From: Sinorhizobium medicae
GTDB lineage: Bacteria; Pseudomonadota; Alphaproteobacteria; Rhizobiales; Rhizobiaceae
DNA: 64,000 nt
Direction of reading: 5' to 3'
Assembly (NCBI RefSeq): GCF_007827695.1
Contig: NZ_VITA01000014.1
Span: 1-64,000, forward strand
Shown here: piece after piece, positions 1-64,000 of the stretch
How the letters are laid out: the number at the start of each line of letters is the position of its first letter
How positions within the stretch are numbered: the stretch's first letter is position 1
Translations under genes and position numbers: made by a program
Notes under the pieces: generated by a model
What the model was told of the DNA's origin: nothing
Database searches by the model: none
What the model saw: only the letters and a program-made list of their open reading frames with translations

Positions 1-567
1 ACCCGGGAGCAAAATGAATGAGGCACCGTGGTAACATCGGGGAGCATCGTTAGGTGCGGCAATACGTGATCTCAGCCAGATTGTCGCTCTACACCCCTGA
101 GCAACCGTCGCGATCGAAGGAACGATACCTGAGGCGCATGATGTCACTGACGACACACTGTAGGGTGACGTTTGCTAGAGGTCACTATGCAATGCGCCGA
201 GCCGGAAGTGCGCGAAAAGTCCTGCTCCGGTGTTCTTTGCCGTTGATTGATAACAAACGGCAGCCAGGCTGCGTCGGGGCTGACTCTTAAGAGGTTAGCC
301 TTGATCGTCTCGAAACGGCTTGTTTCCCGCTTTACTACAATCTTTTAGGACGAAAGAAGCCCGGATCGTTGCGACCTGGGCTGAATCAATGTTCAAACTG
401 TATTCTGATTGCAATATCAAACATCGACGCCGCAATACTTCTCCCCCTTCACCAATACAGGAAGCTCTAAGGGCGATTCAGGAAAGATCGGTCGTTGCAA
501 CAAGTATGTTACCCATAAGCGGTAGGAAAACAACCAAGATTAACGGGCTTCATGATTAATCATACTT
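1..567. other. Left-edge stretch with no recognisable gene
   Basis: I find no reading frame here with a recognisable domain, a convincing ribosome binding site or a signal peptide. Short open frames exist on the plus strand but have no family features. It may be decayed sequence like the NYN remnant just to the right. Confidence 0.4.
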
Positions 568-597
568 ATCTGATCTGATCTGATCTGATCTGATCTG
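568..597. repeat. Pentanucleotide tandem repeat, six copies of ATCTG
   Basis: Six perfect head-to-tail copies of the 5-mer ATCTG run from 568 to 597 with no interruption. A 5-bp unit can slip during replication, and inside a gene a copy change would shift the frame. No coding region is evident around it, so it may be an inert microsatellite. Confidence 0.9.
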
Positions 598-644
598 GGC
601 TGGAGATGGAGCCCTGTCGCAACCTCACGGCTCCAGTGTCGTTT

Positions 645-1052
645 ACTGCGTGCCTATTGTCGCTGCCGCTTGACGCGCTTTCTGAAGGCTCCCGGCTTAT
701 CTCGGCCCGGAGCTTGAACAGACGATGGAGGGATCGGCTTCGGGGCGCAGTGCGTCTGAAATCATGGCCGCGTCGAGATTATGCGCCCCTTGCGTTGCTA
801 TGCGGCGACTAGGCTTGTAAAGTTGCCATCGCCTGAGAAGATCACGAGATGATCGGCGGTTACACCAACTCGAGGCGTCGAGGCTGGCGGCCTGCTCAAG
901 GTTGGGGAAAATGCCTTCGACAAGTAAGCGGGGCTTGGTCGAGCCAAGCGGCCCGACCAGCCAATTGCTGCGTCTACACCCTTCAAGGTGCAGCCTAGTC
1001 GCTCATGATGCCGGCGTGCAGCGACGCGGTTACCGGGTGAAGCGTTATGCAA
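645..1052 (-). pseudogene. NYN-domain (LabA-like) protein remnant
   Basis: Read on the minus strand, the segment contains ADHLVIFSGDGNFTSLVAA, which matches the conserved acidic strand of NYN/LabA-type PIN-like nucleases (normally FSGDGDF..LV). A stop follows. Homology continues in the other frames as QRKGR, then MISDALRPEAD (family: PPMI.DELRRQAD), then LFKLRAEISREPSE (family: DL..LR.EI.R.PSER). At least two frameshifts are therefore needed, and the second Asp of the motif is Asn. The N-terminal part is poorly preserved and seems to carry an internal deletion. It is not expected to be functional. Confidence 0.6.
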
Positions 1053-1170
1053 GGTGTCATAACTTTATCACGCTGCAGGTCTCGCAAACTTCACCTATGT
1101 GAGCGCTCAGCGTCGCCTCCGATCCGTACGAATACTGCGGAGATCGTGTTCTCGCTAGAGCGTGAGACGC

Positions 1171-1539
1171 CTACGCTGAAAGGCCGCATTCAAGCTCATT
1201 TGGCTGAGCACAATTTTGAGAGTTCATATCGCTTGGGCGCTTGAGAAAACTCGTCCAAATGCAAACTGAGGTCTTCGGAGACGCGTTTTCGATAGTTGCC
1301 CGCTGGCAGTCTTCGTCGCCGCAAGCGGTACCACTATCGCCCTGTTTTACACTAGCCGCTATCGCGGCTGGCCCGCAGCGGCCCGGTTCAGGAAAGGATA
1401 CCTGCCCGGTGGATATCTGCTGCGTAGTCCACTTTTCGTTGTCGATAGCCTTTTCATCAAACGTATCGCCGAGAGTTTGCCCCATTGCAGTTCCGGCAAG
1501 CACAGTGAGCGATACCGCCACTATTGAAATCTTGATCAT
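1171..1539 (-). pseudogene. Truncated secreted polysaccharide-lyase-like protein
   Basis: The start at 1539 is supported by a GGAGGG ribosome binding site eight bases upstream. The first 20 or so residues (MIKISIVAVSLTVLAGTAMG) form a clear Sec signal peptide. The mature part begins QTLGDTFDEKAIDNEKW and reaches a CxxEDCQRATIE stretch that resembles the Cys-Gln-Arg-Ala-Glu-Ile-Arg region of heparin-lyase-like polysaccharide lyases. The frame then runs into unrelated sequence and stops at about 122 residues, roughly half or less of the usual length. I read it as the 5' end of an exported lyase whose 3' part has been lost. The family assignment is tentative; export and truncation are clearer. 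Confidence 0.45.
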
Positions 1540-1986
1540 GTGTCCCTCCGAAACAAAGATCATCAGTACGGAACATTTGCTTGCTAATTCCGGGTCTCTC
1601 TCGAGAGCTAGGGATCGCGCTCCTGTTCTAAAGTTACGCTGCCCGCCAGCCTCCATCGGTCGTATTCGTGTATGGTTATCAGCCTTTACTTACCACGATC
1701 TCCTGAAGTTAGCACGGTTGCAGAACGTGTTGGTTACAGTTTGTGATCCGCAAACAAGTAGGCGTTCAATTTTCTCGTAGGTATTAGTTGGGATCACCTC
1801 CCGCATGAGCGTCAAGCGTCCCGCCGCCTCCGCGTGTGAGGATGCAGGCAATCCGAGGCGCCCTCATCCGTTCTGCCGGCCACCTTTCCCCGCCTGTGGA
1901 GCTGCTCAGCTTATAGCCACGGAACTCTTTCGAGCGGAACAAAGGTGGAGATGTGAACGCCGAAAGCAATGCACTTTGCGACGACG
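1540..1986. other. Intergenic stretch, no gene seen
   Basis: About 450 bases between the 5' end of the truncated secreted gene and the 3' end of the Crp/Fnr gene. Open frames here lack recognisable features. The upstream control of the truncated secreted gene should lie in it. Confidence 0.5.
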
Positions 1987-2688
1987 TCACGATTTTTCCC
2001 GACGAGAAAAGACCTGCTCCTCCTCATCTCCGGCGAGCAATTCCAGAGCAGTAAGGTCGCACAGCAGGAGCCTGCGTCCGCATCTCTCTATGAGGCCCCC
2101 CTTAGCGAGGACGCTCATCTCCCGAGAGACCGCCTCCCGGTGTGTGCTAATTGATGCCGCCAACTCGAAATGGGTGGGCGCCGGGTCAATGAATACTCGG
2201 CTGGTGGATTCATCCCGATCGTCCGCACGGCGGAGCAATTCGAGAATGAGACGCCTGCGCACCACTAAGGTGCTGAACTCGTAAACCCGGTCGGTCATAT
2301 GCCTTATGCCCGACGAGAGGTGTTCGAGCAGGGCCCAGGAAAAATCCGGGTGGTCGGTGACCAGCCTTCGGAAGGCCGGCGCCGGCAATCTTGCTGCACG
2401 GGTTGCCTCAAGAGCCACGACACTGGCCGATCGCGCCTTCCCATCGATTGCAGACACTTCCCCGATGATGTCGCCGGGGCCGCGGTCGCCATAGAAGATC
2501 TCGCGGCCGTTTTCGGAAAAAAGGGTTACGCGGGCGCGCCCCTCCAGTATGAAGAAGACGTCACGCCCGCTTTCGCCATGCGCGACGATCAGTTCGCCAG
2601 GAGTATACAAGCGAACAATCCAATGCTTGAACAAGGCAGCGACGGCTGCTTCACCCAGCCTCGAAAGAAAATTAGGCGAACGCGTCAT
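1987..2688 (-). CDS. Crp/Fnr family transcriptional regulator
   Basis: A 233-residue protein with the two-domain Crp/Fnr layout. Residues about 15-130 form a cyclic-nucleotide-binding beta-barrel (PGELIVAHGESGRDVFFILEGRA, then GDIIGEVSAIDG). A linking helix follows, and residues about 155-220 form a winged helix-turn-helix (ELAASISTHREAVSREMSVLAKGGLIE). It lacks the N-terminal cysteine cluster of oxygen-sensing Fnr, so an Fe-S sensor is unlikely. The ligand may be a cyclic nucleotide, and a class III cyclase is encoded at 6429-9596, but that link is inference. It is divergent from the small secreted protein and cytochrome c on its right, the natural candidates for its targets. Confidence 0.85.
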   Translation of the reverse strand: MTRSPNFLSRLGEAAVAALFKHWIVRLYTPGELIVAHGESGRDVFFILEGRARVTLFSENGREIFYGDRGPGDIIGEVSAIDGKARSASVVALEATRAARLPAPAFRRLVTDHPDFSWALLEHLSSGIRHMTDRVYEFSTLVVRRRLILELLRRADDRDESTSRVFIDPAPTHFELAASISTHREAVSREMSVLAKGGLIERCGRRLLLCDLTALELLAGDEEEQVFSRREKS

Positions 2689-2888
2689 GGCCGTCGCTTC
2701 CGTTCGGACAAATCTACTCCCTTGACGGCAAAAGAAAATACGGACGACCCATCACGACCAGTGGCGCACCGCCTCGTTTAGCCAATTGCGTTACTGAACC
2801 TGTGCGAATTCTCACAGACGGCACCCGCCCCCGCCTCCTATTATTGGGGCATGGTCTTATTGGGACCTTTTGGCTGGGGAGAAAAACC

Positions 2889-3236
2889 ATGTACAGATAC
2901 AAAGTCCTCGCGGCGCTATGCGTAATGGCAGGCAACGCCTCCGCTGATGAACTCAAGGCCTTGCAAGGGGAAAGCATCGATCTCGGCGCTTATCACGGCG
3001 TCGTCTACTACACCGAAGGCGATAGGGGTTATCAAGTGGTCACCACGATCGCCGAGAATGCGTCGGGCTCGCCCGTGCGGTGCGAGGCAACGCTCGATGA
3101 GGGCCAAAGCCTCACGATTTCGACTCCGGGCGGTTTGAACGAGCCCAGCGAGGCTCTCGAAATCTCGCGTGCCGGCGGCAGGCTCCTCGTGACCAGGATC
3201 GATACCGCCCCGAAACTTGTTCGTGCCGGCCAGTGA
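2889..3236 (+). CDS. Small secreted protein of unknown function
   Basis: A 115-residue protein. I place the start at 2889 because a GGGGAG ribosome binding site precedes it and it yields a compact Sec signal peptide (MYRYKVLAALCVMAGNASA) cut before DELK. The mature part is short and beta-rich in appearance (GVVYYTEGDRGYQVVTTIAE), without cysteine pairs beyond a single Cys or known motifs. It may be a periplasmic protein of a redox system, because a cytochrome c gene lies just downstream on the same strand and a Crp/Fnr regulator is divergent. No function can be named from sequence. Confidence 0.65.
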   Translation: MYRYKVLAALCVMAGNASADELKALQGESIDLGAYHGVVYYTEGDRGYQVVTTIAENASGSPVRCEATLDEGQSLTISTPGGLNEPSEALEISRAGGRLLVTRIDTAPKLVRAGQ

Positions 3237-3339
3237 TTTTACGGCCCAAGAGATTGACAACTCGACTCCGGCAATGGTTGGGCGTAGGCAATTCCAGGCC
3301 CGGGGGAGTATGCGCGGGATCCTTGATGCCGTTGTGATA

Positions 3340-3470
3340 CCGGCGCCGTACGCAAGAACTACAGGATCCTTTTGGCCGGTCTGGTAGCCTCATGCGGCCC
3401 GAGCAGCGACTCCGGCCGTGCCCATCTGGAGATGCCGGGCGAGCAGCCGGCATACGCCTATCTACGATGA
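3340..3470 (+). pseudogene. Possible small lipoprotein remnant overlapping the cytochrome c start
   Basis: One frame reads YRILLAGLVASCGPSSDSG and ends PAYAYLR with a TGA that overlaps the ATG of the cytochrome c gene (ATGA). The LAGLVASC block is a typical lipobox with Cys. No ATG or GTG start is available before an upstream stop, so this may be a broken gene or one starting at a TTG. The translational overlap is the best argument that it was once real. Confidence 0.3.
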
Positions 3471-3889
3471 CAAAGCAAGCATCTATCTGCCGAAGGCTGT
3501 TCGCCGTGGTCGCCTGTGGCTTCGCGGTCGGTTCCTGGGAAACTTTGCAGGAGACTTCAGCCGCCGACAAGTTCTACAGGGTCATCGACGGCAAGGCCGA
3601 TGGACCGACCTACAACGGGTACCGGCGTTATCATGCCAGCTGCAGCCATTGCCACGGCCCCGATGGGGTGGGTTCGACCTTCGCGTCCTCTCTCATCGAC
3701 CGGCCCCGCGATATCGAGGAGTTCAGGCGCGTCGTCCGGAACGGCCAGAGCAGTAGCGGCACCTCGGTCATGAAGGGGTTCGCTGACGATCCCAATTTCG
3801 CTCTTTATATCGATGACATCTACGCCTATCTGCAGGCCCGCGCCGAAGGCGCTCTCGGCCGCGGGCGGCCAAAGAGATTGGAGCCGTAG
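3467..3889 (+). CDS. Exported monohaem c-type cytochrome
   Basis: A 140-residue protein. The first 33 or so residues look like a Sec signal (LFAVVACGFAVGSW, processed near SAADK). A single haem-binding motif CSHCH lies at residues 59-63, and Met102 in SVMKGF is a plausible sixth ligand. The size and layout fit a class I periplasmic electron carrier of the kind paired with quinoprotein or other periplasmic dehydrogenases, but no dehydrogenase gene is adjacent. The start at 3467 gives the best signal peptide. The gene follows the small secreted protein at 2889 and may be co-transcribed with it. Confidence 0.8.
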   Translation: MTKQASICRRLFAVVACGFAVGSWETLQETSAADKFYRVIDGKADGPTYNGYRRYHASCSHCHGPDGVGSTFASSLIDRPRDIEEFRRVVRNGQSSSGTSVMKGFADDPNFALYIDDIYAYLQARAEGALGRGRPKRLEP

Positions 3890-4477
3890 AACCCGGGACG
3901 CCATGGTAGCTTGATGAGCCCAACGAGTAAAAGGCGCATCCGCGCTTCCATCTATCGTCCAGATGCACGATCTACGGATGCTGGCGTAGAAGAGGTATTC
4001 GCTCAAAGCCTACCGGCAGGCCGGTTATACCAGGAAGATGGGGGCAGGCGATTCAGCCTTCCGGGCGCGGTTTGTCAGGTCTAGTATGTAGGCGCAACAG
4101 GATTGGCATAACCCGCCAAACAGGCGAGAAACGGATCGTCCGCTGGCAAGCTGCTCCGCTTAGGGGGGCGAAGCCGCTTCCCCGTCGCCTGCCCGGTACG
4201 CGCCAGCGAGCGGGCAATGTCGATGATGTGGTCACGGCCGGCGGTCGGGCCGTCCCGATCCGGGAGTCGACGTCACTCGCCCGGACAGTGGGACTGTCAT
4301 CGTCCAGAATAGCGATTGGAAGGCATGGAGCAATGGATTAACGAGGGAAGTGCCTGACCTCCATGCCCACGCGTTGGTACCCGCCGTGAACGCGTCGCCG
4401 GGAGGCGCTCATACCGAACCTTCTGCGCCGAATAGTTATGATTCAGATCAAATGCGACATTTGGAAAGGGCATCCGC
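3890..4477. other. Intergenic stretch, no gene seen
   Basis: Nearly 600 bases between the cytochrome and peptidase genes. I see no convincing coding frame. A short palindrome (ACCGGCAGGCCGGT, near 4009-4022) lies about 120 bases after the cytochrome stop; it has no T-run and I do not call it a terminator. Confidence 0.45.
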
Positions 4478-5977
4478 ATGACTGAAACGCCCGCGAAATC
4501 CAAAAGAGCTCTGACGAAGCGGGCGACCGCTACCGCGAAGACCAAGACCCGAAAGAAGAATGTGCCTTCCCCCCCTGCGGCGGTGGGCTCATGGGAGGAC
4601 GATCCCGCAACGGCCGTGGGTCTGACGGTGCCGACACCAGATCTATCCAAGCTTCCCCTCGCGTTCTCGTTTCCAGCAGGAGGGCCGCCGCCAGCCATCT
4701 ACGCACAAGGGACGTCTCAGTTCCGCTACTGGGCCACGGCAGCCGCGTTGAGGCGAGGCGCCGACTATTGGGCGAACCGGGTACCGTTGACGCAATGGTA
4801 CGGGGGCCCGAATCTCAACGTCGTGCTCGACATGGGATTCGGTCTCGACGCCAACTACGACCGGACTGCGTTGAATTTCTTCCACGGTCCGGGTGTGACA
4901 GGAACGGTATTCACCTGCGAAAGTCCCGACGTAAGCTGTCACGAGGTGGGACACGCCGTGCTTGACGCGTTCAAGCCCGGGCTGTGGGGCGCCGCCAGCA
5001 AGGAGGTCTCGGCCTTTCATGAGTCCTTCGGCGACATCAGCGCCTTGATGTCGGCCATCCAGATTCCGTCACTGCGCACCGCGATCCTTTCCGGCAGTGG
5101 CGGAAACCTTTACACGACGTCGCGTCTCTCAAGGCTCGCGGAGCAGTTTGGGAGCGCTCTCCGCGCGCAGGATCCCGGCCTGGCCGAGGCGGACTGTCTT
5201 CGCAATGCGGTCAACTCCTTCAATTATCAGGACCCGACGACGCTCCCGAGTACAGCCCCCATGTATCAGCTCTCTTCGGAGCCGCACTCCTTCTCGCGTA
5301 TTTTTACGGGCGCCTTCTTCGAGATTCTCGGGGTTTCGCTCGCCGCCAAGGCGGCCATTCCAGGGGGACCAACAGAGGCGGAACTGCTCGCCGTCGCCGA
5401 CGACCTTGCCGGATTTCTCGTTCAAGGTGTCAAGTGTTCTCCAATCGTCCCCAATTGGTACGCCCAGGTCGCAGCAAACATGGTGGTCGCTACCCAGACG
5501 GACCCGACCTACGCGTCGATCGCCAAGGGCGTGTTCGTAGGGAGGAGCATCCTTTCCCTGCACTCCGTGTCGTCGCTCCCAATGATGTCGAATGTCAAGT
5601 CGCTCGCCGCGGCGGCGAAATCGGCGACCGCCGCGCTAGAGCCCCTCCCGTTGGTCGCGCTGCCGGCGTCCCATCATGGCATCGATGGCGTCCTCTTCGT
5701 GGAGGCCGCTGCCGAGCCGCTCAATAGTATTGTGAGCGCCGCCGACTTCAAAGCTGAGCCGATCGACCCCCCAAGCGCAATTGCGGCGGCCAAGGCCTTT
5801 GTCGACGATCTCTTCATGCGTGGCCAGATCGACTACGGCGCGGTCGTAGACCCGGAACGCCGGCTAGTGCGCAACCACAAAACTAAGACCCACGCGCTCG
5901 TCAAGGTCGACGGGGGCGCGCGTCTTGAGCGCCGACTTTTCAGCTGCGGCCTCTGTGCGCGCGGCGTCATTCACTAG
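4478..5977 (+). CDS. M4-like (thermolysin-type) zinc metallopeptidase
   Basis: A 499-residue protein. HEVGH at 155-159 is the zinc-binding and catalytic HExxH. About two turns further, HESFGD supplies a third ligand candidate (Glu182) and the Asp186 of the ExxxD pattern used by the thermolysin (M4) clan, with a spacing a few residues longer than in thermolysin. Residues 1-35 are rich in Lys, Arg, Thr and Ala and do not form a signal peptide, which is odd because M4 enzymes are normally secreted as pre-pro-proteins. The C-terminal 120 residues have no motif I recognise. The protein may be intracellular, exported by another route, or a distinct subfamily. The catalytic residues look intact. Confidence 0.75.
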   Translation: MTETPAKSKRALTKRATATAKTKTRKKNVPSPPAAVGSWEDDPATAVGLTVPTPDLSKLPLAFSFPAGGPPPAIYAQGTSQFRYWATAAALRRGADYWANRVPLTQWYGGPNLNVVLDMGFGLDANYDRTALNFFHGPGVTGTVFTCESPDVSCHEVGHAVLDAFKPGLWGAASKEVSAFHESFGDISALMSAIQIPSLRTAILSGSGGNLYTTSRLSRLAEQFGSALRAQDPGLAEADCLRNAVNSFNYQDPTTLPSTAPMYQLSSEPHSFSRIFTGAFFEILGVSLAAKAAIPGGPTEAELLAVADDLAGFLVQGVKCSPIVPNWYAQVAANMVVATQTDPTYASIAKGVFVGRSILSLHSVSSLPMMSNVKSLAAAAKSATAALEPLPLVALPASHHGIDGVLFVEAAAEPLNSIVSAADFKAEPIDPPSAIAAAKAFVDDLFMRGQIDYGAVVDPERRLVRNHKTKTHALVKVDGGARLERRLFSCGLCARGVIH

Positions 5978-6428
5978 AAGGGATAGGCTGGATAAAGCAG
6001 AACGAAAAACCCGCCAGACAAAACCGTCGTTGTGGCCAATGACGCGTCCAAGGTGTTCAAAAGGAATCGTCGAGGGGCAAGCAGTGGCGCCCACGCCCCG
6101 ACGGAAAGCTTCCGCCGCGCGCCGCATCCTCCTCGGCAGCACCCCGAAGGCCTGCCGTTCCTCAAGCGGATGCGCTTCAGCCCCTTCTAGTCACTACAAC
6201 TCAGACATCGCACTTGCGACCCGATGGGCGGGAGAGCCATCCGTGGAGCAAAGCGAATTGTCGTCTGAACAGGTCGTGGGCCGCTCTCCCCTCGACCCGA
6301 TCCTCATCGTTTGGCCGGCACGAGATCGATCAATTTCTCAGCGAGCCGGTCGGGTTGACCGTTTGGTAGTCGCCAGCCTGGAAATTGCTTCTGGCGCCGG
6401 GGCAGACCGTAGCCCGATGTTACATCCT
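5978..6428. other. Intergenic stretch between convergent genes, no gene seen
   Basis: This separates the 3' ends of the peptidase and the cyclase. I found no reading frame with family features and no clear hairpin followed by a T-run. Confidence 0.5.
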
Positions 6429-9400
6429 TTAACCACGCGGCAGCTCCGACGAAAGCAAATCAAGCGACTGCTTGGCCCTCGCCTCCCATGCCTTGGCCCC
6501 TTGCTCGCGCGCAAAAGAGATGGCCTCCTGAAACGATTCTTTCGCATCAGAGAGCCGCTGCGTCTGCCTTAGAAGTTCTCCCCGCAGACGAAGCAACTCG
6601 GACGTGTAGTAGTGCTCACCAGTACGCGCCGCGAGCTTGAGTGCCTGATCGAGGACCGCCGTTGCCTCGTCAGCCCGTCCCATTCGAAGGTAGCTATCGG
6701 CGAGCACGCCTAGATAGCATGTCTTATCGACCTCCTGCTGTCCCATATTGTCGCATATGTGCTTCATCTGCGCGAGGCCGGAGGCGTCTTGGCGACTTGC
6801 CACCTTGGCCCACCCGGAAAAGAACGAAGCAAAGTTCAGCCAAAGCTGGAATCCGTTGCGCTTCGCGAGCGGCACGAGGTCGTCCACCAGCCTCTGGAGC
6901 GTTGCTACATCCTGACGAAGAGACATCAGTATGCAGCCGTTACCCAGACAGGCAGCGAGGCGGTAGTCCGTTTGTCGGCGGGTCTCCGTTTCGGCCGCGT
7001 GAAACAACTCCATGGCCGCGTCGGCATCCCCCAAGATTTGCAGCGTCCACGAGAGATAAAGCATCGACATACTTGGAAAGTCGCTTCCGACCTCGTCGGC
7101 ATGCTCGCGGTTTTCGAGAGCCTCCAGGAACACCTCTCGCGCCTGCGAAAATCTGCCGCGCGCGAAGGCGCACATGCCTCCGAACTGCAGTCCGAGCACG
7201 AGGGCCTTGATGTTGCCATCCCTGCGGCCAATCTCCTTAAGCCGGTTGCTCGCCCATTCCGCGTCCGAGAACCGGGCTGAGTTGAACGAAGTTCCGAACA
7301 AGCCGTCCAGGGCCCGAATCGCCGCCTCTGAGTCTCCGGTCGCCTCGCTGAGCCGCATGACATTCCGGTATGCGTCGCTGCCGTCCTCGGTGATATATCC
7401 ATATGCCGCGTAGAGAACGTCGCCCCTTTCGAGTTCGAGGGTCAGCTCTCTGCTGTCGCGCATCTTCGAGGGCGGCATCCTGCGGACACATTCGATACCT
7501 TTCGCGAACATGTTCGCAGCCTCGACCTTTGCCCACGTCGCCCCAAGCTTCCGGCCCGCCCTGAGCCAGTAGTCGGCGGCGAGTTCGAACTGCGTCGCCT
7601 CGTCATAATGCTGCGCGAGGATCTCGGGATGCTCCACTACCATTGTCGGCTGGACGACCTCGATTGCCTTGGCGACGAGGGCATGAAGCTCTCGCCGCCT
7701 GTCCCGAAGCAGTGCCCCGCGGGCGGCCTCCTGCAGCAGACTGTGAGAGAAGGAGTACCGGGGCCAGTTGCTGAAGGGCTGCGGCGCGACGAGGCCGACG
7801 GCGACAAGTCGTTCGATCTGCGGCCGCAGCATCTCGCTCGAGAGACCGACAACATGGGCGAGCGTCTTCAGGTCGAATTCTCGGCCGATTACAGCGGCAG
7901 TCTGCGCGACCGTCTTCACGGCGCCGAGCTTGTCGAGACGGGACATGAGCGCGGACTGGAGGGAGACGGGGACGTCGACGTCGCACTCGGCCTTCGCCCC
8001 TGACCGTCCCGACGTATAGGGAGCAAGCATGAGGGCGGATCGGGCGAGTTCCTCAAGATAGAGGGGAACACCTTCGGCCTTGCTGAGAAGCGTCGCGACG
8101 ACGCTGGAAGACAGATGGCCCCCTTCGACGACGTTCTGGACGAACTCGCCAGCCTCCTCGCGGGAGAACCGCTCGAGTGCAAGATGCGCCGCGACGGCGT
8201 TGTCGAAGCCAGCCTTCGTCTGCTTCTCGCGCGAGGTCACCAGGAGGAGCACTGAAAATTGCGCGACGTCGTGCGCAAGCGTCTGGAGGAGCTTGCCGGA
8301 GGACGGGTCGATCCACTGCTCGTCCTCCACGAAGAGCATCAGGGGTCCGGCGCTCGACAATTGCCGGAGCCAGCCCGAAAACACTTGGCTAATCACGGCT
8401 TCCTGCTGAGAGGAGGCAAGCCTGGACGGTTCATAGTCCGGTTCGACTGTCAGAAGGCGTGTGAAGATCGGATACGAGACCGACAAAGGGATGGTGCTCG
8501 ACGACAGAGCGGCCCGAAGCCTATCAGACGACAGCAGCGCGTCCTCGGTAATTCCAACCTCCTGCTTGAACAGCCTTAGAAACGGATAGAGTGCGCTGTT
8601 GGCGAAGGCGGGGGCGCACTGCGCAACAAGCGCCTTCACTCCGGGAAAACTCCTCCCAACCTCGAAGAGCAGCCGCGACTTCCCTATCCCCGGCTCGCCG
8701 CTTATCAACGCGACGCGACCATGGCGGTCGGCTCGCACCGCGTCCCAGAGGGCCTCGACTGCCTGCAGTTCGCTCCTCCTTCCCACCAGCGGCGTCGATC
8801 GGAGTTCGCCCGCGAAGCGGTATTCTCTTGCGATTGGCTTGAGGGCGCGCCGGACGTGGACGGGATCGCTGAAGCCCTTCAGCGTCTTTTCGCCAATGTC
8901 GGCGTAAGCGAAGGCGCTTGCCGTCGCCCGGAACGTGTTCTCATCGACGAAGATTCCGTTTGGCTCGGCGATGGCCTGAAGTCGTTGGGCGAGATTCGGG
9001 ACATGGCCGAATGCCACCGTCGAAATTCCGGCAGGCGCACCCTCGATGTCGCCCACGACTACTAGGCCGCTGGCAACCCCAATCCTCACCCCCAAGCGCG
9101 AACTGTCCGGCGTCTCTATCTGTGGCACCGCTGCCACGATGTCGAACGCCAAATGTACCGCGCGCTCCGCGTCGTTCTCCTCCGCTGCCGGAAAACCGAA
9201 CAGGACCTGGAGCGCGTCGCCGACATAGTTCGCGACGAAGCCCCCATGGGTCTTTGCAAGCGCGCTGCATCGCGAGAGGAATGTCTGCGTGAGCTGGCTG
9301 ACGTCTTCGGGGTCGAGCCTGGAGGCATACTCGGTCGAACCAACCATGTCGCCAATAAGGATCGTGAGCTGGCGGCGTTCGACTGGAGTCGGATCACTCC

Positions 9401-9596
9401 CTTGGGGCCGCACCGACCGGCCGAGCGCAGCGATGGCGGCGAGCAGCTTGCGGCGTGGGCCCAACGGGATGCCCAGCTCGCGCAGATCCTGCTCTGATAG
9501 CAGCGCAAGCGTGTCGAAATCGATCTGCGCGTCTGCGAATTTGCCCGCCAAGTGCTGCAATCCGATCTCGGCCAGCCATGTCGTGACGTCACTCAT
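6429..9596 (-). CDS. SAM-domain adenylate/guanylate cyclase with AAA ATPase and TPR regions
   Basis: A 1055-residue signalling protein; I choose the start at 9596 because the family begins at the SAM domain (MSDVTTWLAEIGL). Residues 1-60 are the SAM domain. Residues about 75-245 are a class III cyclase domain, with the two metal-binding aspartates in LIGDMVGST and YVGDALQV. From about 265 an AAA/NACHT-like ATPase follows, with Walker A GEPGIGKS and a Walker-B-like LFVEDEQW. The C-terminal half is helical TPR-like repeats. This layout is common in rhizobia, which carry many such cyclases. The product should be cAMP or cGMP; the input signal is unknown. It is divergent from the SnoaL-like gene at 9834. 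Confidence 0.9.
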   Translation of the reverse strand: MSDVTTWLAEIGLQHLAGKFADAQIDFDTLALLSEQDLRELGIPLGPRRKLLAAIAALGRSVRPQGSDPTPVERRQLTILIGDMVGSTEYASRLDPEDVSQLTQTFLSRCSALAKTHGGFVANYVGDALQVLFGFPAAEENDAERAVHLAFDIVAAVPQIETPDSSRLGVRIGVASGLVVVGDIEGAPAGISTVAFGHVPNLAQRLQAIAEPNGIFVDENTFRATASAFAYADIGEKTLKGFSDPVHVRRALKPIAREYRFAGELRSTPLVGRRSELQAVEALWDAVRADRHGRVALISGEPGIGKSRLLFEVGRSFPGVKALVAQCAPAFANSALYPFLRLFKQEVGITEDALLSSDRLRAALSSSTIPLSVSYPIFTRLLTVEPDYEPSRLASSQQEAVISQVFSGWLRQLSSAGPLMLFVEDEQWIDPSSGKLLQTLAHDVAQFSVLLLVTSREKQTKAGFDNAVAAHLALERFSREEAGEFVQNVVEGGHLSSSVVATLLSKAEGVPLYLEELARSALMLAPYTSGRSGAKAECDVDVPVSLQSALMSRLDKLGAVKTVAQTAAVIGREFDLKTLAHVVGLSSEMLRPQIERLVAVGLVAPQPFSNWPRYSFSHSLLQEAARGALLRDRRRELHALVAKAIEVVQPTMVVEHPEILAQHYDEATQFELAADYWLRAGRKLGATWAKVEAANMFAKGIECVRRMPPSKMRDSRELTLELERGDVLYAAYGYITEDGSDAYRNVMRLSEATGDSEAAIRALDGLFGTSFNSARFSDAEWASNRLKEIGRRDGNIKALVLGLQFGGMCAFARGRFSQAREVFLEALENREHADEVGSDFPSMSMLYLSWTLQILGDADAAMELFHAAETETRRQTDYRLAACLGNGCILMSLRQDVATLQRLVDDLVPLAKRNGFQLWLNFASFFSGWAKVASRQDASGLAQMKHICDNMGQQEVDKTCYLGVLADSYLRMGRADEATAVLDQALKLAARTGEHYYTSELLRLRGELLRQTQRLSDAKESFQEAISFAREQGAKAWEARAKQSLDLLSSELPRG

Positions 9597-9833
9597 CGCC
9601 GGACCCGTCCAGTTAAAATCGAGCCGCACCTCAACTTGCGCATTTCTTCGGTTCAAGCTACTCTACTAGCCGACGTCATTCAACAACTTGAGTTTAGTCT
9701 GAGCGCGGTCCACATGGCGTGGCCGCGTATACTTGCAATGCTGCGAGAACGTCTGGTGCGGTCCGTTGGTAGTGCATTGAATGGCGTAAGGGGTCGGACC
9801 GGGCCCCCGGTGGGCAGCACGGAGGGGGTCAAC

Positions 9834-10415
9834 ATGAAAACATCCGGGATTTTCGGGGCTGCGGCCGTTTTCTTATTGCTTGCGGCATCGCCCGCATTCG
9901 CGGCCAATGAGTGCCCCGGGGCTAGCCAGATGCCCTGGAGGGACTACCGCGGCGGGTCATTAGTCGCGCCCACGCCGGAGGAACGGCACGACGTGATAGA
10001 CCTGCTCTCCCAATATGCATGGACGATGGACAACCGCGATTTCAACGGACTGGCCGCTTTGTTCGTAGACACGGGGCAATACTTTCACTGCGATCCGGGC
10101 GATGTGAATGCCGTGCTCGCTATCTCGGCAGGATCGCTGGCCAAGCAATTCCAGACGATGTTCGCTAATCTCGCAGCTACGAACTCCATCGCCACCCGCC
10201 TGCTTAGCAACATCCTGATTGGGAAGAGGGAAGACGGCACCTTCGAGGTTGCTTTGACGGTCCAAGTGACAATTCAGACGATCGGGGTCAGCGCGGCACA
10301 ACTCGACTACATGGCCAAGATATACGCGACTATAAAAAAAGACGGAGATCTGATGAAGTTCCTCACCCTCAAGGTCGCTCCGTTCCAGTCCGGCATACAG
10401 GCCAGCGCGCGTTGA
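9834..10415 (+). CDS. Secreted SnoaL-like (NTF2-fold) protein
   Basis: A 193-residue protein. The start at 9834 follows a strong GGAGGGGG ribosome binding site and gives a textbook signal peptide (IFGAAAVFLLLAASPAFA). The mature part contains EERHDVIDLLSQYAWTMDNRDFNGLAALFVDTG, the typical first helix and strand of the SnoaL/NTF2 cone fold, which covers cyclases, isomerases and small ligand binders. The catalytic Asp/His set cannot be assigned. Its stop lies 33 bases before the secreted dihaem protein, so the two probably form an operon and both act in the periplasm. Confidence 0.75.
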   Translation: MKTSGIFGAAAVFLLLAASPAFAANECPGASQMPWRDYRGGSLVAPTPEERHDVIDLLSQYAWTMDNRDFNGLAALFVDTGQYFHCDPGDVNAVLAISAGSLAKQFQTMFANLAATNSIATRLLSNILIGKREDGTFEVALTVQVTIQTIGVSAAQLDYMAKIYATIKKDGDLMKFLTLKVAPFQSGIQASAR

Positions 10416-10448
10416 CCATCTGCGCGGCGGCAAACGAGGGAAGGCAAC

Positions 10449-12329
10449 GTGGGGCGTCTCGTCCATCTCGCCGTAGCGATTGTGGTTGCTCTTTCTCTGC
10501 CGGATGGCTGGGAGGTCCCCACTCTGCGGGAGCTGCACGCCGGTCACATCGAGGAAGCCGCCCCCTACTTAATCCCCGACCCAAAAGCCGCAACGGCCGG
10601 TAACCGAACCGTGTCACCATACGACCTTCTTCTTCGGTGGAACGGCGACGTTTTGTGGGCTCCGGCGACGGCGAGCACCAATCCGGTGACGAAATTCGGC
10701 GACGAAACCAGATCGGTGTTCGGCCCCATGCCGGACGGGGTCTGCACGGGGCCGAACTCGAGGCCGATCGGTCTCGAGGTTGACGGAAACACCATAGGGC
10801 TTGAACCAAATGCCTCCAAGGCAGGCGCTCCGCTTGAATTTTCTCACCGTGACGTCGAAGGTCGCCTGGTGAAGTGGACGACTACCATCGAGCGGTGCGA
10901 CAAGCCTTCGCTCGCAGGGGACGTGACTTTCTGCGCCATGAACTCGCGGGTCGGCCGGGTCGCGCGTGGCCATGTACAATGGCTGTTCCTGTGTCGGAAG
11001 TCATCCGAGAGCCTGGAAATCGAGGCGGATTCCTACTGGACAAAAACGGATCCACGGTTCTCCCGGTACAGCGCGATCGGATTCAACGACGTCACGGGTG
11101 AAATCGCATTTCTTGACGGCCGGAAGGACCGTTCCGTTTTCGACTGGAGAGGGCGCTTCCCCCCACCCGGCGGAGCGTCCTACGGCGACTTCGTCGCGCG
11201 GCGCGCTGCTGAGGACCTGTACGACGGAGGCGCCAAGGTCGATTGCGTACTCTGTCATGACAACAAGAAGCCCACCATTATCGATCCGCACATGCAACAG
11301 GCGAGGGTCGGCTTTTTCGAGGGCAGACACGATCCGCGCGCCGTGTTCAGTATGAGCAACTTCCTTCCGGGGCGCATCGCGAGGCAGGACCTGCCATTTC
11401 GCGTAATCGGTTCGGGATATGCGGCCGTTCATGCCGGCACGCTACTTGACGCCAGGTCCATCTTGATCGACGGCCATCCGTGCTCGGGCTGCCACAGCCT
11501 CACCTCCCTGGAATCGGGGCGCCGCTTCGCCGCCGACGCAACTGGAAAGACGCCTGTCATTCCGAACGCGACGGCGATGCAGAGCGCGGCGCTCTTCGCG
11601 CAAAAGGTAGCGCTTGGGCTCGTACAGAACCATAGGACCGAATGGGCCTCCGCGTCTGGAGCGGGCAGGATCAGTCCGTGGATGACACCCGAGCATGGTG
11701 GCAACCTATGGAAAGGCGTGCGAGCGCTAAATGACGAAGAATGGTTGCGTCTCAGCCTGTGCGCATGGGGCCTCGGGGGAAGCGAATGTAGATACAGGCC
11801 GCTGTTCACGCAGTGCCCGCCCCCGGGCGGTGGCGGTGACACCTTCGTGCCAACAGACCTTTCGGCCGACGTACTTTCCCACCTCGCCACTAAGAGCGGG
11901 GCCCAAAAGGTCTTGCGCCTTTCCTGGAAATACCTGAACGGTTACGGCTACGTGCCGGCCCGCGATGACGTACGCTTCAACGTGGCATTCGCGACGACGG
12001 ACATCCCGCTGGACCGCGGCCCACCGGCCCAGCAGGAATATCCTATGATCGACGAGGCAAAGGAAATGGGCTTCGTCGCAGCGGCAGGAGGCGTCGGCCG
12101 CTCAGGATTGGCGACGCTCCTGAAAGACGTTTCGTTCGCCGGACATAAAAAATGGACAGATCCCGTGCCGTCCAACAAGGCGCGATTGTATTGGGTGGAT
12201 ATCCCGGCGGCATGCGGGAAACGATATCTTTTCAGAATTTTGCCCAAGCGGTTCTGCTTCGACAATTCGGGTGTCCGGTTCAGTGAGGCAGAATACCTCC
12301 TTCACAAGGACATTGATTGCAGCAGATAG
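10449..12329 (+). CDS. Exported dihaem cytochrome-like protein, unknown family
   Basis: A 626-residue protein starting at a GTG preceded by a purine-rich GAGGGAAGG. The N-terminus is hydrophobic (LVHLAVAIVVALSLP), consistent with a signal peptide. Two c-type haem motifs are present: CVLCH at 266-270 and CSGCH at 345-349. Two more cysteines in CxxPPPGGGGD and a Cys-rich C-terminus are not in CxxCH form. The long N-terminal region before the first haem lacks any motif I know. A periplasmic redox enzyme, possibly oxidising the ligand handled by the SnoaL-like protein upstream, is plausible but unproven. I cannot name the family. Confidence 0.7.
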   Translation: MGRLVHLAVAIVVALSLPDGWEVPTLRELHAGHIEEAAPYLIPDPKAATAGNRTVSPYDLLLRWNGDVLWAPATASTNPVTKFGDETRSVFGPMPDGVCTGPNSRPIGLEVDGNTIGLEPNASKAGAPLEFSHRDVEGRLVKWTTTIERCDKPSLAGDVTFCAMNSRVGRVARGHVQWLFLCRKSSESLEIEADSYWTKTDPRFSRYSAIGFNDVTGEIAFLDGRKDRSVFDWRGRFPPPGGASYGDFVARRAAEDLYDGGAKVDCVLCHDNKKPTIIDPHMQQARVGFFEGRHDPRAVFSMSNFLPGRIARQDLPFRVIGSGYAAVHAGTLLDARSILIDGHPCSGCHSLTSLESGRRFAADATGKTPVIPNATAMQSAALFAQKVALGLVQNHRTEWASASGAGRISPWMTPEHGGNLWKGVRALNDEEWLRLSLCAWGLGGSECRYRPLFTQCPPPGGGGDTFVPTDLSADVLSHLATKSGAQKVLRLSWKYLNGYGYVPARDDVRFNVAFATTDIPLDRGPPAQQEYPMIDEAKEMGFVAAAGGVGRSGLATLLKDVSFAGHKKWTDPVPSNKARLYWVDIPAACGKRYLFRILPKRFCFDNSGVRFSEAEYLLHKDIDCSR

Positions 12330-12528
12330 TCCAGACGAGCTTGCTATCACGTCACAGCCTCTTGCCAGGCTTGGATCTCGGTCTTGCGGAGCGCATCAAT
12401 GCGCGGCTGGCGGTGCCTCCGAAGGACCCTACGCCCGATCCCAAGACTGGCACCGTGAATCACCCGGAAATTGCGGCGTGCTCGCGAGCGAATTGGGGCG
12501 CGGGGCAGCTTGCCTCGGAATCTGCAGC

Positions 12529-14826
12529 TTAGAACTTCGGCGTGGATTGTCGCGGATTGTTTTTGACGCCCGGGACAAGTTCAAGTCTGCGCTGAATCTC
12601 TCGCAAAGCACGAGCAAGAGGTGCATATTCTGCACGTCCATCACCCGAAGTCTGCGCCGCAAACAGACCGTTTTCACAAGGCCGCTCGTCATCCCAGCCG
12701 AGATGAGAGATAATTGGATAAAGGCATATGCCCTCTACGGGTACTCCGGCGTCCATAGCGGCTCTGACTTCGGCGTAAACATAGGTTATCCAATCGGCGC
12801 GTCGTTCCGCCTCTATCCCCGTTTCCGCGAGAAAGAGCGGTTTACCATATCGCGCATATGTTTCGATCAGAATTGTCCTGAGCGGCTTGTAGAGCGGATG
12901 ATCAATGTCGATCGGCGGCCCGCCGTGGATCCATTGATTGTTATGGTAGTAGTTCACGCCAATGATATCGAGGAACTTATCAGCACCGCCAATCTGCGGC
13001 CAGAGCCGTCCAGCAAGTAGATCCCAGCCCTGAAACTGGGATTGACGGTGGCCCTCAGCAGCGCGCCGCTCCCAAGGGCGCGACGGATCGGCGATAACAT
13101 TGATCACCGGATCGCAGTGGACAAAGCGCGCTCTCGGATCCACTGCAAGAATGGCTTCCATTGCCTCGATAGAAGCACGCGCCAGCTGAACCTTTAATTC
13201 GAAGCCACGCCCATTGGCAAAAGGATTGAGGTAGCCGGCGTCGCCGCCGCCCCACGAGAAGAACGAGATTTCGTTGACGGGCGAGTAAAATGGCACGGCG
13301 TCGCTTTCCTGCCGTACGACACTTGCCGCAGCACCCGCAAAGCGCGCGAAACGTGTCACAAAATCCGGAGACCAGATGTCAATGTCGTCGGGCCAGCCAT
13401 AATGCAACAGATCCCAGACCACCTGCGTCCTGGTCTCCTTCGCTGCCCTGAGCATCCACAGGAAACTTGACCAGTCGTACTTCCGGGGGAGCGTCTCGAT
13501 CCGATGCCAGCGCAATCCGTCGCGCACGGTGCGGATCGCATGGCGAGCTAGCTGCGCATAGTCTTCCGCGGCATAGACATCATGCCCAGTCGCGGCGAGC
13601 ACATCCAGGCGTTTTCCGGTAATTTCGCCCTCGCGTGGACGCAAGCGATGCGTGGAACACTCGAAACCGCCCTGAAGAAAGGACTGGAATATGCCCGCGG
13701 GGCCCGACTTCCGCCTCTCGTCAACAACCTCCTGGATGACGCTTTCCCACTGGGGTACTACGGCCGCCACACTGTAGTGAGTTTCCACCTTTGAACGCAG
13801 AGCCTGTCCGAGCTTTCTGCGCAAATCGGCTGACACGATCAGCTTCTTCATCGCCGCCGCGACCGCGACCGGGTCGCTATAGGGCACGAATATGCCAGAA
13901 ACCCCATCATCGATCTGCTGCAAGGCGCCGTTGTCAGGCGTCGCGATAACAGGCAGGCAGGCCGCGCCCGCCTCCGCTATCACATGCGGCATACCTTCGC
14001 CCTTCGACAGCCAGATGAAAATGTCGAAAGCCGACAGAAGCGCGTGAATATCCTTCCGGTCCCCAAGAAAAGTCAGCACATCGCCCAGCCCGCACGAAGC
14101 GACTAGCGACTGCAGCTGCACGGCATAGTCCGGCATAAACGCGTCTGGACCACCGACGATCACGAACCGCGCAGACTCATTTTCCGCATGCACGATTGCC
14201 GCTGCTTCGATGAAATCCTCAACTTTTTTCTTTGGATCGAGCCGCCCCACCCAGCCGATAAGAACTGTATTTTCTGCCACACCAAGCGACGCACGCGTTG
14301 CGGCGCGCTGGGTATCGTCGAACTCCGTCAGATCGACCATCGAGGGGATTTCGATCGCATCTTCTCCGCGCCCCGGCATGACCGAGGCAGCGGCGTCGCG
14401 TATAGATCGGCATACGCCGACATAGCGGCTAGTGAAATGCTTCGGCCCTGCCAGCGCTTCGGACACAAGTCCGCCATGCTCGATCAGCGGCGGTCGCAGA
14501 TGGACACGCTCCAACGCCGGGTAAATATCTGCAACATTCTGACACGCGACCACGACGTCATATCCCGGTATCTTATTTGCAAGATAGGAAACCGTGTCGT
14601 CGAAGGAGAGATCGTACGGCGTCGTATCCACGTCGACGCCCAGGGCCGTCAATTGTTCATGCGTCTGGCTAGGCATGTTGGGCTTATGGAAACAGGCGAC
14701 AACATCTATCCGGTAGCGAACTCGATTGAGACTGCGAGCCAGAAGGCGGACCTCCGTCTCCTCGCCCCCGACCACCAGCCATGCGAAGACGAACAGAATA
14801 CGGAGTGGTGGCTCAAGCGGCCTCAT
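12529..14826 (-). CDS. GT4 glycosyltransferase fused to a GH1-like glycoside hydrolase domain
   Basis: A 765-residue fusion. Residues 1 to about 385 are a GT-B glycosyltransferase of family 4: GWVGRLDPKKKVEDFI, then SKGEGMPHVIAE with the EX7E pair at Glu277 and Glu285. Residues about 400-745 resemble a retaining clan-A glycoside hydrolase (GH1-like TIM barrel): SPVNE with the acid/base candidate Glu519 after Asn518, and FLAETG with the nucleophile candidate Glu668. Neither half has a signal peptide, so the hydrolase acts in the cytoplasm. The start ATG overlaps the stop of the upstream fusion gene (ATGA). A hydrolase tied to a transferase suggests glycosidic-bond editing or transglycosylation on one product; this is inference. 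Confidence 0.8.
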   Translation of the reverse strand: MRPLEPPLRILFVFAWLVVGGEETEVRLLARSLNRVRYRIDVVACFHKPNMPSQTHEQLTALGVDVDTTPYDLSFDDTVSYLANKIPGYDVVVACQNVADIYPALERVHLRPPLIEHGGLVSEALAGPKHFTSRYVGVCRSIRDAAASVMPGRGEDAIEIPSMVDLTEFDDTQRAATRASLGVAENTVLIGWVGRLDPKKKVEDFIEAAAIVHAENESARFVIVGGPDAFMPDYAVQLQSLVASCGLGDVLTFLGDRKDIHALLSAFDIFIWLSKGEGMPHVIAEAGAACLPVIATPDNGALQQIDDGVSGIFVPYSDPVAVAAAMKKLIVSADLRRKLGQALRSKVETHYSVAAVVPQWESVIQEVVDERRKSGPAGIFQSFLQGGFECSTHRLRPREGEITGKRLDVLAATGHDVYAAEDYAQLARHAIRTVRDGLRWHRIETLPRKYDWSSFLWMLRAAKETRTQVVWDLLHYGWPDDIDIWSPDFVTRFARFAGAAASVVRQESDAVPFYSPVNEISFFSWGGGDAGYLNPFANGRGFELKVQLARASIEAMEAILAVDPRARFVHCDPVINVIADPSRPWERRAAEGHRQSQFQGWDLLAGRLWPQIGGADKFLDIIGVNYYHNNQWIHGGPPIDIDHPLYKPLRTILIETYARYGKPLFLAETGIEAERRADWITYVYAEVRAAMDAGVPVEGICLYPIISHLGWDDERPCENGLFAAQTSGDGRAEYAPLARALREIQRRLELVPGVKNNPRQSTPKF

Positions 14827-17800
14827 CCGCTGACCTTGAAGACGATCTGCAGGAATTCCGGCCGGTTCTCCACCAGATCAGCGAGGAATTTTGGCCCATC
14901 GTCGAATGGAACGACATGCGTGATCATATGCTCGCGAATGAGAGCTCCGTAGATTTTTAAGAGCTGGACCGTTTCCTCGGCAAGCCGGCGCCTGTTCCAC
15001 AGCGGCGCCAGTCCTCTGGGTACGCGGTTAATCTGTGCGCAGCGGATGTTGAGGCCATTGTGATGAAACTCTTCGCCTAGCCGCAGCCGCTCGGCGCCGC
15101 CCTGATAGAATGCGAGATCAATGACCGTGCCCTGCGGGCGCAGTGCCTTCAGCGCGACGTGGAGGCTCCACGGATGCGCCCGTGTCTGAAACACGACATC
15201 GGCGCCGCGATCACTTCCGCCGTTATGCCATCGCGTTTTCGCGTGCTGCCAGACCTCATCCTCGGTCATCGCAATCAAACCCATGCCCCGCGCCTTGTTC
15301 CGCCGAAACGCCGAAGGATCGGCAACGACGATTTCCAAGGCCCCCGCCTTCTGCGCAAAAAGCGCCGTCATCAATCCAACCGTGCCTCCTCCGAGCACGA
15401 CCACGTGACGCCCCGCAACGCCCACTCCGAGACAGGATACATTGCTCCCCAGAGCGTCCGCATCCGCATGTAGAATGCCGTTGGCCGCGATAGGGCCCAT
15501 TTGCGCTACGAAGACGCCAAGAACGGGATCGATTTCGGCTGGCAAGGGCACCAGCAAGTCGAGGAATGGATCGGCAGTATGGCCGCTTTTGTGCGCGTAG
15601 GTCGCGGCAACGACATCCCCTTCCTTGAAGCCTGCAGCCTTCGACTCCGAGACGCGCGCCACTTCCATGTATCCCAGAAAAGGCACCGGGTAGTGAAGAT
15701 CCGGCTCGTTCTCGAAGAACACGCCACGCTCGCTATCGAAACGGGAGTGGAAGTAAGGATTAGTGTTCTTCATGAAGGTAAGTTCGGTGCCGGCGGAAAA
15801 GCCGGTAAAGAGCGTTTCCAACCGGACATGGCCGTCAGCGGGCGGACCCTCTTGATAGTCGAAGAAGAATGCTTTTCCGGGCCCTTCAATGCCAAGAGAG
15901 CGAATGGCACGGTGGCCTGGGGATAATCCCTGAGAGGCTTCGGACGACGGTGGATACTGCAGCGTCGTCACAGCGTTGCGGACTATGGCAGGCGGATCGA
16001 GCTTTATCGGCTCGCCGCTGCGCGCCGAGGAAGCGACCGCCAGCGCGAGCCGGTGCGTCGCCAGCGCATCCGCGTAGGCACAGCGAATGTTATTATTTCC
16101 CCCGCGCACGGCGTCGACAAAATCGCGATCTTCTCGCCAGACGGGATCGCCCTGGGCATGCCGCACTGGTCGACCAGCACCCACATCGATCATGATGTCA
16201 TGGTCGGTCAGCTCGATCGCAAGTCGGTCGGCGAAGATGTTCAGTCCGACCCTGTGGCTCCAGCCGAGAAGACATGTCGAGGAGATGTTGCCGATAACGC
16301 CCGATTGGAAGGTGAGGCTCGCAGTGGTCACCGCCGGCACATCGAGGCCTGGAAATTCGGGGCGGTCTTTGAAGCCGACGCGGCCATAAACGTCGGTGAC
16401 TTCACCAATGAGGTATCGCGCCAGATCAATGATGTGGGTCGCCTGCTCAACCATCTGGCCGCCTGAGCGGTCGTTCTTCCACCACCATTGCGGCGGTGGC
16501 GTCTGGTCCAGCCAATAGCCCGAAAGAAGTTGAGCTGGATTTTCGGCCAGAAGCCGGCGCGCCTCCTCTACTGTATCGAGATTGCGCCAATGATAACCGA
16601 CAGCCGTGATCAGCTTTGCGGCTTCAATCGCGGCACAGAGTTCCTCCGCCAGCTCGATATCGAGCGTAATGGGCTTCTCGACAAAGAACGGGATGCCACG
16701 CGCGATCAGATCCCGTTCGGCGTCGCCATGGGCAAAGGGGGGAATGCAGATATAGACCGCATCCAGCGCCTCTTTCTCCAGCATCGCACTGTGGCTCTCG
16801 AACGCCTTCGCACCGAACCGCGACGCGGCATGCTCGGCGCGTGCGAAGTCCGGGTCTGCAAAAGCAACGAGCGCCACGTCCTCGAAACCGGCGAAAATAT
16901 CAAGATGCCGGTGGGCGATGCCCCCGACGCCAATGAAGCCGACACGTGTCTTGTCCATAAAATGGTGTCCTTGTTTATTCTCCGTCCGCTCGGAAAGAAA
17001 TCGCCGATAGACAGCCGCGGTTTCGTCCGCCATTCGCCGCGCTGAAAATTCAGTGTCGAACCTGGCCCGGCCGGCCCGGCCGATCGTTTTCGCCCGTTCC
17101 GGGTCGCTCAAAGCTTCGATCAGCACGCGAGCCAATGAGGACGGATCTTCGCACTCAGCCAGGAACGGATGTTCCGATCCAAGCGCCTCGACGGTGCCGC
17201 CGATCCGGGTTGCGACGACCGGTAGTCCGATCGACATTGCTTCGAGCACTGCTAAGGGAAGCCCTTCGAATCGCGACGGCAGGACGAAAAGGTCGGCGTT
17301 GCCCATCAACTGGTCGACCTCGATGCGATGCCCCAGAAATTGGACATGCGGGCCAAGCGACAGGTCTTCGACCAGGGCCCGAACGGCCTCCAATTCCTCG
17401 CCTTTGCCTACCAGAAGCAAAACGACCGACGGGTCCGCGGCTAATACTGCCGGCATTGCCTTAATCAGGGTGGCGTGGTCCTTCTGCTTAGAAAAGCGCG
17501 CCACCGTAATGAGGACGCTTTTCCCGTCGAGCCCAAGTGCGACTTTGCTGCGACCGGCAATGTCCCGTGCGCCTAGCGGAAAGATTCCATTGCGGACGAC
17601 CGTCATTCGGTTGCCCTTGACCCCCTTGCTCTCGAAGCTTAACTTCGATGCTTCCGAAACGACAATATGATGCGTAAGAGCATCACTTTCTCTGGCATAG
17701 CGCTCCTTCTGCTCGGCATCGGTGAGCAGATAGGGGAGATGCTCCGTACGGATAACCGGGATGCCGCAGGCGACCCCGGCGCGCGCTATCTCATGCCCCT

Positions 17801-18065
17801 CCCAACCGATGCCAGCGTGAACGTGGAGCAAAGAAACGCCCGAAAACTCCAGCCAATGTTCGAACGATGCATTGTCATCAATGCCTTTGACCGCGACGCC
17901 GCAACGCGCAGCCCTTGTCAGCAGAGCGGCTTCGATCCCATCGATGGCGGCAAGCGTCACATCGAACTGGCCCTGGAGCGCCCGACCGAGCGTCAGCATG
18001 TGCTCACCCATTCCGGATGGATCCACGCTGTCGGTCGCAAGCACTATGCGCAAACGTTTGTTCAT
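14823..18065 (-). CDS. Three-domain fusion: GT4 transferase, Gfo/Idh/MocA oxidoreductase, MDR dehydrogenase
   Basis: A 1080-residue protein. Residues 1 to about 360 are a GT4 glycosyltransferase (TVARFSKQKDHATLI; SRFEGLPLAVLEAMS). Residues 370 to about 700 are a Gfo/Idh/MocA oxidoreductase (VGFIGVGGIAHRHL nucleotide site; FFVEKPITLD with the family Glu-Lys-Pro). Residues about 719-1080 are a zinc-type medium-chain dehydrogenase (VVVLGGGTVGLMTALFAQKAG Rossmann site). A Met at 370 opens the oxidoreductase and is preceded by an AAGGA ribosome-binding-like sequence, so this joint could be an old gene boundary. The dehydrogenase has no Met at its joint. Likely jobs are making a modified nucleotide sugar (oxidation at two positions) and transferring it. 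Overlaps both neighbours by 4 bases. Confidence 0.85.
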   Translation of the reverse strand: MNKRLRIVLATDSVDPSGMGEHMLTLGRALQGQFDVTLAAIDGIEAALLTRAARCGVAVKGIDDNASFEHWLEFSGVSLLHVHAGIGWEGHEIARAGVACGIPVIRTEHLPYLLTDAEQKERYARESDALTHHIVVSEASKLSFESKGVKGNRMTVVRNGIFPLGARDIAGRSKVALGLDGKSVLITVARFSKQKDHATLIKAMPAVLAADPSVVLLLVGKGEELEAVRALVEDLSLGPHVQFLGHRIEVDQLMGNADLFVLPSRFEGLPLAVLEAMSIGLPVVATRIGGTVEALGSEHPFLAECEDPSSLARVLIEALSDPERAKTIGRAGRARFDTEFSARRMADETAAVYRRFLSERTENKQGHHFMDKTRVGFIGVGGIAHRHLDIFAGFEDVALVAFADPDFARAEHAASRFGAKAFESHSAMLEKEALDAVYICIPPFAHGDAERDLIARGIPFFVEKPITLDIELAEELCAAIEAAKLITAVGYHWRNLDTVEEARRLLAENPAQLLSGYWLDQTPPPQWWWKNDRSGGQMVEQATHIIDLARYLIGEVTDVYGRVGFKDRPEFPGLDVPAVTTASLTFQSGVIGNISSTCLLGWSHRVGLNIFADRLAIELTDHDIMIDVGAGRPVRHAQGDPVWREDRDFVDAVRGGNNNIRCAYADALATHRLALAVASSARSGEPIKLDPPAIVRNAVTTLQYPPSSEASQGLSPGHRAIRSLGIEGPGKAFFFDYQEGPPADGHVRLETLFTGFSAGTELTFMKNTNPYFHSRFDSERGVFFENEPDLHYPVPFLGYMEVARVSESKAAGFKEGDVVAATYAHKSGHTADPFLDLLVPLPAEIDPVLGVFVAQMGPIAANGILHADADALGSNVSCLGVGVAGRHVVVLGGGTVGLMTALFAQKAGALEIVVADPSAFRRNKARGMGLIAMTEDEVWQHAKTRWHNGGSDRGADVVFQTRAHPWSLHVALKALRPQGTVIDLAFYQGGAERLRLGEEFHHNGLNIRCAQINRVPRGLAPLWNRRRLAEETVQLLKIYGALIREHMITHVVPFDDGPKFLADLVENRPEFLQIVFKVSG

Positions 18066-20413
18066 TGAGCGCTTGCAGCCATGGCGTCGCTCAGGACTGT
18101 CTTCACCATCCGCCGATAGGTTGCTAACGCCTGACCAACAACCTGGTCCATATTGAAGTATTTGTAGGTTCCCAGTCGTCCGACGAACGTTACGTCCGCG
18201 CGCACCCGTGCCAAGGCCTCATACTGCTTGTAGAGTGCCTGGTTTTCAGGCCGCGGAATCGGATAGTAGGGGTCCCCGTCGGCACAGGCGAACTCATAGG
18301 AAATGCTTGTTTTCGGGTGGATCTGCCCGGTCAGATGCTTGTACTCGGTAACGCGGGTGTAAGGCACGGCCTCAGACGGATAGTTTACGACGGCTACGGG
18401 TTGCATGCGACTGATATCATGCGTTTCGTGCTGGAACTTCAGGCTGCGATACGGCAGCCGGCCAAAGCGGTAACCGAAATATTCGTCGATTGGCCCTGTA
18501 AAGATTGTATGCGCTGCCAGGTTGTCCCGTTGGATGTCGGCATACTCGGTGCCGGTCATGACAGTGATGTTCTCGTGATCCAGCATCTTTTCGAACATTT
18601 CTGTATACCCATGAAGCGGCATCGCCTGGTAAGTGTCGAGAAAATACCGGTCGTCCGTATTTGTGCGCGTCGGCACCCGCGCCGTTACCGACTTGTCGAG
18701 CTGCGTGGGATCAAGCCCCCATTGCTTTCGGGTGTAACCCTCAAAGAATGCACGGTACAAATCACTGCCGATCTGTGACACGACCACATCCTTCGACGTC
18801 ACGATCGCATCGCACGGCTCGGCGCGGCTGGCCAGAAACAGCGCGGCTTCCGCCTCGTTCTTGAGGTCAAGACCGTATAGGGCGTTCAGCGTCGTTCTGT
18901 TGATGGGAACAGGCAATAGATGATCGCCGAGTTGTGCAAGTACCCGATGCTCGTAGGGCCTCCAAGCGGTAAACCGCGAAAGATAGTTGAGGACGACCTC
19001 GCTGTTGGTGTGGAAGATATGAGGTCCGTACCGATGAACCAGGATGCCGTCTTCATTGTGGAAATCATAGGCATTTCCGGCAATATGCGGTCGTCGGTCG
19101 CAAAGAAGCACGCGCTTATTGCCATCGGATGCAAGTCTCTCTGCCAAAACCGAGCCGGCAAACCCTGCACCGACAATCAGACAATCGTAAGCCAAAGAAA
19201 CCGCGGCGCCTGATCTTTGACGGTGGCTTCTTTTAGGAGGCAGCTCGGGCACCATCCGCCGTGTCACAGCTTCATCCATCAGAGCATTCATCGCAAGGAA
19301 CGTCTTGTCCCAAGATGACCCCGCAAGCATAGTATCGACTGATGCCAGCCAATCCGTGCCTGACCTTTTCAAGGTGAGCGCACTTTCGCATGCCGTAGCG
19401 AAATCATCGGGGTCTCCCGCCAGAAATACGCCACCCACATCACCATAAAGACGCACCACATCCGTAATCGGCGTGCTGACAACTGGCCGCCCGGCTGCCA
19501 GATATTCCGGCGTCTTCGTGGGGCTGATGAACTTCGTTGCCTCATTGAGGGCAAAGGGCATCAATGCCACATCCCATCCCGAAAGATAGGCCGGCAGTTC
19601 AGTGTATCTCTTTTGGCCGAGATAATGGATGTTTGGAGCCCTCGGCAGATCGTCCCGCGAAATCTTGGAAATCGGACCGATAAAGATGAAGGAGAAGTTT
19701 GGTCTCGCTTTCGCCACCGCATCGATCAGGGCCAGGTCGAGACGCTCGTCAATAACGCCATAATATCCGAATTTCGAACCGGAAATCGTCCGTTGATCGG
19801 ACGGTTCCTCACAGTTCAGCCGTGCAGCCTGAAAATGGCTTGCGTCGACACTCGATGGAAAAGGATGAATGTTGGCATGGAGATGGCGCTTCGCCTCGTA
19901 AAGGCTATGTCCTCCAGTGAATACCGCATCGGCCCGCCCGATAAGCGCAGCTTCCGTTTCCTTCAATTGGGGCGGTGCAAATTTGAAATTCGCCAGTTCG
20001 TCCATGCAGTCATAAATGATCGCCGACGCATCCACATGGCTGGCGAAATCATACATCATCGGAGTGTAAAACCACAGAATTGGGCGTGTCGCGCCGCAAA
20101 GCCCGAGAAGATCATCTAGCAGTTTTCTCAGCGCACGTTCCCGATCGCCCTCACTCCATCCATGCGGAACCCTAGGGCGAACGGCCTTGACCCCCGTTCC
20201 GTCGAATGAATGAATCTCGAGATAGGCAAGATGATGGTCTGTCGGAATAAATTCCTCAAAGAAGAATACCTGCCGATCTTTGGCAAAGCGGTCCATCAGG
20301 TGTTGCGGGCGCTGAAACACAAAATCCCAGCGTAAGTGAGAAAAACAAATAAGGGGCGTGTGCTGGGCCGACACGGTATGTGCCGCTTGAGAAAACGAAC
20401 TGAAGAGATTCAT
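18062..20413 (-). CDS. glf: Glycosyltransferase fused to UDP-galactopyranose mutase
   Basis: A 783-residue fusion; the ATG at 20413 is preferred over an in-frame TTG 10 codons upstream. Residues 1-400 are a GT-B transferase (FSHLRWDFVFQRPQHLM; KTPEYLAAGRPVVSTP). Residues about 407-783 match full-length UDP-galactopyranose mutase: FAD site VGAGFAGSVLAERLA, then GPHIFHTNSE, YTRKQWG, and a C-terminal TFVGRLGTYKYFNMDQVV. The mutase converts UDP-galactopyranose to UDP-galactofuranose, so the locus product probably contains galactofuranose and the attached transferase is a candidate galactofuranosyltransferase. The stop overlaps the next fusion gene by 4 bases. No signal peptide or membrane segment is seen. 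Confidence 0.9.
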   Translation of the reverse strand: MNLFSSFSQAAHTVSAQHTPLICFSHLRWDFVFQRPQHLMDRFAKDRQVFFFEEFIPTDHHLAYLEIHSFDGTGVKAVRPRVPHGWSEGDRERALRKLLDDLLGLCGATRPILWFYTPMMYDFASHVDASAIIYDCMDELANFKFAPPQLKETEAALIGRADAVFTGGHSLYEAKRHLHANIHPFPSSVDASHFQAARLNCEEPSDQRTISGSKFGYYGVIDERLDLALIDAVAKARPNFSFIFIGPISKISRDDLPRAPNIHYLGQKRYTELPAYLSGWDVALMPFALNEATKFISPTKTPEYLAAGRPVVSTPITDVVRLYGDVGGVFLAGDPDDFATACESALTLKRSGTDWLASVDTMLAGSSWDKTFLAMNALMDEAVTRRMVPELPPKRSHRQRSGAAVSLAYDCLIVGAGFAGSVLAERLASDGNKRVLLCDRRPHIAGNAYDFHNEDGILVHRYGPHIFHTNSEVVLNYLSRFTAWRPYEHRVLAQLGDHLLPVPINRTTLNALYGLDLKNEAEAALFLASRAEPCDAIVTSKDVVVSQIGSDLYRAFFEGYTRKQWGLDPTQLDKSVTARVPTRTNTDDRYFLDTYQAMPLHGYTEMFEKMLDHENITVMTGTEYADIQRDNLAAHTIFTGPIDEYFGYRFGRLPYRSLKFQHETHDISRMQPVAVVNYPSEAVPYTRVTEYKHLTGQIHPKTSISYEFACADGDPYYPIPRPENQALYKQYEALARVRADVTFVGRLGTYKYFNMDQVVGQALATYRRMVKTVLSDAMAASAQ

Positions 20414-20487
20414 TGCACATCCGCGTTTGAGAGACGGATGCAAACTAAGATTTCATTGGTTTGTTCCGCGCATTACCTTCGAATTAT

Positions 20488-21648
20488 CTAATATGCTGAA
20501 AAATCCATCAGTGTTCTCAGCTTTCGCACCGAGTGCGGCCAGGTCCAGTTGTCGAGCACCGTTTGCCGGGGCGAGAATTCGGGAAGGGTCGAGAGCATCT
20601 CGAGAATCCCTTCGTGAAACGCTCCAGCTGCTGCGACGCGCCCAGTCTGTGACGTAATATATTGAAGACCGCACCGAAGCGCGCTGTTGGCAAGGACGGG
20701 CAAACCGGCAAGCATGTATTCGGTCAGGATCGCTGGCGCCCCATCATCGACGCCGCAAACGACGCCAATCTTGGCCTGGTTCATTAATCGGTTTATCTCG
20801 GTAAATGGGACAGAGGGCGGACCGACGAAGTCAACGTTGATCTGCAAGTCACGAGCTTGCGCACGCAAAGTTTCGCTCATCTCCCCATGACCAAAGACGC
20901 ACAACGCGCGATAGGAGGGCGGGAGTTTCGCCAAAGCTTCGAAAAGAATGTCGTGACGCTTGTAGCTCTGCGCGGCGGCGACATAGATGACGTCATACGG
21001 CTTCGGGCTCTGGTACGGATAAAACATACTGTCTGAAGCGAATTCCGGGCCGATGGGCAGGATGGCAGTTTTCATTCCGGGATGCCGGTCGGTCACCTCG
21101 TCTGACTGCCACTTAGCTCCGGTGAGCACGAGATCGAAATGCCGGCTAATCTCAGGCGGGATACGCAACGCTGGCGCATCAATGGAATTGTAAATCAGGT
21201 AACTGCCTTTACAAGCGGCGAGTATGTCTTCGGAAACGCCAAGGCCCCATACGCAAAGAACGTCAGGCGGACCAAATGTGAGAATGTGGGCCAGCATGTC
21301 GTTTGACGCAAACGGTACTTCCGGACCATTCATCTGAAATGAACGTCGCAAGAGAGGTCGCACTTCCCCTAAATCTGTCTCCGGCGGATCGTCCCCGCGC
21401 CAATGTGTCCAAATCTCCGCAGCATCGACTATGCCCACTTTCAAGCAGGCCAGAGGAAGACGGTCGATATATCCGCCCTCTACCACAAAATCGCGATGTG
21501 CCCGTTCAACTACCTTAGGCTGTTCGCGCGCACGCTTTTCCCACTGCTTCTGGAAATACTTAACGGAGCGTATCCGGGAGGCAAATGCCCGCCCGGCCTG
21601 AGAATCGCTGATGACGGCAAGGCGTCGATGTATTGGATGCGAGGTCAT
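20488..21648 (-). CDS. Glycosyltransferase, GT-B fold
   Basis: A 386-residue protein. The C-terminal half has the GT4/GT1 nucleotide-sugar-binding pattern: VIYVAAAQSYKRHDILFEAL for the alpha-beta core and IGVVCGVDDGAPAILTEYMLAGLPVLAN, where the acidic residues match the EX7E region only loosely. The N-terminal half (LAVISDSQAGRAFASRIRSVKYFQK) is less typical and should bind the acceptor. It lies 74 bases upstream of the mutase fusion on the same strand and is probably the first gene of the glycan operon. No separate ribosome binding site stands out at the ATG. Confidence 0.75.
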   Translation of the reverse strand: MTSHPIHRRLAVISDSQAGRAFASRIRSVKYFQKQWEKRAREQPKVVERAHRDFVVEGGYIDRLPLACLKVGIVDAAEIWTHWRGDDPPETDLGEVRPLLRRSFQMNGPEVPFASNDMLAHILTFGPPDVLCVWGLGVSEDILAACKGSYLIYNSIDAPALRIPPEISRHFDLVLTGAKWQSDEVTDRHPGMKTAILPIGPEFASDSMFYPYQSPKPYDVIYVAAAQSYKRHDILFEALAKLPPSYRALCVFGHGEMSETLRAQARDLQINVDFVGPPSVPFTEINRLMNQAKIGVVCGVDDGAPAILTEYMLAGLPVLANSALRCGLQYITSQTGRVAAAGAFHEGILEMLSTLPEFSPRQTVLDNWTWPHSVRKLRTLMDFSAY

Positions 21649-22027
21649 GCTGTAGACGGAAGAACCATGCCGTTAGTTCCTGTATGCAGGCCTTTGAGAA
21701 ACTGATGCATAGTTCGATCCGCCTCGATGGTGATTGTTGCGAATTTTGACCTTCCGACGGTAACCGCCGCCGGACCATAGCGCCGGACCGAAGCCGCACT
21801 GGCCGTCAGACAGTTCAAGCGCACTTCAAAATCGCGGCGACCGGCGACGGCTATAATTTGTCGAGAAAAGGCACGCCACGCTCAATGGCCCCAAACGGCA
21901 CGGCACGCTGATAGACTATCTACGACCCCTCGCCTGTTATCAACCGGATACAGTGAACCCGCGCGGGCGCTCCTGCCGTGGATCCGGGCTCCCTAATAAC
22001 CAAATATTTTCGCCTTGCCGCACCCAG
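21649..22027. other. Intergenic stretch upstream of the glycan operon
   Basis: About 380 bases between the first glycan gene and the 3' end of the PhnA-like gene, all on the minus strand. The operon promoter should lie here. I see no coding frame with family features and cannot assign promoter boxes with confidence. Confidence 0.45.
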
Positions 22028-22942
22028 TCAAAGCCGCCGTCGACCTGGAAGCAACCGATCCACTATGACCGGATGGGCAACGCCCGAATGACCGCCAAAC
22101 CACCCTGCGACTGCACCCAACACGAGGGCGAGGAAAGCAACCAATGCGCCGGCTGAGACAGCCGATGCAGCGGCATCGGCGGCGTCGATCGCCTCCTGCT
22201 TCGTCCGCTCAACCGCTTGGGTATACTGCTCCTCCATCTGCGTAACCTGTGTTCGCGCTTCTTCGACCGGAATGTTGCGCGCGCTAGCTAGAGCCTGTGC
22301 AGCTTTCTCCCGCGCAGCCTCTGCCTCGCTTTCGTTACCCGTCACCAAGGCCCGGATCGACGTGATTGCGGCGTTGTTGAGGGCTTCCGCATCGGTTCCA
22401 GTCGAACGAACCTGCCGTTCGATGGCGTCGAGCGGGTTTGCCTCCGCGATCATAGGCGCCGCGGTCTGCGCAACAGTCTGACCGAGCCCTCCAACCGCGC
22501 TGGCAACCCCACTGAACGCTCCCCCGACGATGCTCCCGACAGCGGTTGTCAAGAGGTAGAGAACGAGTAACGTGGTGAACGCCCATGTTGTGAGACCGTG
22601 TAGCGCTCCAGCCGTTTCATCGGTCTTTCCCGACATACGGGCGGCGATATAGCCGCCAGTGAATGCCGAAACGATCCCGGAAAGCAGATACCAGATGCCC
22701 GCGACGATCGAGAATGTGCTTGCCGCCGGGTTGTCGCCGCTCTGCGGATCAAGCGTAGCTACGCCGATCCCGACCCCCAGCATTGTCAGCAGGACCTGAA
22801 TGACAAGAGCTACCACCACACCCGCAAAGATAGCGCCCCAGGACACTTTGTTGACGAGAATGGTGTGTGCGTTCTCGACTGGCGTGATGTCCGTGCGAAC
22901 GGCCTCATCTCTGGTCGAAGGCCCTTCGGAGTAATCGCTCAT
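22028..22942 (-). CDS. PhnA-like multi-pass membrane protein
   Basis: A 304-residue protein with an AGGAGCGGGAAC ribosome binding site directly before the ATG. Predicted membrane segments by eye are at about 33-58 (SWGAIFAGVVVALVIQVLLTMLG), 78-100, 115-150 and 265-285. Between the last two lies a long Ala/Glu-rich helical stretch (AEAAREKAAQALASARNIPVEEA), likely a cytoplasmic or periplasmic coiled coil. Rhizobial homologues are labelled PhnA-like protein without a proven function. It is not the phosphonoacetate hydrolase PhnA. The family is common in rhizobia and may be envelope-stress related; that is inference. Confidence 0.65.
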   Translation of the reverse strand: MSDYSEGPSTRDEAVRTDITPVENAHTILVNKVSWGAIFAGVVVALVIQVLLTMLGVGIGVATLDPQSGDNPAASTFSIVAGIWYLLSGIVSAFTGGYIAARMSGKTDETAGALHGLTTWAFTTLLVLYLLTTAVGSIVGGAFSGVASAVGGLGQTVAQTAAPMIAEANPLDAIERQVRSTGTDAEALNNAAITSIRALVTGNESEAEAAREKAAQALASARNIPVEEARTQVTQMEEQYTQAVERTKQEAIDAADAAASAVSAGALVAFLALVLGAVAGWFGGHSGVAHPVIVDRLLPGRRRL

Positions 22943-23125
22943 GTTCCCGCTCCTATTCGAGGGGCCGATTTATCAGCCGCCGCGGATGATTTTTCCGCGA
23001 TTCAAACTTCAGAGCTGAACAATCGTTCCCTAAGGCCCCTTAACGGGCAGATTGAACTGCCTCCCATTTCGACCGAACAGTCGGCACAAGCAGAAGGGCT
23101 CAAGCACAGGCTTGAGTATAGGCTT

Positions 23126-23988
23126 ATGTCCAACGACTTCAGACGCATTGAATTGCTGACGGGTGATGCCCGCCGGAGGCGGTGGACAACCGAGCTGACG
23201 ATCATGGAGCAGAGTTTCGAGCCAGGCGAGACGGTATCTTCGACCGCTCGCCGCCATGGCGTTGCGCCCAATCTGTTTTACGGTGGCGCAGGCTCTTGAG
23301 TGAGGAGGTGCTGCCGCCGTGGATTCAGACGAGCCGGTTGCCGTCAATTCGGAAGTGAAGAAGCTTGAAGACCGCATCCGCGAGCTGGAGCGCATGCTCG
23401 GCCGCAAGACGATGGAGATCGAAATCGTGCGCGAGGTTCTTTCCAAAGCAAGCTCAAAAAGACATATCGCGGCCAATCTTGTTGCCGAAGGACGGTTCCC
23501 GATGAAGACCGTCGCCAACACGCTGGGCGTTTCCCGTTCCAACCTCGTCGAGCGGTCGAAGGGCAGATCGGAGCCGCGCGGGAGTTGCCACAAGGCAGAG
23601 GATGCCGATCTTCTGCCTGCCATCCGCAGGCTGGTGGATCAAAGCCTACCTATGGCTATCGGCCGATCGCCGCGCTCCTCAATCGCGATAGGCGAGCCGC
23701 CGATAAGCCTGTCGTCAACGCCCAGCGGGTCCATCGCATCATGGCCAACCACGCCATGCTGCTGGAAAAGCATACGGCCCTTCGCAAGGGTCGCATCCAT
23801 GACGGCAAGGTCATGGTCATGTGCTCCAACCTGCGCTGGTGCTCCGATGGACTGGAGTTTGCCTGCTGGAATGGCGAGGTGATCCGTCTCGCCTTCGTCA
23901 TCGACGCCTTCAACCGCGAAATCATCGCCTGGACGGCCCTCGCCAATGCAGGCATCTCCGGCTCCGACGTGCACGACATGATGTTGGA
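23126..23988 (+). mobile_element. Degenerate IS3-family insertion sequence (orfA/orfB remnants)
   Basis: The 5' part encodes an IS3 orfA helix-turn-helix start (ELLTGDARRRRWTTE, then FEPGETVSSTARRHGVAPNLFY). After a frameshift come LEDRIRELERMLGRKTMEIEIVRE and FPMKTVANTLGVSRSNLVER. After another, the integrase region appears (PTYGYRPIAALLNRDRRA; SNLRWCSDGLEFACWNGE; IDAFNREIIAW). At least three frameshifts are needed to read through it. Homology stops at about DMMLE near 23985, where TraG-like sequence begins, so the catalytic 3' end is lost. No terminal inverted repeats were found. The element cannot encode an active transposase. Confidence 0.8.
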
Positions 23989-24188
23989 GGTAAGCGCAAC
24001 CGCGCGACAGTGTTCCTGTTGCTGCCGCCGGATCGGCTCTCGACCTATTCCAGATGGCTGCGTCTGCTGGTCACCCAAAGCCTGGCGGACATGGCGCGTC
24101 GATCGAACGCGCCATGGGCCTGATGGCCGGCGATGGCGTTCAGCTCTGGCCAATCCTGCAGGACATCCATCAACTGCGCGCCACGTAA
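23983..24188 (+). pseudogene. traG: TraG/VirD4 conjugal coupling protein fragment
   Basis: Two blocks match the C-terminal part of TraG/VirD4 coupling ATPases: NRATVFLLLPPDRLSTYSRW with LRLLVTQSLADMARRS following, and IERAMGLMAGDGVQLWPIL followed by QDIHQLRA. In a full protein these blocks are separated by a Walker-B region (FLLDEFAALG), which is missing here, and the second block is in a different frame. The fragment is therefore an internally deleted scar of a conjugative plasmid or element. Its left edge abuts the IS3 remnant and its right edge runs into the 3' end of hipA. Confidence 0.7.
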
Positions 24189-25381
24189 AGGTGCCGTTGA
24201 ATTCGCCTGCATCGCTTTTGAATTTGGTGGGTGACGCGCTCCAGAATCCTTGTGGGATCGCCAACGATTTCAGAAGTCCGCTTCGTAACATCTTCGCAGG
24301 CGTCTGCGACCACAGCGGAAAGTTCTCCGACCCTTCTGACAGTTGATGCGCAACTCAACCCAATCTCCTCAGCTACTGCTTGCCAATCGCGTCGCCCCAA
24401 GTCAGCCGCGATGAAGCGCCCGGCAATGCCTTGAGGTAGGCTCTGATCGACCTGACGGTAAACAGCAGCACACATTAAATCGTAAAGTGGCGCGATCTTC
24501 GCAGATCCCGCCGCACCGATCAGGATGGAATAGTTCTTTGCGTGCGAGTCGGAGTTGCAGATCAGCACGTTGGAAATCATCGCATCCAGAAGCTTCACGC
24601 GCTCGCCGGGGGAAACCAGATCACTGACGGCATCGAACATCATCTTCAACGTCACGCCGCCACCTGTCGAGGATCGCTCGTATTTCTGTAATGGAAAATG
24701 TCCTTTCAGCTGGCAAAGGTCTTCCTGGTGCAGCCTGCGGATCTCGCCCTGCGGGGCCGCGAAACGGTCATCTCGCTTCACCAGCAAATAGCGCCTTTTA
24801 CCGGCTACGCCGATCGAAGCTTCGGCCGCTTCCAGTCCACATGCCCGTGCAAGGGCCAGACGGGCGTTATCCGGCTTGATGATTTGGGTCGATGGCGTGC
24901 CGTCTACCGGTATCGAGATGATGCGATCTCCATCGACAAATACGGGCAGCTTCTCCTGCACACCTGCAAGCGACATCGAGACCCCTCGTTCTCCCACCAG
25001 AAAGGGTTTCGCTGGAAGCTCGTTGAGGATGCGCTCCAGCGTCACCTTGTCCAGAATAGGCTCCAGGCTGACGCCTGCCTTTCTTGGTTCGCCGATCGAC
25101 AGCGCTCCCGCCGTGTCTCGGCCGATGTGGCCGAGCAGGCCCACGATGTCCTGAGGAGATACTTTCAGCCGTTGACCGATTTCTGCGAGATGGGTTTCCG
25201 GAAGCAGGTTTGCGAGCCACGGCAGCAGCCTGTCTGCACCGACCGTTCCTGAGCGCAACCATGGTCAGCGAAATTGGGAAAGCCGAGCGGCGCGCTTCCC
25301 AGATCGATCGTAGTCAAGACGCCATTCCCCTTCGAAAGTCATCTCAGCGACGGGCGAAGTTTCGTAGAAGATGGTTGTCAT
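24170..25381 (-). pseudogene. hipA: HipA-type serine/threonine kinase toxin, N-terminus split by two frameshifts
   Basis: The kinase body (24170-25258 frame, 362 residues) is well preserved: ERGVSMSLAGVQEKLPVF (nucleotide loop), YLLVKRDDR, the catalytic NSDSHAKNYSIL and the metal-binding KIAPLYDL. The true start is the ATG at 25381, which overlaps the hipB stop (ATGA) and begins MTTIFYETSPVAEMTFEGEW. That frame ends early; the next block SAFPISLTM is in a second frame and RSGTVGADRLLPWL in a third. Two indels within about 100 bases thus separate the N-terminal subdomain 1 from the kinase. A late internal start is possible but would give a protein lacking that subdomain. The last residues (YVARS) run into the traG fragment. 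Confidence 0.8.
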
Positions 25382-25650
25382 CGACCATCCCCGAAGGTCG
25401 GCAGGAAGCCGAGGTCATCGTCCAACGCAGCTGAAGGCGCTTGGGCTGTTTTGAGGTCGCCGATCTCGATGCCGACTGTTCGTGCAACGATCAGAGCTTT
25501 TTCGAGCTGGCAGCTTCTTTTGCCAGATTCGAGCTCGACGATGAAACGTTCACCCGTACCCGAACGGGTGGCAAGCTCTGCCTGGGTCCAGCCGAGGACT
25601 TTCCGTTTCTCCCTGACGGCATCGCCGAAATCGCGTGCGGACCTGAACAT
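25378..25650 (-). CDS. hipB: HipB-like antitoxin, XRE-family DNA-binding protein
   Basis: A 90-residue protein with a Cro/C1 helix-turn-helix at about residues 8-60 (GDAVREKRKVLGWTQAELATRSG, then FIVELESGKRSCQLEKAL), the standard form of HipB, which binds its own promoter and neutralises HipA. A GGGAGAT ribosome binding site precedes the ATG. The stop codon overlaps the hipA start. Two near-palindromic sites lie 21 and 60 bases upstream of the start and are good candidates for autoregulation. The gene itself looks intact although its partner is broken. Confidence 0.85.
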   Translation of the reverse strand: MFRSARDFGDAVREKRKVLGWTQAELATRSGTGERFIVELESGKRSCQLEKALIVARTVGIEIGDLKTAQAPSAALDDDLGFLPTFGDGR

Positions 25651-25670
25651 CGAGCATCTCCCAGCAACGG

Positions 25671-25686
25671 CTTACCGTACAGGAAG
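25671..25686. promoter_or_regulatory. Candidate HipB operator 1
   Basis: CTTACCGTACAGGAAG is an imperfect 16-bp palindrome 21 bases upstream of hipB. It shares CTTACCG and GGAAG with a second site 39 bases further upstream. The position and repetition fit autoregulation by HipB; binding is inferred. Confidence 0.55.
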
Positions 25687-25709
25687 ACTCGCTCGCTTTC
25701 GATGCAAAA

Positions 25710-25725
25710 CTTACCGATCGGGAAG
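25710..25725. promoter_or_regulatory. Candidate HipB operator 2
   Basis: CTTACCGATCGGGAAG is a 16-bp near-perfect palindrome (one mismatched pair) in the same orientation and spacing context as operator 1. The 39-bp centre-to-centre distance is close to four helical turns, so two HipB dimers could sit on one face of the DNA. Confidence 0.6.
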
Positions 25726-25859
25726 CTTAAACGAGTGAGGCGCACATTCTTCCCGACAGGGTCGAACGTGCCATGGGAAACTTCAGTCCGGTGCGGACAA
25801 TTGATTGACGCGCGTCAATGTTGACGCATCATAGATCTGACGCCAACACAGACACCTTT

Positions 25860-26149
25860 CTAGACGCCCGCCCGATGCATCAGCTTCTGCAAAGCCGCGG
25901 GATACGACATCCGGTTCATTTCACAAAACTGAAGAAAGCGGTTGAAGGTCGTAACAGGCGGCCGAATGTTGAGGTTGGCAGATGGCGCGGAAGGTTTTCG
26001 ATGAGTCAGCTTCTGGATTGGTTCGCGAGGAACAAAACCGTGGCGGTCAACAATCTCGTCGACCTTGGCGTCCGGAATCCCGGGGCGTCATCCTTGTCTG
26101 GAGTGATGTTGGCGAGCTTACCGCCGAAACCTAGATCCTTGCCACTCAT
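25860..26149 (-). pseudogene. Small ribbon-helix-helix-like protein, frameshifted
   Basis: From the ATG at 26149 the protein starts MSGKDLGFGGKLANITPDKD. After a single-base shift near a CCCCGGG run it continues PDAKVDEIVDRHGFVPREP and ends with LNIRPPVTTFNRFLQFCE, then MNRMSYPAALQKLMHRAG. That last part looks like a strand followed by two helices, as in ribbon-helix-helix DNA-binding proteins of plasmid partition or VirC2-like type. Its start overlaps the stop of the upstream reading frame (ATGA), which indicates a former two-gene unit. The family is tentative. Confidence 0.4.
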
Positions 26150-26385
26150 GCCACGGCCCTCGCATCGATTACAAGATTGACGAGTTCTTCTGCCATGCGG
26201 AAGGCATTGTCCTTTGCCGCCGGCAGTCCACTCACTTCCTTCGGCTCAAGCGAGTTGAGCTCCTGTTGGTAGAAGAACATGGCTTCGTTGAGGTGGTTGC
26301 GAAACATCGGCACTTCGCTTGCCGTCAGTTGGGACCGTTCCCGGGCGGATTTGATGGTCGGTGCTCGGCTGAGCCGTTCTGGCAA
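26146..26385 (-). pseudogene. 3' fragment of an unidentified gene coupled to the small RHH-like gene
   Basis: A 79-residue C-terminal piece (containing FRNHLNEAMFFYQQELNSLE and NAFRMAEELVNLVIDARAVA) whose TGA overlaps the next ATG. By position it might be the tail of a ParA-like ATPase paired with a small DNA-binding partner, but the sequence is not diagnostic. The upstream part of the gene cannot be traced in one frame, so I treat it as a remnant. Confidence 0.3.
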
Positions 26386-26879
26386 TTTGGCCTCTCACGA
26401 GACATTGAGAGGGGCCATACCAAGACGGAAGCAAGTCGATTCCGGTGGCCGAAGCTCTTCGTCGTCGCGATATACCCTTCGTGTTCACCATCGGTACGGC
26501 AGCGGGGGCATGGCGGAGTTTAGCAACGAACTCGCTTTGCAAAACCGTACGAACTTTGGAACTGAAGGGCATGCTCGTGGACTGAGTTGACGGAAGCCTG
26601 CCGTCTGGCGCCAATTTCCAACATGCCCGAAAATCGTCGATTGGATGAAGAACGACAGTTGCCTGGCGCCGTGCATGCGTGATCCGCGGTTCCAAGCGCT
26701 CATTGAATTGAAGCGAGGGCTGACGCCACGGCCATTCAGCTATTAAAGAGTCCTTGATTTCGCTTCACGGCCGACGAGGAACTAGACCCGTCGGCAAATA
26801 TGCTTTGGCGCGCGTTCGCAGCCCATTTGAAACAAACCGCCGCCTGCAGGGTTGAGCGCGAAAGATAGAGGCAGCCCGA
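26386..26879. other. Stretch with no identifiable gene
   Basis: About 490 bases upstream of the remnant above. Open frames on both strands overlap each other and have no family features. It may hold decayed upstream parts of the coupled gene pair. Confidence 0.4.
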
Positions 26880-26960
26880 ATGCACTCGCTCAACGTCGCT
26901 GGTATCGTAATTCTCCTTACGGTCATTGCGCTGTTCGTCCTGGCGTGGATCGTAGTTTGA
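26880..26960 (+). CDS. Possible 26-residue membrane peptide
   Basis: The ATG at 26880 opens a 26-codon frame, MHSLNVAGIVILLTVIALFV followed by LAWIVV and a stop. An AGAGG sequence lies eight bases before the ATG. The peptide is almost a single transmembrane helix. Such tiny membrane peptides are often missed in annotation. It is too short for homology to settle its status, so it stays a candidate. A second small membrane peptide is encoded about 100 bases away on the other strand. Confidence 0.4.
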   Translation: MHSLNVAGIVILLTVIALFVLAWIVV

Positions 26961-27053
26961 TGAGTAAGTCTGGGAGCTGGGGCTCGTTGACTTGCTTCAT
27001 GGTGACCGCCGTCAATCGGCCTCACGCTCTCTCTCGACGGTTCCAATATGCGG

Positions 27054-27152
27054 TTAGATTAGCTGTTGAATCCCAAGAAAGCCGTAGAGCGCGATCACGA
27101 GCAGGACGAGTACCAGCAATAGAATGATCATCGTCAATCTTCTTTTGGTCAT
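27054..27152 (-). CDS. Possible 32-residue membrane peptide
   Basis: From the ATG at 27152 the frame reads MTKRRLTMIILLLVLVLLVI, then ALYGFLGIQQLI and a stop. A positively charged N-terminus (KRR) followed by one long hydrophobic helix fits a single-pass small membrane protein with its N-terminus inside. The ribosome binding site is weak (GCGGA). It is convergent with the membrane peptide at 26880. Confidence 0.45.
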   Translation of the reverse strand: MTKRRLTMIILLLVLVLLVIALYGFLGIQQLI

Positions 27153-27337
27153 TCCGCGGGAAATAAGAGCCTACGACTCGTTTGGAATAGGACTGAAGTC
27201 TTACGCCTAACGAGTTGCAGCGGAGATGGCCCCGTTGTCATCCTCCATGAGCTCTGTCGACGAGGCGGTATGGGAAATTGAAGCCGCTGCCGATCCTCAT
27301 GCGAGCGGCCCACTGCGATGCCAGTGTTGCGACCTTG

Positions 27338-27928
27338 CTATTTGGCGTCAAAGCGTTCAAGCATCTTCTTCAGCCGAAGGTTCTGTTCACGAAGCTGTTC
27401 AGCCAGTAACCGCTTGAGGCGCTTGTTGTCTGCGTCCAGCGTGGCAAGCTCGTCGACGGAGATCGGATTGTCGACAGTCCCGTTCTGCGGCTTTCGAGCC
27501 TCGGTCCCAAGCTCCGAATTGTGCGCAATCGCCTGGGCGGGGGCGCGCTTTCGACGAGTGCCGGTTGTCGTTCGACGCTGGGATGCTGGTTGGCTCTCCG
27601 GCACTTGAGCCACAGCTTCGGCCGCCACCGAAAGATCGGCAGCATGCTTCAGGATTTCAGTCTCTGCACCTTCGGAGGACGGCACAACTGCGACATCGCC
27701 GCCGTCTTCGCTGGCAGAAGCCGCATTTGACGAATCAGCCAGCCCCATTTCAGCTGAATCAGGGGTCAACGGTGCCTCATTTGAACTGAACAGATGCGAC
27801 GCCTTCTCTTCCACTTCCCGGGCCAAAGCCCTGAGATCTGTGTCTCCCCAGATTGAGTTTGCTTTGGTTTTTGGCTGTCGTCGCCCCGACTTGAATTCAA
27901 CAACGAACCTTCGTTGTGGCGTCTTCAT
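27338..27928 (-). CDS. SyrB-like regulator, long variant
   Basis: A 196-residue protein with a basic N-terminus (MKTPQRRFVVEFKSGRRQPK), a low-complexity middle rich in Ser, Ala and Glu, a basic patch (RRTTTGTRRKRAP) and a C-terminal coiled coil (LDADNKRLKRLLAEQLREQN, then LRLKKMLERF). The coil has the same ELxxLLAEQL.EQN.xLKKxLxRF pattern as SyrB and as the gene at 28910. Rhizobial symbiotic plasmids carry such SyrB-like regulators. The DNA target and partner are unknown. I start at the Met at 27928, where the conserved N-terminus begins. Confidence 0.65.
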   Translation of the reverse strand: MKTPQRRFVVEFKSGRRQPKTKANSIWGDTDLRALAREVEEKASHLFSSNEAPLTPDSAEMGLADSSNAASASEDGGDVAVVPSSEGAETEILKHAADLSVAAEAVAQVPESQPASQRRTTTGTRRKRAPAQAIAHNSELGTEARKPQNGTVDNPISVDELATLDADNKRLKRLLAEQLREQNLRLKKMLERFDAK

Positions 27929-28176
27929 CTGCTTTTGATCCCACGAGTCGTGTAAAAATGAACGCCGATTGGCGCCGCTGCATTCCTGCTGGCGCACCAA
28001 TACAGCCATTCGTAACGTGGTTCAACCGCTCGCCAACCTCGCAAGCGGGCACGCCTTTCACCCGGCAAGAACGGTGAATAGCACAGCTTCGTCTGCCGCG
28101 GCCAGAGGCGAAAACAAGCTTTCGGCTAAAACGAAACACGCCGAGGAAACGCCGCCCGGCGGACTCCCGGTCCCGG

Positions 28177-28632
28177 TTAGTCCAGACCGAGCCTCTTGCG
28201 CAGCTCGGCATTTTCCGCACGCAGCTTCTCCGCCAGCAGCTTGCGGAGCCTCTGGTTTTCCTCTTCGAGCTCTACAAGAGCTGCCAGGTCATCGCCGGCC
28301 GGGAGGGGCCCAGGGTCCTTGGTGCCCTTTTGCTCGCCAGGCTTCGCAGCACTTTTCCAATGATAGTAGGTTTGCTCTGATATGCCGGCGCTCTTGATGG
28401 CATCCTTTAGGGTGCTGCCTTCGCTGACTTGTGTCTCGATCTGCTTGAGCTTCTCGCTCTTTTCTTGCTCGGTATACCCCCTGCGTTTAGCGGCGGGCGT
28501 CTTTGCTTGAGCTGGTTCGGCAGACGCCTTCTGAGGCCGTGGCGACCTCCGCTTCTTAGTCGTTGATGGTTTCATCTCTGTGTCCGTCACTACAGCCGCA
28601 GCAACTGGTCCCGTATTACTCTCGTCAGCCAT
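28177..28632 (-). CDS. syrB: SyrB, symbiosis transcription regulator
   Basis: A 151-residue protein. The start at 28632 follows an AGGAAGG ribosome binding site. It begins MADESNTGPVAAA, has a Lys/Arg-rich middle, then a transposase-like helix-turn-helix (EKLKQIETQVSEGSTLKDAI, then KSAGISEQTYYHW), and ends in a coiled coil (LEEENQRLRKLLAEKLRAEN followed by AELRKRLGLD). This is the layout of Sinorhizobium SyrB, a negative regulator of syrM and so of nod and exopolysaccharide genes (known for the family). Its helix-turn-helix resembles IS3 OrfA, which suggests domestication of a transposase part. No syrM or nod gene is in the window. Confidence 0.85.
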   Translation of the reverse strand: MADESNTGPVAAAVVTDTEMKPSTTKKRRSPRPQKASAEPAQAKTPAAKRRGYTEQEKSEKLKQIETQVSEGSTLKDAIKSAGISEQTYYHWKSAAKPGEQKGTKDPGPLPAGDDLAALVELEEENQRLRKLLAEKLRAENAELRKRLGLD

Positions 28633-28909
28633 CAGCAATTCCTTCCTTTAGTACATCGCCTGTTTTCGGCTGAGTGCTCCACAAAGTCAACACAACCAGC
28701 AGAGTCCTGCTTTACAGATAGTTGATGTTTGACTAGTGCGTAGAGGCCGTCCTGAGGCGCAGCACCGGCACGGCAATATACGCTCGAATCTATTCCAACA
28801 ATGGCCGGCGGCTCAGCAGGCTCTCGAACTGATGCAATTGAATGGCGGCAGGGCTTTGGCGCCGAGCAAGGACGGCGCAAGTTTGCACTTATCGGGACCG
28901 ACGCCAAGC

Positions 28910-29524
28910 TCAGGAAACTTCAAATCGCTCAAGCATCTTCTTAAGCTGAACGTTCTGAAGATGAAGCTTTTGGGCGAGCTGGATCCTCAGAATTTTGATT
29001 TCTTCGTCGAGACTTGCCACTTCATCGAAAAACAAGTCACTCGAAGACGAGGGTGGCAAGCTTTGATGATACTTTGGAGCGACAGCGCGCTGCTTAGCCA
29101 CGTTGAAGTTGCCTCTCTTCCCACGGTCTCGACGCTTGGTCTGCTGCTTGCTCTCCAACTTCGTGCGTGCAGCGCTTTGCGGAACCAGCAAATTCGCTTC
29201 GGCACCCAAATGGTTAGCTTCATAGGGCCCCAGTGTTTGAGCCTCTTCAGCATCGATTGGCGGTTCCAGATCCTGTGAGACAACGTCATCGCCTATTGTC
29301 TTATCCGAATGCCCGAATGCGACCGACCCTTGATCAATCGAGACGTCCTCCTCGCGAGCAGGTGGGCTGGCAGCGATCGTCGAATTGTGCGGAAGTGCGG
29401 ACGTATGCTCCACTTCGCCCCCGTGAGCCTTGGGATCAGCGTCATTCCCAAGCGAACTCTCTTGCGCTTTCAACGATGGTCGACGCGACGTCAATTGCGC
29501 GAGGAACTTCCACGGTGCTTTCAT
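28910..29524 (-). CDS. SyrB-like regulator with degenerate middle region
   Basis: A 204-residue protein. The N-terminus MKAPWKFLAQLTSRR is conserved in a group of rhizobial SyrB-like regulators, a basic stretch lies at TKRRDRGKRGN, and the C-terminus repeats the family coil (ASLDEEIKILRIQLAQKLHL, then QNVQLKKMLERF). It lacks the helix-turn-helix seen in SyrB, so it may act by forming mixed coiled coils with SyrB rather than by binding DNA; that is inference. An AGGA sequence precedes the ATG. Three genes of this group lie within 2.2 kb. Confidence 0.65.
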   Translation of the reverse strand: MKAPWKFLAQLTSRRPSLKAQESSLGNDADPKAHGGEVEHTSALPHNSTIAASPPAREEDVSIDQGSVAFGHSDKTIGDDVVSQDLEPPIDAEEAQTLGPYEANHLGAEANLLVPQSAARTKLESKQQTKRRDRGKRGNFNVAKQRAVAPKYHQSLPPSSSSDLFFDEVASLDEEIKILRIQLAQKLHLQNVQLKKMLERFEVS

Positions 29525-29761
29525 AGTGTTCCTATCTTCAGGCAGCCGGACCCGGCTCCCAGTCCTCGAGTTCGGTGCACCAGCGGGTGCGGATCATGCG
29601 TCAGGATAGAAACCCAGTCAGACCCTGGCAATGAGAATGAGGTCGGTTGTGTAGGACACACCCGGAATTCCGTCAGAAACAACCGTCCGCGCCTTCCTTG
29701 CGGCCGAAATACCTGCACATCGACCAAACTGGGCTGAGCGGCAGCAAGCAAAGGAGACGAT

Positions 29762-30200
29762 TTTGAGCAATCGGTTTCGAGCAATGCGGAGCGGAAGCTG
29801 GAGCTGACAAGCCGGATCGTCGCAGCCTCTCTAAGTGGCAATGCGGTTCCTGTCGGCGATTTGCCGGATCCTATCCAGCAGATCTTTTCCTCTCTGAGCG
29901 GACCATCTCCGCGACATCAGGCTGAGCCGGCCGTTGGAGAACAGCGCCCGCCGTTCCGATCAAGAAGTCCGTGACAGTCGATTTCATCATCTGCCTAGAG
30001 GATGGTGAAAAGTTCAAGTCCCTGAGGCGCCACCTGATGGACAGTACGGCCGCACTGCGGAGCAATACCGGGAAAAGTGGGGCCTCCCAGATGACTACCG
30101 CATGATTGCTCCTAGCTATGCTCGACAACGAATCTGTCAATCCGGCCATACTGGCCTGTATTCACCTCTTGCGACCTTGCCAAGGGCACCTTTCTTAACC
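29762..30200 (+). pseudogene. mucR: MucR/Ros-family zinc-finger regulator remnant
   Basis: Plus-strand pieces match MucR/Ros in order. The N-terminal helix region is ERKLELTSRIVAASLSGNAV followed by PVGDLP. In a second frame come KKSVTVDFIICLEDGEKFKS and LRRHLM. In a third frame is the C-terminal helix YGRTAEQYREKWGLPDDYRM followed by IAPSYARQR. At least two frameshifts are needed and no proper start codon is left, though AAAGGAGA stands where the ribosome binding site should be. The zinc-finger knuckle reads CLED instead of CxxC, as in some plasmid-borne Ros/MucR proteins. The right end is uncertain. Confidence 0.65.
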
Positions 30201-30258
30201 TCTGCAGGCTATTTTCTTACACGTTTCCGCAAAGAAAACGGGGTTTAGGCGTCCACCG

Positions 30259-32316
30259 ATGATGACCGTAATGAGCTGCATCACAAACGAACACAACCTG
30301 CTATTGGTCTCCGTGGCGGCGCTAATTTGTCTTTTTGGCTCGGCAATAACTCTGAGACTGCTGAACCGTGCGGTAAGCGCCTCTGGTGGGCAGAGGTTCG
30401 GCTGGCAGTTTCTAGCGGCGGTCGCTGGCGGTGGCGGCGTATGGACAACCCACTTCGTCGCCATGCTGGCATACGAACCTTCCGCGCCCGTTTCATTCGA
30501 TCCAGTTATGACTTTGCTGTCATTGGTGATCGCCATGGGTGGCCTCGTTGCCAGTTTCTCCATCAGTGGCATAAGAGCGAACCGCATGTTCGCCCCGCTT
30601 GGAGGCGCTGTGGTCGGGCTGTCGTATTCAGCAATGCACTACACCGGAATGTTCGCCTTTAGTGTCATGGGGTTGATTGAATGGCAGCTTGGTTACGTCG
30701 TCGCTTCGATACTGCTCCCGGTGGTATGTTCAGCAGTGGCGGTAGCCCTGGTGTCGCGGCCGGATCTGCGGGCGCAACGTTTCTGGATGGCCGTGACGCT
30801 CTTTGTCATGGGCATCGTGGGTCTGCATTTTACCGGAATGGCGGCGTATCGTATCACGCCCCTGACAAGCAATTTTCCTGAGGTCTCCCCGGCCGCCGCT
30901 CTCGCCCTCGGCCTCGCTATTGCGATTGTGGCTCTGATCGTCGTCGGTGCCGGTATGGCGAGCTATCTAATCGACACCGATGTTCGCGCACACTCGCAGC
31001 AACAGCTTCGTTACATGGCCGCCCACGACGCACTCACCGGTCTGCCCAATCGCATCAGCTTTACAGACCGACTGATTGAGGTTCTTCATGAAGCTCGAGG
31101 GTCCGGCCGCAAGTTCGCGGTCATTGGCATCGACCTCAATCGCTTTAAGGAAATCAACGACACGCTCGGGCACAGCGCGGGCGATGAAGCGCTTCGCATC
31201 GTCTCGCGTCGCATGGCGCAATCCCTCGATAGCGACGAGTTTGTGGCGCGCTTGGGCGGCGACGAGTTCGCAGCAGTGAAGACATGTGTAACAAAGAAAG
31301 AAGTCTCCGCATTTGCCGACCGGCTTGCGGAGATTTTCGGCCGGCCCATCCGTGTTGGCAACATAGAGGTGACGGTAGGTGCAAGCATGGGAGCTGCCAT
31401 CTGGCCGGACGATGCCGAAGCTCCCGACGAGCTGGTCAACAATGCTGATCTCGCTATGTATCACGCAAAGCACACCTTTCTGGACGTGCCATGCTTCTAT
31501 GACTCGGGGATCGGCGCGTCCGTGCGCAAACGACGGCAGCTGGGCGAGGCACTGCGGCACGCGCTGGAGCAGGACGAGCTCGCCATTCACTACCAGGTGC
31601 AGAAGTCCCTCTCAACCGGCGAAGTCCAGGGCTACGAAGCGCTTTTGCGCTGGACCCATCCGCAGCTCGGGCCCATTCCGCCATCCGAGTTCATTCCGAT
31701 TGCCGAGGAGAATGGATTGGTTCGGTCCCTCGGGGTCTGGGTACTTCGCCGGGCCTGCATGGACGCTGTAACGTGGGATAAGCCTTGCCGTGTGGCCGTT
31801 AATGTCTCAGCCGTCCAATTCATGGATGCCAATTTGCCTCGGCTGGTACATGAGGTTCTGATTGAAACCGGCTTGCCTCCCCAGCGGCTGGAACTGGAGC
31901 TTACCGAAACCGCATTGATAAAGGACAAGGGTCGCTCGCTGCATATCATCGGCCAGATCAAAGCACTGGGGGTCGGCTTGGCCCTGGACGACTTCGGAAG
32001 CGGCTATTCTTCGCTCGAAACATTGCGATCTTTTCCCTTCGACAAGATCAAGCTCGACCGAGCCTTTGTTGACGGCATTGAATCAGACCGCCAGTCCAAG
32101 GCTATCGTAAGAGCAGTGCTAGCCCTCGGCAAAAGCTTGGATATTCCCGTCCTAGCCGAGGGTATAGAGACCGACGAGCAGATGTCGGTTTTGCGCTTGG
32201 AAGGATGCGACGAAGGGCAAGGCTATCTGTTGGGAAGGCCATCACCGATCGGCGATCTCGCGCAAAACCGCCAGCCGGCGCAGAGTGACACTCCGCGACA
32301 TCAGCGCGTCGCTTGA
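30259..32316 (+). CDS. MHYT-GGDEF-EAL bifunctional cyclic-di-GMP protein
   Basis: A 685-residue membrane protein. Residues about 10-240 form a seven-helix MHYT sensor with three metal-binding-type motifs (TTHFVAM near 64, MHYT at 126-129, LHFTGM near 189), thought to sense O2, CO or NO. Residues about 255-410 are a GGDEF diguanylate cyclase domain with an intact GGDEF at 333-337. Residues about 425-670 are an EAL phosphodiesterase domain with EAL at 460-462 and the DDFGSGYSS loop. Both active-site signatures are intact, so either or both activities are possible. It should tune biofilm or motility. It is the only fully intact large gene between 23 and 33 kb. Confidence 0.92.
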   Translation: MMTVMSCITNEHNLLLVSVAALICLFGSAITLRLLNRAVSASGGQRFGWQFLAAVAGGGGVWTTHFVAMLAYEPSAPVSFDPVMTLLSLVIAMGGLVASFSISGIRANRMFAPLGGAVVGLSYSAMHYTGMFAFSVMGLIEWQLGYVVASILLPVVCSAVAVALVSRPDLRAQRFWMAVTLFVMGIVGLHFTGMAAYRITPLTSNFPEVSPAAALALGLAIAIVALIVVGAGMASYLIDTDVRAHSQQQLRYMAAHDALTGLPNRISFTDRLIEVLHEARGSGRKFAVIGIDLNRFKEINDTLGHSAGDEALRIVSRRMAQSLDSDEFVARLGGDEFAAVKTCVTKKEVSAFADRLAEIFGRPIRVGNIEVTVGASMGAAIWPDDAEAPDELVNNADLAMYHAKHTFLDVPCFYDSGIGASVRKRRQLGEALRHALEQDELAIHYQVQKSLSTGEVQGYEALLRWTHPQLGPIPPSEFIPIAEENGLVRSLGVWVLRRACMDAVTWDKPCRVAVNVSAVQFMDANLPRLVHEVLIETGLPPQRLELELTETALIKDKGRSLHIIGQIKALGVGLALDDFGSGYSSLETLRSFPFDKIKLDRAFVDGIESDRQSKAIVRAVLALGKSLDIPVLAEGIETDEQMSVLRLEGCDEGQGYLLGRPSPIGDLAQNRQPAQSDTPRHQRVA

Positions 32317-32558
32317 TAACAGGGAGCAAAACAACGGCAACGGCGGGCAACGCATTCTCCCACCATACGACAAGAGCATGCGAACGGCAGGAGCGTAGCG
32401 TCGACGCAATTTCGCGGTTGTTCCTCGCTGGCCGCAACGATCCCTCCCAAAGAGCCTCGGATCGCTCATGCGCTTGCCACTCAGCGGCAAAATCTCATCC
32501 CGCTTCAGAAAACGAGAGCCGCATCTCAGAAGACTGCAGATTACTGCGTGCGGGCACA
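32317..32558. other. Spacer between the GGDEF-EAL gene and the vapC remnant
   Basis: Convergent spacer of about 240 bases. The lost 3' end of vapC may be here in decayed form; no clear terminator hairpin was found. Confidence 0.4.
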
Positions 32559-32885
32559 TCAGGCGGCAATATATCCGTCGGACGTCGGGAACCCCTTGCC
32601 GGCCGCTCGGGCCTTCACGGCTAAGTCCGCAAAATTCCCAGCAGCTCCGATGTCGAACGGCAACACGCGATCGCCAAACAGTTCGAGCACCCCGTAGAGC
32701 GTTTCGGTCAGAGCTTTCTTGCGCCGGCCATCCGGCAAAGCACCGATGCCAAACAGCAGTTCGCCCACGTCACACTGGACAGATACAGGGTCTCAGCGAC
32801 CTGATCGTTCAGCCAAAAGTGGCACGGCCGGATGGGGGGCTGGTTTCATCGCCTCGGAGACGACATTTGTATCCAAGACGATCAT
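32559..32885 (-). pseudogene. vapC: VapC-type PIN-domain toxin, frameshifted and 3'-truncated
   Basis: Begins MIVLDTNVVSEAMKPAPHPA at 32885, with the catalytic Asp of the PIN domain (LDTNVVSE). A middle piece WLNDQVAETLYLSSVT is in a second frame, and GELLFGIGALPDGRRKKALT to GFPTSDGYIAA is in a third. Two indels break the gene and a stop follows before the final PIN aspartate region. The start overlaps the stop of the antitoxin gene (ATGA), as usual for vapBC. The toxin should be inactive. Confidence 0.75.
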
Positions 32886-33137
32886 TTAAACCTCATTGGC
32901 TCTGCCGGCGACTTGTCACGCACCTCATCAAACACTGCGAAATCATCATTGGTCAGTCCCAGCCGCCTGCCGACCCCAGCCAAGGCATCCCCCATGCGAA
33001 CCCGCTGCTCCGGCCTTACCGCACTTTCCAGAATGTCGCGGACTTCCGCCTCGGTGCTGCGGCCGTGCATCGCCGCCCGCACGCGCAAAGCGCGATGCAC
33101 CTCATCAGGAACATTCCGTACTGTCAGGATGGCGCTC
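32882..33137 (-). pseudogene. vapB: VapB/FitA-like antitoxin that has lost its start codon
   Basis: The family body is complete: SAILTVRNVPDEVHRALRVR, then AAMHGRSTEAEVRDILESAV and a C-terminal toxin-binding tail ending PAEPMRFK. The expected Met before SAILTV is a Pro codon (CCG), and sequence upstream of 33137 belongs to a sensor kinase on the opposite strand. An open frame continues upstream to 33325, so a fused protein could be made, but there is no sign of a real start. I read it as an antitoxin cut off at a recombination junction. Confidence 0.65.
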
Positions 33138-33380
33138 GGCGTGCCGCTCTTGCGCGAAGGAAGTCCAATCGGCGTGCTGGCATTGTCCCGCTCAACGGTA
33201 CGTCCCGTCACAGGGAAACAAGTCGAGCTGGCATCGACTTTCGCTGACCCTGGCAGCGATCGCGATCGAAAACGTACGTTTGTTCCAGGAGGTGCAGGCA
33301 AGAACCGAGGAGCTGTCGCGATCACTCAAGGATCTGAGGACGGCGCAGGATAGGTTAATCCAAACGGAAAAGCTGCAGCT
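33135..33380 (+). pseudogene. GAF-domain sensor histidine kinase fragment
   Basis: On the plus strand, LGVPLLREGSPIGVLALSRS followed by TVRPVTGKQVELASTFAD is the C-terminal half of a GAF domain. In a second frame AAIAIENVRLFQEVQARTEE, then LSRSLKDLRTAQDRLIQTEKL, is the GAF exit helix and the start of the kinase coiled coil. Both the sensor N-terminus and the kinase core are absent. The left edge coincides with the truncated vapB start, so both were cut at the same junction. Confidence 0.7.
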
Positions 33381-33905
33381 GAGTCACAAGGCCGCCGGCG
33401 ACGGTCGGCGGTCCTATTTTGAGAAGTGCTGTCGCAAACGCGCGTCCTGAATTCGAATTCGAAGACGGAGAAAACGTCACCTACGCCGGACCAGACTCGA
33501 TAGCTGAATACTCACAATGGCGAGCGCATCAGAATAGGCGCACCGGTACCGAATTCGATTTGGCACAATGCGGAAACGACGTTCTCAAGACTTCGGACGA
33601 TGCCGAGTTTTCACACATCCTCATTAAAAAAGCTAACCTCGTCACATCCGAAGCAAGCTCCAGAGCGCTCGCGAAAGCCTCAGAAGATCCGGCCTTATAC
33701 ATGCACGACACCCGCCGTCTAGCCGGACGACTTCTCTGCTAACAAAGTGTAGTATGCAAGGCTACAGCGCGCGCCGGCTTCTTATTGGACGCACAAGCGT
33801 CGCTGTAGCACTTTGAAACATGCAGTCATCCAGTTCGGCCCCGGTGGTGCCGCTCCGCAGTACGGTTCGCACGCTGAACAGCGTCTTTCGAAGGAAGCAG
33901 CGGTC
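33381..33905. other. Stretch with no identifiable gene, upstream of the efflux pair
   Basis: About 525 bases after the kinase fragment. A plus-strand open frame at 33419-33742 has no features I recognise and is probably decayed sequence. Promoter elements of the HlyD gene should lie near its right end. Confidence 0.4.
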
Positions 33906-35009
33906 GTGGATACAACCCCGCATTCAAACCGACCCGCAGCTGTCGCTGCCGGTCGCAATCCGTTGCGCAGGACGGCGCTTATCATAGTGCTCCTGGCGCT
34001 CATCCTCTTTGTCCTGTCGGTCTTCATGGAGAGGCGGACTCCTTCCACTTCCCAGGCACAGTTCCAGGCCTATGTCGTGGGGATCGCGTCGGAAGTGACG
34101 GGGCGGGTGGTCGAGGTTACCGTTTCCGACAATTCGTGGGTGGAAGCCGACCAGGTCCTCTTCCGCATCGATCCTGAGCGATACCGGCTCGCCGTTGAGG
34201 ATGCAGAAGCCGCGCTGGAGAGCGTAGGGCAAAGTATTGGCGCGTCGACCGCGACGGTCGATGCCGCGCAGGCCAATCTCGTGCAGGCGAAGGCAGACCG
34301 GGACCATCTGCGTGACGAGTATGCGCGGGCTTCAGAACTGGTAAAGCGAGAAGTGTTCTCCAGAGCCCAGTATGACGCGGCCAAGTCCGCTTACGATCAG
34401 GCCGAGGCGTCGGTCACGGCGGCCGAGGCGGAGCTTGCCAGAGCCAAGGAGGAGCTTGGTCCCGCAGGCAGGGACAACCCGCAGATTCGCGAGGCGCTTG
34501 CAGCACTGGAGCTCGCGCAGCTCGATCTGTTGCATACGATCGTCCGTGCGCCGTCGGCGGGCGCCGTCACCAATCTGCAGCTCTCCATTGGCAAGGTTGT
34601 CTCGGCTGGCCAGGCGGCGATGACGTTCATAGACATCGGAACGTTCTGGATCTACGCCGCCTTCAAGGAGAACAGCCTGGAGAATGTAGTCGCCGGCAAC
34701 CGGGCCGAGGTTCTTTTCGATGCGCTCCCGGGGCGGCTCTTTCCTGCCAAGGTCGAAAGCGTCGGCGCTGGAGTGTCGCAGGAGGGATCCGATCCGGGGA
34801 CGGGTCTGCCGACGATCCGAAACGACAGCGGTTGGGTCAGGGAGGCGCAGCGCTTTCCCGTCCGATTAGTCATGGATGGGGAGCGGCCGCAAGGTATCCG
34901 CTATGGGTCGCAGGCAACCGTCGTGATCTACACCGGCGAGCATCCAATAACCAATGCCTGGGGCTGGCTTTGGATCCGCATCGTCTCGGTGCTGACCTAT
35001 GTGGGCTGA
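33906..35009 (+). CDS. HlyD-family membrane fusion protein of an efflux pump
   Basis: A 367-residue protein from the GTG at 33906, which has GAAGGAAG upstream; an in-frame TTG at 33813 would add 31 residues that look unconserved. One N-terminal membrane anchor (TALIIVLLALILFVLSVFM) is followed by a biotinyl-lipoyl half-motif (VTGRVVEVTVSDNSWVEADQ), a coiled-coil hairpin rich in Ala and Glu, and the second half (VRAPSAGAVTNLQLSIGKVV). It bridges an inner-membrane pump to the outer membrane. Its stop overlaps the DUF2955 gene by 11 bases, so the two are translated together and should form an EmrA/AaeA-like exporter. Confidence 0.88.
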   Translation: MDTTPHSNRPAAVAAGRNPLRRTALIIVLLALILFVLSVFMERRTPSTSQAQFQAYVVGIASEVTGRVVEVTVSDNSWVEADQVLFRIDPERYRLAVEDAEAALESVGQSIGASTATVDAAQANLVQAKADRDHLRDEYARASELVKREVFSRAQYDAAKSAYDQAEASVTAAEAELARAKEELGPAGRDNPQIREALAALELAQLDLLHTIVRAPSAGAVTNLQLSIGKVVSAGQAAMTFIDIGTFWIYAAFKENSLENVVAGNRAEVLFDALPGRLFPAKVESVGAGVSQEGSDPGTGLPTIRNDSGWVREAQRFPVRLVMDGERPQGIRYGSQATVVIYTGEHPITNAWGWLWIRIVSVLTYVG

Positions 35010-36027
35010 TCGCGACGATCCGTTTGCCGAGCAGCGTCGAAAGGGACTGCGGGTGACATTTGCGGTCACGCTGGGGTTCACGTCCGCCGTCGCAATGGGT
35101 GCGATCGTGCCGTTCCTCGTACCCCTGTTTGCCGCACAGTTCCTGTTGGGAAGCACTGCTCCGATGCCTCTTGTGAAGACATTGGGGGCGGCCTTGCTGA
35201 TCTTTTTCACAGGGGTCGGCATGATGCTGCTGACCAAGCTGTTCGGCGATCGCCCCGCGCCCTTCCTGATCCTGCTGGCGCTGATCTACTTCTTCTGTTT
35301 CCTGGCCCAGTCTGCGGGAAAAGGGGGGCCTGCGATCTTCCTTATACAGGTGGTCGCAATCATGGTTCCTTTGATCGGCATCCTGAACGAAGACCTCGCG
35401 AATTCGATCCTGTCGATCCTTGTAAGTGGCATCCTCGGCGGCACGCTTCTGATGTGGCTCGCCCATGCGGTGATTCCGGAGCCAATTTCGACGCGCGCCT
35501 CGGCAGCTTCGGCAACAGTCAGGCCCCCTTCCTATTGGCGAGCACTGGCGAATACTGCGATATTGGTGGTGGCGGTGGCGGTCTGCCTGATCAACGATCA
35601 ACTGTCCGCTGCGATGGTGATCCCCATTACCATCGCATCGCTGCTCGGCCAACTCGACGTCGGTGCGAGCGGCCGCGTGGCAATCGGCCTTGTGATCATC
35701 AATCTGTTCGGAGGGATACTGGCATCCATTGCCTATGCCATACTTACTTTGCGTCCAGAACTGTTCTCGATCTTCCTCATGGTCCTCGTGGTGTCATTGA
35801 TCCTCGGCGGACGCGCCGCTGCAAGTTCGCAAGACGCCAAGATGTTCGCAGGCGCTCTCACGACATTCCTGATCCTGTTTGGACTTGGCGTGTCACCGGT
35901 GCCGGGCAGTGCCGCCGAGTCCTTCGCGACCCGCATTGTATTTGTCGGCGCGGCTTTGATCTATGCGCTGCTGATGGCTCTCATCTTCTGGCCGCAATCG
36001 GAACCACGAGAAAGTCACGCCAAATGA
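34999..36027 (+). CDS. DUF2955 / FUSC-like inner-membrane exporter subunit
   Basis: A 342-residue protein with about ten hydrophobic segments in two groups separated by a hydrophilic stretch near residues 160-190 (EPISTRASAASATVRPP). Its size and pairing with HlyD match the DUF2955 family, half-size relatives of the aromatic-acid exporter AaeB. The substrate is unknown; aromatic acids or phenolics are plausible from the family. The start overlaps the upstream gene. No outer-membrane TolC-like gene is nearby, so a host TolC would be shared. Confidence 0.8.
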   Translation: MWADRDDPFAEQRRKGLRVTFAVTLGFTSAVAMGAIVPFLVPLFAAQFLLGSTAPMPLVKTLGAALLIFFTGVGMMLLTKLFGDRPAPFLILLALIYFFCFLAQSAGKGGPAIFLIQVVAIMVPLIGILNEDLANSILSILVSGILGGTLLMWLAHAVIPEPISTRASAASATVRPPSYWRALANTAILVVAVAVCLINDQLSAAMVIPITIASLLGQLDVGASGRVAIGLVIINLFGGILASIAYAILTLRPELFSIFLMVLVVSLILGGRAAASSQDAKMFAGALTTFLILFGLGVSPVPGSAAESFATRIVFVGAALIYALLMALIFWPQSEPRESHAK

Positions 36028-37032
36028 CGTGCGAGATCTCTCCGAGATTCCATTCTCGATGGCGCTTCGCGCTTGGACGCTTCTTCTCGCCTTGTTCCAA
36101 CCCACCAGAGCAATTGGATTTGGCGGCCATTGAGCGTAACCCCAAACCGGCGCGGCTCAGCAACATAATCAGAAGTTGTTATTTGCAGCGATGCGCGTCA
36201 TTGACCGACAATGCGTCTGCGATGCCTTTTGTCAAAGGCACGATAGACCCGCATTGACTGACCATTCGAAGACGCTGCAGACGCCACGCCCAGCGCTCCA
36301 GGAGGAATTCGAAATGACACTGCGCGGCTCATTTTCTGTTTCGATAGTTGAGTTCGCACAAGCCGTCGCCGATCGAAGGGTAAATGAGCTATTCGCCTGT
36401 CCGCGGCAGTGCTCCCCAAGACAATTTCGGCGACACTCATCCGCATGTCGCATATTCGATGAACGCTCGTTGGGTCGGGCCGCACTTCGCCGAATGAACG
36501 AACATCGCATTGCGCGGCGAGGCGGTAGGGGCCGGCAAGGTGCCCGCATGCATCTCAGATTCCTTTGTCGCTGACCGCTCGGAGAATACTGGGACTAGCC
36601 AGCCGCGTGGAGCCGAACGGCCAATGGGCAACAGGGAGACGATCTCATCGAGTCTAAGCCGTAGCGCAGCATCAAGGCCTGCTCCTGCCAAGAAGAAGAC
36701 GCTGACGATCACGCCTGAGGGGTGTGATCCATTCGCGCTGAGTCCTGCCGGAACGGACGGTGCCATGCAGGCCACGCGCGCCTGTCGGGAGCCTAACTAA
36801 AGTAGATATCCCCTGCGAACTGCCTGCCAGCCGACACCGCAAGGCTGTGTAGGGCGCCGATTGGATGACACTGGGCGGTCGGGGTGGAGCGTAGAGAACG
36901 CGAAGCTCGAACGGAGCTTCACCGCGGCCGACGCGTTGAGTTTGCGTCTGGTGATCGGAGATCAGAAGATCTGGCCTGCTGCCTTCGACCACCAACACGC
37001 TAACAAATAGCATCAAAATCGTAGGACACGAC
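36028..37032. other. One-kilobase stretch without a recognisable gene
   Basis: Open frames on both strands between the efflux pair and the AI-2E permease overlap each other and have no domain, signal peptide or convincing start. A plus-strand piece ending near 36798 (PAPAKKKTLTITPEGCDPFA) looks more protein-like than its surroundings but has no start I trust. I annotate nothing here. Confidence 0.45.
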
Positions 37033-38121
37033 TCAGGAGGTGGCAGAGACTGGCCCCTTGTTAGTGCCGAGCCAAGCCTGCAACACAGTCCAAAGCACTG
37101 CCAGCGTCGTCGCGCCGATAAACATGCCGGTAAAGCCCCATGCTGCCAGGCCGCCGATGACCCCGATGAACAGCACGAGCATCGGTAACTGGCCGCTACG
37201 CGCGATCAGCATGGGCTTGACGATATTGTCTGTGCCCATGAGCACAATGATCCCCCATGCAACCATGAAAATCGCCCAACCGGTCTGTCCCTCGGCGCCC
37301 AGCCAGATCGCCACCGGCAACCACACCAGAAGCGGTCCAATCTGAATCACCGCCAGAAAGAACGTTGCGGCGGCCAAGGCAACCGCTCCAGGAACGCCGG
37401 CGATTACGAAGCCGATCCAGGCCAACACGCCCTCGAGCAGGGCCGTTCCAATTACGCCGATTGCAACGCCGCTTATGGCCTTTCCCGCGGCACTCAGCAG
37501 TTCCGGCCCCTTTGGCCCGACGATGCGTACCATGATGGCCGATACAAAACCCAACGCCCAGGTGCGCGATGCGTGAAATATCGCGGCCAACACGACACCC
37601 ACGAAAATTTCAAGGACAGCCAGCAAAAGACCCGTCCCGAGATTGAGGAGCCAGCGCCCCGCAGCGGCGAGCTGGGGTTGATACCGCTCCAACAACTCCA
37701 AGCCTTCGCGCTGCAGTTCCTGCCACGCTGCCGCTGCCTTGCTTCCGACCAGCGGAAGTCCTGCAACCCACTCGGGCAGGTTGGGGATTCCGCGGGTGCT
37801 CGCTGCACTCAGCCACGCTCCGGCAACGCCCAACTGGCTGGCAACCGAAGAACATAGGAAGATCAGCGGCACGACGGTAATAGTCGCGGCGACAGCGCCG
37901 AATATCACCGCAGCCAGGCGGCGCCTTCCGTTCAGCAGGTCAACCATGCGATCAAACAACCCAGCCGTGGCTGTGGCAAGAATGACCGCATAGGTCAGGA
38001 CCCCGACAAAGGGTAGCAATACCCAGAAGGTCGCGGCAATCAGTATGGACACCAGCAGCAATGCCAGGGCGATCTCGATGATTTTCTGGTGCTGACCGTG
38101 ATCACTACGCATTTCTTGCAT
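37033..38121 (-). CDS. AI-2E family transporter (PerM/YhhT-like permease)
   Basis: A 362-residue protein with a strong AGGAGGTG ribosome binding site. It has the family layout: two N-terminal membrane segments (ALALLLVSILIAATFWVLLP), an amphipathic periplasmic region (about 110-165), then five or six segments including IGPLLVWLPVAIWLG and the C-terminal GGLAAWGFTGMFIGATTLAV. The family includes TqsA, a quorum-signal exporter, and Na+/H+ antiporters, so the substrate cannot be assigned. It stands alone, upstream of nothing obvious. Confidence 0.88.
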   Translation of the reverse strand: MQEMRSDHGQHQKIIEIALALLLVSILIAATFWVLLPFVGVLTYAVILATATAGLFDRMVDLLNGRRRLAAVIFGAVAATITVVPLIFLCSSVASQLGVAGAWLSAASTRGIPNLPEWVAGLPLVGSKAAAAWQELQREGLELLERYQPQLAAAGRWLLNLGTGLLLAVLEIFVGVVLAAIFHASRTWALGFVSAIMVRIVGPKGPELLSAAGKAISGVAIGVIGTALLEGVLAWIGFVIAGVPGAVALAAATFFLAVIQIGPLLVWLPVAIWLGAEGQTGWAIFMVAWGIIVLMGTDNIVKPMLIARSGQLPMLVLFIGVIGGLAAWGFTGMFIGATTLAVLWTVLQAWLGTNKGPVSATS

Positions 38122-38228
38122 AACGCACCTCCTGGTTTGGATCAGAAGTCAGTGAGGCCCGGCAGACGCAAAGGTCGAATACATGGCTTTCATGCACTCG
38201 GAGCGGTTTCGCACCGCAAGCCATTGTT

Positions 38229-38672
38229 TCACGGTTGGGCGACATCTAGTTGCGCAGCGCGCCGCGAGAACCATATTTCCGAGACTTTGAAAAGAAATGC
38301 CGTGGTCCAGCCGAACAACAGTATTCCGTTTACACCTTCAATGGCACTGGCGAGCCGCCACTCGGGCGATAGCGTTATGTCGCCGTATCCAATCGTGGCG
38401 AAGGTAATCGCCGAGAAATACACGGCTTCCTCAAAGTTATGCAATTCGCCTGCCAGCCGATATGCCGTCGCCCACACTATGATCTCGATTATGTGCGCAA
38501 TCACAAAGCCGGTCACAAAAAAGCAACTGACACCCAGCCGCATGTACGCGGGAAGTTTGCCGGTATCGGTAAGGGGGCCCCGTCCTATACGGAACAATAG
38601 CATAACTGCCACGCCGTGAATAAAGATCGTGGTGAGCAGCACGCCAGTGGCCGTGACAAGCTGATGTAACAT
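38229..38672 (-). CDS. Two-transmembrane potassium-channel-like protein
   Basis: A 147-residue protein from the Met at 38672; an in-frame ATG at 38768 would add 32 hydrophilic residues and cannot be excluded. It has hydrophobic segments near 8-27, 47-68 and 105-125, with the selectivity filter TIGYGD at 93-98 between the last two, as in Ion_trans_2/KcsA-type pore modules. The first extra helix precedes the pore unit. There is no cytoplasmic RCK domain, so gating must come from elsewhere. It is upstream of the AI-2E permease on the same strand with about 107 bases between them and may share its transcript. Confidence 0.8.
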   Translation of the reverse strand: MLHQLVTATGVLLTTIFIHGVAVMLLFRIGRGPLTDTGKLPAYMRLGVSCFFVTGFVIAHIIEIIVWATAYRLAGELHNFEEAVYFSAITFATIGYGDITLSPEWRLASAIEGVNGILLFGWTTAFLFKVSEIWFSRRAAQLDVAQP

Positions 38673-39248
38673 CTTTGTCCGCCCTTTTGGCAACAAATGC
38701 CATGTCATCCCGTTTTCATCGAACGAAGCTGCTTGCCAACTCCAGTCGCGCTGGACGATCACCCTCATCCAACGGCGTGACGTAGCAACTCCGATGTATG
38801 GTCGCCAGCCCCTTCGGAACCCCTGTTCTCCAATAAGTAATTGACTCGAAGTGATCGCCGAGTGGCTTTAAACCTATGCCCGCTGGGTACTTGTTCGAAC
38901 CCTCGTGTCGCTTCGAACCGATTTGATCTGGTGAAGCTTTGTTTAGAGGCCAAGATCAATATGTGAAATCCATGGGAAGCTTCGCCCCGATAGGGTCTCC
39001 CAGAAAACTATCTACCATGCTCATCGGATTGTCTACCGCTCGGGGACGCTATAGTTCGGATTATACTCTCGCTTGGCGGCTGCCGCGAAGTAGCGTGTCG
39101 TCGACGCATCTCTTCATCGGGCGAAATGCTCCCCCATCATAACCAGCGGGCCTCCTGTTGGCTGAACGCGTGTGTTCAGTTCCTTGCCGACTGCGCTTGT
39201 TGTCTTGGTCTCGTTCGCCCCACCAGAGGTGGTGCTCGCAGGGGTTCC
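38673..39248. other. Intergenic stretch, no gene seen
   Basis: About 575 bases between the channel gene and the 3' end of the DszC-like gene. It holds the channel promoter region and any upstream start of that gene. No other coding frame is supported. Confidence 0.45.
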
Positions 39249-40472
39249 TCAAAACACCTTCCCTTCCCTCAGATGCGTGGTCGTGCCGTTCAGCAGGTAA
39301 TCGCCCAGCACACGCGATTTGTGCAGCAGCGGGTTGTGGTTGAGGATCGTGCGGATATTGCGCCAGTGCCTATCGAAGTTGTTGTTGCGGGAGGTCGCCG
39401 ACCCGCCCCCCAGCTCGAACATGCGCCCGGCGCTTCGCAATCCGAGCTGACCAAGAACCAGTTGCGTTCGCGCCGTCGCAAGCGCGCTGGCGATCAAGGC
39501 ATCCTCAATCTCGACATCCGTCCCCACACCGAGTGCGGCAGCCGAGCGGTCCAGCGCCTCCGCAGCTGTTGCGACTGCCGCATCGATAGCAAAGGAATTC
39601 GCAGCGATTTCGCCGATGACCTGCTGGACGAAAGAATCGTCACTTGCCGTTTCGGCGTTGCTATGGGCGGCGGAGCGCGCCTGTTTCCGGACATAGGCGA
39701 GCCCATCCGACAGAACATTGCGCACCGCGCCGGCGGCGCTCGCCGCCAGATGCAACTGGCGCAGCGTCGAACAATGGCGACCAACGAGACTGTCGAGGGT
39801 TCGGCGGGCCAGTTCGTGCGGAAATACCTCGACATTGTCGAGGATTACACTGCCGCTTGCCGTTAGTCGCTGCCCCATGCCATCCCAATCATCGAGAATG
39901 GTGATGCCTTGCCTGTCGACTGGCAGCAGAACACCGACTGCCTGCCCTTCCTCATCCAGCGCACTGAACGAAGCAAAATCGGCGAAGGCCGTTCCGGTGG
40001 CGTACCATTTCCGGCCATTGAGCCTATAGGTTTCACCCTGCCTGACAATCGTCGTCGTCACCTGTCCAGGACGGGCGGTGCCCTGCTCGGTGTGGGCACC
40101 GCCGAAGAGCTTTCCAGCGAGGATCAATTCAATCGCACCGGCATCGCGTTCGCTAGGTTCGCTTAAGATGACGTTTTCGACATAGTTGAAATGCGATCTC
40201 AGCGCATGTGCGACGTTCGAATCGGCGGCGCCAATCGCGGCCATCATCTCGATATAGTCGGCAACCGAACCGCCGGGTCCACCGAGCGAAACCGGGACAC
40301 GGAAGGTCCCAAGTTCCAGTTCACGGAAAAGCTCAAAGGCTTCGAAGGGGAGCTTACGCGAGAGATCTCGCTCGGCCGCACCCTTGGCGACTTCGGACAC
40401 GAAGACAGGAATGCGCGCAAGAAGTTCCGCGCGTGTTGGGCGGGACTCGGTCAGCGCCTTGGTTATCGTCAC
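39249..40472 (-). CDS. DszC/SfnB-like flavin-dependent monooxygenase (acyl-CoA dehydrogenase fold)
   Basis: A 407-residue protein starting at GTG. It has the acyl-CoA dehydrogenase fold used by DszC and SfnB: an N-terminal helical domain, a beta domain with YRLNGRKWYATGTAFADF (the flavin-contacting segment) and a C-terminal helical bundle ending near RNNNFDRHWRNIRTILNHNP, where the family has a conserved His-Trp-Arg stretch. There is no acyl-CoA-type catalytic Glu that I can place, in line with N- or S-oxygenase activity using reduced flavin. A sulfur or sulfone substrate is likely from the gene context. It follows the solute-binding protein gene on the same strand. Confidence 0.8.
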   Translation of the reverse strand: MTITKALTESRPTRAELLARIPVFVSEVAKGAAERDLSRKLPFEAFELFRELELGTFRVPVSLGGPGGSVADYIEMMAAIGAADSNVAHALRSHFNYVENVILSEPSERDAGAIELILAGKLFGGAHTEQGTARPGQVTTTIVRQGETYRLNGRKWYATGTAFADFASFSALDEEGQAVGVLLPVDRQGITILDDWDGMGQRLTASGSVILDNVEVFPHELARRTLDSLVGRHCSTLRQLHLAASAAGAVRNVLSDGLAYVRKQARSAAHSNAETASDDSFVQQVIGEIAANSFAIDAAVATAAEALDRSAAALGVGTDVEIEDALIASALATARTQLVLGQLGLRSAGRMFELGGGSATSRNNNFDRHWRNIRTILNHNPLLHKSRVLGDYLLNGTTTHLREGKVF

Positions 40473-40513
40473 ACGTCAACTCCGAAAATGAAGAAGAAAA
40501 TGAAGAACAGGAG

Positions 40514-40541
40514 AGTGCAGCCGGTCCGCCCGCGCTGCACT
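40514..40541 (-). terminator. Hairpin terminator after the solute-binding protein gene
   Basis: AGTGCAGC and GCTGCACT form a perfect 8-bp stem around a 12-base loop. Read on the minus strand it is followed by a pyrimidine-rich, U-rich tract (TTCTTCATTTTCTTC). It lies 30-57 bases past the stop of the solute-binding protein gene and before the DszC-like gene. Confidence 0.5.
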
Positions 40542-40570
40542 GGCGCCTCCGACGATTACGCCGGGATCAT

Positions 40571-42205
40571 TTACGATTGTCCGTCGAGATAGATGTCCGC
40601 CCCGTTGCCCCAGAGATGCTCGACACCAAGTTTCAGGTTCTTCAACCGCTTGTCGTAGACGGTGATCACCGCCGGCGTGACGATATCGAGCGTCGGCAAG
40701 TCCTCCACCACCAGCTTTTGGAACTCGTTGAAGAGTTCCAACCGCTTCTTCGGGTCGATCTCGACGGCGGCCGTTTCGAGCAGCCGGTCGACTTCGGGAT
40801 TCGAATATTTGGAACCATTGGTGAAGGGGACGCCCGGCTTGAAGTTTTTCGACCAGTAGAGGCGCTGGACGCCGACGGTCGGGTCGTAGAGATTGCTCAT
40901 GCCCTCGATGGCGATGTCGAAGTCTCGATCAGTGAAGACGCGCTTGACGAAAGTCGCGAAGTCCTGCGTTCGCAGTTCCACCTTGATGCCGACCTTGGCA
41001 AGCGCCTGTGCGATGTATTCCGCGGTCTGCTTGGGAGGACCGGACGGCTGGGTCGGATCGATGAATAGCTTGAAGCGAACACCATCGGCGCCGCGCGAGT
41101 AACCTGCCTCATCCAAAAGCTTCTCGGACTTCGCCGGGTCGAACTCGTACTTGGGAAGGTCCGGCGAGTAGAACTTCGCAAGGTCGGGGCTGACCGGTCC
41201 GTCGAGGCGGGTGGCGTAGCCGAGGTAGACGGTGTTGACGATGAAATCCTTGTCGATCGCATGCGCGATCGCATGTCGCACCTTGATGTCGGCCAGATAC
41301 TTGTTCTCAAGGTTAAACTCCGCGCGGGCAATGCTCGGTGAATACGGCGCCGGGTCGGTATCGACGACGAGGTTCGGATTGGCCTTCAGGCGGTCGATAT
41401 CGGTCAGCGGCAGGTTGGCCGTCGAGACCTGCACCTCGCCGGTCTCAATCGCGGCCACAGCTGCGGCGGGATCGACGATGAACCGGAAGATGATCTGGTC
41501 GAGGTAAGGCTTGGGCGAACCCCAATAGTCTTCGTTGCGCACGAAAAGTGCGTGGCTGCCGCGAACCCATTCGACGAACTTGTAGGGGCCGGTGCCAATC
41601 GGCGCGACGTTGTGCGGGTTCTCCGCAATCTGCGTGCCCTCGTAGAGATGTTTGGGAACGATCGGCGCCTCAAAGCTTGCAAATGCCGTCAGCAGGTAGG
41701 GTGCCGGCTTGGCAAGGACCAGTTCCACCTCATGCGAATTGAGAACATTGGCCTCTTTCACATGGGCAAAGGTCGCGCGGCCGCGCGGATGGTTTTCCTT
41801 CAGCGCCAAGATCGAGAAGGCGACGTCTTCGGCGGTGAAATCCTTGCCGTCGTGCCAACGAACGCCCTGGCGCAGCTTGAACCAGTAGCGCAGGCCGTCT
41901 TCGCTCACCGTCCACTCGGTGGCGAGCAACGGCTGAGGATTGAACTCCTTGTCATAGGTCAGCAGGCTCTCGGTTGCCTTGCCGCTAATGTAATAGGCAG
42001 CGCCGGCACTGTGAGCGATGAGCACCAGAACCGGCGGCTCGGTGCCAATATTGATCGACACGCTGCCGCCGCGCGCCGGCTCTTCGGCGGCGGCGAACGA
42101 AGGTACCGGCAGCAATGGCACGGCAATAGCGGTCGCGAGTGCAACGGAGGAAAGCAAAAACGCGCGGCGCGTCGGCTTCAAAGTACCAGTCTGTCTTGAT
42201 GTCAT
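40571..42205 (-). CDS. Tat-exported ABC solute-binding protein, peptide/opine family (SBP_bac_5)
   Basis: A 544-residue protein. The start at 42205 gives a twin-arginine leader (TRRAFLLSSVALATAIAVPL, cut near SFAAAEE). The mature part is a family 5 binding protein: LLTYDKEFNPQPLLATEW, FKLRQGVRWHDGKDFTAEDV, NVAPIGTGPYKFVEW and LLDEAGYSRG are all standard. Family members bind peptides, nickel, glutathione or small organic molecules. The matching permeases and ATPases are probably those at 45739-49649 on the same strand, which have no binding protein of their own. Tat export implies folding before secretion. Confidence 0.9.
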   Translation of the reverse strand: MTSRQTGTLKPTRRAFLLSSVALATAIAVPLLPVPSFAAAEEPARGGSVSINIGTEPPVLVLIAHSAGAAYYISGKATESLLTYDKEFNPQPLLATEWTVSEDGLRYWFKLRQGVRWHDGKDFTAEDVAFSILALKENHPRGRATFAHVKEANVLNSHEVELVLAKPAPYLLTAFASFEAPIVPKHLYEGTQIAENPHNVAPIGTGPYKFVEWVRGSHALFVRNEDYWGSPKPYLDQIIFRFIVDPAAAVAAIETGEVQVSTANLPLTDIDRLKANPNLVVDTDPAPYSPSIARAEFNLENKYLADIKVRHAIAHAIDKDFIVNTVYLGYATRLDGPVSPDLAKFYSPDLPKYEFDPAKSEKLLDEAGYSRGADGVRFKLFIDPTQPSGPPKQTAEYIAQALAKVGIKVELRTQDFATFVKRVFTDRDFDIAIEGMSNLYDPTVGVQRLYWSKNFKPGVPFTNGSKYSNPEVDRLLETAAVEIDPKKRLELFNEFQKLVVEDLPTLDIVTPAVITVYDKRLKNLKLGVEHLWGNGADIYLDGQS

Positions 42206-42533
42206 CTGAGTATCCCCAAGCAGGCGAAGCAGAGGCAACGCCGATTTTCCGGCACCCGGACAGGGTGTCAGCCAGACTATATAAAATCTACTATATCTGT
42301 AGATAGAGTGTAATTCCAAAGTCCGAGGCTTTTCTGAAAAAAGCTACTCAGGACACTCCGTTTGCCGCGTCCCCCGGGCTCCCCATGGAGAGGGTGACAC
42401 GACGACAAAACTGGTTCGATGGAGGAAAAGTTCTCGTTTGGACGTGAGCGCGACAATCCATCCCAATATCCGCCGGCAAAACGCAATCGACAAAATAGAT
42501 TATCTACATGCTTGCTTATCGAATGAGTTCTCC
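42206..42533. other. Divergent control region between the binding protein and the LLM remnant
   Basis: About 330 bases, AT-richer than its flanks around 42280-42310. It contains a perfect 6-bp inverted repeat (see the entry at 42286). No coding frame is supported, although a plus-strand frame runs from 42438 into the broken LLM gene. Confidence 0.5.
42286..42304. promoter_or_regulatory. Inverted repeat upstream of the solute-binding protein gene
   Basis: ATCTAC and GTAGAT form a perfect 6-bp inverted repeat around TATATCT. It sits in an AT-rich patch 81 bases upstream of the binding-protein start and could be a LysR- or TetR-type operator. No regulator gene is adjacent. Confidence 0.35.
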
Positions 42534-43630
42534 ATGCGCCCCGAATTCATCGGCCATACATCCAACCGAAGGGTCAGACATTGTGCCCGCCTCCGGGCCG
42601 GTCATCGACAAGGCCTATATCCGCAATCATGTTCAGCCGGCGGAAGCGGCGGGCATCGACCGTCTGCTCATCGGTCAATTTGCGCAATGGCCCGACAACA
42701 ACCAGATCGCGGCCTATGTCTTCGGCCAGACCGCGCGGCTCGGGGGCGCTGCTTGCCCACCGGCCTGCCTGATGGCCCCAACGCTCGACGCGCGCCAGCT
42801 TGCCACGCTCGATCAGTTCTCCGAAGGCCGCTTGTGGGTCCATATCATCACCGGCGGATCGAACGCGGAGCGGGCCCGCGACGGCGATTTCGAGGATCCC
42901 CACACTCGCTATGCCCGCACCGATGAATATCTGCAGGTACTGAAGAAGGTCTGGGAGAGCGACCGGCCTTCGATCATGAGGGGCGCTTCTACAGGTTCAA
43001 GGGTGCCTTCAGCCAGGTGAAACCCTACCAGAAGCCGCGCATCCCGATCTCTTTCGGCGGTTCGTCAGACGCGGCGATCGCAGTCGCCGGCAAGCATGCG
43101 GATATTTACGCGCTCTGGGGCGAACCCCTCGACGGCGCGAGGGAAACCATCGCCAAGATGCGGGCCGCGGCGCTCGGCAACGGTCGTGCCGCCGAGGATA
43201 TCCGCTTCACCCTCGCCTTCCGCACCGTCGTGGCTGATACCGAAAACGCCGCTTGGGCAAAGGCCGTGGATATCCTTGAAAAGATCAAATCGCAGGTTGC
43301 GCGTTCTACCGGTGGCAATGGCGAGAAACTGCCGTCAAATGTCGGTTCCGTGCGCCTGCGGGAGGCCGCAAGCCGCGGCAAGGTTTTGGACAAGCGGCTC
43401 TGGACCGAAGTCGCGGAAGCAAGCGGTGCCGGCGGAAACTCGACGACCCTAGTCGGCACACCCGAACAGGTCGCCGACGCCATCCTCGACTACTGTGACG
43501 CCGGCGTTACAAACTTCCTTGTCCGGGGTTTTTACCCGACGGAGGATACCGTCACCTATGGCCGCGATGTCGTGCCGCTCGTCAAGGCCGGGATCGCCGA
43601 ACGCGAAGCCAGAAAGGTTGCCGCCGATCG
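42534..43630 (+). pseudogene. LLM-class flavin monooxygenase (SsuD-like), frameshifted twice
   Basis: Starts MRPEFIGHTSN at 42534. The next block GSDIVPASGPVIDKAYIRNH to PAEAAGIDRLLIGQFAQWPD is in a second frame, and after about 42965 the third block FDHEGRFYRFKGAFSQVKPY and the remainder (RIPISFGGSSDAAIAVAGKH, then LVGTPEQVADAILDYCDAGV) is in another. Joined, this is a complete SsuD/alkanesulfonate-monooxygenase-type protein of about 365 residues, which cleaves C-S bonds of sulfonates using reduced flavin. Two single-base changes break it. The quality of the rest suggests either very recent decay or sequencing error. Confidence 0.75.
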
Positions 43631-44584
43631 ACCGCGCCGCTCGATATCGTCGACATCCATGCCCATCTCTGGCCGCCCGCCTGGCGCTCGGGCGGCAGAT
43701 ACGAAAAACCTGCTGGCGCATTTTCGCCGGAGATCCATCGAAAGATCGCCACGCCCCGGCGCTCGTCGATGAACTTGAGCAAAGCGGCGTATCGCTTGCC
43801 GTGGTCAGGGCGACGATCGAAAGCCTCTTCGGAATGGAAGGAAACGTACCGCTAACGGCCGTCAGGGAGGCCAACGACTGGCTCGCAACGCTTTCTCGCG
43901 AGCATCCGACGCTCACTGGGTTTGCCGTCGTCGATGCCTTCGCCGGCGAGGAAGCGGCCCGCGAGGCCGAATGGGCGATCGTCGACCTCGGTCTGACTGG
44001 CCTGGTGATCGACAGTTCGCGCGACGGCAAGCTCATCGCCGATCCCTCAGCCCGACCAACCCTCGACGTCGCGGCACGGCACAAGGTTCCAGTTTTCGTG
44101 CACCCGGTCGCCCACCCAAACGCCGAGGTCCTGAACGGTACCGGCAATCTCGGCAACTCGCTCGGCGTGGTTTGATGAACGGCGTCGCATTCCTGTCGGT
44201 GATCCAGTCGCCAATTCTTGACGAACTGGCGGACCTGCATCTGGTCTTTGCGACCCTCGGTCTTGGCGCAATCGTGCAGGCGGCGCGCGGCGGCATCTAC
44301 GCTCGCGCAGAGCGGGCCCTGGGACGGCGGCCCAACACTACTTCGATACGATGGGGCATGATCCGGACATCGTCCGAACGCTGACCGGTTTCTTCGGTGC
44401 GGAACGGGTGCTTGCCGGTACGGATTGGCCGATCCTTGCAGTGCTCAACGGACACGAATTGCGACAGAGCCTGGCGCAGGCCGGGTTGAACGAGCGCGAG
44501 GCGGGTCTCGTTGCCGGCGGCAATGCCCGGCGCCTCCTCGGCTGCGGCACGATCAAGCGGCGTCTGCTGAATAGGCCCCGGTAA
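43631..44584 (+). pseudogene. Amidohydrolase-family (TIM-barrel metal hydrolase) gene, multiple frameshifts
   Basis: Pieces in different frames line up with an amidohydrolase related to aminocarboxymuconate-semialdehyde decarboxylase. DIVDIHAHLWPPAWRSGG carries the metal-binding HxH. LVDELEQSGVSLAVVRATIE and DVAARHKVPVFVHPVAHPNA carry a further His. LMNGVAFLSVIQSPILDELA comes next, and finally FFGAERVLAGTDWPILAVLN carries the metal-binding Asp. At least three indels are needed. It follows the LLM remnant with no gap and was probably translationally coupled. The strong terminator at 44590 lies 6 bases after its stop. Confidence 0.7.
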
Positions 44585-44589
44585 AACGA

Positions 44590-44618
44590 AGCCCCGGATC
44601 AACGATCCGGGGCTTTTT
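44590..44618. terminator. Strong bidirectional Rho-independent terminator
   Basis: AGCCCCGGATC and GATCCGGGGCT form a perfect 11-bp GC-rich stem with a 3-base AAC loop, followed by TTTTT on the plus strand and a shorter T-run on the minus strand. It separates the convergent amidohydrolase remnant and aldo/keto reductase gene and can serve both. Confidence 0.9.
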
Positions 44619-44662
44619 GCAATTCGATTTGCCGTTGGCCGGCCGACGCCGGCCGGGACCCG

Positions 44663-45724
44663 TCAGGCGACGCGCTGCGAACGGGCAAGCGGAATGATCT
44701 CGGCTTCCGCCGCTCCGAAATGCGGTTCGCGGCCCTCGAGCGGGTGGCCTGGATCGGTGAAGCCCGGAGTCGACGGATGGCCGGGCGCGACCAGCCGATC
44801 GACCAAAGCCTCGTCTTCCGCATCAAGCTTGACATCGAGGGCGCGGATATAGGCGTCCCAATGCTCTTCCGTGCGTGGTCCTGCGATTGTCGAGGTGATC
44901 AGCCGGTTGTTCAGCACCCAGGCGAGCGCGAAATCGGCGGAAGCAATGCCCTTGGCTTGAGCGTGCGCGGCAATCTGCTTAGCGATCGCGATCGATTCTT
45001 CGCGAAACTCGACGTCATGCATGCGCTTGTCGCCACGGCCGGCGCGGGTATCGGCGGCTGGGGCTTCGCCGGGATTATACTTGCCCGTCAGAACGCCGCG
45101 GGCGAGCGGGCTGTAGGACACAGCACCAAGTCCATAGGCGGCAGCTGCCGGCAACTGCTCCGCTTCGGCGGTGCGGTTGACGATGTTATAGAGCGGCTGG
45201 CTGGCGATCGGCCGGTCAATGCCGAGCCGGTCGGCGAGATGGGCGACTTCCGCAATGCGCCATCCCCGGAAATTCGAGACCCCGAAGTAGCGCAGTTTGC
45301 CGGCCTTGATCAGGTCGGCGATCGCCCGTACCGGCTCTTCGAGCGGCGCATCGAAGACGGCGCGATGGAAATAGAGGATGTCGATATAGTCGGTGCCGAG
45401 ATTGCGCAGCGAGTTCTCGATCGTCTGATACACCCACTTGCGCGAATAGCCGCCTAGGTTCGGTCCCTTCGCACGCGAATTGACGAACTTCGTCGCCACC
45501 ACCCAGTGGTCGCGGTTGGACTTGATACCGCGCCCGACCACCTCTTCCGACTTGCCGTCGTGGTAGACATCCGCCGTGTCGATGAAGTTGATGCCCTGTT
45601 CGCGCGCCTTGTCGATGATGCGGAAGGCGACGTCGTCCGGCGTTTGGTTGCCGAACATCATGGACCCCAGTGTCAGCGGCGACACTTTAAGGGCGCTGCG
45701 CCCAAGATAGCGATACTCAACCAT
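44663..45724 (-). CDS. Aldo/keto reductase
   Basis: A 353-residue TIM-barrel NAD(P)H oxidoreductase. The catalytic tetrad is visible as FIDTADVY (Asp and Tyr), VVATKF (Lys) and DILYFHR (His). The phosphate-binding C-terminal loop is TIAGPRTEEHWDAYI. It belongs to the bacterial group close to YajO/Tas-like general aldehyde or ketone reductases. It is the last gene of the ABC transporter operon, 14 bases after the second ATPase, so it may reduce a carbonyl product of the imported compound. The cofactor is probably NADPH, by family. Confidence 0.88.
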   Translation of the reverse strand: MVEYRYLGRSALKVSPLTLGSMMFGNQTPDDVAFRIIDKAREQGINFIDTADVYHDGKSEEVVGRGIKSNRDHWVVATKFVNSRAKGPNLGGYSRKWVYQTIENSLRNLGTDYIDILYFHRAVFDAPLEEPVRAIADLIKAGKLRYFGVSNFRGWRIAEVAHLADRLGIDRPIASQPLYNIVNRTAEAEQLPAAAAYGLGAVSYSPLARGVLTGKYNPGEAPAADTRAGRGDKRMHDVEFREESIAIAKQIAAHAQAKGIASADFALAWVLNNRLITSTIAGPRTEEHWDAYIRALDVKLDAEDEALVDRLVAPGHPSTPGFTDPGHPLEGREPHFGAAEAEIIPLARSQRVA

Positions 45725-45738
45725 TCAAGTTCTCCATT

Positions 45739-46683
45739 TCAATTGGTCTGGTCCGCGACATGACAGGCCACCTGGTGGCCGGGCTTGATGGAGCGGAATT
45801 CGGGATCGGCGACACGGCAAAGCTGGGTCGCCAGCGGGCAGCGGGTGTGGAACCGACAGCCCGACGGAATGTTGCTCGGGCTTGGCAAATCGCCGCCGAG
45901 GGGAGCCGCCTGCCGCGGCCGCGACGGATCGGGAACGGCGGCCATCAGGGCGCGCGTGTAAGGATGGCGCGGGTCCGACCACAGCGTCTCGTTGTCGGCG
46001 CTTTCGACGATCCGGCCGAGATACATGACCAGCACCCGGTCGCAGAAATAGCGCACCACCGACAGGTCATGGCTGATGAAGAGATAGGAGAGACCAAACT
46101 CCTTCTTCATCTCCACCAGAAGGTTCAGGATTTGTGCCTGGATCGACAGGTCGAGCGCCGAAACGGGCTCGTCGCAGACGATCAGATCCGGATTGAGCAG
46201 AAGCGCGCGGGCGATGCCGATCCTTTGCCGCTGGCCGCCAGAGAATTCGTGGGGATAGCGATTGATGGCGTCGGCAGGCAGCCCCACCTTGGCAATGATG
46301 CCGGCGACGGTGCGACGGCGCGCCGGCCTATTGCCGGCCTTATGCACGATTAGCGGCGCTTCCAGGATTTCACCGATCGTATGTCGCGGATTGAGCGACG
46401 CGAACGGATCCTGGAAGATCATCTGGATCGACTTGCGAACGTTTCTGAGCCGACCCTGATCGAGTGTCGTGATGTCCTCGCCCTTGAACTCGATCCGCCC
46501 CTCGGTCGGATCGACCAGGCGCAGAAGCGTCTTGCCGAGCGTCGACTTGCCGCAACCGCTTTCGCCGACAAGCCCGACCGTCTCGCCACGCTCGACCACG
46601 AGATCGACGCCATCGACCGAACGCAGCAGTCCGTCGCGCGTCTTGTAGTGCGTCTTGAGATCAGAGGCTAAGATGAGCGGCAT
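45739..46683 (-). CDS. Peptide/nickel-type ABC transporter ATPase, second subunit (OppF/DppF-like)
   Basis: A 314-residue ATPase; the start at 46683 ([13 protein letters not shown]) overlaps the previous gene by 23 bases and removes a non-conserved extension. It has Walker [10 protein letters not shown], the Q-loop region [13 protein letters not shown], the signature [18 protein letters not shown], Walker [13 protein letters not shown] and the switch His in FISHDLSVV. The C-terminal oligopeptide-family region with clustered Cys ([13 protein letters not shown]) is present. It pairs with the ATPase at 46661 to drive import through the permeases upstream. Confidence 0.93.
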
Positions 46684-47668
46684 CAGGGACGGCCTTGAGG
46701 GACGAGGTGAACGGGCAGGCAACAAGGCGATCCGGCGTTTGAGCAATCAAGGGCGGCACCTGATGGCCGCAGCTCGCGCGCGCCTGGCAACAGCGCGGCC
46801 TGAAGGGACAGCCGACCTCGCCTGCCGCCGAGACGATCGAACCCGAGATCTCGGTCAGCGGACCTTCCAAATAGTGAAAGTCGTGCTTCAAGCGCGGCGA
46901 GGCCGAAAGCAGCCCGCGCGTATAGGGATGCAGCGGATCGTTGAAGAGCTCGCCGGGCAAGGCCTGCTCTACCTTACGGCCGGCATACATGACGACGACC
47001 CTGTCGGCCCATTGTGCGACGACGCCGAGATCATGGGTGATCAGCACGACCGCCATCTGCAGTTCACGTCGCAGGGTGTCGAGCAGGTCGAGCACCTGCG
47101 CCTGGATCGTTACATCCAGCGCCGTCGTCGGTTCGTCTGCTATCAGCAGTTTCGGCCGGCAGGCAACTGCCATGGCGATCATGACCCGCTGCCGCATGCC
47201 GCCCGACAGTTGGTGCGGATAGTCGTCGACGCGTTTTTCGGCGGCCGGTATGCGCACGAGCTTCAAAAGCTCGATCGCCCGTTCTCGCGCCGCCCTGCCA
47301 GACAGCTTTTCATGCGCCTTCAGCACTTCACCGATCTGGCGACCGATCGACATGACCGGATTGAGGCTCGTCATCGGCTCTTGAAAGATCATTGCGATGT
47401 CGCGCCCGCGCAAGTGTCGCATCTCGCGCGCATCGAGACCCAGAAGATCGCGGTCATCGAAGATAATTCGGCCGCTGATGACAGCTGCTGCACGCGGCAG
47501 CAATTGCATCAAGGCGAGTGCCGTCAGCGATTTGCCGGAACCGGACTCTCCGACGATCGCCAGCGTCTCGCCTGCCCTTACCTCAAAAGACAGGTTGCGG
47601 ACCGGTTCGGCGCGCGGAAAGCCAATAGTGAGGTTCTCGACCTGAAGCAGCAGCGACGTCATCGTCAA
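46661..47668 (-). CDS. Peptide/nickel-type ABC transporter ATPase, first subunit (OppD/DppD-like)
   Basis: A 335-residue ATPase with Walker [23 protein letters not shown], signature [18 protein letters not shown], Walker [13 protein letters not shown] and ITHDLGVV. The C-terminal extension carries the family cysteines ([17 protein letters not shown]). The start overlaps the stop of the permease gene upstream by 4 bases and its 3' end overlaps the second ATPase, the pattern of a tightly coupled operon. Confidence 0.93.
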
Positions 47669-48663
47669 CGATCCTGCGTGAAGCGGGGGTTGAGGGCGTC
47701 GTTCAGCCCATCACCGATGAGGTTGAGCGCAAGCACCGTGAAGACGATCGCCAGACCCGGAAGGGCTGTCAGATACCAGGCGGTTCGGACCAGTTCGCGG
47801 CCAGTGCCGATCATCGAACCCCAGCTCACGACGTTCGGGTCGCCAAGCCCCATGAAGGACAGCGCCGATTCCATCAGGATCGCCGTTGCGACCATGACCG
47901 ATGAGGTGACGATGATCGGGGGCAGCGCGTTCGGCAGGATCTCGCGGAAGATGATCCGCCCGTGACCAAACCCGAGACTGCGGGCGGCCATGACGAAGTC
48001 CTTCTCGCGGATCGTACGAAACTCGGCCCTGGTCAGTCGCGCGACCGTCGGCCAGGAGATGACGGCGATTGCAAGCGTCACCGTGGTAGCCGAGGGCTGG
48101 ACGATCGCGACAAGCACTACGAGAAGCACGAAGCTGGGCAAGGTCTGGAAGATTTCGATGAGCCTGACCAGGAGATCGTCGACCCAGCCGGCGAAGTAAC
48201 CGGCGATCGCGCCGACGAACACTCCGAAGGTGAGACTGAGCGCTGTCGCCATCAGCCCCACGAACAGGGAGATGCGCGAACCGTGCAGAATGCCGGCCAG
48301 CACGTCCCGCCCGAGCGAATCCGTGCCGAGCGGGAAGGTCGGATCCTGGCCCGGCCACAGGAACGGCTTTCCGACCATCGAAAGGGGGTCGTCGGGATAG
48401 AGCACTGGGGCCAAAAGCGCGACAGCGATGACGAGTGCAAGGAATGCAGTGCCAAACAGCGCGTTGGGGTTGGCGAGGAAGACCTTCAGCGCCCGTCGCC
48501 CATTCGTAAAAGCGACCGCAGCGGTTGGCTGGGAACGCGCGTCGGGCGCCTTCACGTTGGACCAGGCTGGACGTTCCGGCGCGGTCGCCTGCTCGCTCGT
48601 CGCCGGAGCAGCATAGGCGCCGCCCGTGACAGCCGGAAAAGCCCCGAAGTCGGTGGTGGACAT
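47665..48663 (-). CDS. ABC transporter permease, OppC/DppC-like
   Basis: A 332-residue inner-membrane protein. The start at 48663 overlaps the stop of the first permease by one base (TGATG). An unusually long hydrophilic N-terminus of about 60 residues, rich in Ala and Pro, precedes the first membrane segment (GTAFLALVIAVALLAPVLYP). The permease loop motif (EFRTIREKDFVMAARSLGFG, coupling helix) and C-terminal ALSFMGLGDPNVVSWGSMI are standard for the family. Confidence 0.92.
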   Translation of the reverse strand: MSTTDFGAFPAVTGGAYAAPATSEQATAPERPAWSNVKAPDARSQPTAAVAFTNGRRALKVFLANPNALFGTAFLALVIAVALLAPVLYPDDPLSMVGKPFLWPGQDPTFPLGTDSLGRDVLAGILHGSRISLFVGLMATALSLTFGVFVGAIAGYFAGWVDDLLVRLIEIFQTLPSFVLLVVLVAIVQPSATTVTLAIAVISWPTVARLTRAEFRTIREKDFVMAARSLGFGHGRIIFREILPNALPPIIVTSSVMVATAILMESALSFMGLGDPNVVSWGSMIGTGRELVRTAWYLTALPGLAIVFTVLALNLIGDGLNDALNPRFTQDR

Positions 48664-49649
48664 CAGCGCGCTCCAATTCGAGGGTCGAGCCAGGCGTGGA
48701 CGAGGTCCACTGCGGCGTTCGCAATGATAACAAGAAGAGAGGACAGGAGCAGGATGCCGAGCAATACGGTGAAATCTCGGCCCATGACCGCCTCGAAGGC
48801 AAGCCTGCCGAGACCCGGCCAACTGTAGACTGTTTCCACCACCACGGCGCCGCCGAGCATGCCGCCGATATGCATCCCGGCCATGGTCGTGATCGGGATC
48901 AGCGCATTGCGCAGAATGTGCCTCGCCGTCACGCCAAACGGCGTCAACCCCTTGGCATAGGCAGTGCGCACGAAATCCTGGCTTTTGACTTCGAGCATGG
49001 CTGCACGGGTCAGCCGCGCATAGATCGCAACGTAGAACAGCGCGAGCGAGGTCGCCGGCAGCACCATGTAGCGTGCCGTGTCGAAGAGCGCCGGCAAGCC
49101 TTTCAGCTGGGAACCGATGGTGCCCGCGCCGCCGCTCGGCAGCCAGCCGAGCTTGATCGAAAAGAGCACGATCAGCATCAGACCAATCCAGAAGCTCGGG
49201 ATCGAATAGAAAAGCAGCGAGAACACCGACAGCACGCGGTCAGGGATCCGCCCCGCAAAGTTTGCCATCAGCGATCCCAGGACGATGCCGAGAAGGATCG
49301 CGATCAAGAGGGCCACAGCCATCAGGGTCAGTGTGCCCGGAAGGCGCTGGGCAATCAGGTCAGCGACCGGCATGCCGTAGCGCGGTGAAAATCCGAGGCT
49401 GAACTGGGCGAGGTTGCCCAGATAGGTCGCCAATTGCTCGAGTACGGGGCTGTCCAGCCCGAAGCGGGCTCTTAGCGCAGCGACACTCTCTTGCGTCGCC
49501 GATCCCGCCTCGCCGGCCAGAACATCCGCCGCGTCGCCAGGTGCCAGCTGCAAAAGGAAGAAATTCAGGACCACAATTCCGAGAATCGTCGGAACCGCCT
49601 GCAGAAGCGTTCGTCGAAGCGTTCGCGCAATTCTGATTAGCACCGGCAT
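48663..49649 (-). CDS. ABC transporter permease, OppB/DppB-like
   Basis: A 328-residue inner-membrane protein that starts with a membrane helix (LLQAVPTILGIVVLNFFLLQLAPGD) and has six segments in all. The coupling helix region EVKSQDFVRTAYAKGLTPFG and the C-terminal VVETVYSWPGLGRLAFEAVM are signatures of OppB/DppB. It is the first gene of the operon, divergent from the desulfinase-type operon across about 300 bases. Confidence 0.93.
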   Translation of the reverse strand: MPVLIRIARTLRRTLLQAVPTILGIVVLNFFLLQLAPGDAADVLAGEAGSATQESVAALRARFGLDSPVLEQLATYLGNLAQFSLGFSPRYGMPVADLIAQRLPGTLTLMAVALLIAILLGIVLGSLMANFAGRIPDRVLSVFSLLFYSIPSFWIGLMLIVLFSIKLGWLPSGGAGTIGSQLKGLPALFDTARYMVLPATSLALFYVAIYARLTRAAMLEVKSQDFVRTAYAKGLTPFGVTARHILRNALIPITTMAGMHIGGMLGGAVVVETVYSWPGLGRLAFEAVMGRDFTVLLGILLLSSLLVIIANAAVDLVHAWLDPRIGAR

Positions 49650-49947
49650 CGATGTCGCCTCTCCGTTTGGCTGTCCGCAAACAGCGAACCTTCACCTCGG
49701 CCTGACGTTTCGCCGCGGATGATTTTTATAGTTGACTAATTACATAGTCTTTGTCAAATTTATTTTGGTAATTTCACCCTGCAACTTGCCAGATCCAGGA
49801 ACTGCATTTCCGTATTTTACGAAATCCGCTCACATTGTGGAATAGTAATCCTACCTTAGTACAGCCCATTGCAATGACCGACTAAGAAGCGGCGCTCGAA
49901 CGAAAAACGCTTCCCGGCACACCCCATCAGAGACAGCGGAGAAAACT
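49650..49947. promoter_or_regulatory. Divergent promoter region of the transporter and desulfinase-like operons
   Basis: Almost 300 bases, strikingly AT-rich between about 49725 and 49860 compared with its GC-rich flanks. It must hold both promoters. Within it is the inverted repeat listed at 49732. Shared control of uptake and catabolism from this region is likely, but no regulator gene is adjacent. Confidence 0.55.
49732..49757. promoter_or_regulatory. Nested inverted repeats in the divergent region
   Basis: GACTA (49734-49738) and TAGTC (49745-49749) form a perfect inverted repeat around six A/T-rich bases. An outer pair TTGAC (49732-49736) and GTCAA (49753-49757) repeats the idea. These are candidate operators for a sulfur- or substrate-responsive regulator such as a LysR-type protein; the regulator is not in the window. 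Confidence 0.4.
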
Positions 49948-50988
49948 GTGACGCGTAAAAATGCCATCTCACAAATCTGGTACACCCGCTGCCCTGTCCC
50001 GACACCAGTGGGCCTTGCCACCCAGCTTGGTCTTCTCGACACGGCATTTGCCGCCGAGGGCATCACGCTCAACTCCATCATCGACAGCAAGGATCGCTCC
50101 ATCCGGTCCAGCCACTTCGATCACCATCTCGACTATTCGTTTCGCCATGGCGGCAATGTCCCGCCGGTCCGCGCCCGCTCGGAAGGCAACCCGACGCGGC
50201 TTGTCGGCATCACATGGACCGATGAGTTCCAGGCCATCATCACGTTGCCGGGCACCGGCATCAAAACGACACGCGACCTTTTTGGCCGGCGCTTCGGCAT
50301 TGCGCGCCGTCCGCCAGGCATCGTCGACTTCATGGCCGCCACCGCGCTGAAAGGCCTTGTTTCCGCACTGTCGCTCGAAGGGCTCGCACCCTCCGATGTC
50401 GAGATCGTCGATATCCCGCTTTCCGAAAGCGTGCTCGATGGCAGAGAGGGTCCCCAGCTCTACGGCCTGCGCAACCGTCAAGCCTATGGCCCCGAAATCG
50501 CCGCGCTGCTGCGCGGCGAGGTCGACGCAATCTATGTCAAAGGTACGCCCGGCATTGCCGTGGCCAATCTCTTTGCGGCCCACATGGTCGCGGAATTCGG
50601 CTTTCACCCCGACCCGAAGATCCGCATCAATTCCGGCTCCCCACGGGTGTTGACCGTCGATGAACGGCTGGCGCAAGACCGCCCCGATCTCGTCGCCAAG
50701 CTGATCGCGACTTTGAAGCAGGCTGGCGCCTGGGCCGAAGAACATCCGGACGAGGTGCGCCGCTTCGTTGCCCGCGAGGTCGGCGCATCCGAAGAGGTCG
50801 TGGCTGCGGCCAACGGTCCGGATCTCCACAAACATCTCGGCATCGGCCTTGAACCGACACTCGTCGAGGCGATCGGGCACTACAAGGACTTCCTGCATGA
50901 ATGGGGTTTCCTGGCGAGCAACTTCGACATCGACACATGGGTCGACCACCGCCCCTGGGCGGAACTCGACATCCGCGCTGTCGCTTGA
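49948..50988 (+). CDS. DszB-like desulfinase homologue 1
   Basis: A 346-residue protein starting at GTG with AGCGGAG upstream. It has the periplasmic-binding-protein-like fold of SsuA/NMT1 proteins but no signal peptide. The active-site residues of the desulfinase DszB (Cys27, His60, Arg70) appear to be matched: Cys15 in YTRCPVPTP (DszB: SNCPVPN), His56 in SSHF and Arg66 in SFRHGGNVPP (DszB: TRFGGEIPP), with the same His-to-Arg spacing of ten residues. It is therefore more likely a cytoplasmic hydrolase releasing sulfite from an organic sulfinate than a transport protein. The substrate is unknown. First gene of the operon. Confidence 0.75.
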   Translation: MTRKNAISQIWYTRCPVPTPVGLATQLGLLDTAFAAEGITLNSIIDSKDRSIRSSHFDHHLDYSFRHGGNVPPVRARSEGNPTRLVGITWTDEFQAIITLPGTGIKTTRDLFGRRFGIARRPPGIVDFMAATALKGLVSALSLEGLAPSDVEIVDIPLSESVLDGREGPQLYGLRNRQAYGPEIAALLRGEVDAIYVKGTPGIAVANLFAAHMVAEFGFHPDPKIRINSGSPRVLTVDERLAQDRPDLVAKLIATLKQAGAWAEEHPDEVRRFVAREVGASEEVVAAANGPDLHKHLGIGLEPTLVEAIGHYKDFLHEWGFLASNFDIDTWVDHRPWAELDIRAVA

Positions 50989-51001
50989 ACGAGAGCAACA
51001 A

Positions 51002-52234
51002 ATGACCGATCCTACACGTTTCGAGGCGGTGATTGCCAAGGCCGAAGAGCTTGGAAACCGCTTCTCCCTGACTGCGCGCCACTACGATGAAACCGGCGAA
51101 TTCCCTTTCGCCAATTTCGACGCGCTCCATGAGGCAGGCCTGCTTGGCCTGGTGACGGCGCCCGAACACGGCGGTCTCGGAGGCGGATTGACGGAGGCGC
51201 TCGCCGTCGTCTCGGCAATCGCCCGCGGCGAGCCCTCGACCGCCCTCGTTCTTTCAATGCACTATAACCAGCACTACTCGGTGCGCACGTCAGGCAAATG
51301 GCCGCCGCACCTTGTCGAGCGTGTTACCAGGGCCAATCGCGAAGGTGTCGCGCTGATCAATGCCGCGCAAGTGGAGCCGCGCGTCGGTTCCCCATCGCAT
51401 GGGTCGTTGCCGCAAACCATTGCGCGGCGCGTTGGCGACCAGTGGCGCATCACCGGCCACAAGACGTATGCGACAGGCATCCCGCTCTTGCGCTGGGTGG
51501 CGGTGCTCGCCGTGACCGACGAGCCGGAGCCGCGACTGGGCTCGTTTCTCGTGCCGACGTCAGCCGATGGCATCCGCGTCGAAAAGACGTGGAACGCAAC
51601 GGGCATGCGGGCAACCAACAGCGACGACCTGATCCTCGATGACGTCGCGATCCCGCTCGAAGATGTTCTCGACATCGCGCCTGCGAGCGAAGGCCTGAAA
51701 CGCGATGAGCGCATGGGTGCCTGGTACTTCAGTCTCGTTCCAGCGATCTACGACGGCGCGGCGCGCGGCGCCCGCGACTGGCTGATCGAGTTCACCACCT
51801 CGCGGGCACCGGCGAGCCTCGGCGCACCGCTTTCGACCGTCCCCCGCATCCAAGACGGCCTTGGCGAGATCGAGGTGCTGCTGACCGTCAATCGCAGGCT
51901 CCTGCGCTCAATCGCCGAGGATTTCGACAGCGGACGCGCCTTCGGCGCCGACGCCGCGGCGGTCAAGCACACGGTCATCGCAAACGCGATCACTGTGACG
52001 ACCCTTGCACTGGAACTCGGCGGCAACCCCGGCATCAGCCGCGACAATCCGCTGGAGCGTCACCATCGCGATGCGCTTTCCGGCAAGGCGCACGCTCCAC
52101 AGAACAACCTCATCCGCACGATGCTCGCCAAAGCCGTGTTCAGCCGCCACGCCGAAGCACCTGCTGTTGCGCTTGAGCCGGTGCCGGTTCGGCCGCACCA
52201 GCAGCCCCGTCTTGCCGTCGTCGGCCGCAGCTAG
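51002..52234 (+). CDS. DszC-like flavin-dependent monooxygenase
   Basis: A 410-residue protein of the acyl-CoA dehydrogenase fold, starting at 51002, 13 bases after the first DszB-like gene. The N-terminal helical domain contains FDALHEAGLLGLVTAPEHGG, the middle beta domain DQWRITGHKTYATGIPLLRW, and the C-terminal bundle LALELGGNPGISRDNPLERH followed by HRDALSGKAHAP, where the His-His-Arg segment marks the flavin site of the DszC/SfnB group. DszC oxidises a thioether to the sulfone with FMNH2 and O2. A reductase to supply FMNH2 is required. Sandwiched between two DszB-like genes. Confidence 0.8.
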   Translation: MTDPTRFEAVIAKAEELGNRFSLTARHYDETGEFPFANFDALHEAGLLGLVTAPEHGGLGGGLTEALAVVSAIARGEPSTALVLSMHYNQHYSVRTSGKWPPHLVERVTRANREGVALINAAQVEPRVGSPSHGSLPQTIARRVGDQWRITGHKTYATGIPLLRWVAVLAVTDEPEPRLGSFLVPTSADGIRVEKTWNATGMRATNSDDLILDDVAIPLEDVLDIAPASEGLKRDERMGAWYFSLVPAIYDGAARGARDWLIEFTTSRAPASLGAPLSTVPRIQDGLGEIEVLLTVNRRLLRSIAEDFDSGRAFGADAAAVKHTVIANAITVTTLALELGGNPGISRDNPLERHHRDALSGKAHAPQNNLIRTMLAKAVFSRHAEAPAVALEPVPVRPHQQPRLAVVGRS

Positions 52235-52244
52235 GAGTTTTACG

Positions 52245-53279
52245 ATGTCTTCCCCCGGTTCCGTCTGGTACACGCGCTGCCCCGCCCCGACCCCGCTGTC
52301 GATCGCCTATCAGCTCGGCTGGCTCGACAAAAAGTTTCTGAACGCCGGCGTTGCCGTGCGCTCGATCCGCGACAGCAAGGATCCGTCGGTCCGGCAGAGC
52401 CACTTTACTCATGCGCTGGATTACTCGTTCCGGCAGGGCGGCAACATTCCACCGATCTGGGCGCGATCCGGCGGTCGCGAGACACGCGTCGTCGGCATCA
52501 CCACGACAGACGAGTTCCAGGCAATCATCGCGCTCCCAGGTTCCGGTATCGCTGTGGCGAAAGACTTAAAAGGGCGCCGCATCGGCGTGCCGCGCAAGCC
52601 CAATTCCGACGTCGTCGATTTCCAGCGGGCCACCGCATTGAAAGGCATCGTCTCGGCGCTTTCGCTCGGCGGGCTCGATCACCGAGATGTCGAACTCGTC
52701 TACCTCGACACCAACGAAGGCGATCTGATCGAACGCGGCAATGGTGCCTTCCTGGGCTTGAAGCGTCGATATCCCTATGGCGACGAACTTTTGGCCCTGG
52801 CCTCCGGCAAGATCGACGCCTTTTTCGTCAAAGGTGCCGAAGGCATCGTGCTCGCCAATCAGATCGGTGCAGTGGTGGTGGCAGAATTCGGCTTCCATCC
52901 GGATCCGACGATCCGCATCAACAATGGCACGCCGAGACCACTGACGGTCGACGCCCGCTTTCTTGACGAGCATTTCGATCTCGTCGTCGATCTCGTAGCG
53001 ACGGTTGCGGGCGTCGGCGACTGGGCGACTTCCAACCCCGATACCGCGGTTCGGTTCATCGCCAACGAGATCGGCGTTGGCGCGGATGCCGTCTGGGCAG
53101 CAAACGGCCGCGACGTCTATCGCCATCTGGCACTGAAGTTGGATCAGGACCAGATCGCCGCCTTCGACCACTTCAAGCGCTTCCTTCTCGATTGGAGCTT
53201 CATTCCTGCCGACTTCGACGTCTTCGGCTGGATCGACGGGCGGCCGCTGGAGGCCGCATTGCGGCGGTCAGCCGCATGA
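52245..53279 (+). CDS. DszB-like desulfinase homologue 2
   Basis: A 344-residue paralogue of the protein at 49948. The start follows an AGGAG ribosome binding site. The triad is again present: Cys12 in YTRCPAPTP, His53 in QSHF and Arg63 in SFRQGGNIPP, ten residues apart. The two proteins share long blocks (GITTTDEFQAIIALPGSGI; ALKGIVSALSLGGL; VVAEFGFHPDPTIRIN) and no signal peptide. Two copies flanking one monooxygenase suggest duplication followed by specialisation, or a heteromeric enzyme. The stop overlaps the next start (ATGA). Confidence 0.75.
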   Translation: MSSPGSVWYTRCPAPTPLSIAYQLGWLDKKFLNAGVAVRSIRDSKDPSVRQSHFTHALDYSFRQGGNIPPIWARSGGRETRVVGITTTDEFQAIIALPGSGIAVAKDLKGRRIGVPRKPNSDVVDFQRATALKGIVSALSLGGLDHRDVELVYLDTNEGDLIERGNGAFLGLKRRYPYGDELLALASGKIDAFFVKGAEGIVLANQIGAVVVAEFGFHPDPTIRINNGTPRPLTVDARFLDEHFDLVVDLVATVAGVGDWATSNPDTAVRFIANEIGVGADAVWAANGRDVYRHLALKLDQDQIAAFDHFKRFLLDWSFIPADFDVFGWIDGRPLEAALRRSAA

Positions 53280-54154
53280 GCATTCGACCGAGCCTCGTGA
53301 CCGGCGCCACAGGCAAGCTTGGGCGGCTGATCGTCGAACGACTGGTCGCGCTCGGGCAGCCGGTCCGCGTCTTCACCCGACGCCCTGAAACGGCCCGTAG
53401 CCTGTTCGGCGAGACCGTGCAGATCGCCACCGGCGACTTCGGTGACCGAGCCTCGCTCGAAGCGGCTGTTGGCGGCGTTGGACGCCTTCTCCTGCTGTCG
53501 CCTATCAGCACGAGGCTCGTCACCGATCAGATCGCCGCCGTGGATGCCGCGGTCGCCGCAAACACTAAGCGCATCGTCAAGATTTCGGGCTCCGACTGGA
53601 CGATCGAACCGGCAGGCAATTCGATATCGGGTGCCGCACACGCGGCCGTGGAGCAACACCTCAACAGCCTTCCCGTCGAAACGGTTTCGCTTCGGCCCAA
53701 TGCCTGGATGCAGGTCTCGCTGGCCAACACAATCACGCGGGCCATAACGAGCAGCCAGGTCATCGCACCCAACCTTAGTGCCGGCATTGGCTATATCGAT
53801 GCGCGCGACATTGCCGACGTCGCCGTGCATCAGCTGCTTGCCGACCGTATCCGCGGTCGCACGCTCAACATTACTGGCCCGGACATCGTATCGTTCAAGC
53901 AGATCGCTGCCCTGTTAACGGCGGCGTTGGACCGGCCGGTTGCCGCACTCGAGAAGCCGCCCCAGGCCGCTTCTGGCGATGGTGACTTCGAGCATCGCGC
54001 CGTTGCGCAATTCGTAAGGTTGATCGCAGCCGACCGCGCCGCGGTGACGACCGACGTGGTGCCAACGCTTCTCGGCCGTTCGCCCCGTACCGTCGCCGAC
54101 TTCATACTGGAACAGGTCGCCGCAGCGACGGCGATCCCGGAGTATCAGCCGTGA
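53276..54154 (+). CDS. NmrA-like NAD(P)-binding protein
   Basis: A 292-residue Rossmann-fold protein. The nucleotide site is VTGATGKLGRLIVERLVALG, followed by VRVFTRRPETARSLFG. The rest matches NmrA/SDRa5-type atypical short-chain dehydrogenases such as quinone reductase QorB-like proteins (VSLRPNAWMQ; IGYIDARDIADVAVHQLL; LNITGPDIVSF). There is no clear Tyr-xxx-Lys catalytic pair. It might reduce a quinone or a carbonyl of the desulfurised product. Coupled to both neighbours by 4-base overlaps. Confidence 0.8.
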   Translation: MSIRPSLVTGATGKLGRLIVERLVALGQPVRVFTRRPETARSLFGETVQIATGDFGDRASLEAAVGGVGRLLLLSPISTRLVTDQIAAVDAAVAANTKRIVKISGSDWTIEPAGNSISGAAHAAVEQHLNSLPVETVSLRPNAWMQVSLANTITRAITSSQVIAPNLSAGIGYIDARDIADVAVHQLLADRIRGRTLNITGPDIVSFKQIAALLTAALDRPVAALEKPPQAASGDGDFEHRAVAQFVRLIAADRAAVTTDVVPTLLGRSPRTVADFILEQVAAATAIPEYQP

Positions 54155-55401
54155 ACATACCCTTTGTTGACGTCGCCATTATCGGTGGAGGTCCGGGTGG
54201 GCTCGCCCTGGCGCAGGGCCTGAAGAAGAACGGTATCGACACTGCCGTCTTCGAGCGCGACCCTATCCGGGCGGACTATGTACAGGGTTTTCGCATGCGC
54301 ATTCGCCAGCGCGGCATCGATGCCCTCAGAGCCAACCTACCACCGCATCTCTATCAGGCGTTCCTCGACACGCTTGGGATTGCTCCGACCGAGAGCCTGA
54401 TCCTCGACGAAAGGTTCAACCGGCTGGAGGACGCGGGCCAAACACCCCGTGAGCCCGAGGATACCCATATCGAGAAGTCGGTCAGCCGCATCACGCTGCG
54501 GCAGATCCTTTTGTCCGGGCTCGACCGCATCTTCCAAACTGGCAAGCGGTTCGAGCGATACGAAACGCTCGCGGACAACACTGTAGTCGCGCATTTTTCC
54601 GACGGCTCGGCCGTGCGTGCTAATTTGCTGGTCGGCGCCGACGGCGCCGGATCGGCGGTCCGCCGCCAGCTCCTGCCAGACCTCAGGAGCATCGACACGG
54701 GCGTCCGCCGGCTGGCCGGCAAGATCACGCTCGACGCAGCGGCGCGCCATAACATTTCGCCGCTGCTGACGGAATTCAACACGAATATCCGCCCGCGCGA
54801 CGGTCGTGGCCTGATGATCACGAGCCATCGGGTCGATCCATCCGCCTACGCCCGTCACGATCTCATCGGCAGCGAAGATCCCGGCCATGCCGACATCTCC
54901 GGCTTCCACTTCAACAATTCCACCAGCTACACCTGGTGGAACACGGCCTACGACACGGATGAGCTCGGGCTGGACACTGTTCTCGAAACGCTCGATGGCG
55001 CCGCCCTGCTCGCAACGCTCCTTCGCCGTATCGGTCACTGGGACGAGCGGATCCTAAAGGTCATCCGCTACAGCGACCCATCGACGGTCGCTTTCCTCAG
55101 GGTCAAGAGTTCCACTCCTGGGGCCGTATGGCAAAGCGGTCCGGTGACACTGCTCGGCGACGCGATCCACGCGATGACCTATTTCCGCGCGCTTGGCGGC
55201 AACACCGCCCTCTATGATAGCGGATTGCTCGTTCGCGAGCTTGTCGCCGCACGGCGCCATGGCAAGCCACCGCTTGCCGCCGTGAACGACTACGAAAAGG
55301 CCATGCGCGAGCACGGCTACGAGGCCGTGCGTTCCTCCCTTTCAGCCATGCAACGCAATGTCGGCGCCAATCGGCCGCTGAAGTCCATACCTGCCCTCTA
55401 G
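54151..55401 (+). CDS. FAD-dependent aromatic-type monooxygenase
   Basis: A 416-residue flavoprotein starting at a GTG that overlaps the previous stop. The FAD dinucleotide site is AIIGGGPGGLALAQGLKKNG, the middle DG motif is LLVGADGAGSAVRRQLLP, and the GD motif is VTLLGDAIHAMTYFRALGGN. The layout is that of single-component group A hydroxylases (UbiH/PHBH and TetX relatives), which hydroxylate phenol-like or polyketide rings using NAD(P)H. In this operon it could act on an aromatic ring before or after sulfur removal. The substrate is not predictable. Confidence 0.82.
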   Translation: MNIPFVDVAIIGGGPGGLALAQGLKKNGIDTAVFERDPIRADYVQGFRMRIRQRGIDALRANLPPHLYQAFLDTLGIAPTESLILDERFNRLEDAGQTPREPEDTHIEKSVSRITLRQILLSGLDRIFQTGKRFERYETLADNTVVAHFSDGSAVRANLLVGADGAGSAVRRQLLPDLRSIDTGVRRLAGKITLDAAARHNISPLLTEFNTNIRPRDGRGLMITSHRVDPSAYARHDLIGSEDPGHADISGFHFNNSTSYTWWNTAYDTDELGLDTVLETLDGAALLATLLRRIGHWDERILKVIRYSDPSTVAFLRVKSSTPGAVWQSGPVTLLGDAIHAMTYFRALGGNTALYDSGLLVRELVAARRHGKPPLAAVNDYEKAMREHGYEAVRSSLSAMQRNVGANRPLKSIPAL

Positions 55402-55418
55402 CCTCAGGAAAAATGATC

Positions 55419-56069
55419 ATGTCCATCGTCGTCTTCGGCGCTTCCGGAAACATCGGCAGCGACATCCGCAAGGAGGCCTTGTCGCGCGGGCACCGCGTGA
55501 CAGCCGTGACGCATTCCTCAGAGCTGGAGCCTGCCGAACGCCTCACGGTGCTGAAGGCGGATATCGCCGATCCGGAGGAGGTGGCAGGAATCGTCGGCGG
55601 TCACGATGCGGATATCAGCGCCTACGGCCCCGGTCTGCGCAGCCATTCGGCGGAGAATGCCGCTGTTCTCATCGAGAAAGCCCAAGTTTCCCTGTTCGAA
55701 GGCGTCAAGCGCGCCGGCGTCCGCCGCATCATCATTGTCGGCGGGGTCGGTAGCCTGAAGGCAAGCCCCGGCGTCGACGTGGTCGACAGCGATTTTTACC
55801 CCGCGGATCACAAGGCCCACACACTGCGCAACCGGGAGATCCTGCGCAGCCTGAAGCGTGGAGACCATGACCTCGACTGGACCTATGTCTCCCCGCCTCT
55901 ATCCATCAAGGCGGGCGAACGAACCGGCCGTTTCAGGCTCGGCGAAGATGCGCTTCTGCGTGACGAAGCAGGTGAGAACCGCATCTCCGAAGCCGATTTC
56001 GCCATCGCCATACTCGATGAACTCGAGAAGGGACAATCCATCCGCCGCCGCTTCACCGCGGCCTATTGA
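55419..56069 (+). CDS. NAD(P)-dependent oxidoreductase, atypical SDR
   Basis: A 216-residue Rossmann-fold protein. I choose the ATG at 55419 because it stands nine bases after AGGA, whereas the ATG at 55413 is too close. The nucleotide site is VVFGASGNIGSDIRKEALSR, and the later IIIVGGVGSLKASPGVDVVD is typical of the NAD(P)H-binding YwnB/SDRa5 group. The protein is about the size of flavin or biliverdin reductases of this fold, so a role supplying reduced flavin to the monooxygenases is a possibility worth testing but only an inference. Confidence 0.75.
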   Translation: MSIVVFGASGNIGSDIRKEALSRGHRVTAVTHSSELEPAERLTVLKADIADPEEVAGIVGGHDADISAYGPGLRSHSAENAAVLIEKAQVSLFEGVKRAGVRRIIIVGGVGSLKASPGVDVVDSDFYPADHKAHTLRNREILRSLKRGDHDLDWTYVSPPLSIKAGERTGRFRLGEDALLRDEAGENRISEADFAIAILDELEKGQSIRRRFTAAY

Positions 56070-56084
56070 AGGACCTTCAATCGC

Positions 56085-57386
56085 ATGCCCCGCAAGCTCA
56101 ATCTGAATGTCGGAATCAACACTACCGGTTATCTGCCGGCAGCGTGGAAGTATCGAAGCGGCAACCGCCACGACATCTACGACCCCGGCTACTACAAGCG
56201 CCTGACAGAACTCGCCCATCGGGGTCTGTTCGACGCGGTGTTCTTTTCCGATCATCCCGCATTGATGACCGATCCGAATAGCCGTCCATTCCATACCATT
56301 GACCCGCTGATCCTCTGTACGGCGCTCGCAGCGCAGGTGCCCGATATCGGCTTCGTCGCAACGATGTCCTCCACCTACAACTCGCCGTACAACCTGGCCC
56401 GCCGGACCCAGTCGACGGACATCGTTTCGGGCGGGAGGCTGATCATCAATATCGTCTCGTCCTTCAACCCGAACGTGGCGGCTAACTTCGGCTCCGCACC
56501 GCTGCCTTCGCGCAGCGAGCGCTATGCGAAGGCCTCCGAATTTCTCGACGTGGCCAAGAAGCTCTGGGCGAGTTGGGACCCGTCTCGGGAAGGCCCAGTG
56601 CCCAACGAGCAGTTTTGGGATGCAGCAAGTGCTCATGCGATCGACCATGTAGGCGATCATTTCACGGTCAAGGGACCGCTGAATGTTCCCCGCGGCCCGC
56701 AAGGCCATCCGGTCGTTGCGCAGGCAGGCGCGTCCGAGGGCGGCATCGAACTCGCCGCCCGCCATGGCGAGATCATCTATTGCAACATCCTCTCCCGCCC
56801 AGCCGGCCAGGCCTTCGGCAAGAAGGTCAGGGATCGCGCTGCACGCCTCGGCCGCGACCCCAAGGGCATCCGGATCGTGCCCGGGGTGGTAGTGATCCTC
56901 GGCGAGACAAAAAAGGAAGCACTGCGTAAACACGAGCTCTTCAGCGGCGCAGGTTCGGAAGACGGTCTGATCGCGCGGTTCATAAAGGAGAACGGCATCG
57001 ATCCGGATGGTTTCAATCCGGATGCAGTGCTCGACGCCGAACGCTTCATCCCGGATCCCAACCGTCTGCAGGCGGTCGGAATGGGGTTGGGGCTTTCCGA
57101 TCTTCTGACGCATGAGAAATTGACGACAAGACAGGTGGTACGTCGCTCTGAGGGCCATCATCGGCTACTGCTCGGGACCGCAGAAGAGGTGGCTGATGCG
57201 CTCATTGATTTATGGGACGACGGCACCGTCGACGGCTACACGCTTCAGCCGCCACGAGCACCCGATGATATCGAGGAATTCGTGGACAAAGTAGTCCCGA
57301 TCCTCCAGGACCGCGGAGTTTATCGCAGCCGCTACGAGGAGCGCACCGTCCGCGAACGCTACGGGTTGCCTTTTCCTGCACATTAA
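56085..57386 (+). CDS. DszA/NtaA/SnaA-family flavin-dependent monooxygenase
   Basis: A 433-residue member of the bacterial luciferase superfamily, NtaA/SnaA/DszA branch. Recognisable pieces are YYKRLTELAHRGLFDAVFFS, GFVATMSSTYNSPYNLARR, TDIVSGGRLIINIVSSFNPN with VAANFG following, RYAKASEFLDVAKKLWASWD, LNVPRGPQGHPVVAQAGASE and the C-terminal DDIEEFVDKVVPILQDRGVY. DszA converts dibenzothiophene sulfone to a sulfinate, the substrate of DszB, using FMNH2. As last gene of the operon it completes a DszC-DszA-DszB-type set. The substrate of this version is unknown. Confidence 0.85.
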   Translation: MPRKLNLNVGINTTGYLPAAWKYRSGNRHDIYDPGYYKRLTELAHRGLFDAVFFSDHPALMTDPNSRPFHTIDPLILCTALAAQVPDIGFVATMSSTYNSPYNLARRTQSTDIVSGGRLIINIVSSFNPNVAANFGSAPLPSRSERYAKASEFLDVAKKLWASWDPSREGPVPNEQFWDAASAHAIDHVGDHFTVKGPLNVPRGPQGHPVVAQAGASEGGIELAARHGEIIYCNILSRPAGQAFGKKVRDRAARLGRDPKGIRIVPGVVVILGETKKEALRKHELFSGAGSEDGLIARFIKENGIDPDGFNPDAVLDAERFIPDPNRLQAVGMGLGLSDLLTHEKLTTRQVVRRSEGHHRLLLGTAEEVADALIDLWDDGTVDGYTLQPPRAPDDIEEFVDKVVPILQDRGVYRSRYEERTVRERYGLPFPAH

Positions 57387-57795
57387 AGATCCGCGCACTT
57401 CGACCTCCCCAGTTTCGCTGACCATGGCGAGGGGCGCTCCGTTCCAGTCGACGCATTATGCGATCTTCGACGCGCGAGAAGGGAACTTCTCTTTGGATCG
57501 GGTAGATGCTTAAGGGCAGCTATATAGGGCTGCTCTCAACTTTTGCAGAGACGGTAGCCATCGGCTCAGCAATTGCTCATCATAGATTATGCGTGCGGGC
57601 AAGTGCCCATATTGGTCTTGATGGGATATAATACTTGCTAGCAGTCTTTGGCCGTTGGACGAATTGACCACGCGAGGACGGCCTGCCCGAACTGCAGGTT
57701 GAAACGTCGCAATCTGGCAAGACACTACCGGAATGCCGCCGTTGAGGAACGAAAAGGCGCTGGTTGGGCGTGGATGGCCACGTCGTGGTGAACCC
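57387..57795. other. Intergenic stretch, no gene seen
   Basis: About 410 bases after the operon. Open frames are antisense or short. No clear terminator hairpin was found; the promoter of the MscS gene should lie in the right half. Confidence 0.45.
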
Positions 57796-58875
57796 ATGGA
57801 ACGACGCGACAAAGCACAGGAGAACCTTTCCCGGCTCGAAGAGGCCGCGCAACAGACTGCTGATCCAAAAACTATGCAACAGAAGGCGAAAAGGCCGGAG
57901 GAAAAATTTCGCTTCAGCCTCCGCAAGAAAGACGTCTGGTGGACGGTTGGCTTGGCTGCGGTTGCCTTGCTGCTTTTTGGCATCCAGATCCTGATCAGTT
58001 GGCGCTTAGATTGGCTCGACGCGCCCTTGCGCCTCCGCGTGATGAACTACGTCAAGGGTGGCCTTCTCATTTTTATTATGCTGACCATTGCGAATGTTAT
58101 TGAAGTCTTTCTCATTGGCCGAATTCCCAATCGTGTCTCGCGTTTCAACCTGAAACGTATTTTTCGTTTGATCGTCGTGGTCGCCATCGCCTTCGTGACG
58201 ATTTCGGTCTTGTTTGTAAACTGGTACGCCGCGTTCGTTTCGCTCGGCCTGATTTCTTTGATTCTTGGCTTTGCGCTGCAAATGCCGATCTCCAGTTTCA
58301 TCGCGTGGATCTATATCCTCGCCAGGGCTCCTTATCGGGTTGGCGATCGAATTCGCATCGGCGATGCCCATGGCGATGTCATTGACGTCAGCTATCTCGA
58401 TACGACGCTGTGGGAATTCGGCGGCGAGTACCTCTGGACCGATCATCCGAGCGGACGCATCATCAAGTTTCCGAACTCCACCGTCTTTGACACGCCGGTC
58501 TTCAACTATTCCTGGCCGCTGTTTCCCTACGTATGGAACGAAATCAAGTTCCAACTCGCCTATAACAGCGATCTCGAGTTCGTGGCGCAAACCATGAAAG
58601 AGGTCGTGGAAGAGCACGTCGGCGATATCATGAGCCAGAAAGTGAAGGTCTATAGGCACATCTTATCTAAAACGCCGGTGGACGAACTCGAAGTGAAGGA
58701 GCATCCCGTGGTTCATTTTCGCGTCAGCGAAAACACCTGGCTCGAGGCCATCGTGCGTTATCTCGTGCCGCCAAAGGAAGCGGGACGCACCAAAACACGC
58801 TTGATCACGGAAATGCTGGCGCGAATGAACGCAGAGCCCGATCGCGTGCTGTTTCCGAAGAGCAATTTGAGGTGA
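57796..58875 (+). CDS. MscS-family mechanosensitive channel
   Basis: A 359-residue protein from the Met at 57796 (an in-frame ATG at 57733 would add 21 residues). A charged, helical N-terminus of about 45 residues precedes four membrane segments (TVGLAAVALLLFGIQILISW; LLIFIMLTIANVIEVFLIG; LIVVVAIAFVTISVLFVNW; FVSLGLISLILGFALQMPIS). The last corresponds to the pore helix TM3. The beta domain follows (IWIYILARAPYRVGDRIRIG, GDVIDVSYLDTTLWE, IKFPNSTVFDTPVFNYS), as in MscS. It would release solutes on osmotic downshift. The gene stands alone. Confidence 0.88.
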   Translation: MERRDKAQENLSRLEEAAQQTADPKTMQQKAKRPEEKFRFSLRKKDVWWTVGLAAVALLLFGIQILISWRLDWLDAPLRLRVMNYVKGGLLIFIMLTIANVIEVFLIGRIPNRVSRFNLKRIFRLIVVVAIAFVTISVLFVNWYAAFVSLGLISLILGFALQMPISSFIAWIYILARAPYRVGDRIRIGDAHGDVIDVSYLDTTLWEFGGEYLWTDHPSGRIIKFPNSTVFDTPVFNYSWPLFPYVWNEIKFQLAYNSDLEFVAQTMKEVVEEHVGDIMSQKVKVYRHILSKTPVDELEVKEHPVVHFRVSENTWLEAIVRYLVPPKEAGRTKTRLITEMLARMNAEPDRVLFPKSNLR

Positions 58876-59157
58876 ACTTCCTCGCGCCATGCCCGCAGCA
58901 CTCCTTGCCTGCGTCGCGACAGGAGGCAAGCCATACCTGCAGCGTGTGTGCCTTCGACACGGCCTCCTTCCGCTCATTCGTCCACACGGTCTTCCGACAG
59001 CAATCGTATTCGTCGGTTGCCCATGCTGTTGACTAGACACGCCAAGCGCCGGAACGAGACGATCGAGATCGGCACGAGCAAACCCGAAGGCTGCGGAGGA
59101 AAACACTGCGGCTATCAAAGAAGTCATCAAGCGGTCTGATTCGGCCAATAGCTGGCG
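58876..59157. other. Spacer with no gene seen
   Basis: About 280 bases between the MscS gene and the truncated ATPase gene; probably contains the lost 3' part of the latter in unrecognisable form. Confidence 0.4.
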
Positions 59158-59466
59158 CTAAAAAGGAAGCTCAGCGACCGCTTCCACCCATTTGAGACGG
59201 TATGTGGCAGGCCGATGTACCGCCGCGATCGGGACAATGATGTCCTGCGAGTAGTGCTTTCGGATTTCCCTGAGCGCAGCGATCGTCAGTCCTCTCCACA
59301 AAGGAAGATCCTGAAAGTCCCCGCTCGCTGGCTTGGGTACAGTCGCCTTCACGAGGAAGCCGATCTTTTCAGGGTCGAAGTTCAGAAATACTGGCCGCCG
59401 TTCATGCAGCTTTTCGGCAAGGGTGGTCTTCCCAGCTCCAAACGGTCCGTTGATCCAAAATTTCAA
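59158..59466 (-). pseudogene. TmrB-like P-loop protein, C-terminally truncated
   Basis: A 102-residue piece starting MKFWINGPFGAGKTTLAEKL with a Walker A (GPFGAGKTT), followed by PVFLNFDPEKIGFLVK and GDFQDLPLWRGLTIAALREI. These are diagnostic of the TmrB group (tunicamycin-resistance-like AAA proteins, normally about 180-200 residues). The frame ends soon after DIIVPIAAVHRP with a non-matching tail, so the lid and C-terminal half are missing. A single short protein might still be made. Confidence 0.6.
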
Positions 59467-59615
59467 TGTGCATGGCCTCCGTGTCGCCCGCTAAGTTGAC
59501 CGCTCGCGTTAGTGCGAGCGTACGTTTGTAGCCGTTCCAAAATGTTGCTCTAGGAAGGCAACACCGAAAAACACAATATCCTGCGAGCAATCCAGGACCT
59601 TGCACCAGCCTAGCG

Positions 59616-60021
59616 ATGGATGGCGACCCGGAGGTTACTCCGTTTGTCGCTGGTCCGTGGGAGGACGCGATCCAGCATAAGCGCTTCGTTCGAGAGCATA
59701 TTTCAAGGAACTATGGGGACGGGCTCGGATGCCGAAAAATCATCGCCAAAGACGATCCCGGCCGATTTCTCGGCTCCGTCATGCTGGTGCCCCACAACGA
59801 AGTCGGACCGGATGTCGAAATCGGCTGGCGCCTGAATAGGGCGGTGTGCGAAGGGGATTTGGAACCGAGGCGGCGGCCTGATGATCGCTTTCGCTTCCCG
59901 AACACCGAGCATCAAGCGGATCGTAGCGGATATCCATCCCGAAAACCTGCGATCTATACGCGTCGCAGAGAAGATTGGCCTTCACCACCTTTTCACCGCA
60001 CATGAATCGACGCCGGTTTGA
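59616..60021 (+). pseudogene. GNAT acetyltransferase (RimJ/RimL type), frameshifted
   Basis: The first frame gives DGDPEVTPFVAGPWEDAIQH and FLGSVMLVPHNEVGPDVEIGW, the acceptor and central strands. After a shift near 59845-59880 a second frame supplies LMIAFASRTPSIKRIVADIH, then PENLRSIRVAEKIGLHHLF, the classic acetyl-CoA-binding C-terminal part with NLRSIRVAEKIG. The glycine-rich Q/RxxGxG/A loop falls at the break. The N-terminal first strand also seems lost. A broken N-acetyltransferase. Confidence 0.65.
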
Positions 60022-60039
60022 AACGCGTGCTTTCCGTCT

Positions 60040-60603
60040 TCAGACTACCCGCGCTGCAACAGAGTGGATCGAGTTGTTGCCGTAGCCCAGACGGTTCCAC
60101 TCAGCGTGCTCGGGTTGGGTCCGGCCCGTCATGTCGGTGCGCGCGCCCGTACGGTGAGTGGCCCCGTCTCCTCAAGTTGCGTGATCAACTCCCACCATTG
60201 CCAGGCAGAGCGTCGTCGTTCGCCAACAAGCCGCGCTCCGCGCCAAGGGCTGCCGTTCAGGCTTACATCGACCCGTGAGATGTTACCGGCACCCGACCAC
60301 GCGACCCCACGGATCGCAGTGTCGCCGCGCGGCAGATTCTCCCCCTCTTCAGGCGAAGATTTCGTCGCTCGTACGTTCATTCAGCTTCACCTGCGCGCGC
60401 TCATCGTGCCCGTTTCGCACCCAACGGTACCAGTATTTCTCCCCCTCATAGTATGCCTCGCAGGGTTGGTCGGTAACGACAATCTCGGTCAGCCACTTGA
60501 CGGATGCTACCGCATACCAACCCGGCACGATCAGCCGCAATGGATAGCCATGAGGTGGTGAAAGCGGTTCGCCGTTCATCTCATAGGCAAGAAGCGCATC
60601 CAA
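60040..60603 (-). pseudogene. Sulfite-oxidase-family molybdoprotein, C-terminal remnant
   Basis: DALLAYEMNGEPLSPPHGYP, then LRLIVPGWYAVASVKWLTEI, are hallmark sequences of the molybdenum domain end of the sulfite oxidase family. In other frames the dimerisation domain follows: RGVAWSGAGNISRVDVSLNG, then RRSAWQWWELITQLEETGPL, then RTQPEHAEWNRLGYGNNSIH. Frame changes occur near 60370 and 60135. The N-terminal part with the molybdopterin-binding Cys is absent upstream of 60603. It cannot be active as it stands. Confidence 0.7.
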
Positions 60604-61191
60604 TACAGCTTACGGCTCGCACCGCCGGACAAGCAATCCGGCCATGCGCGACGCGCAGTTGACGGCAAATACCGTCGTCTAAGATCGTCCATGCATCGAC
60701 ACACCCTCTAGCATTGCTAGTGCTTGTAGTGGGCTTTGCGGCGGACGTTGTTTCCGTGTCCTTGCTTCATATTGCGGAACAATATTTCAATCGAAATGCC
60801 CTGGCCGGGAGACGGCCAGGGTTTCATTTATGCGCCTTCAGGTGCTGAGATTGAACTGCCCGACATCGTCGCCGAAAAGAAAATTGGGCTCCCGGGGCAT
60901 CCTGCGCGAATGCAGGTGAACTTGTCGTGACAACAGAAGAGACGAGTATGGTGCCCGCCAGCGCGAAGGCCCTCCACCCCTGGGACCTGGCAATAGCCGC
61001 GGCGGTCGCACCTAATCTGCTCTCGGAAATAGGCTTCGTTACAATGCTCCTGGTTGAACTGGAGTGGCTGAACGAAGTTATGAAAGAACTGCACTATATA
61101 TCGGCGGTAGGATGGTATCGCTCACCACAACTGCCAAGGCGAAATGCACGCGTCAGGCTGGACCGTGAAACAGCCGTCCAGCCCTGGGGGA
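60604..61191. other. Stretch with a terminator but no supported gene
   Basis: About 590 bases between the sulfite oxidase remnant and the first DUF1254 gene. Plus-strand frames at 60736 and 60927 have no family features. A hairpin terminator lies at 60799. Confidence 0.45.
60799..60828 (+). terminator. Rho-independent terminator-like hairpin
   Basis: CCCTGGCC and GGCCAGGG form a perfect 8-bp stem around GGGAGAC, followed by TTTCATTT on the plus strand. No intact plus-strand gene lies directly upstream, so it may be a leftover of a deleted gene. Confidence 0.5.
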
Positions 61192-62576
61192 TCATTCGAC
61201 GCTCCGGACAGCCGGCAGCCGATAGGAGCCATCCAGAACCGTCGTCTCAGGACCGTAGAAGCGCATGGTCAAATTGAAGTCGCCCTCGGGAGCGGGCAGC
61301 CAATTGGCAGTGTCTGCTGGTTTGTTCTTCTGAATGAGTATCGTCAGCGAGCCGTCAGCGTCCTTGTTCAACCCGTCCGTCGTGCTGCCAATGCTGTAAC
61401 GCTTGAACTCGTTCTCGACGAACAGCATGTCGGAACCATACATCGCCATGTTCCAGAATACGGAGACAGGCGGAAGTTTTCCGGCATCAAAGTGCAGGAC
61501 GTACCTCTTCGAGCCGTTGAGGGGCTCGCCCTTGTCGTCGACGCTGGTGTTGGGATAGATGACATGATCGGAAAGCTGGGCTCCGACCTCGTATTTGGCG
61601 AGCGCCGCGCGAAGGCCGGGATCGTATCCCGCCCTGCCGCCAGCGAAGGTGTATTTCCAGCCGTTGGTGATTTCCCCGGTCGCCGCCCATTTGCTGTCGA
61701 CGATCTGCTCTCCCGTCTTGATCGCTCGTTCCAGACCTTTCTTTGTCGACTCGTCGAGCGATTTCCACTGAAAGCCTCCGCCGACGCTCAAACCGATCTG
61801 CTTGAACGATGAGACGAGGAAATCCTGCGAGTCGGCGGACGCGGGAAGACGTTTCGTCATCGCGTCGCCGAGCTCGTCGAAATACCTGATCCCCTCGGGG
61901 GCATCGCTTTCGAAAAGCCTCATCTGCGGACGTGGATCGGCCGCCTTGTGTGCTAGCCCGTCTCGCAGATAGGCGGATAGGGGCATAAGGTGGAAACCCT
62001 TCTGGGCCTCGACAGCATTTGGAAGGTCTGCTTCCCCGTTCGCCAGAATCCGGACGGCGGCCACGCCGATCTTGGTACGGCTCTTCACCTGGATCATGTC
62101 CCCCGGAACGTCCCCGCTGAAATCCGGTCCGGTGACAATGTAGACGCCGGGTTCCGCACCCTTGGTTCCGCCGATGTTTCTGACGATCTCGTCGAAGGAA
62201 TCCCCGATCTGAACGATATACCAGCGCGGTTGCGAAAGAGAGGGAACGAAGATGACGACCGGCTCGACCGTGAGGTCGAGCGTTGCGTAGGCATCGATGG
62301 TCACGTTGTTGGGCGTGACGACGAACCTGTCTTTGGCAGTCTTCAACTCCGAATACTTGCGGAAATCATTGATGAAGGTTCCGCCGACCTCGACGCTCTT
62401 CGGAGTGCTTCTGCTGTAGTAGTACAGCGGGAAGCCCCAGAGATAGGCCTGCAGACCTACCGCGTATGCGATCTCCTCCCTGCTCTGGTCGGGTGACATT
62501 TTGACGGCTGCTGCGCGTGGGTCGGCGCGACGACGGAGAGCGAAACGGCAAAGGCAACGAGGATTCTTTTTAACAT
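61192..62576 (-). CDS. DUF1254/DUF1214 protein with its signal peptide one base out of frame
   Basis: The body (62499 to 61192, 435 residues) has the DUF1254 N-terminal domain (GLQAYLWGFPLYYYSRSTPK; VEPVVIFVPSLSQPRWYIVQ) and the DUF1214 C-terminal domain (LPPVSVFWNMAMYGSDMLFV; LPAPEGDFNLTMRFYGPETT). Directly upstream, a good signal peptide (MLKRILVAFAVSLSVVAPTH, then AQQPSK) starts at 62576 but joins the body one base out of frame at a run of four A residues. A single added A would restore one protein of about 461 residues. As read, the body would have to start at the internal ATG at 62499 without export. The function of the family is unknown. Confidence 0.8.
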
Positions 62577-62589
62577 CCCACTCGACCTT

Positions 62590-63995
62590 TCAATTGGCTA
62601 CCACGATATCGGGAAGGGTCCACGTCTTGTCGAAGAGAGGCTTTTGCGGGCCGTAGAGGCGGAAAGCACTTCGAAGCGGCCCCCGGCTTTCGTGGGTGTC
62701 CAGTTCGATTCTTTGCCGGACGGCGCGTCGGGGCCGAAGTATAGATCAACAGTCCCGTCCTCGTTCACCTGAAGCCCCGGCGTCTGCGAGGATTTGCTGG
62801 GGCTCGCGACATCGCGGATCAGCGCGTGAGTAGCCCTGTCATAGACCACGGCCGACCAGTACTGCGTGACTGGCACGTTTGCGGGGATGGTGAGCTTGTA
62901 CGCCTTTCCTCCGTCGAGGGGCGCCCCATGCTTGTCCTTTGTCGACATCAGGTAGAATTGCCCCGCACCGAGGTGCTTAACCGTGCTGAAAGCCCAATAA
63001 TCTGTGACGCCCCTGGCGTCGATGGCGTAGCTGTCTGGCGACTCGTAGAAGCTGTCGGACACCTCCATCAATTCCGGAGATGCGGGCACGGCCCAGTGCG
63101 TGTCCTTGAAGTACGGAGCGAATGTCGTTTCATAACGGAAGTCGAACCAGGCATGCGCTTCGTCAACGGCGCTTTCAAGCACCTTTCGGGCAGACTCGTC
63201 TGGATTGAACGGCTTTCCCTTCTCGATGCCGATGGTCTTCAGCATGTCGACCATGACTTTGTCCCGAGACAACCATGGTTCGTACTGGACGACCCGGTTG
63301 AGCGACTGGAAAAAGCTGAGGTCATAGCGGATGGTGGAGTCGAACATCTGTCCGAGAACGTCGATGAACTTCGTCTTCGACGGGCTGGCTTCCTGTGCCA
63401 GCGGATAGAGTTTGACCTTCAAGCCGTAATCGACGGCGCGCCTGGCCGCATCTGGCCCACTGCCATTGATCACGGACCGGAGCAGACCGAAGCCCTCATA
63501 GGTCGAAGACGGCAGGACGATAAAGCCTTCGGGAGGCTTCTCCTTGTAGTCGGGCGGCAGGATCAGATACTTCCCGCCTTTACCCTGGTCCACGCCCGCC
63601 GGGCCGACGTCCTCCAGTGCCGCCTGCCACACGTCCATCAGCGTTCCCGTGATCGATCCATCTTCTCCCGCAGGAGGGATTTCGATCACAATCGGTCCGG
63701 CCATCTTCGTGTCCCAGAAAGGCTTGAAGTAGATCGTGTCCGGGTTGGGTGTGAGTGTCTGGTTCCTCCAGTCGAACAGTCCGCCCCAGTAGACGATCTG
63801 GTTGAAATCGCCGCCTTTTTCCTTGAACGCTTGCAGCATCCGGTCGAAGTTCACCACCGGAATGCCCCAGTTGACGGCTTCGACGGCCCGCCTCTCAATG
63901 GTTCGGTTTCGAAGCTCGTCCGTCGTGAAACCAGCTGCAGTGTCGGCCGTCGAAATCGATAGGGCGAGCGCGAGGAAAATCGGCGAGTGCTGCAT
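62590..63995 (-). CDS. Secreted DUF1254/DUF1214 protein with a C-terminal frameshift
   Basis: A 465-residue frame from the ATG at 63995, with a signal-peptide-like start (IFLALALSISTADTAAG), a DUF1254 domain (WGIPVVNFDRMLQAFKEKGG; GGLFDWRNQTLTPNPDTIYF) and a DUF1214 domain (IPANVPVTQYWSAVVYDRAT). The frame as read ends at 62598 with a non-family tail. Adding one T in the CTTTC run near 62670 gives VLFRLYGPQKPLFDKTWTLP, then DIVVAN, and a stop at 62590, the expected family ending. The start lies 5 bases from the window edge, so its ribosome binding site is not visible. It is a paralogue of the gene downstream, and the two should form an operon. Confidence 0.82.
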
Positions 63996-64000
63996 GCGAG

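Follow-up and report, generated by a model that had tools for sequence, protein, structure and literature searches.

A candidate organosulfur-scavenging locus with two DszB-type desulfinases and a divergent Opp-type importer on the symbiosis plasmid of Sinorhizobium medicae

The locus raises the question of what a desulfurisation-like gene cluster could be doing on the symbiosis plasmid of a nitrogen-fixing bacterium. Within the window (the whole stretch of 64,000 nucleotides that was analysed), seven co-directional genes occupy 49948-57386 of the + strand, each at its annotated coordinates, with gaps, in order, of 13, 10, -4, -4, 11 and 15 bases, which confirmed the operon with 4-base overlaps and short gaps of the initial annotation. 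Their classes are NMT1/SBP fold (two genes), acyl-CoA-dehydrogenase (ACAD) fold, NmrA, group A FAD hydroxylase, NAD(P)-binding and bacterial luciferase family (LLM). The locus corresponds to plasmid pSMED02 of S. medicae WSM419 (100% over 14.9 kb). The operon is frequent among Sinorhizobium plasmid records and is also found on S. meliloti pSymA. It is not a chance arrangement, as the gene order is identical in S. meliloti 1021 and as B2, the FAD hydroxylase and the LLM gene were found together with B1 in 12 of the best 80 other loci. These 80 loci were the best matches to B1, so near relatives are favoured, and truncated contigs were scored as misses.

The two NMT1-fold proteins, B1 (49948..50988, + strand, 346 aa) and B2 (52245..53279, + strand, 344 aa, 53% to B1), could be DszB-type desulfinases. 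They could also serve an ABC importer as its binding proteins for a sulfonate or a thiamine precursor, which would make the locus a transport and oxidation cluster without desulfination. Both carry the public annotation 'ABC transporter substrate-binding protein', both pass the Pfam NMT1 cut-off of 20.5 bits (38 and 28.5 bits), and the DszB fold is itself the SsuA/TauA fold. However, DszB was the only PDB sequence match of B1 and B2 at E <=0.001 (2.2e-14 and 1.1e-13, respectively), and their TIGR01728 scores of 72.3 and 64.0 bits fall below the cut-off of 163.5, as does that of the annotated DszB of pMyong1 (65). The catalytic residues of DszB are C27, H60 and R70, the last within RxGG (PMC6100217). 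In B1 these correspond to C15, H56, R66 and G68G69 (G72G73 in DszB), and B2 has equivalents, its sole Cys, C12, matching DszB C27. Of the 32 family rows in the alignment, which include DszB, 30 retain the Cys, His, Arg and RxGG, whereas Cys, His or Arg occurred in none of the 11 binding-protein-like rows. Exactly one Cys was kept in 90 of 94 relatives of the pair, despite their sulfur-poor composition.

The predicted structure of B1 gave a similar picture, with DszB as the first Foldseek match (1.4e-20) and TauA/SsuA next (1.2e-15). The first strand of the model comprises residues 9-14, where the alignment also begins, leaving no room for a leader peptide. A hydropathy test for leaders did not discriminate: none of the 94 relatives reached 1.8 (range 0.39-1.58), yet only two of six control binding-protein ORFs did so, the four lower ones possibly including mis-picked frames; the low value of OppA can be explained by its ORF beginning upstream of the true start. 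The phylogeny, based on 43 of 125 sequences after thinning and made without four long binding-protein rows that a preliminary tree had included, placed the pair with DszB (support 94/84, unstarred), but the alternative in which DszB groups with the binding proteins was not rejected (AU p 0.153). The phylogeny that the initial annotation had named as the check on its DszB reading therefore leans towards DszB and leaves the other grouping acceptable, while the sequence matches, the active-site residues and the absent leader room all favour DszB. The importer of this locus is also Opp-type, not Ssu-type, and has an OppA of its own. A transport role for the pair is therefore very improbable, and the sequences argue that B1 and B2 are DszB relatives. 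Identity as NMT1/SsuA substrate-binding proteins was rejected based on the TIGR01728 cut-off and the missing room for an export signal. A literature search on rhizobial sulfinate desulfinases found no related paper.

The monooxygenases were labelled 'DszC-like' and 'DszA-like' in the initial annotation; both labels are loose, the first more so than the second. C (51002..52234, + strand, 410 aa) has the ACAD fold, and the structure nearest to it is 5z8t (2.5e-61), titled 'Flavin-containing monooxygenase', compared with 1.4e-12 for TdsC and 1.2e-8 for DszC; the second match, 5gj7, is titled putative acyl-CoA dehydrogenase. Orthology with DszC or SfnB was rejected, as C scored 40.4 bits against the DszC equivalog NF043015 (cut-off 850 bits) and 102 bits against the SfnB model TIGR04022 (cut-off 430.9), and fell outside the DszC/SfnB clade in a tree whose rows L130, L131 and L132, being wrong-strand ORFs picked by length, carry no weight. 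The YEGT glutamate of two dehydrogenases from the same genome is absent from C, which, like the title of 5z8t, favours a monooxygenase over a dehydrogenase, but a third dehydrogenase of the genome (L128) lacks it too. H87 and H364 of C align with His residues of DszC; they do not discriminate, since L128 also has a His at one of these positions and the true SfnB has a Gln at the other. C is probably a flavin monooxygenase that is only distantly DszC-like, and it may act other than by S-oxidation. Literature searches on 5gj7/5z8t and on DszC residues found nothing relevant.

The LLM FMN monooxygenase (56085..57386, + strand, 433 aa) passed the cut-off of the NtaA/DmoA/DszA model TIGR03860 (380 bits, cut-off 279.7), in keeping with membership of the NtaA/DmoA/EmoA/DszA family. 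Its solved relatives were EDTA monooxygenase (5dqp, 5.5e-93), YtnJ (2.6e-64) and then DszA (3.2e-55); DszA orthology was therefore rejected, and the gene appears EmoA/NtaA-like before it is DszA-like. The remaining genes of the operon are an NmrA-type NAD(P)-binding reductase (53276..54154, 292 aa), a group A FAD hydroxylase (54151..55401, 416 aa) and an NAD(P)-binding_10 protein (55413..56069, 218 aa), all on the + strand and of the hydroxylase and Rossmann classes first proposed. Two of the six solved relatives of the NAD(P)-binding_10 protein carry the name putative NADH-flavin reductase.

EDTA and nitrilotriacetate monooxygenases cleave C-N bonds, and the presence of a FAD hydroxylase and an NmrA reductase is suggestive of aromatic catabolism. 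The group that the DszB-like enzymes take off could be something other than sulfinate, as in protodecarboxylation, while an N- or carboxyl-rich aromatic is degraded for carbon or nitrogen. However, a ring-cleavage gene was not noted among the annotated genes of the window, in which part of the ORFs are annotated, and the SfnB-like partner described below and an extreme depletion of Cys and Met place EmoA's relative here in a sulfur context, making this explanation unlikely.

The pooled soluble proteins of the system contain 0.82 Cys+Met per 100 aa, whereas 201 soluble ORFs average 3.22, and none of 20,000 random sets was as low (lowest 1.54), the ORFs of this null having been filtered by GC3 and not taken from an annotation. 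The paralogues in the same genome are not depleted: OppA has 0.52, but the median is 2.28 for the 19 of its 22 paralogues that were measured (the other three had no locus), and the aldo-keto reductase (AKR) has 0.85 against a median of 2.31 in 11 of its own. In this comparison L133 gave no match to C. The true SfnB of the genome (L137) is also depleted (0.28). The FAD hydroxylase, LLM enzyme and SfnB-like protein are only moderately sulfur-poor (8, 7 and 8 of the 201 soluble ORFs, respectively, have values as low or lower), and OppBCDF are not sulfur-poor at all. Together with the SfnB-like partner, this depletion points to sulfur starvation. Comparing composition with paralogues of the same genome could be a cheap general test for sulfur-starvation proteins.

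The divergent importer of the initial annotation is real and comprises, on the - strand, OppB-type (48663..49649) and OppC-type (47665..48663) permeases and OppD-type (46661..47662) and OppF-type (45739..46683) ATPases, with the AKR (44663..45724) as the final gene. The starts of OppC, OppD and OppF follow the annotation of strain ml29; a longer ORF, 47665-48822, is present for OppC. Further along the same strand are an OppA-type (SBP_bac_5) binding protein (40571..42205), with an RR-type leader by eye, and an SfnB-like ACAD-fold oxidoreductase (39249..40472), which scored 275 bits, below the SfnB cut-off. Among the best 80 loci, OppBCD was present in 73, the AKR in 72, C in 72, the SfnB-like gene in 66 and an OppA in 79, and these neighbourhoods tie the importer, OppA, AKR and SfnB-like gene to the system. 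The conserved core also occurs in Rhizobium, Agrobacterium and Comamonas, and a search of 84,980 species genomes for the WYTxCPxP desulfinase motif yielded at least 585 stretches that proved to be related. No fitting ligand was named among the solved relatives of OppA. OppA, the SfnB-like gene, the AKR, the sulfur-poor composition, and the operator-like element and published derepression described below all go beyond the initial annotation.

An imperfect palindrome, GTTGACTAATTACATAGTCTTTGTCAA, lies in the divergent promoter region (49731..49757) and was conserved in 71 of 71 divergent-promoter intergenics (the scan covered L028-L097 and left out L098-L107). It is unique in the genome at <=3 mismatches, unlike what would be expected of a global sulfur regulon, and a scan of the window returned the known site only. 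The second divergent region, between OppA and the LLM remnant (about 42150-42580), has other conserved stretches, but the palindrome is not clearly repeated there. No particular regulator gene could be singled out; at 7-10 kb from B1, only part of the relatives' loci share LysR and Rrf2 regulators and a flavin reductase.

Divergent five- and eight-gene operons of S. meliloti pSymA were up in one pSymB deletion (PMC5940162). These operons, sma2085-2077 and sma2087-2101, match our locus by their divergent five-/eight-ORF layout, a match made without an annotation table, and other such pairs are possible. The deleted interval, 635,940-869,642 (about 234 kb) (PMC5940162), holds the only genes of pSymB that score over the cut-off for a sulfate-binding protein (771,909-772,835) and for CysA (769,419-770,138). 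Derepression upon loss of sulfate-supply genes would point to sulfur acquisition, and would offer a function for two operons whose derepression has no explanation in the accessible text of that study. With about 234 kb deleted, a lost repressor could also explain it, and smc02350, in an operon including a putative glycine-betaine transporter, was up in the same deletion (PMC5940162).

From the gene classes, active-site residues, co-conservation, composition and conserved element computed here, we infer the reactions, their order, the role of the element, the sulfate-supply link and the substrate. It is probable that the locus encodes a sulfur-starvation scavenging pathway in which a polar organosulfur compound is imported and its C-S bond cleaved via a sulfinate by DszB-type desulfinases. 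OppA and OppBCDF would import the compound; C and the LLM enzyme, probably joined by the SfnB-like protein, would carry out the sulfur oxidation and the first C-S cleavage, leaving a sulfinate; and B1 and B2 would free sulfite from this unsaturated or (hetero)aromatic sulfinate, with the one cysteine of each enzyme as proton donor. Reduced flavin may come from the NAD(P)-binding_10 protein, the carbon skeleton could be handled by the FAD hydroxylase, NmrA reductase and AKR, and one conserved element may control both divergent operons jointly. The initial proposal of C-S cleavage for sulfur acquisition, following a 4S-like scheme and encoded by a rhizobial operon to which a divergent importer is linked, is thus retained by inference, without its DszA and DszC detail.

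The substrate is probably other than dibenzothiophene. One lead is Sinorhizobium sp. KT55. Its desulfurisation of benzothiophene is depicted as passing through a sulfoxide and a sulfone (PMC3868597), and the strain apparently does not desulfurise dibenzothiophene (PMC4327732). As the enzyme classes fit and the operon is frequent in Sinorhizobium plasmid records, it could be the counterpart of the KT55 genes for benzothiophene- or thiophene-type desulfurisation, and is a source of candidate genes for that activity. However, KT55 is linked by phenotype and not by sequence, benzothiophene, being neutral, should scarcely depend on OppA and an Opp importer, and a core shared by Rhizobium, Agrobacterium and Comamonas argues for a common natural compound. 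We therefore regard benzothiophene as an unlikely substrate. A broader form of the scavenging pathway is possible, though slightly less likely than not: the locus could be a richly equipped version of a widespread sulfur-starvation route, undescribed in the literature searched, in which DszB-type desulfinases receive a natural organosulfur compound, unsaturated or (hetero)aromatic, through an Opp-type importer.

The closest known system is the dszABC/4S pathway of Rhodococcus, Gordonia and Mycobacterium, including the pMyong1 copy (L108), which likewise combines a desulfinase with the same catalytic residues and ACAD-fold and LLM monooxygenases in one operon, and whose proteins are also sulfur-poor (PMC8557817). 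In contrast, our locus has two desulfinases in the order B-C-B-..-LLM instead of A-B-C, so that the dszA-dszB-dszC order of L108 was not found, its C and LLM are not DszC and DszA orthologues, and it adds the FAD hydroxylase, reductases and a dedicated Opp-type importer; a flavin reductase is only a candidate. The bdsABC operon of Gordonia terrae C-6, up on benzothiophene as sole sulfur source, also has a desulfinase, a flavin monooxygenase and an alkanesulfonate-monooxygenase-type gene, but it is actinobacterial, has three genes and, as described in the accessible text, has no importer (PMC3868597); this comparison is by description, not sequence. The ssuDABCE and tauRABCXD systems of Sinorhizobium serve organosulfur acquisition in the same species with SBP-fold proteins, but use Ssu/Tau-type importers with exported SBPs (PMC4053727), and by gene content our cluster is absent from the list of five in the accessible part of that paper. 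The SfnB family shares the ACAD fold and, in L137, the sulfur-poor composition.

To our knowledge, the wider DszB family has no known natural role. If the broader form holds, the 4S pathway known from fossil-fuel compounds would represent a single offshoot of an older, general way of using natural aryl-sulfur compounds. Rhizobial symbiotic plasmids would then carry a version with a second desulfinase, an importer of its own and a divergent operator common to both operons. The family of DszB relatives is large, its importer is conserved, and its regulation can be tested in plant symbionts that are tractable; biodesulfurisation has been described as being slowest at the DszB step (PMC4839641).

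Two broken remnants lie on the + strand between OppA and the importer operon, one of an SsuD-like LLM gene (42534..43628), which is intact in Neorhizobium relatives and present in the window as this remnant only, a point against the scavenging pathway, and one of an amidohydrolase gene (43508..44557).

The seven-gene operon at 49948-57386 (+ strand) was present as initially annotated, with all seven ORFs found at gaps of 13, 10, -4, -4, 11 and 15 bases, and its Pfam classes in order were NMT1, acyl-CoA dehydrogenase, NMT1, NmrA, FAD_binding_3, NAD_binding_10 and Bac_luciferase. The divergent importer was also confirmed and consists of OppB, OppC, OppD and OppF with an aldo-keto reductase (AKR); OppA (40571-42205, - strand) and an SfnB-like gene (39249-40472, - strand) lie to the left of these genes. 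The evidence supports DszB-type chemistry within a different, importer-coupled sulfur-scavenging system.

For the two DszB-like proteins, B1 and B2, which are 53% identical to each other, the DszB entries 2de2 and 2de3 were the only PDB sequences matched by either at E up to 0.001. In the available text of PMC6100217, C27 of DszB is described as essential, H60 and R70 are placed in the active site and RXGG is a conserved motif of homologues; B1 and B2 retain all of these. A table of 43 rows shows the Cys, His, Arg and GG in 30 of 32 family members (DszB counted), and the Cys, the His and the Arg are each missing from all 11 binding-protein-like rows. Each of B1 and B2 has a single Cys, the catalytic one, and exactly one Cys was found in 90 of 94 relatives. 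In place of Ser25, the partner of H60 in DszB, 30 of 31 relatives have Thr. The two exceptions in the table were a Devosia paralogue (L034:1849-2895; Cys to Ser, His to Tyr) and a Sphingobium plasmid paralogue (L111:4426-5517; His to Asp), which, judging from these residues, are possibly non-catalytic relatives.

The placement of the pair with DszB by phylogeny was borne out in part: DszB joins the family at 94/84, but this is unstarred, the branches are long and the test does not reject the alternative (p 0.153). The first structure match of the B1 AlphaFold2 model (mean pLDDT 89) was DszB (1.4e-20), followed by TauA and SsuA (about 1e-15); the TM-scores to DszB and to TauA/SsuA overlap because the fold is common to all three. 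The first strand of the model starts at residue 9, which leaves no space for a leader. Hydropathy did not separate the two classes: none of 94 relatives reached the value of 1.8 for a leader, but among the six control ORFs of binding proteins only 2 did. The annotated DszB of pMyong1 scored 65 bits, below the TIGR01728 cut-off.

The protein with the acyl-CoA dehydrogenase (ACAD) fold, C, had been called DszC-like, a reading that we do not retain. Its nearest solved sequences were 5z8t (2.5e-61) and 5gj7 (3.7e-61), with TdsC (1.4e-12) and DszC (1.2e-8) far behind. By structure, the C model (pLDDT 84) matched first 5z8t (1.2e-26), titled Flavin-containing monooxygenase, and then 5gj7, titled putative acyl-CoA dehydrogenase, while TdsC ranked 45th. 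C has KAHAPQ in place of the YEGT glutamate of two dehydrogenases of its own genome (L129 and L133). This loss is a hint, not proof, that C could be a monooxygenase, because a third dehydrogenase, L128, lacks the glutamate too; isovaleryl-type dehydrogenases carry the catalytic base elsewhere. H87 and H364 are invariant in 25 C proteins and both align with DszC histidines; L128 also has a His at the position of H87, and the true SfnB of the genome has a Gln at that of H364. C is therefore probably an ACAD-fold monooxygenase.

For the luciferase-like monooxygenase (LLM), the DszA-like label held at the level of the family, as it scored 380 bits, over the TIGR03860 cut-off, but its nearest match was EDTA monooxygenase. 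The best solved relative of the FAD hydroxylase was 4hb9 (5.4e-44). The NAD(P)-binding_10 protein has six solved relatives, two of which carry the name putative NADH-flavin reductase; going by these names, it is a candidate reductase of the system.

Pooled over the seven proteins of the operon, Cys+Met amounts to 0.82 per 100 residues (B1 0.87, C 0.98, B2 0.29, NmrA 0.34, FAD 1.20, NAD(P)-binding 0.46, LLM 1.16), and the linked AKR, SfnB-like protein and OppA contain 0.85, 1.23 and 0.52. The null was 241 GC3-filtered ORFs from 400 kb of the same genome, of which 201 were soluble (mean 3.22). The pooled value lies below the lowest of 20,000 random seven-protein sets (1.54) and of 125 consecutive seven-gene runs (2.35). 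Taken individually, B1, B2, C, NmrA, NAD(P)-binding, AKR and OppA each had 0 to 3 of the 201 soluble ORFs at or below them, and LLM, FAD and the SfnB-like protein had 7 or 8; OppBCDF showed no depletion against ORFs of their own genome. Paralogues encoded by this genome showed no such depletion, with medians of 2.28 for OppA (19 measured, minimum 1.10) and 2.31 for AKR (n = 11, minimum 1.23), and 4.2-5.3 in four dehydrogenase-type relatives of C. The true SfnB (0.28) and another LLM near an SsuA-family match (0.69), however, were poor. Orthologues elsewhere were equally poor, with medians of 0.58 for B1 (n = 80), 0.57 for AKR (n = 71) and 0.37 for OppA (110 copies). The composition is that expected of proteins made under sulfur shortage, and few Cys and Met are likewise described for DszA, DszB and DszC in the available text of PMC8557817.

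The operon is carried by a rhizobial genome of 6.53 Mb, and positions 44000-58900 are 100% identical over 14,901 bases to S. medicae WSM419 plasmid pSMED02 (NC_009621). At least 80% of this stretch is present in 52 of 113 matching plasmid records, and matches to B1 were found in 95 plasmid records, of which Sinorhizobium accounts for 51. Of 397 genomes sampled within the order, 9 contain a match to B1 at 1e-10; judged by their residues, two of the nine look like binding proteins. A pattern scan of 84,980 species genomes gave at least 593 matches and at least 585 confirmed relatives, of which the best 80 loci were kept and scored for gene presence at 40% identity or more. In these best 80 of at least 585, OppA was found in 79, OppB, C and D together in 73, AKR and C in 72 each, the SfnB-like gene in 66, B1 followed by C in 63, and B2, FAD and LLM together in 12. 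The system thus extends beyond the seven-gene operon. Within the same 80, OppA lies between OppB and B1 in most Rhizobium and Agrobacterium loci, and loci of Ensifer, Neorhizobium, Xaviernesmea, Devosia and Chelatococcus have the form seen in the window, in which B2 is joined by most of the NmrA, FAD, NAD(P)-binding and LLM genes.

In the window, frame changes have broken two genes at 42534-44557, one for an SsuD-like LLM and one for an amidohydrolase; both are intact in Neorhizobium (L029, L030), and they were not found at the corresponding place in S. meliloti 1021. Part of the system has thus decayed in Sinorhizobium. In S. medicae ml29 pSymA (L026 19404-20001), the FAD-LLM interval is shorter than in the window and its annotation shows no NAD(P)-binding gene, therefore this gene may have been lost. 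On S. meliloti 1021 pSymA (L027, about 19183-20648) the C gene is divided between two frames, which is a caution for mutant work in this strain. The gene gives two or three separate matches in S. meliloti 2011 and in a further five of the S. meliloti records listed, and a single match in most of those listed.

The available text of PMC5940162 reports that the divergent S. meliloti pSymA operons sma2085-2077 (five genes) and sma2087-2101 (eight) are specifically up on deletion of pSymB 635,940-869,642. The S. meliloti 1021 locus has five ORFs on the left (OppB, C, D, F and AKR) and eight on the right because C is split there, and by this layout the window-type locus was matched to these operons. 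The deleted interval contains pSymB's sole sulfate-binding protein match (771,909-772,835) and its sole CysA over the cut-off (769,419-770,138); SMb21132/SMb21133 of pSymB are putative sulfate transport genes in the part of the PMC2912261 list available. The window's genome has one CysA and two sulfate-binding proteins over their cut-offs. The simplest reading of the derepression is sulfur limitation, although the deletion also removes many other genes, which counts against it. In the same available text of PMC5940162, smc02350, whose operon has a putative glycine-betaine transporter at its end, likewise responds.

The divergent region carries a 27-base imperfect palindrome (49731-49757), whose best match agrees at 21 to 27 of 27 bases in each of 71 intergenics. 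The matrix from these also finds the element in L058, a relative outside the set, and finds no other site of like score in L028-L097. The element occurs once in the window's genome at up to 3 mismatches, with none in the reversed control or in 100 shuffles of the window. The OppA/LLM divergent region (42150-42580 and relatives) has conserved stretches of its own, ATCTACTAAnTTTATCGA and AAAACGCAATCGACAAA.

Five organic-sulfur clusters are catalogued in Sinorhizobium in the available text of PMC4053727, and judged by gene content the operon is absent from them. In our literature search, PMC5940162 was the only paper found touching the operon. Benzothiophene desulfurisation is described for Sinorhizobium sp. 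KT55 in the available parts of PMC3868597, PMC4327732 and PMC6630823. An importer of the Opp type points to a substrate that is polar and of natural origin.

Two more remote Rhizobiales loci (L021, L022) each hold three compactly arranged genes: a B gene, one of SfnB type and one similar to NtaA/DmoA. The set at L022:6323-10394, with ORFs overlapping by 4 bases, is closer to dszABC in layout than the window's operon. On the plasmid of Sphingobium sp. TomTYG65 (L111, 3073-11308), three DszB-family genes adjoin Ssu-type transporter and monooxygenase genes.
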